A DNA stretch of 17,820 bases, taken from the NCBI GenBank assembly GCA_027346035.1, contig DAIESZ010000139.1, positions 1 to 17,820 on the forward strand, written 5' to 3'. Shown here piece after piece: positions 1 through 17,820 of the stretch. Positions within the stretch are counted from its first letter, which is position 1, and each line of letters begins with the position of its first letter. The notes beneath the pieces were generated by a model. The model was given only the letters and a program-made list of their open reading frames with translations, was not told where the DNA came from and did no database searches. A program made the position numbers and the translations under genes. This DNA comes from Propionibacteriaceae bacterium (lineage in GTDB: Bacteria; Actinomycetota; Actinomycetes; Propionibacteriales; Propionibacteriaceae).

Positions 1-660
1 AACATCAACACCTACGAGGGCACGTGGCAGTTCTTGCCGTTCTTCTGGACCAATGGCGGTGACGAGAAGAACATCAACACCCCGGGTGCGGTGCAGGCGC
101 TGCAGTTCGTCCTCGACCTGCAGAACGACGGATCGATGTCGAAGAGCTCGGTGACCTGGGCCCAGTCCGACGTCAACAACCAGTTCATCGCCGGCAAGGC
201 GGCGATGATGATCAACGGCCCCTGGCAACTCCCCGCGCTCAACGCGACCAAGGGGCTGCACTTCGCCAGCGTGCCGATCCCGGTCCGGACGAGTTCGCAG
301 AAGGTCGTGGCTCCCCTGGGAGGCGAAACGTTCAACGTTCCCCAGACCGGCGACAAGACGAAGATGGCCCTCGCGGGCAAGTTCGTCGCGTGCCTCAACA
401 CTCCGGCCATGCAGCTGAAGATCGCCAAGGTCTCGGGCAACGTCCCCGCCGACGAGGCGTCCGCGGCCACGTGGGCGCAGTCGCACCCACAGGTGAAGTC
501 ATTCGTCGAGACGGTGAAGACGGCCCGCTCCCGTACCGCGGAGCTCGGACCCAAATGGCCCACAGCCGCAACCGCGATCTACACGGCCGTCCAGTTGGCA
601 CTCACCGGCAAGGCCACACCGGCCGCCGCGTTGCAGCAGGCGCAGGCATCGAACCACTGA
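1..660 (+). CDS. ABC sugar transporter, solute-binding protein (3' part)
   Basis: This is the last 219 residues of an extracellular solute-binding protein of family 1 (maltose/oligosaccharide type); the N-terminus and signal peptide lie outside the window. Visible family traits are FFWTNGG near the start, the lobe-2 stretch NNQFIAGKAAMMINGPWQL (residues about 59-77 of the visible part), and LGGETFNVP, followed by the helical C-terminus ending in a Q/A-rich tail. Such proteins capture a sugar outside the membrane and hand it to the permease pair. Two MalF/MalG-type permeases follow directly on the same strand, which supports the role. The substrate cannot be read from this part, but the alpha-xylosidase downstream suggests an alpha-xyloside or related oligosaccharide. 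A strong hairpin follows the stop codon. Confidence 0.9.
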   Translation, partial: NINTYEGTWQFLPFFWTNGGDEKNINTPGAVQALQFVLDLQNDGSMSKSSVTWAQSDVNNQFIAGKAAMMINGPWQLPALNATKGLHFASVPIPVRTSSQKVVAPLGGETFNVPQTGDKTKMALAGKFVACLNTPAMQLKIAKVSGNVPADEASAATWAQSHPQVKSFVETVKTARSRTAELGPKWPTAATAIYTAVQLALTGKATPAAALQQAQASNH

Positions 661-666
661 CCCGTC

Positions 667-698
667 GTCGTGGCGGGGCGGTACCGCCCCGCCACGAC
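667..698 (+). promoter_or_regulatory. Intercistronic 32-bp perfect palindrome (hairpin)
   Basis: Bases 667-698 form a perfect palindrome. The arms 667-680 and 685-698 pair over 14 bp around a GTAC centre. It sits 7 bases after the stop of the binding-protein gene and ends 12 bases before the AAGGAG ribosome site of the permease gene. No T-run follows, so it is not a classical intrinsic terminator. Hairpins in this position in sugar ABC operons are known to stabilise the upstream binding-protein mRNA or cause partial termination, giving more binding protein than permease. That role here is inferred. Confidence 0.75.
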
Positions 699-722
699 CT
701 CCTACCCGCAAAGGAGCGTGAC

Positions 723-1676
723 ATGGCCGCCGTGCAAGCCGATGGCGCCCGAGGCACCGGACGCGCAACCCCGGGCACCGCCGATTCACGACGTCGTCGC
801 AGGTATTCGCAACAACTCACCGGCTGGCTCTTCGTCGCACCGGCGATCGTTTTCGTGTTCGTGTTCTTCGGTTACCCCATCATCAAGAACCTGACCATGT
901 CGTTCCAGAATTACACGACGACCACGTTCTTCACCGGGGTCGCGCCATGGGTGGGATTCTCGAATTACGCCACCATCGTCACCGACCCGATATTCGTCAC
1001 CACCGTGATCAATACCGCGCTGTTCACGATCGGGTCGATCATCTTCCAATTCGCCATCGGACTCGGGCTGGCACTGTTCTTCAAGCGGCATTTTCCGCTC
1101 AGTGGATTCCTGCGTTCGCTGCTGCTGCTGCCCTGGCTGCTGCCACTGATCGCCTCGGCGGCAGTCTGGAAGTGGATCCTCGATCAGGGCAGCGGTGCCT
1201 TGAATCAGTTCCTGGCAATCTTCGGGATCGCCCCGGTGCCGTGGCTCGTCAGTCCCACCGTGGCACTGATCTCGGTGATCGGGGTGAACATCTGGCTCGG
1301 CATTCCGTTCAACACCACCATCCTGTACAGCGGACTGCAGGCCGTCCCGGAGCAGCTCTACGAGGCGGCGGCCCTCGACGGCGCGGTCGGCTGGAAGTCG
1401 TTCTGGCACATCACCTGGCCGAGCATCCGGTCGGTGGTGGGCGTCGTCGTCGTCCTCGGCGTGGTCTACACGCTCAAGGTGGTGGACATCATCCTGGGAC
1501 TCACCGGCGGCGGACCCGCGAACTCGACGCAGACGCTCGCGACCTGGGCCTACCAGAAGTCGTTCGTGCAGTTCCTGTTCGGCCAGGGGGCTGCCGTCAG
1601 CAACCTGCTGATCGTCGTCTCGCTGGCGTTCGCGCTCGCATACCTGTACATGACTCGCAGAGAGGTCGACGAATGA
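723..1676 (+). CDS. ABC sugar transporter permease, MalF type
   Basis: A 317-residue inner-membrane permease of the MalF/UgpA class. The start is set by AAGGAG at 711-716 and by the short cytosolic N-terminus with RRRRR before the first membrane segment (about residues 33-52). Further hydrophobic segments lie near 95-120, 130-150, 178-200, 236-262 and 293-310, which is the usual six. The ATPase-contact EAA loop is clear: EAAALDGAVGWKSFWHITWP from residue 214. The gene overlaps the next permease by ATGA, indicating translational coupling. It partners with the binding protein upstream and with the MalG-type permease downstream. The longer in-frame reading from base 390 overlaps the binding-protein gene and is not credible. 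Confidence 0.93.
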   Translation: MAAVQADGARGTGRATPGTADSRRRRRYSQQLTGWLFVAPAIVFVFVFFGYPIIKNLTMSFQNYTTTTFFTGVAPWVGFSNYATIVTDPIFVTTVINTALFTIGSIIFQFAIGLGLALFFKRHFPLSGFLRSLLLLPWLLPLIASAAVWKWILDQGSGALNQFLAIFGIAPVPWLVSPTVALISVIGVNIWLGIPFNTTILYSGLQAVPEQLYEAAALDGAVGWKSFWHITWPSIRSVVGVVVVLGVVYTLKVVDIILGLTGGGPANSTQTLATWAYQKSFVQFLFGQGAAVSNLLIVVSLAFALAYLYMTRREVDE

Positions 1677-2533
1677 CCGCGACCCAGGCCATCATGACCC
1701 CGTACGGCGGGCCGCACCGGCGGGATCGCTCCGCGCACCAGTGGCCCATGACGGTGCTCGGCATCGTCTTCCTCGCCATCATGATCTTCCCGGTCTATTG
1801 GATGATCAACAGCAGCCTGCAGGCGAACTCGGGCGCCGCCAACACGTCGTGGATCCCCCTCCACCCCACGTTCGCCGGATACCAGACCGCAATCCAGCAG
1901 CAGGGGCGCAACCTTGTCACAAGCCTGATCGTGTCCGGCGGCACGGTCCTGCTGGCGCTGCTCATAGCCACGCCGGCGGCCTACGGACTTGCCCGCTTCA
2001 GGCTGCGCGGCATGAGGTGGTTCGTGTTCGTGCTGCTCATCACCCAGATGATCCCGGCCATCGTGATCGCGAACGCCCTCTACACGCTGTTCAACAACGT
2101 CGGGTTGCTCAACTCGTATCTTGGTCTGATCCTGGCCGACACGGCGGCACAGGTCCCGTTCGCGATCATCCTGATCAGGGCGTTCATGGCCTAGATCCCG
2201 CCGAGCCTGGTGGAAGCGGCACTCGTGGACGGGGCGAACGACGTCCGCGCCTTCGTCTTCATCGTCGTGCCGATCAGCAAGAACGCGATCGTCACCGCCG
2301 CGCTGTTCACGTTCCTCGGCGCCTGGGGCGACTTCCTGTTCGCACTGACCCTCACCAGCACACCGGCCGTACGGCCCATCACGCTCGGCATCTACAACTA
2401 TCTCGGCGCCAACGTGCAGGAATGGGGTCCGGTCATGGCGACCGCCGTGCTTGCCTCGATCCCCGCGAGCGTCTTGCTCATTCTTGCCCAGAAGTACATC
2501 TCGGCAGGTGCCCTCGGCGGTGCGATCAAGTAG
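1673..2533 (+). pseudogene. ABC sugar transporter permease, MalG type, interrupted by amber codon
   Basis: The second permease of the transporter, 286 codons in one uninterrupted frame except for a single TAG at 2192-2194 (codon 174). The start overlaps the stop of the first permease (ATGA). Before the TAG lie four hydrophobic segments (about residues 23-42, 78-105, 116-141, 146-172). After it the frame continues with IPPSLVEAALVDGAN, the EAA loop that contacts the ATPase, and two more membrane segments, ending at a normal TAG at 2531-2533. The stop falls between FMA and IPPSL, where relatives carry an ordinary residue; TCG (Ser) to TAG would be one base change. Truncation here would remove the ATPase contact and so inactivate the transporter. 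Alternatives are a sequencing error, amber read-through, or restart at GTG 2210. The rest of the gene shows no other decay, so the lesion is recent or not real. Confidence 0.8.
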
Positions 2534-2570
2534 GTCCCACCCCGGCATCAGGATCCATCGAAAACCGACA

Positions 2571-2577
2571 AGAGGAG
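2571..2577 (+). promoter_or_regulatory. Ribosome binding site of the ThuA gene
   Basis: AGAGGAG lies six bases before ATG 2584 and fixes that start. The 50-base gap from the permease stop shows no hairpin or promoter of note, so the gene is probably read from the transporter operon. Confidence 0.75.
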
Positions 2578-2583
2578 TAGAAC

Positions 2584-3378
2584 ATGACACCCACCGCCGA
2601 CCGACCGCTCCGCGTCGTGGTCTGGGGAGAGAACCGGCACGAGCAGATCGAGCCGCACGTCGCCGACATCTACCCCGACGGCATGCACAACGCGATCAAG
2701 GCCGGTATCGAGGAGAACCTCGGCGACCGCGTCGTCGTCACGACAGCCCTGCTGGATGACCCGGAGCACGGTCTCACCGACGAGCGCCTCGCCGCAACGG
2801 ATGTGCTCACGTGGTGGGGTCACGCCGCGCATGCGGAGGTCTCGGACGACGTCGTCGAACGCGTCCACCGCCACGTCCTCGAGGGCATGGGGCTGGTGGT
2901 GCTGCACTCGGGGCACTGGTCGAAGATCTTCACCAAACTCATGGGCACCACGTGCACGCTGCGCTGGCGGAGCGAACACGACCGCGAACTGGTGTGGACG
3001 GTCGATCCGACGCATCCGATCGCCCAGGGCGTCCCCCACCCGATCGAGATCCCGCAGCAGGAGATGTACGGCGAGCAGTTCGACGTGCCCAGACCCGACG
3101 AGGTCATCTTCATCAGTTCGTTCACGGGCGGCGAGGTGTTCCGTAGTGGCCTCACCTATCGACGCGGCAACGGGAAGATCTTCTACTTCAGCCCCGGCGA
3201 CCAGGACTTCCCGGTGTACCACCACAAGGACGTGCGCCGCGTGATCGCGAACGGTGTCCAGTGGGTGGCGTCCGAGCGTCCGAAGCGCGAGATCCCGGTG
3301 TTGCTGCGCTACGACACCGGCGACTTCTTCCACGGGCACGGCTACCAGGGCGCCCTGCACAACAAGGACGAGGGTTGA
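2584..3378 (+). CDS. ThuA-domain protein (trehalose-utilization family)
   Basis: A 264-residue cytosolic protein of the ThuA family, which has a class-I glutamine-amidotransferase-like fold. Visible traits are the first strand LRVVVWGENRHE (9-20), the TWWGHAAH segment (76-83), VVLHSGHWSKIF (105-116), the TCTLRWRSEHDREL segment, and GKIFYFSPGDQDFPVYH near the C-terminus. ThuA proteins take part in catabolism of disaccharides and related glycosides in rhizobia, often beside Gfo/Idh-type dehydrogenases; the exact reaction is unsettled. The stop overlaps the start of the next gene (TGATG), so the two products are probably made together, matching the ThuA/ThuB-like pairing. Substrate here is unknown. 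Confidence 0.9.
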   Translation: MTPTADRPLRVVVWGENRHEQIEPHVADIYPDGMHNAIKAGIEENLGDRVVVTTALLDDPEHGLTDERLAATDVLTWWGHAAHAEVSDDVVERVHRHVLEGMGLVVLHSGHWSKIFTKLMGTTCTLRWRSEHDRELVWTVDPTHPIAQGVPHPIEIPQQEMYGEQFDVPRPDEVIFISSFTGGEVFRSGLTYRRGNGKIFYFSPGDQDFPVYHHKDVRRVIANGVQWVASERPKREIPVLLRYDTGDFFHGHGYQGALHNKDEG

Positions 3379-4514
3379 TGGCCGACTTCGCGATGGTTCC
3401 CGATGACGGACCCCTGCGGGTCGTACTCGTCGGAGCCGGCAACATGGGACGCGCCTGGATTCGGATGATCGCCGGCACCCCGGGTGTGCGTCTGGTGGGG
3501 CTGGTCGACCTGGCTCTCGAGCTGGCCCACGGCGCGGCAGCAGAGAACGGCCTGGACATCGTCGTCGGCGATTCGCTCGCGTCCGTGGTGGCCGCCTCCG
3601 GGGCCCAGGCCGTGATCGACGTCACGGTGCCGTCCGCGCATCATGCCGTGAACACCGAGGCGCTGCTCCTGGGTCTGCCGGTGCTCTGCGAGAAGCCCAT
3701 CGCCCCTTCGGTGGCAGAGACCCTCTCGCTGATCGCCGCCGAGGAGGTGAGCGGGCAACTGCTCATGACCAGCCAGTCCCGCAGGTACTACCCGCAGCTC
3801 GCACGGCTCAAGGACGCGGTCAGCCGCCTGGGTGGCGTGGGTGTCGTCACGACGGAGTTCTTCAAGGCGCCACACTTCGGCGGGTTCCGCGACGAGATGG
3901 AGCATCCGTTGCTGATCGACATGGCGATCCACGCCTTCGACGCGGCGCGGTACCTGCTGGACGCCGACCCCGTGACGGTCGACTGCCGCAGATTCAACCC
4001 GGAGTGGAGTTGGTACCGCGGTGACGCGGCCGCGGCGGCGATCTTCGAATTCGCGGGCGGCACCCGCTACACCTACACCGGCAGCTGGTGCTCACCCGGG
4101 CTCGAGACCTCGTGGAACGGCGCCTGGCGGGTGAGCTGTGCGGGTGGCAGCGCCACGTGGGACGGTGTCGGGGAACCCGTCGTCGGCCGGGGGGACGACC
4201 CCGACGGCACGCAGCCCTCCGCCGTCCCCGGTTCTGACACGCGCCGGGAGATCGCCGGCGCGCTGGACGAGTTCGTCTCCGCACTACGCACCGGCGTCAC
4301 CCCGCCGGGAGACGTGCACGCCAACGTGCACAGCCTCGCCATGGTGGAGGGCGCCGTGCTCTCCGCTGCCACGGGGCGCACCGTCGAACTCTCCGCGGTG
4401 CTCGAGAGCGCCTACCAGGTCGCACTGCACCGCGAGGAGCGCGACGAGGTGCGCGCAGTGTTGCGAGGCTGGGGCTCCGCCTCGGCCGGACTGGGAACCG
4501 GCGCCGCCGGATGA
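3378..4514 (+). CDS. Gfo/Idh/MocA-family oxidoreductase (first copy)
   Basis: A 378-residue NAD(P)-dependent sugar or cyclitol dehydrogenase. The Rossmann motif GAGNMG is at 19-24. The family Lys motif CEKPIA contains EKP at 105-107, and DMAIHAFDAARYLL (181-194) supplies the His of the usual catalytic patch. The rest is the alpha/beta C-terminal domain expected for the family. The start overlaps the ThuA stop; a second in-frame ATG five codons in is less likely because of that coupling. Family members oxidise a sugar hydroxyl, often at C3, or isomerise keto-sugars. Paired with ThuA it resembles ThuB. The exact substrate is not readable; the operon suggests a xyloside or glucoside. Confidence 0.9.
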   Translation: MADFAMVPDDGPLRVVLVGAGNMGRAWIRMIAGTPGVRLVGLVDLALELAHGAAAENGLDIVVGDSLASVVAASGAQAVIDVTVPSAHHAVNTEALLLGLPVLCEKPIAPSVAETLSLIAAEEVSGQLLMTSQSRRYYPQLARLKDAVSRLGGVGVVTTEFFKAPHFGGFRDEMEHPLLIDMAIHAFDAARYLLDADPVTVDCRRFNPEWSWYRGDAAAAAIFEFAGGTRYTYTGSWCSPGLETSWNGAWRVSCAGGSATWDGVGEPVVGRGDDPDGTQPSAVPGSDTRREIAGALDEFVSALRTGVTPPGDVHANVHSLAMVEGAVLSAATGRTVELSAVLESAYQVALHREERDEVRAVLRGWGSASAGLGTGAAG

Positions 4515-4537
4515 CTCCGGCGTCCGGAACCAGTCAA

Positions 4538-4576
4538 CGCCCTGCGGCCCGGCGCGGGCTGCCGGGCCGCAGGGCG
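4538..4576 (+). promoter_or_regulatory. Intercistronic hairpin, 15-bp perfect stem
   Basis: Arms 4538-4552 and 4562-4576 are perfectly complementary around a 9-base loop, in the 97-base gap between the oxidoreductase and the alpha-xylosidase. No T-run follows. As with the palindrome at 667-698, it is likely an mRNA-processing or attenuation element that sets the ratio of neighbouring gene products; that role is inferred. Confidence 0.7.
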
Positions 4577-4611
4577 ACCACCACGACACGCATGCAGAGA
4601 GGTTCAGTCTG

Positions 4612-6903
4612 ATGAGGTTCACCGACGGGTTCTGGGGTCTGCGACCCGGTGTGCGGGCGCTCTACGCGCGCGAGGCCCACGACATCGTGGCCGACGAACG
4701 AACACTGACCGTGATCGCACCGAGCAAGGTCGTGCGGCACCGCGGCGACACGCTCAACAACGCGACACTGACCGTGCGGCTCGACTCCCCGATGCCGGGC
4801 GTGATCGGCGTTTACGTCGAGCACTTCGCGGGCGCTCGCCGGGCCCCCGGCTTCGAATTCCTCCGACGTGAGGTCGACGCGGTCCGGGTGGACGCCGGCA
4901 CGGACGCCGCCACTCTCACCAGCGGTGAGCTCACCGCGACCGTGCACCGGGGCGAACCGTGGCGGGTCGAGTTCTCCGCGAGGGGACGTCTGCTCACCTC
5001 AAGCGGACACGATTCGCTGGCACGAATGTCAGTCGACCCGGGCGGGCTCGTCGACGGCCTTGTATGGGTCGCCGACGAGGGCATCCCCGTGCGTTCGACC
5101 GCATACACCCTCGCCCAGCTGGACCTCGCCGTCGGCGAGCTCGTCTACGGGCTCGGCGAGCGCTTCGGCCCGGTGGTGAAGAACGGCCAGAGCGTCGACG
5201 TCTGGAACGCCGACGGCGGCACGTCCAGTGAGCAGGCCTACAAGAATGTGCCCTTCTACCTCACGAACCGCGGCTACGGCGTGCTGGTCGACCACACCGG
5301 ACCGGTGTCGTTCGAGGTCGGCTCGGAGGCGGTCGAACGCGTGCAGTTCTCGGTTCCGGGCGAGCGGCTGAGCTTCTACGTGATGGACGGTCCCACACCC
5401 AAGGACGTGCTGGAACGCTACACGGCGCTCACCGGCCGACCGGCCGCGGTGCCCGCCTGGTCCTACGGCCTCTGGCTCTCCACGAGTTTCACCACCGACT
5501 ACGACGAAGCGACGGTGACGCGCTTCGTCGACGCCATGGCGGAGCGGGACCTGCCCCTCTCGGTGTTCCACTTCGATTGCTTCTGGATGCGTGAGTTCAG
5601 CTGGTGCGACTTCGAATGGGACCCGCGCACGTTCCCCGACCCGCCGGGCATGCTGTCGCGGCTGCACGACAAGGGCCTGCACGTCTGCGTGTGGATCAAC
5701 CCGTACATCGGGCAACGCTCTCCGCTGTTCGAGCAAGCGGCATCGGCCGGGTACCTCGTCAAGCGGCCGAACGGCGACCCGTGGCAGTGGGACCTCTGGC
5801 AGGCGGGAATGGGCCTCGTCGACTTCACGAACCCGGACGCCACGGCCTGGTACCAGGACAAGCTGCGGGGCCTTGTGGAGATGGGCGTCGACGCGTTCAA
5901 GACCGACTTCGGCGAGCGCGTGCCGCTGGACGTGGTGTTCGCGGACGGAACCGATCCCGGGAATATGCACAACCTGTACACACATCTCTACAACAGGGCC
6001 GTGCACGACGTGCTCGTGGAGATCCGGGGCGAGGGCGAGGCCGTGCTGTTCGCCCGCTCCGCCACGACGGGCGGCCAGCGGATGCCCGTGCACTGGGGCG
6101 GAGACAGCACGTCATCGTTCCCGTCGATGGCCGAGACGCTGCGCGGGGGCTTGTCGCTCGCGTTCAGCGCGTTCGGCTTCTGGAGCCATGACATCGGGGG
6201 TTTCGAGGGCACCCCCGATCCCGACGTCTTCAAGCGGTGGGTGGCCTTCGGCCTGCTGTCCAGCCACTCCCGTTTCCACGGGAGCCACTCCTACCGCGTG
6301 CCGTGGGTGTTCGACACGGACTCCCGGACCGGGGAGGTGAACGAATCCCCCACGAGCGCGGTGGCGGTGACCCGCAGGTTCGCGAAGCTCAAGAACCGGC
6401 TCATGCCCTACCTCTACGCGGTGGGTGCCGAGGCGTCCGACCGGGGTATCCCGGTGCTGCGGCCGATGCTGCTCGAGTTCCCCGACGACCCGGCCGTGGC
6501 GCATCTCGACCGCCAGTACATGCTCGGGCCCGACCTGCTCGTCGCACCCGTGTTCTCGGCCGCGGGCGAGGTGAGCTTCTACCTCCCCGCGGGCACGTGG
6601 ACGAGCCTGCTCACCGGGGAGCGGGTGCCGGGCGGCGGCTGGCGCACCGAGACGCACGGGCTCGACTCGCTGCCCCTCTACGTGCGCGAGGGCGCGGTGC
6701 TGCCGATCGGTGAGCGCGACGACCGGCCCGACTACGACTACCTCAGCGGGCTCACGCTCCGGGTGTATCCGGGAGCGGCCGGAGCGCCGGTGTATCTGGT
6801 CACGACCGCGGGTGAGCGCGTCGAGATCGACCTGGTACCGGACGGCCGGGGCGGTTTCGTCGCCTCGGCGCACGGCACGTCCCTCGCGGTCGAGATCGCC
6901 TGA
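4612..6903 (+). CDS. yicI: Alpha-xylosidase, glycoside hydrolase family 31
   Basis: A 763-residue GH31 enzyme close in length to E. coli YicI (772). It begins MRFTDGFWGLRPGV, typical of alpha-xylosidases. An N-terminal beta-sandwich is followed by the (beta/alpha)8 barrel. KTDFGERVP carries the presumed nucleophile Asp432, and WGGDSTSSF carries the presumed acid/base Asp498. The 66-residue gap equals that in YicI (416/482). SHDIGGFEGTP and the C-terminal beta domains follow. There is no signal peptide, so it acts in the cytosol on imported alpha-xylosides such as isoprimeverose. AGAGAGG at 4596-4602 supports the start; the in-frame extension upstream overlaps the oxidoreductase gene. This enzyme gives the best clue to the operon's substrate. 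Alpha-glucosidase is the main alternative activity in GH31. Confidence 0.92.
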   Translation: MRFTDGFWGLRPGVRALYAREAHDIVADERTLTVIAPSKVVRHRGDTLNNATLTVRLDSPMPGVIGVYVEHFAGARRAPGFEFLRREVDAVRVDAGTDAATLTSGELTATVHRGEPWRVEFSARGRLLTSSGHDSLARMSVDPGGLVDGLVWVADEGIPVRSTAYTLAQLDLAVGELVYGLGERFGPVVKNGQSVDVWNADGGTSSEQAYKNVPFYLTNRGYGVLVDHTGPVSFEVGSEAVERVQFSVPGERLSFYVMDGPTPKDVLERYTALTGRPAAVPAWSYGLWLSTSFTTDYDEATVTRFVDAMAERDLPLSVFHFDCFWMREFSWCDFEWDPRTFPDPPGMLSRLHDKGLHVCVWINPYIGQRSPLFEQAASAGYLVKRPNGDPWQWDLWQAGMGLVDFTNPDATAWYQDKLRGLVEMGVDAFKTDFGERVPLDVVFADGTDPGNMHNLYTHLYNRAVHDVLVEIRGEGEAVLFARSATTGGQRMPVHWGGDSTSSFPSMAETLRGGLSLAFSAFGFWSHDIGGFEGTPDPDVFKRWVAFGLLSSHSRFHGSHSYRVPWVFDTDSRTGEVNESPTSAVAVTRRFAKLKNRLMPYLYAVGAEASDRGIPVLRPMLLEFPDDPAVAHLDRQYMLGPDLLVAPVFSAAGEVSFYLPAGTWTSLLTGERVPGGGWRTETHGLDSLPLYVREGAVLPIGERDDRPDYDYLSGLTLRVYPGAAGAPVYLVTTAGERVEIDLVPDGRGGFVASAHGTSLAVEIA

Positions 6904-6916
6904 CCGGTGCCATCGA

Positions 6917-6943
6917 CGCCCCGGATCCGCCGCGCCCGGGGCG
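6917..6943 (+). promoter_or_regulatory. Intercistronic GC hairpin, 8-bp stem
   Basis: CGCCCCGG at 6917-6924 pairs perfectly with 6936-6943 around an 11-base loop, 14 bases after the alpha-xylosidase stop. No T-run follows. It could be a weak terminator or mRNA stabiliser in the 126-base gap before the second oxidoreductase gene. Confidence 0.45.
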
Positions 6944-7029
6944 AACGGTTGAGCAGTCGGCCCGGCAAGGCCATGCACCATCCCCGACCGGGGAACGACG
7001 ACAGTGACAGCCGAGAGAGAAGGTCGACG

Positions 7030-8226
7030 ATGACGGATTCAGGCCAGGCTGCGGCGCGCACCTTGCGCGTCGGCATGGTGGGCCACGGGTTCATGGGGGC
7101 GGCACATTCGCACGCGTGGCGCAACGCTCACCGGTTCTTCGAACTCCCGGCGACGCCACAGCTGACGGCGGTCGCCGGGCGCGACGCCCAGCGCGTGGCG
7201 GAGGCCGCCGAGCGGCAGGGATGGCTCAGCACCGAGACCGATTGGCGGCGGCTCGTGGAGCGCGACGACATCGATCTCATCGACATCTGCACGCCCGGTG
7301 ATACCCATCGCGAGATTGCGCTCGCGGCGCTGGAGGCGGGCAAGCATGTGCTCTGCGAGAAGCCGCTCGCCAACACGGTGGCCGAGGCGGAGGAGATGGC
7401 TGACGCCGCCCGCCGCGCGTCCGAGCGCGGTCAGATCGCGATGTGCGGATTCACCTACCGGCGGGTTCCGGCGGTGTCACTTGCCCGGCGCTTCGTCGAC
7501 GAGGGGCGACTGGGTGAGATCCGCCACGTGCGGGCCCAGTACTTGCAGGACTGGCTGAGTGACGCGAACGCCCCGCTCACCTGGCGGCTGGACAAGTCGA
7601 GGGCGGGCAGCGGTTCGCTCGGCGACATCGGCGCCCACATCATCGACATGGCGCAGTGGGTCGCCGGCAGCAGGATCGAGGGACTCTCGGCCGTGCTGCG
7701 GACGTTCGTGACCGAGCGACCCGTCGGAGGCGAGTTCGTCGGGCTCGGTGGCGCGGGTTCCGCCGACGGGCCCAAGGGACCGGTGAGCGTCGACGACGCG
7801 GCGGCGTTCACCGCGCGCTTCGCGGGTGGTGCACTCGGGGTGTTCGAGGCGACGCGGTTCGCGCTGGGACGCAAGAACAGCCTCCGCCTCGAGGTCAACG
7901 GTTCGTTGGGGTCGGTGGCCTTCGACTTCGAGGACATGAACTCGCTGCAGTACTACGACGGCGCCGACGATGCCGAGGCGCAGGGATTCCGCCGGATCAT
8001 CGTCACCGAGGCGGTGCATCCCTACACCGGCAACTGGTGGCCGTCGGGTCACGGACTCGGCTACGAACACAGCTTCACCCACCAGGTCGCCGACCTCGTG
8101 CGCGCCATCGGCGCCGGCGCGCAGCCGCACCCGTCATTCGACGACGCGCTGCAGGTGCAGCGCGTACTCGCCGCCGTCGAGGCGTCCGCCGCCGACCGGG
8201 CGGCGTGGCACGAGGTGCAAGGGTGA
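7030..8226 (+). CDS. Gfo/Idh/MocA-family oxidoreductase (second copy)
   Basis: A 398-residue NAD(P)-dependent dehydrogenase. GHGFMG (18-23) is the dinucleotide motif, CEKPLAN holds EKP at 110-112, and GDIGAHIID (198-206) holds the family His203. GAGAGAAGG at 7015-7023 sits six bases before the ATG and decides this start over an in-frame ATG at 6907. It differs strongly from the first copy in the operon (GHGFMG versus GAGNMG, GDIGAHIID versus DMAIHAFD), so it is not a recent duplicate and likely acts on another step, for example oxidation then re-reduction of a sugar. It is the last gene on this strand before an unrelated kinase-like gene and probably ends the operon. Confidence 0.9.
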   Translation: MTDSGQAAARTLRVGMVGHGFMGAAHSHAWRNAHRFFELPATPQLTAVAGRDAQRVAEAAERQGWLSTETDWRRLVERDDIDLIDICTPGDTHREIALAALEAGKHVLCEKPLANTVAEAEEMADAARRASERGQIAMCGFTYRRVPAVSLARRFVDEGRLGEIRHVRAQYLQDWLSDANAPLTWRLDKSRAGSGSLGDIGAHIIDMAQWVAGSRIEGLSAVLRTFVTERPVGGEFVGLGGAGSADGPKGPVSVDDAAAFTARFAGGALGVFEATRFALGRKNSLRLEVNGSLGSVAFDFEDMNSLQYYDGADDAEAQGFRRIIVTEAVHPYTGNWWPSGHGLGYEHSFTHQVADLVRAIGAGAQPHPSFDDALQVQRVLAAVEASAADRAAWHEVQG

Positions 8227-8238
8227 GCTCACCCTGCC

Positions 8239-8254
8239 CGGGTCGAACGACCCG
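8239..8254 (+). terminator. Candidate hairpin at operon end
   Basis: A perfect 16-base palindrome CGGGTCGAACGACCCG lies 12 bases after the second oxidoreductase stop. It folds as a 6-bp stem with a GAAC tetraloop. There is no T-run, so termination is only a possibility. Confidence 0.4.
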
Positions 8255-8319
8255 AGCCGGCGCGGGGTAGGCGCCGCCGCGACGCCTCGTCGGCCCACCT
8301 TGGCTGGCAGGATCGCTGC

Positions 8320-8967
8320 ATGCACCTCGATCCGGACGAACCCGCCGTCGCCGCTTGGCGACGCCTCGACCATGCCGCCCTGCGCGCCGAACTCGAGCGG
8401 CTGCTGCCGGCGTCCGGCACCCGGCTGGTGCTCGTCGACGGGCGCTCGGGGGCGGGCAAGACCACCGCGGCGGAGCGGATCGCCCGCGCGCTCGACGCGG
8501 CGATCGTGCACACCGACGACATCGCGTGGAACCACTCGATCTTCGACTGGGACGACCTGCTGCTCGAGCACGTCATCGGCCCATGGCGGGCGGGCGCGTC
8601 CTTCACCTACACCCCGCCGGGCTGGCTCAGCCACGATCGGCCGGGCGCGATCGAGGTGCCGGCCACCCGGACGCTGGTCGTCGAGGGCGTCGGCGCCTGC
8701 CGGGTGAGCCTGGCCGAGCACGCCGACCTCACCGTGTGGGTTCAGTCCGACCGCACCGCCGCCCGCGAGAGCGGCATCGCCCGCGACATCAGCCTCGGGC
8801 GCACCCCCGGGCAGGCCCGCGAGTTCTGGGACGACTGGATGAGTGCCGAGGACCCGTTCCAGGCGGAATCACGGCCCTGGAACCGTGCGCGGCTCATCGT
8901 CCGCGGCACCACCGCACTTCCCCTCGACCCCGATCACCTCCACGTGGCCGACGGACCCCTGCCCTGA
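8320..8967 (+). CDS. Uridine-kinase-like P-loop NTPase
   Basis: A 215-residue cytosolic protein with a Walker A loop GRSGAGKTT at 41-49, HTDDIAW after the second strand, and VVEGVGACR as the likely next strand; this order is that of the uridine kinase/adenylylsulfate kinase-type fold. Actinomycetes carry many such small kinases annotated as uridine kinase without proven substrate. No ribosome site is visible before the ATG; CAGGAT at 8308-8313 lies six bases upstream, so the message may be leaderless. It lies 94 bases after the sugar operon and is convergent with the DGPF pair. I do not assign a substrate. Confidence 0.8.
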   Translation: MHLDPDEPAVAAWRRLDHAALRAELERLLPASGTRLVLVDGRSGAGKTTAAERIARALDAAIVHTDDIAWNHSIFDWDDLLLEHVIGPWRAGASFTYTPPGWLSHDRPGAIEVPATRTLVVEGVGACRVSLAEHADLTVWVQSDRTAARESGIARDISLGRTPGQAREFWDDWMSAEDPFQAESRPWNRARLIVRGTTALPLDPDHLHVADGPLP

Positions 8968-9062
8968 GACGCTCGCCCGCCGCCTCAGCACGACAGCGTC
9001 ACCACGACGTGGCTGCCCCTCATCGGGTTCGTACCGATCGGTGGCGCTGACCGGAAGGCACC
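8968..9062. other. Convergent intergenic gap
   Basis: The 95 bases between the kinase-like gene and the oppositely oriented DGPF genes hold a 10-base palindrome ACCGATCGGT (9034-9043) and a short CCAC/GTGG hairpin, but no strong terminator or gene. Confidence 0.5.
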
Positions 9063-9449
9063 TCACCCCTCCAGCATCGCTGCGATGGTCTCCTCTGTCT
9101 GGAACGGCCGCACCTCGACCTTTCCGCGGCACGCCTTCGACCCCTCCGCGGCCAGCGCGAGAGCCTCGTCGAGGCCGGAGGCCTCGATCACCCAGAAACC
9201 TCCGATGTACTCCTTGGACTCCAGGTAGGGCCCGTCGGTGACCACCGGGGCATCACCCCGCCCATCGACGACGGAGGCGGTCGTCGCCTGGTCGAGACCG
9301 TCGGCGAAGACGAAGTGCCCTTCACGCTGCAGTTTCTCGTTGAACACCCCGGTGTCGGCGAACGCCTGCAGCATCGCCTCCTTGGACGGGTGGTCACCGT
9401 ACTTGGTTCGCTCCGCCGGCCCGTAGACCGACAACAGATACCTGGGCAT
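9063..9449 (-). CDS. YCII/DGPF-domain protein
   Basis: A 128-residue protein of the YCII-related, DGPF-type family. It begins MPRYLLSVYGP and contains VVTDGPYLESKEYIGGFWVIEA, the family signature with DGPY in place of DGPF. The fold is a small ferredoxin-like barrel; family members are often encoded near ECF sigma factors but their reaction is unknown. AAGGAG at 9457-9462 with a 7-base gap fixes the ATG; a longer in-frame start is overruled by it. It follows its paralogue (9464-9838) after 14 bases, so the two form an operon. No sigma factor lies on either side within the window. Confidence 0.88.
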   Translation of the reverse strand: MPRYLLSVYGPAERTKYGDHPSKEAMLQAFADTGVFNEKLQREGHFVFADGLDQATTASVVDGRGDAPVVTDGPYLESKEYIGGFWVIEASGLDEALALAAEGSKACRGKVEVRPFQTEETIAAMLEG

Positions 9450-9463
9450 ATCACCACTCCTTG

Positions 9464-9838
9464 TCACTTCGCGATGTCGTCCTCGGCCCCCACGAACTGG
9501 GGGAACCGGTGCACCTCCTGCGGCCAGCCGAGCGCGACGGCGAGCCGACCCGCCCAATACCGCGCCGCGGCGTCATCGGGCACGTCGACGACGGCGAAGC
9601 CGCCGAGGTGCTCCTTGGTCTCGACGTAGGGCCCGTCGGTGAACACCGGCTCCCCGTCCCGTGCCGTGACACTGCACACCACCGTGGCGGCGTCGAGGCC
9701 CCCGTCGGTGAAGACGAACACGCCGGCGTCCCGCATCTCCGCGATCACGCTCCGGCCGGCGACGCCCTTGTCGCGGATCTCCTCGGGGGTGAGGTCGGGC
9801 ACCCACTCGTCGTTGAAGGCGATCAGATACTGAGCCAC
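9464..9838 (-). CDS. YCII/DGPF-domain protein (paralogue)
   Basis: A 124-residue paralogue of the preceding protein. It starts with GTG (MAQYLIAFNDEW) preceded by AGAGGAG, whose AGGAG core is at 9846-9850, which excludes the upstream in-frame ATG at 9949. It carries VFTDGPYVETKEHLGGFAVVDV, aligning with the same signature in its partner, and probably pairs with it as a heteromer or performs a related task. It is the first gene of the two-gene operon. Function in this family is not established; a role linked to stress sigma factors is known by association only. Confidence 0.87.
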   Translation of the reverse strand: MAQYLIAFNDEWVPDLTPEEIRDKGVAGRSVIAEMRDAGVFVFTDGGLDAATVVCSVTARDGEPVFTDGPYVETKEHLGGFAVVDVPDDAAARYWAGRLAVALGWPQEVHRFPQFVGAEDDIAK

Positions 9839-10156
9839 TGCGGTCTCCTCTCGGGTCGAACGAGGGCCGGCACGCGACACTCGGCACGGACGGCCCACCT
9901 GCCGCCGTACACCCATTCGACGAACGGCCACGCTCCGATCCGACAACATCCGCGGCCCAACTTCAAGAGGGGCGTGACCCGGCGCCGGGTCCGCCCGAGT
10001 AGTCCGCCTCGACCCGGATCCCCTCCACGGGGCCCACGGACTGCGAGCCGAGACGGATGGGGCCCAACGAGGGACAGGGTCAGATTCCGCATGCCCTCGC
10101 CGGTGGGACGCCCCGTCCGCTCACCGCCCGGCCCCAGGGATGGGGTTGAGGTCAGG
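9839..10156. other. 318-base intergenic region with palindromes
   Basis: No reading frame here looks like a real gene. It should hold the promoter of the DGPF pair and the 3' end of the nitronate monooxygenase-like transcript, both on the minus strand. Visible structure includes a 16-base perfect palindrome GACCCGGCGCCGGGTC (9976-9991), a GGACG/CGTCC hairpin (10106-10118), a CCCCA/TGGGG hairpin (10132-10145) close to the nitronate monooxygenase stop, and two GGGGCCCA copies 30 bases apart (10029 and 10059). Confidence 0.6.
10132..10145 (-). terminator. Small hairpin after the nitronate monooxygenase gene
   Basis: CCCCA (10132-10136) and TGGGG (10141-10145) pair over 5 bp with a 4-base loop, 11 bases beyond the minus-strand stop. 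No U-tract follows. It is a weak candidate terminator. Confidence 0.25.
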
Positions 10157-11608
10157 TCAGGCAGCCGGCAGCGACCCGGTGAGCCAGCGGACCGCCTCGG
10201 CCGCCGTCCACCCGTCCGGATGCGTCTCGAGCAGTTGCTGGGGACCCGACAGGTCCTGGCCGAGGGTGATCACGGCGTCCTCGACGTGACCGTCCCTGCG
10301 CACCTGACCCAGGCCGATGTCGGCGAGCAGTCCGTTGCACAGGCAGATACGGCCGGCGGTGTCGGCGACATCGCCGCCCTTGCGGACATACATGTGTGCG
10401 GGTTCGGCCGCGCACCGGTAGGTGAGCGTGCCGTCGGCGCGCTCGGCCGGCGTGCGCAGGAACCCGAGGTTGCAGATGCGTTCCCGCGCGGCATAGATCG
10501 CGGGGTCGGACAGGGTGCCCTCGACATCGGCGATCTTGAACGGGAAGCCCGTGGGCGAGGCGAGGGGGTCGTTGCGCACGGTGAGGGAGCCGTCGGCGAG
10601 CCGGCGCAGCAGTTGTTGTCTGAGGTCGGGACGCAGCCCCGACTCTTCGGCGAACGCGAACAGGGTGCCGACCTGGACGCCCTCGGCACCGGCGGCGACG
10701 GCGTCCGCCACCCGCTCGGGAGTGGCGTAGGCCCCCGCGAGCCAGAACGGCAGCCCGATGGTGGTCATGGCGGAGAGATTCGCCTCGTCGCGCACCCCGT
10801 AGACGGGCTGACCGTCGCCGTCGATGGTCATCTTGCCGCGCGGAGGCGCGCTGTGGCCCCCGGCACGGGGCCCTTCCACCACGAAGCCGTCGGGGCGCGT
10901 CGCCTCGCTGCGGTTAAGGAACCCGGCGAGCAGCGGCAACGAGACGATGGCGAGGAACTTCGGCCGCTTCAGCACCGGCAGGTCGTCGCTGAGCACCTTC
11001 ACCGGATCGAGCGAGGCGCCGTAGGGCCGGGTGGCATTGGCCACCGCGACCGTGACGTCGCCGGTGCGACCGGCGGCGAAGTCGTTCAGCAGCTTGGGAA
11101 TCTCGAGGGGAACACCGGCCCCCATCAGGACGTAGTCGACCCCGGCGAGCATGGCGCCCAGAATCGCCGACAGGGTCGCCGTCTGGATCTTCTCCAGCAT
11201 GTTCACCCCGATGATGCCCTCGTGGCCCTCCTTGGCCAGCCAGACCTCGGCGAAGTTGCCCACCAGCGCCAACTCGATCGCCGCCGGGCTCGGATGCAGG
11301 TCGATGGCAGGGTGCGGGCGGTACGGATGGCCGCCGCGGCCGTCGGGACGGAAGAAGCGTTCGAGCACGCGCGAGGCGATGCCCCGGGATGGGAAGTGTC
11401 GCAGGGCCCGCCGGATGTGGCCGCCCTCGTCGCCGTCCTGGAGCCGCCTCGCAACGACGGCGTCGAGGGCCGTGCCGGACACGACGCCCAACTGGCCGGC
11501 CCTCGCGACCTCACGGGCGAGCCGCCAGCCCGACACCGCCACTCCCATGCCACCTTGAATGATGACGGGGCGAGTCGCCTCGGCCCGGTGCAACTCAGTC
11601 CCGTCCAT
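10157..11608 (-). CDS. Nitronate monooxygenase-like flavoprotein, long form
   Basis: A 483-residue TIM-barrel protein of the nitronate monooxygenase (2-nitropropane dioxygenase) superfamily. Visible traits are PVIIQGGMGVAVSG (14-27), the EGPRAGGHSAPPRG segment with His252 where the family has its catalytic His, and GAEGVQVGTLFAF (307-319), the FMN-phosphate region. It is longer than the usual 320-380 residues; the extra C-terminal part carries Cys379, Cys399, Cys422 and Cys424 (ICLCNGL), a possible metal site. The family oxidises alkyl nitronates, or in other branches acts as an FMN-dependent dehydrogenase or enoyl reductase; the substrate here is unknown. The ATG has no ribosome site but lies six bases from TACCGT, suggesting a leaderless message. 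Confidence 0.85.
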   Translation of the reverse strand: MDGTELHRAEATRPVIIQGGMGVAVSGWRLAREVARAGQLGVVSGTALDAVVARRLQDGDEGGHIRRALRHFPSRGIASRVLERFFRPDGRGGHPYRPHPAIDLHPSPAAIELALVGNFAEVWLAKEGHEGIIGVNMLEKIQTATLSAILGAMLAGVDYVLMGAGVPLEIPKLLNDFAAGRTGDVTVAVANATRPYGASLDPVKVLSDDLPVLKRPKFLAIVSLPLLAGFLNRSEATRPDGFVVEGPRAGGHSAPPRGKMTIDGDGQPVYGVRDEANLSAMTTIGLPFWLAGAYATPERVADAVAAGAEGVQVGTLFAFAEESGLRPDLRQQLLRRLADGSLTVRNDPLASPTGFPFKIADVEGTLSDPAIYAARERICNLGFLRTPAERADGTLTYRCAAEPAHMYVRKGGDVADTAGRICLCNGLLADIGLGQVRRDGHVEDAVITLGQDLSGPQQLLETHPDGWTAAEAVRWLTGSLPAA

Positions 11609-11737
11609 GAACCTACGGTACCGTCGCCACCCCGGGGGTTCAGCGGCGCCATCGCGCAAGCAGGGTTCCCCTCCCGGCGCGAATGTCGTGATCTGGTCGG
11701 CCACCGGCTCCATACCCCTCCCGGCTAGGGTTGGCCC
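11609..11737. promoter_or_regulatory. Divergent promoter region with two leaderless promoters
   Basis: This 129-base gap separates the nitronate monooxygenase-like gene (-) from the ATP-grasp fusion gene (+). On the minus strand TACCGT (11615-11620) lies exactly six bases before the ATG, inside the palindrome ACGGTACCGT (11615-11624). On the plus strand TAGGGT (11726-11731) lies exactly six bases before GTG 11738. Neither start has a ribosome site. The spacing places transcription start at the start codon. The -35 regions are weak. Confidence 0.65.
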
Positions 11738-14326
11738 GTGCCAGCCCTCCTCCCCCAGCAGGCCGGCCCGGTGGAGGAGTACCGCCACCGGCTGCTGGCC
11801 ACCGGCGGTGGCCCCGACGAGCTGGTGCCCCCGACCGGCGCCTCGGCCGCCGAGGCGATCCGTGACGCCGTGACCGTGATGGGACGCCGCGGACTGCTCG
11901 CAGCCCGGGCCGAGACCGCGCGCCTCGCCCAGGACGACGGGATCACCTACGGGCTGGCCGACCTGCCCGCCGACGACGAGGGGCACGTGCCCAGCCGTCC
12001 CTGGCACATCGATCCGCTGCCGGTCGTGATCGACGACGCCGAGTGGCGGACCCTCGAACGGGGACTACAACAACGGGCCGTGCTGCTCGACGCGATCCTC
12101 GGCGACGTCTACGGGCAGCGGAGACTGATGGGGCAGGGGCTGCTGCCCCCGGAGATCATCGTGGGGCATCCGGGATTCCTGCCGCAGCTCGACGGCGTCC
12201 GGCTGAACGGACCCAGCCAACTGGTGCTCACCGCGACCGACCTCGGGAGGGACGCCGACGGAACCTGGCGCGTGTTCGGCGACCGAACGGCGGCACCGTC
12301 GGGGGCCGGCTACACGATGGCCACCCGGCGGATCGTCACCACCGTGATGGCCGGGCTGCACCGGCATGCACGGCTGGCCCGGCTGCGGGGCTTCTTCCAC
12401 CTCATGACCCGCGCGCTGCAGGATGTCGCCCCCGCCGGCGCCGACGCCCCGCGCGGCGTGCTGCTCGGGCCCGGGTCGACGAGCGAGACGAACTACGAGC
12501 ACGGCTTCCTGGCCTCCCTGCTCGGCTTCACCCTGGTGGAGGCCGACGACCTCATCGCCCGCGAGGGTCACATCCACATCAGTGCTGGGGAACGCTCGAG
12601 TCGGGTCGACGTGATCCTGCGCCGCACCGACGCCGAGTTCTGCGACCCCCTGGAACTGCGCGCCGACAGCCGTCTGGGGGTGGCCGGCCTGGTCGAGGCG
12701 GCCCGCCTCGGCAACACCGCGGTGGTGAACCCGCTCGGGGCGGGGGTTCTGGAGAACGCCGCCCTGCAGGTGTTCCTGCCCGGACTGTGCCGCGCCCTGC
12801 TGGGTGAGGACCTGCTGCTGCCCGCCACCGAGACCTTCTGGTGCGGGGACGCCGCCCACCTCCGGCACGCCCTGGACACCATGGATCACCTGGTGTTCAA
12901 GCCCATCGGGCACCACGCCGGCGTCCACGCACTGCCCGGCTGGCGGCTCAGCCGATCCGAGCGCGACGACCTGCGTCACCGGATCACCCACCGGCCCTGG
13001 GAATGGACGGCCCAGGATCCGCTGCCGATGTCGACCGCACCGGTGGTCACCGCCAACGGGCTGGAACCGCGCCGGTTCGTGCTGCGCACCTTCGGGGTCA
13101 GCCAGGGCGGCCGGGTGCACATCATGCCCGGGGGCCTGGGACGCGTCGCGCCCGACCAGGAGTCCGTGCTGGTCAGCAACGCGGCCGGGGCCCTCGCCAA
13201 GGATGTCTGGGTGCTCGCCGAACAGCCCGCGGACGCCGCGCCGACCACCCTCGGCATCACCGGCCCCGGCCGGGCCACCAGTCCGGGCCACGTGCTGGCC
13301 GCGCGTGTCGCCGACAACCTGTTCTGGCTCGGCCGCTACGCCGAACGCGTCGAGGCCACGGCGCGCCTCCTGCGAGTCACCGACGACCTGGTCGAGGACA
13401 ACGCCCTGCGCAGCGCCACCCTCGGCGGCAGCGTCATGCAGACCATGGTTCGGGCGGCGCTCGACGTCACCGGGGTCCGCGTCGAGCGCACGGCCGGGGC
13501 CGACCCGTCACCCCTGGACGCCGTACGGGCGATGGTGCTGCGCCGACGCACCCGGGGCACGGTGCGTCACGGCGCCGCCCGCCTGCTCGCCGCCGCCGCC
13601 GAGGTACGCGACAACATGCCCGACGACCTGTGGCGGGTGCTCAGCAATCTCGACCGGACCCTGGCCGCCATCCCCCCGGACGAGGCACGGCTGCAGCCCC
13701 AGCTCGACAGCGTCATCGAGTCGACCCTCGCCCTGTCCGGCATCCTCGCCGAGTCACTGGTGCGCGACGAGTCGTGGGGATTCATCGACGCCGGCGTCCG
13801 CCTCGAACGCGCCGTCGCGACCCTGTCACTGATCGGCGCCACCCTCACCACGGTCCGTCCACCCGCGCTCGACGGTCAGGTCGCCGAGGCCGTGCTCAGC
13901 GTCGGTGAGAGCAGCATCACGCACCGCCGTCGCACCGTGCAGGGCGTCGGCCCCGTGCTCCCCACCCAGTCGGCGATCCTCCTGCTGCTGCTCGACGTCG
14001 CCAACCCGCGGTCGGTCGCGTTCCAGCTGACCCGGCTGGCCGCGGCCCTACGCATCGCCGGCGACCCGGCGCTGGCCGCGCGACTCGACCCGGCACTGTC
14101 CCGCCTGCGGGCGCTGGACGCCGCCCACCTGTGCGAAGGAGACCGCGACCCGCTGACCGGCGAGATCCAGCAGCTCACCGGACTGCTCGAGGGACTGTCC
14201 GACGCGCTCACCCGCCGGCACTTCCGCCGGCACGCGCCCACCCGGACGCTGCCGACCGACTGGGCACCCGCGGTCGCCGGCATCGCCGGAGTGGGCCTGC
14301 CCGTCGCCGGGGGCGGGGGCCGGTGA
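11738..14326 (+). CDS. Circularly permuted ATP-grasp / alpha-E fusion protein
   Basis: An 862-residue cytosolic protein with two domains. Residues about 90-495 are a circularly permuted ATP-grasp (DUF404/DUF407 type): WHIDPLPVVIDDAEW (89-103), GHPGFLPQLDG (143-153), GPGSTSETNYEHGF (244-257), SRVDVILRRTD (288-298), NPLGAGVLEN (331-340) and VFKPIGHHAG (386-395). Residues about 518-825 are an alpha-E helical domain (DUF403), opening with ARVADNLFWLGRYAERVEATARLL (522-545). ATP-grasp enzymes of this branch are predicted to form amide or peptide bonds, with alpha-E as a partner; no product is known to me. The start is GTG, six bases after TAGGGT, with no ribosome site. A transglutaminase-fold gene follows after one base. 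In many genomes the two domains are separate genes; a fusion like this is a recognised variant. Confidence 0.9.
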   Translation: MPALLPQQAGPVEEYRHRLLATGGGPDELVPPTGASAAEAIRDAVTVMGRRGLLAARAETARLAQDDGITYGLADLPADDEGHVPSRPWHIDPLPVVIDDAEWRTLERGLQQRAVLLDAILGDVYGQRRLMGQGLLPPEIIVGHPGFLPQLDGVRLNGPSQLVLTATDLGRDADGTWRVFGDRTAAPSGAGYTMATRRIVTTVMAGLHRHARLARLRGFFHLMTRALQDVAPAGADAPRGVLLGPGSTSETNYEHGFLASLLGFTLVEADDLIAREGHIHISAGERSSRVDVILRRTDAEFCDPLELRADSRLGVAGLVEAARLGNTAVVNPLGAGVLENAALQVFLPGLCRALLGEDLLLPATETFWCGDAAHLRHALDTMDHLVFKPIGHHAGVHALPGWRLSRSERDDLRHRITHRPWEWTAQDPLPMSTAPVVTANGLEPRRFVLRTFGVSQGGRVHIMPGGLGRVAPDQESVLVSNAAGALAKDVWVLAEQPADAAPTTLGITGPGRATSPGHVLAARVADNLFWLGRYAERVEATARLLRVTDDLVEDNALRSATLGGSVMQTMVRAALDVTGVRVERTAGADPSPLDAVRAMVLRRRTRGTVRHGAARLLAAAAEVRDNMPDDLWRVLSNLDRTLAAIPPDEARLQPQLDSVIESTLALSGILAESLVRDESWGFIDAGVRLERAVATLSLIGATLTTVRPPALDGQVAEAVLSVGESSITHRRRTVQGVGPVLPTQSAILLLLLDVANPRSVAFQLTRLAAALRIAGDPALAARLDPALSRLRALDAAHLCEGDRDPLTGEIQQLTGLLEGLSDALTRRHFRRHAPTRTLPTDWAPAVAGIAGVGLPVAGGGGR

Positions 14327-14327
14327 G

Positions 14328-15245
14328 ATGGCGCAGAGCGACGACGACTTCGGTCCCCGGCGCTACCGGGTGCAACACCGCACCACCTACACCTACGACG
14401 CCGACGTGGAGGCCTGCTACGAGCGCGGCCTGCTGGCGCCGCGGCACACGGCCACCCAGACCGTGCTCGCACAGCACCTGGTGATCGACCCGGAACCGGC
14501 GCTGGTCGTCGAGCACGTCGACTTCTTCGGCAACACCAGCCACTACGTCGAGATCCGCACGCCGCACCGGCGCCTCGAGGTGACCAAGACCTTCGACGTC
14601 GACGTGGCCCGCCCGCGTCCCGATCCGGACGCGATCAACCGCTGGACCGTCGCCCAGGCGGCGTCGATGCTGGCCGACCCGCGGGCGCACGGCCTCGACC
14701 CCTTGTGGACCGGCATCTTCCGGCTCCCGTCGGCCCTGGTGAGCGACGCCGACGACGTCGCCGACTACGCCCGCAGCCACATCGATCCGGCGATGCCGCT
14801 CGGGGATGCGCTGCAGGCGATGACCATGGGCATCCACCGCGACTTCACCTTCCGGCGCGGCGTCACCTCCGTGCGCTCGACGCTGTCGGAGGTGCTGGCC
14901 CTGCGGGTCGGCGTATGCCAGGACTTCAGCCACCTCGCCATCGGCTGCCTGCGCTCGCTGGGGCTGCCCACCCGCTACGTGAGCGGCTACATCGAGACGA
15001 TTCCGCCACCCGGCAGGCCGAAACTCGCGGGCTCGGACGCGTCGCACGCCTGGGCCTCGGTACTGCTGCCCGATGGCACGTGGGTCGCCATCGACCCGAC
15101 CAATCGGCAGTTCGTCGACTCCCGGTACGTCGTGACAGCCTTCGGCCGGGACTTCGGCGACGTGTCGCCCCTCAAGGGGATCGTGCACACCGACAGCGAG
15201 CGGTCGACCCTCGACGTGGGCGTCGACGTGATCCGGCTCGCCTGA
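14328..15245 (+). CDS. Transglutaminase-fold protein with the ATP-grasp operon
   Basis: A 305-residue cytosolic protein with an N-terminal beta domain (YRVQHRTTYTYD, 13-24) of the bacterial transglutaminase-like type and a papain-fold core. The catalytic triad is visible as Cys197 in GVCQDFSH, His240 in ASHAWASV and Asp256 in AIDPTN. These proteins are predicted peptidases or acyl-transferases that trim or transfer amides, and they regularly accompany ATP-grasp/alpha-E genes. The ATG lies one base after the fusion gene's stop, so the two are surely co-translated. The gene ends inside the symmetric terminator hairpin at 15237-15272. The substrate is unknown. Confidence 0.9.
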   Translation: MAQSDDDFGPRRYRVQHRTTYTYDADVEACYERGLLAPRHTATQTVLAQHLVIDPEPALVVEHVDFFGNTSHYVEIRTPHRRLEVTKTFDVDVARPRPDPDAINRWTVAQAASMLADPRAHGLDPLWTGIFRLPSALVSDADDVADYARSHIDPAMPLGDALQAMTMGIHRDFTFRRGVTSVRSTLSEVLALRVGVCQDFSHLAIGCLRSLGLPTRYVSGYIETIPPPGRPKLAGSDASHAWASVLLPDGTWVAIDPTNRQFVDSRYVVTAFGRDFGDVSPLKGIVHTDSERSTLDVGVDVIRLA

Positions 15246-15272
15246 GGAGGCCGTCGGCTCGCCTCAGGCGAG
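15237..15272. terminator. Symmetric bidirectional terminator spanning both stop codons
   Basis: CTCGCCTGAGG (15237-15247) and CCTCAGGCGAG (15262-15272) form a perfect 11-bp inverted repeat around a 14-base spacer. Each arm contains the TGA stop of one of two convergent genes: 15243-15245 on the plus strand and 15264-15266 on the minus strand. Both proteins therefore end with Leu-Ala encoded by the arm. It should fold in both transcripts and can serve both genes. No long T-tract follows on either side. Confidence 0.7.
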
Positions 15273-16106
15273 GGTGACCGGCCGGGTGCCGTCGTCGTCG
15301 GGCGGAGGCGCCGCCGGGTCGAGGACCGCATCGGCCCGGATCGAGAGAAGGTGCGCCCGGCCGCCCAGGACGGTGAGGAACGCGGCGTCGGCGGCGTCCC
15401 TGCCGGTGGCGATGCGCACCATCGCCGGACGCGGGGCCATGCCGGTCGCGTCGACCACCAGCCAACGCCCCTCGTGCGCGACCTCGGTGACCGCGTGGAA
15501 GTCCATCGGGTGCAGTCCGGGGGCGTACACCGACACCAGCCGGGCGGGAACGTTCTGCGCCCGGAGGAAGGTGATCACCAACTGCGCCGAGTCGCGGCAC
15601 ACGCCGCGGCGCGACAGGTAGGCCTCCAACGCGCCATCGGTCACATCGCTGGAACCGCTGGCGTAGGTGATGTTCGTGCGGACCCACTCGACCACCGACT
15701 GCACCAGTTCCCAGCCGGTGAGGTGCCCGAAGTGGGTGGTCGACACCGCGGCGAGCCGGTCGGAGTCGCAGTAGCGGCTGGGACGGGTGAATTCGATCAC
15801 GTCGGCCTCGGTGACCTCGAACGGGAGACCCGCAGTGGGCACCGTCGCCTCGTACCGTAACTCGAAGCGTCCGACCGGGCACGCCGGGATGCGGTGCAGC
15901 CGAGTGGGATGGCTCGTGCCCCTGACCTCGTGGAACGCCACGTCGCGGCCGTCGACCGTGGCCCGCAGGCTCTCCCGCGCGTCGGAGTGGTCGGCCGACA
16001 CCGCGACGCTGAAGATGAGGTCGGCGACCGCGGTCACCTCGAGTTCGACCCGGGCGCCGACTCGGCGTTCGCCGACCGCCCGGGGAGCGGACTCAGGGTG
16101 TGTCAC
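15264..16106 (-). CDS. Transglutaminase-fold protein, second type
   Basis: A 280-residue protein of the transglutaminase-like superfamily, without signal peptide. The triad is Cys170 in RRGVCRDSAQLV, His204 in MDFHAVTEV and Asp219 in VVDATGMAPR. An N-terminal beta-rich half (about 15-110) precedes the core, and an acidic/proline tail ends the protein. It is only distantly similar to the other transglutaminase at 14328-15245 (GVCRD versus GVCQD), so it is a different branch. I chose GTG 16106 because TACGGT (16113-16118 on this strand) lies exactly six bases upstream, the same layout as at other leaderless starts nearby. An in-frame ATG at 16169 would add 21 residues with no family similarity. 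It probably belongs functionally to the ATP-grasp cluster. Confidence 0.85.
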   Translation of the reverse strand: MTHPESAPRAVGERRVGARVELEVTAVADLIFSVAVSADHSDARESLRATVDGRDVAFHEVRGTSHPTRLHRIPACPVGRFELRYEATVPTAGLPFEVTEADVIEFTRPSRYCDSDRLAAVSTTHFGHLTGWELVQSVVEWVRTNITYASGSSDVTDGALEAYLSRRGVCRDSAQLVITFLRAQNVPARLVSVYAPGLHPMDFHAVTEVAHEGRWLVVDATGMAPRPAMVRIATGRDAADAAFLTVLGGRAHLLSIRADAVLDPAAPPPDDDGTRPVTLA

Positions 16107-16186
16107 GCGCGTACCGTAGCAGCGGCGGCGTGGTGCCGGTGTCGTGCCGGCCGCGACGACGCCCACCATCTCCGAGGAGGACCGCC
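16107..16186. promoter_or_regulatory. Divergent promoter region
   Basis: These 80 bases separate the minus-strand transglutaminase gene from the plus-strand deacetylase gene. TACGGT for the minus strand (16113-16118) overlaps TACCGT on the plus strand (16112-16117), so both directions may use overlapping -10 elements. The plus-strand gene has its own ribosome site, GAGGAGG at 16174-16180. The -35 regions are not clear. Confidence 0.45.
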
Positions 16187-16870
16187 ATGTCCGAGCTGCC
16201 CGACTGGCCGTGCACCGTGGTGATCGTCGCGCACCCCGACGACGAGTCGTTCGGGCTCGGCGCGGTGTTGTCGACGCTGGCGGCCCGCGGATCCCGGGTG
16301 AGCGTGCTCTGCTTCACCCAGGGTGAGGCCTCGACCCTGCACGGTGTCGCCGGCGACCTGGCGGTCATTCGCCGCGACGAACTGCGCCGGGCCGCCGACG
16401 AGCTGGGACTCGACGGCGTCCGGTTGCTGTCCTATCCCGACGGCTCCCTGGCGGACCAGCCGCTGGACGCCCTGATCGCGGACGCGCGCGGCTACGCGGC
16501 CGAGGTCGCCCCCGCCGGACTGGTGACCTTCGACCCGTCGGGCATCACCGGCCACCCGGACCACGCGGCGGCCACCCGGATCGCCGTTGAGCTGGGCCGT
16601 GGGCTGGGGCTCGGGGTTCTCGGCTGGACGCTGCCCCGCGCGGTCGCCGACCAACTCCACACCGAACTGGGTATCGGGTTCATCGGACACGACCCCCACG
16701 AGATCGACCTGGTCGTCGACGTCGACCGGACCGCCCAGCGGCGGGCGATCGCCTGCCACGCGAGCCAGGCCGTGCCCGGCAGCCCACTGTGGCGCCGGCT
16801 CGAGCTGCTGGGCGATCGGGAGCACCTGCGCTGTCTGCACCGGCCGGCGTCCACGCTGCCGACCGGTTGA
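16187..16870 (+). CDS. PIG-L family deacetylase
   Basis: A 227-residue protein of the PIG-L/LmbE zinc-dependent amidohydrolase family. The zinc-binding motif AHPDDE is at 15-20 and the second metal His lies in GHPDH (122-126). Family members remove acetyl groups from N-acetylglucosamine-linked compounds, for example in mycothiol or antibiotic synthesis. GAGGAGG at 16174-16180 with a six-base gap fixes the start. It sits between two ATP-grasp loci, which suggests, without proof, that it processes an amide in the same pathway; it may instead be an independent housekeeping gene. It is shorter than MshB (about 300), so I do not call it a mycothiol enzyme. A hairpin covers the stop codon. Confidence 0.88.
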   Translation: MSELPDWPCTVVIVAHPDDESFGLGAVLSTLAARGSRVSVLCFTQGEASTLHGVAGDLAVIRRDELRRAADELGLDGVRLLSYPDGSLADQPLDALIADARGYAAEVAPAGLVTFDPSGITGHPDHAAATRIAVELGRGLGLGVLGWTLPRAVADQLHTELGIGFIGHDPHEIDLVVDVDRTAQRRAIACHASQAVPGSPLWRRLELLGDREHLRCLHRPASTLPTG

Positions 16871-16876
16871 CCGGTC
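16861..16876 (+). terminator. Hairpin over the deacetylase stop codon
   Basis: GACCGG (16861-16866) and CCGGTC (16871-16876) pair perfectly around a TTGA loop that contains the TGA stop (16868-16870). No T-run follows. It is a modest candidate terminator. Confidence 0.35.
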
Positions 16877-16924
16877 CCGCCGGCCCGGCCGGGGCGTCGC
16901 CATCGCGCCCGGAAGGCGCAACAC

Positions 16925-16957
16925 GGCCGTAACCGGAACGACCATGGCCGTAACCGG
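16925..16957 (+). repeat. 12-bp direct repeat, 21-bp period, upstream of ATP-grasp gene
   Basis: GGCCGTAACCGG occurs at 16925-16936 and again at 16946-16957. The start-to-start distance is 21 bp, two helical turns. The second copy covers the -35 zone of the promoter whose -10 is TAGTGT (16965-16970). This layout suits a regulator binding the same face of DNA. Confidence 0.6.
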
Positions 16958-16964
16958 TGCCGCC

Positions 16965-16970
16965 TAGTGT
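16965..16970 (+). promoter_or_regulatory. Leaderless promoter -10 element
   Basis: TAGTGT ends six bases before ATG 16977, with no ribosome site between. It matches the TAnnnT/6-base/start layout seen at 11738, 11608 (-) and 16106 (-). Confidence 0.6.
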
Positions 16971-16976
16971 GCAGTC

Positions 16977-17820
16977 ATGGTCGGCATGTTCGAGAACTAC
17001 CCCCACGCCAGAGCGTGGGACGAAATGCTCGCGCCAGATGGCACGCCCCGGCAGGGTCACACGGCCATCATGCGCACCCTGGCGACGCTGTCGATCGCCG
17101 AACTCGTGTCTCGCGCCGAGACGCTGGCGGGGTCCTACGTCGACCAGGGCGTCACCTTCGACCATGCCGGCGAGGAGAAGGCGTTCCCCCTCGACGTGAT
17201 CCCCCGCATCATCCGCGGCGAGGAGTGGGAGACCATCGACGCGGGCGTTCAGCAGCGCGTGCAGGCCCTCGAAGCGCTGCTCCACGACCTGTACGCGACC
17301 TCCGACGCGCCCCGGGCCGTCCGAGCGGGCATCATCCCCTGGAAACTCATCGCGTCGAGTGAGCACTTCCACCGGGAGGTCTCGGGCATCGTGCCGCACA
17401 ACGGCGCCCGGATCCAGGTGGCCGGGGTCGACCTGGTCCGCGACGAGGCCGGTACCTTCCGCGTGCTCGAGGACAACGTGCGCGTGCCCTCGGGCGTGAG
17501 CTACGTCATGTCCAACCGCCGGGCGATGACCAACGTGATCCCCGAGGCCTTCGTCAACGAGCGCATCCGGCCGGTCGACAACTATCCGGGCATGCTGCTG
17601 TCCGCGTTGCGGGCCGCCGCACCCGCCGGGGTCAGCGACCCGACGGTGGTCGTGCTCACCCCGGGCGTCTACAACTCCGCCTACTACGAACACTCGCTGC
17701 TGGCCCGCACGATGGGCGTCGAACTGGTCGAGGGCCGCGACCTGTTCGTCAGCGGCGGCACGGTGAAGATGCGCACCACCCAGGGCGAGCGCCGGGTCGA
17801 CGTGATCTACCGTCGGGTCG
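16977..17820 (+). CDS. Circularly permuted ATP-grasp protein, stand-alone type (5' part)
   Basis: The first 281 residues of a circularly permuted ATP-grasp protein; the gene continues past the window. It opens FENYPHARAWDEMLAPDG (5-22), as stand-alone members do. PLDVIPRIIRGEEW (71-84), VAGVDLVRDEAG (148-159), VLEDNVRVPSGVSYVMSNR (163-181), LTPGVYNSAYYEH (227-239) and RRVDVIYRR (272-280) are core nucleotide- and metal-site segments. It differs from the ATP-grasp half of the fusion protein at 11738, so the window encodes two branches. Members of this branch are usually followed by a separate alpha-E gene and a transglutaminase gene, which may lie just outside. ATG 16977 is chosen because TAGTGT precedes it by six bases; the ATG three codons in is an alternative. 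Confidence 0.9.
   Translation, partial: MVGMFENYPHARAWDEMLAPDGTPRQGHTAIMRTLATLSIAELVSRAETLAGSYVDQGVTFDHAGEEKAFPLDVIPRIIRGEEWETIDAGVQQRVQALEALLHDLYATSDAPRAVRAGIIPWKLIASSEHFHREVSGIVPHNGARIQVAGVDLVRDEAGTFRVLEDNVRVPSGVSYVMSNRRAMTNVIPEAFVNERIRPVDNYPGMLLSALRAAAPAGVSDPTVVVLTPGVYNSAYYEHSLLARTMGVELVEGRDLFVSGGTVKMRTTQGERRVDVIYRRV

Follow-up and report, generated by a model that had tools for sequence, protein, structure and literature searches.

The 17,820-nucleotide stretch analyzed here (the window, an entire contig, C190) raises the question of whether two ATP-grasp proteins encoded near each other both form bonds, and of which neighboring genes work with them. Pfam searches found two circularly permuted ATP-grasp proteins in the window. 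The gene list of an earlier sequence-only reading (a fused ATP-grasp/Alpha-E protein, two transglutaminases, a PIG-L protein and a second ATP-grasp protein) was confirmed, as was its view that two distinct ATP-grasp branches lie side by side, a CP_ATPgrasp_2 fusion and a CP_ATPgrasp_1/2 protein. The second transglutaminase gene is on the minus strand, a detail absent from that reading. The features are:

11738..14326 (domain ORF 11738-14323), plus strand: fused CP_ATPgrasp_2 and Alpha-E protein, first gene of set A (Pfam 419 bits and 175.5 bits; 862 aa)
14328..15245 (Pfam 14328-15242), plus strand: transglutaminase-fold protein TG1, second gene of set A (Pfam Bact_transglu_N and Transglut_core; 305 aa)
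15264..16169 (Pfam 15267-16169), minus strand: second transglutaminase-fold protein, without the N domain, convergent (Transglut_core; weak DUF553 match)
16187..16870 (Pfam 16187-16867), plus strand: PIG-L family de-N-acetylase (ATG start with GAGGAG upstream; the ORF opens at 16100)
16915..16957, plus strand: 43-bp block with a GlnR-type box, identical in genus-mate G025
16977..17820 (Pfam 16977-17819), plus strand: CP_ATPgrasp_1/2 protein, first gene of set B, first 281 aa (Pfam; E-D-N in alignment; 3n6x, E 5.9e-67)

The frames of the block contain no internal stops, and the segment 9461-17820 is syntenic with G025 (locus L025) at 90.9% nucleotide identity. The contig end cuts the set-B ATP-grasp gene. 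The block comprises two sets of the known amidoligase/Alpha-E/transglutaminase (Anbu-operon-type) kind. Alpha-E is fused to the ATP-grasp domain in set A and forms a separate set-B gene in two contigs outside the window (see below). The transglutaminase fold is recognized by Pfam, and a TG1 homolog follows the fusion gene on the same strand, at most 340 bp downstream, in 68 of 72 loci; of the remaining four, three are at a contig end, and in one (L115) the fusion is partial and a homolog is lacking.

The E and N residues of the E-x-N motif are missing from all 68 fusions compared, a count that omits five loci with split genes. The 72 set-A loci had been fetched with a single peptide pattern adjoining the E-x-N site; hence fusions were also fetched without any sequence pattern, and the motif was again missing in 15 of 15 from the family and in 19 of 19 from the class. 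The SGGKG and NSSQGGG motifs, kept by set B, are mostly gone from the fusions. Held against an active ATP-grasp ligase, the set-A fusion thus fails at E-x-N, at the glycine-rich loop and at NSSQGGG. Because of these losses set A is predicted to be unable to ligate by itself, its fused ATP-grasp domain being a predicted pseudoenzyme. The fold is complete and the domain still recognized, by Pfam and by structure comparison; the Alpha-E domain is conserved, and the protein may still bind ATP. Inactivity does not follow from fusion alone, since an ATP-grasp/Alpha-E fusion in G151 (L170) keeps all motifs. The correspondence between E-x-N and the Mg ligands of GspS was drawn from motif spacing and a non-significant hhalign match (E 0.31). 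In all 68 TG1 segments a crude regular expression detected a C-H-D pattern. The second transglutaminase, a 3isr relative, is an accessory neighbor of set A in some genera: 11 of the 72 loci (L049 of the window's genus, Nocardioides, Tessaracoccus) have it convergent and at most 1.4 kb behind TG1. On the same strand and at most 1 kb upstream of the fusion, 31 of the 72 loci carry TG-DUF2126, a transglutaminase fused to a carboxylate-amine ligase, exemplified by Rv2566 in the excerpts of PMC2588565. Neither the window's genome (77% complete) nor its 98%-complete genus-mate yielded TG-DUF2126.

The set-B fragment of the window has its E-D-N motif intact in the alignment and stops before SGG-x-G and NSSQGGG. 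Among relatives, all 11 set-B proteins retain the E and N of E-x-N, and all 10 that are untruncated retain SGG-x-G and NSSQGGG. By its motifs the set-B protein qualifies as an active ATP-grasp ligase, and ligation is predicted; ATP phosphate release is in print for a Yersinia relative (excerpts of PMC6376114). An Alpha-E gene and a third transglutaminase gene, which the sequence-only reading had proposed to seek past position 17820, are present together with the rest of the ATP-grasp gene in contig C226 (L004) of the same MAG and in contig C216 of G025, neither of them physically joined to the window. C226 was rejected as the window's own continuation: identity over the 677-bp overlap with the window end is only 87.6% at the nucleotide level, so that, judged by sequence, it is a related copy in the same MAG.

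The PIG-L domain scores 103.1 bits against a curated cut-off of 28.2, far under the BshB/MshB equivalog cut-offs. Of 57 family genomes, 5 hold an ortholog (at least 50% identity), which adjoins the block in only two, the window's and its genus-mate's. In 12-kb stretches the orthologs of G038, G044 and G054 share no other neighbor, either with one another or with the window. The deacetylase was rejected as a member of the system and is probably a bystander. An observation that runs counter to the rejection comes from Micropruina, where distant PIG-L matches (29-39% identity) sit 1.7-2.9 kb downstream of TG1 in three of five loci (L057, L059 and L089, not L058 or L112).

Sets A and B lie at most 10 kb apart in 5 of the 20 family genomes that hold both and are mostly far apart. 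Where they are linked, the order varies: tandem in L049 and L109 (a Desulfuromonadales MAG), convergent in L084, divergent in L090 and L115, and upstream in L096 (Marinomonas). The system is widespread: a survey of 296 genomes from the window's class, which scored only the best three or best five first-look candidates per genome, found set-B-type proteins in 113. At cut-offs set after the tables had been seen (E 1e-200 for A, plus a partial match of 4.5e-136 in G237; 1e-180 for B), 50 of 51 genomes with A also carry B, the exception being G237, and 63 of the 113 carry B without A. Fourteen genomes with a weaker best match to the set-B profile (1e-110 to 1e-143), mostly ORFs of 860-950 aa and one fragment (G328), were excluded from B. 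It is rather unlikely, if a serious contender, that A and B are independent systems of one superfamily, adjacent in the window by chance and co-occurring through genome size or lifestyle. Their separation in most genomes and the frequency of B without A are consistent with independence, and the co-occurrence counts ignore kinship; however, nearly every genome with A has B as well, linkage is found in differing orders, and a nitrogen-type box of the same kind can stand before either set. The sequence-only reading had held that scattering of these genes in relatives would speak against a common system. Such scattering was indeed found for PIG-L and, for the most part, for A relative to B, but A is rarely without B and both can bear that box, so a functional tie of the two still stands.

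The box ahead of set B, GCAAC-N6-GTAAC at 16918-16933, conforms to the GlnR-type arrangement (G-n-n-A-C, six bases, G-n-A-A-C) and is a putative GlnR-binding site; a further GTAAC lies at 16950. The pattern was widened to GYNAC after the window's GCAAC was seen; with strict GTNAC, boxes were observed at 10 of 68 set-A loci, 0.28 being expected. A spacer control and an amtB positive control accompanied the counts. Of the 31 set-A loci with DUF2126, 27 had sufficient upstream sequence and 10 of these have a box ahead of set A, versus none of the 41 loci without DUF2126. Boxes precede set B in 8 of 26 promoters, window included, and are missing from 18; a 27th promoter (L134) was dropped when its start block was not found. 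For amtB, 6 of the 11 regions located have a box; the twelfth, L152 of the window's own genome, could not be located in this way and was searched whole, with no box found. The window's own set A is likewise not preceded by a box, and in two cases only (G052/L077, G006/L120) does one genome have boxes at both A and B. Two more exact boxes lie inside genes of the window, at 7465 and 15640. Boxes this loose are not above chance across the whole window; what speaks for this one is its place, its conservation and the evidence from relatives. The occurrence of a box before one or both sets in part of the relatives suggests nitrogen shortage as a test condition. It is quite improbable that, at ample nitrogen, the set-A pseudo-ATP-grasp/Alpha-E protein acts as an inhibitor or sensor curbing the transglutaminases or the ligase of set B: a fold kept without its catalytic residues and a conserved Alpha-E domain would suit such a role, as would the presence of A almost only alongside B, but set-A boxes, where found, are of the amtB type, suggesting co-induction and not opposite control.

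Very improbable is the two-step peptide synthesis of the sequence-only reading, in which both ATP-grasps ligate and transglutaminases and PIG-L trim the product, for although both domains are recognized, the fusion's fold is complete and TG1 has its C-H-D pattern, set A fails as a ligase (E and N are gone from each of the 68 fusions and E-x-N from the 19 of the class, the other motifs from most) and PIG-L is not conserved alongside the block.

On balance, with confidence little above even, we favor an amide-ligation system linked to nitrogen, with set A as a non-catalytic partner of set B. The observations behind it are gene content, motif loss, the co-occurrence of A with B and, in some relatives, the boxes and the way they are spaced; we infer from them that A has lost catalysis and acts with B, and that GlnR would bind. 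Set B would be the working amide-bond-forming module. Its circularly permuted ATP-grasp ligase would use ATP to form an acyl-phosphate, which an amine would then attack, and would be accompanied by a separately encoded Alpha-E protein and a peptidase or transferase of the transglutaminase fold. The set-A fusion, having presumably lost its Mg/ATP residues while retaining the ATP-grasp fold and a conserved Alpha-E domain, would probably bind substrate or dock partners and not ligate. In many relatives TG-DUF2126, a GCS/GS-type amidoligase, may provide set A with an alternative ligase of its own; in the window's genus, where DUF2126 was not found, set A would rely on the ligase of set B. The system would respond to nitrogen shortage, in the window via the putative GlnR-type box ahead of set B, and PIG-L would stay outside it. 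More tentatively, this might be an actinobacterial two-module system controlled by the general nitrogen regulator, with set A functional only alongside a remote or neighboring active set B; what it makes or removes at nitrogen shortage might be a peptide-like store of nitrogen or a protein tag. The family was already known, the excerpts of PMC6376114 and PMC5666114 offering no more than hypotheses on its role. With a fused half that is a predicted pseudoenzyme and rarely without the other half, and with an amtB-type box before one or both halves in part of the relatives, the system is testable in actinobacteria: set B is the gene to assay for ligation, set A its partner, and nitrogen shortage the condition under which to seek the product.

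Anbu, a proteasome-like Ntn-hydrolase, is typical of Anbu-operon-type systems, if not universal in them; a search of the window's genome, 77% complete, gave no match to PF00227 (Anbu/proteasome-type), the control search being positive in 10 of 14 genomes. The Anbu operon comprises ATP-grasp, Alpha-E, transglutaminase and Anbu genes (Iyer et al. 2009; Valas and Bourne 2008; as cited in excerpts of PMC6376114 and PMC5666114). It has the circularly permuted ATP-grasp, Alpha-E and transglutaminase-fold kinds in common with the block, set B having all three in relatives, whereas here a second, pseudo-ATP-grasp set adjoins set B. For Yersinia bercovieri, the excerpts of PMC6376114 report that no interaction was detected among the Anbu-operon proteins, which counts against a partnership of A and B. 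E. coli GspS, like the peptide-spermidine ligases YgiC/YjfC, has the same ATP-grasp fold by structure comparison and an E-x-N motif resembling that of set B, unlike the set-A fusion, which lacks it; the stretches inspected around gss, ygiC and yjfC hold no annotated Alpha-E or transglutaminase gene. The proposed nitrogen control has parallels elsewhere, in two clusters whose excerpts say nothing of an inactive ATP-grasp. In Pseudomonas putida, PP_2685 and PP_2688, the latter a CP ATP-grasp type 2 protein, are nitrogen-responsive (excerpts of PMC8050072, which name no regulator). Burkholderia cenocepacia I35_5080-83, comprising DUF404/DUF407 (CP-ATP-grasp), DUF403 (Alpha-E) and two transglutaminase-like genes, is likewise nitrogen-responsive according to the excerpts of PMC5491218, but depends on NtrC/sigma54, whereas the candidate regulator here is of the GlnR type.

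The five genes that the sequence-only reading had claimed on this 17,820-bp contig (C190, one of 384 in a MAG that is 77% complete) were all confirmed by Pfam:

11738-14323, plus strand: CP_ATPgrasp_2/Alpha-E fusion (set A)
14328-15242, plus strand: TG1, transglutaminase-fold (set A)
15267-16169, minus strand: TGm, transglutaminase-fold
from ATG 16187 (GAGGAG ahead of the ATG), plus strand: PIG-L
from 16977, past the contig end, plus strand: CP_ATPgrasp_1 protein (set B)

Positions 9461-17820 are syntenic with the genus-mate G025 (90.9% identity). The best named match to the fusion is the locus of 'Actinomycetes bacterium isolate BP5.bin62' (91% identity across the fusion), followed by loci from Nocardioides, Micropruina, Tessaracoccus and Propionibacteriaceae MAGs; judged by these relatives, the contig comes from an actinobacterium close to Propionibacteriaceae and Nocardioides. 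Divergent from set A, on the minus strand at 9063-12007, Pfam identifies two tandem YCII-domain genes and a nitronate monooxygenase-like gene. Positions 1-8226 hold a sugar-use cluster with ABC-transporter-like genes and a ThuA-like gene (both by eye), a YicI-type alpha-xylosidase (NF007940, 1138 bits) and Gfo/Idh dehydrogenases, the first assigned by eye and the last nearest to the levoglucosan dehydrogenase model, with a score under its cut-off.

An Alpha-E and a third transglutaminase gene had been anticipated beyond 17820. Both were found, after the remainder of a set-B-type ATP-grasp gene, on a separate contig of the same MAG (C226, locus L004). In the overlap with the window end (17144-17820), C226 is 87.6% identical to the window. 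It matches the G025 contig C216 at 93.3% and was therefore taken as a co-binned copy from a related population. Given two 87.6%-identical versions of one gene, the bin is probably a mixture of related populations. In G025, the set-B ATP-grasp gene is apparently split in two, one part at an end of contig C259 and the other at an end of C216. Together with the contents of C226, this split makes it well supported, from unjoined contigs, that set B of the window would go on with Alpha-E and the third transglutaminase gene.

Among 72 loci collected with the fusion profile, TG1 lies within 340 bp downstream of the fusion in 68. Three of the others (L102, L108, L113) stop at a contig end; in L115, whose fusion is partial, the next 10 kb hold no TG1. 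Since many loci end at contig ends, neighbour counts are lower bounds: TG-DUF2126 lies upstream of the fusion in at least 31 loci, convergent TGm no more than 1.4 kb past TG1 in at least 11 (L049 of the window's genus, Nocardioides, Tessaracoccus), and set-B genes in at least six (L049, L084, L090, L096, L109, L115), where the A/B order is tandem, convergent, divergent or upstream. In two non-actinobacterial cases, L096 (Marinomonas fungiae) and L109 (a Desulfuromonadales MAG), A, B and DUF2126 share one locus, which suggests that the modules also travel together. Transglutaminase-fold relatives of TGm lie about 6-8 kb from set A in L060, L077 and L057. A fusion of about 836 aa in L170 (G151:C1:708330-710807) keeps E-D-N, SGGKG and NSSQGGG and, judged by these motifs, is a natural fusion of predicted active type.

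Both sets occur in 20 of 57 family genomes, A without B in one (G010, 71% complete), B without A in eight and neither in 28, two of which (G004, G042) carry a third, longer type. In class genomes with and without set B (e.g. G071, G111, G131, G136), third-type ORFs are about 860-950 aa long, their ATP-grasp matching the set-B profile at 1e-110 to 1e-143. The sets lie within 10 kb of each other in 5 of the 20 (G000, the window's own, G025, G016, G039, G034). DUF2126 was found in 10 family genomes, all among the 21 with set A; it was not found in G000 or G025. When 296 genomes of the class were surveyed, with the same draw for both sets, A was present in 51, B in 113 and both in 50 (Fisher 9e-24, kinship ignored); G237 was the one genome with A and no B. 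In tables read by eye, the window's own genome was the only one of the 50 in which a single contig carried both sets no more than 10 kb apart; draft-genome contig ends may conceal further linked cases. From this co-occurrence with rare linkage, set A behaves as though accessory to set B, and adjacency is not needed.

PIG-L, which had been proposed as a member of the system, was rejected as such and is taken as a bystander, on the scarcity of its orthologs and their unshared neighbourhoods. Orthologs (at least 50% identity) occur in 5 of 57 family genomes: G000, G025, G038 and G054, the last two having neither set, and G044, where some 45 kb separate the gene from set A. The orthologs of G038, G044 and G054, which lie outside the genus, have no other neighbour in common. 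Against the bystander reading, a distant PIG-L match lies 1.7-2.9 kb from TG1 in three of five Micropruina loci.

A link to nitrogen is suggested by GlnR-type boxes, described in excerpts of three papers as gTnAC-n6-GaAAC and similar (PMC10704036, PMC3087709, PMC3662644). In the 300 bp ahead of the first set-A gene, 10 of 68 loci have the strict form, at -38 to -63, where 0.28 would be expected (from 16 background matches in 1.26 Mb). When spacers of 2 to 10 bases were compared, the six-base spacer stood out, giving 10/27 for set A with DUF2126 (others 0-2), 8/26 for set B (others 0-2) and 6/11 for amtB (others 0-3); the eight genomes positive for set B belong to four genera, and close kinship links several of the set-A positives, so the events are not independent. 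No box precedes set A in the 41 loci lacking DUF2126. Two genomes (G052/L077, G006/L120) have a box at both sets. In the window, a candidate GlnR box, GCAACACGGCCGTAAC (16918-16933), stands 43 bases upstream of the set-B ATG, within 43 bp that the genus-mate shares without a difference. Two further exact matches, at 7465 and 15640, are intragenic, and matches with two mismatches are not above chance across the window (26 found, 30 expected). The amtB copy examined from the window's own genome (L152), whose stretch was searched in full, has no box; amtB of G025 has one. Excerpts of two studies describe the same gene kinds as nitrogen-responsive in proteobacteria (PMC5491218, PMC8050072).

Most likely, set B would make an amide bond via an acyl-phosphate, with its Alpha-E as partner and its transglutaminase-fold enzyme acting on the product by cleavage or transfer. 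Set A would provide a non-catalytic ATP-grasp/Alpha-E partner and an extra transglutaminase-fold enzyme; with DUF2126 it would have a candidate ligase of its own, and in the window's genus it would rely on set B. The predicted set-A pseudoenzyme and the predicted nitrogen switch are both open to immediate testing. According to excerpts of one study, phosphate is released from ATP by a Yersinia relative of the set-B ATP-grasp; a specific interaction among the proteins of its operon was not detected (PMC6376114). The system in the window belongs to a kind that is known but uncharacterised; its side-by-side arrangement of A and B is unusual.
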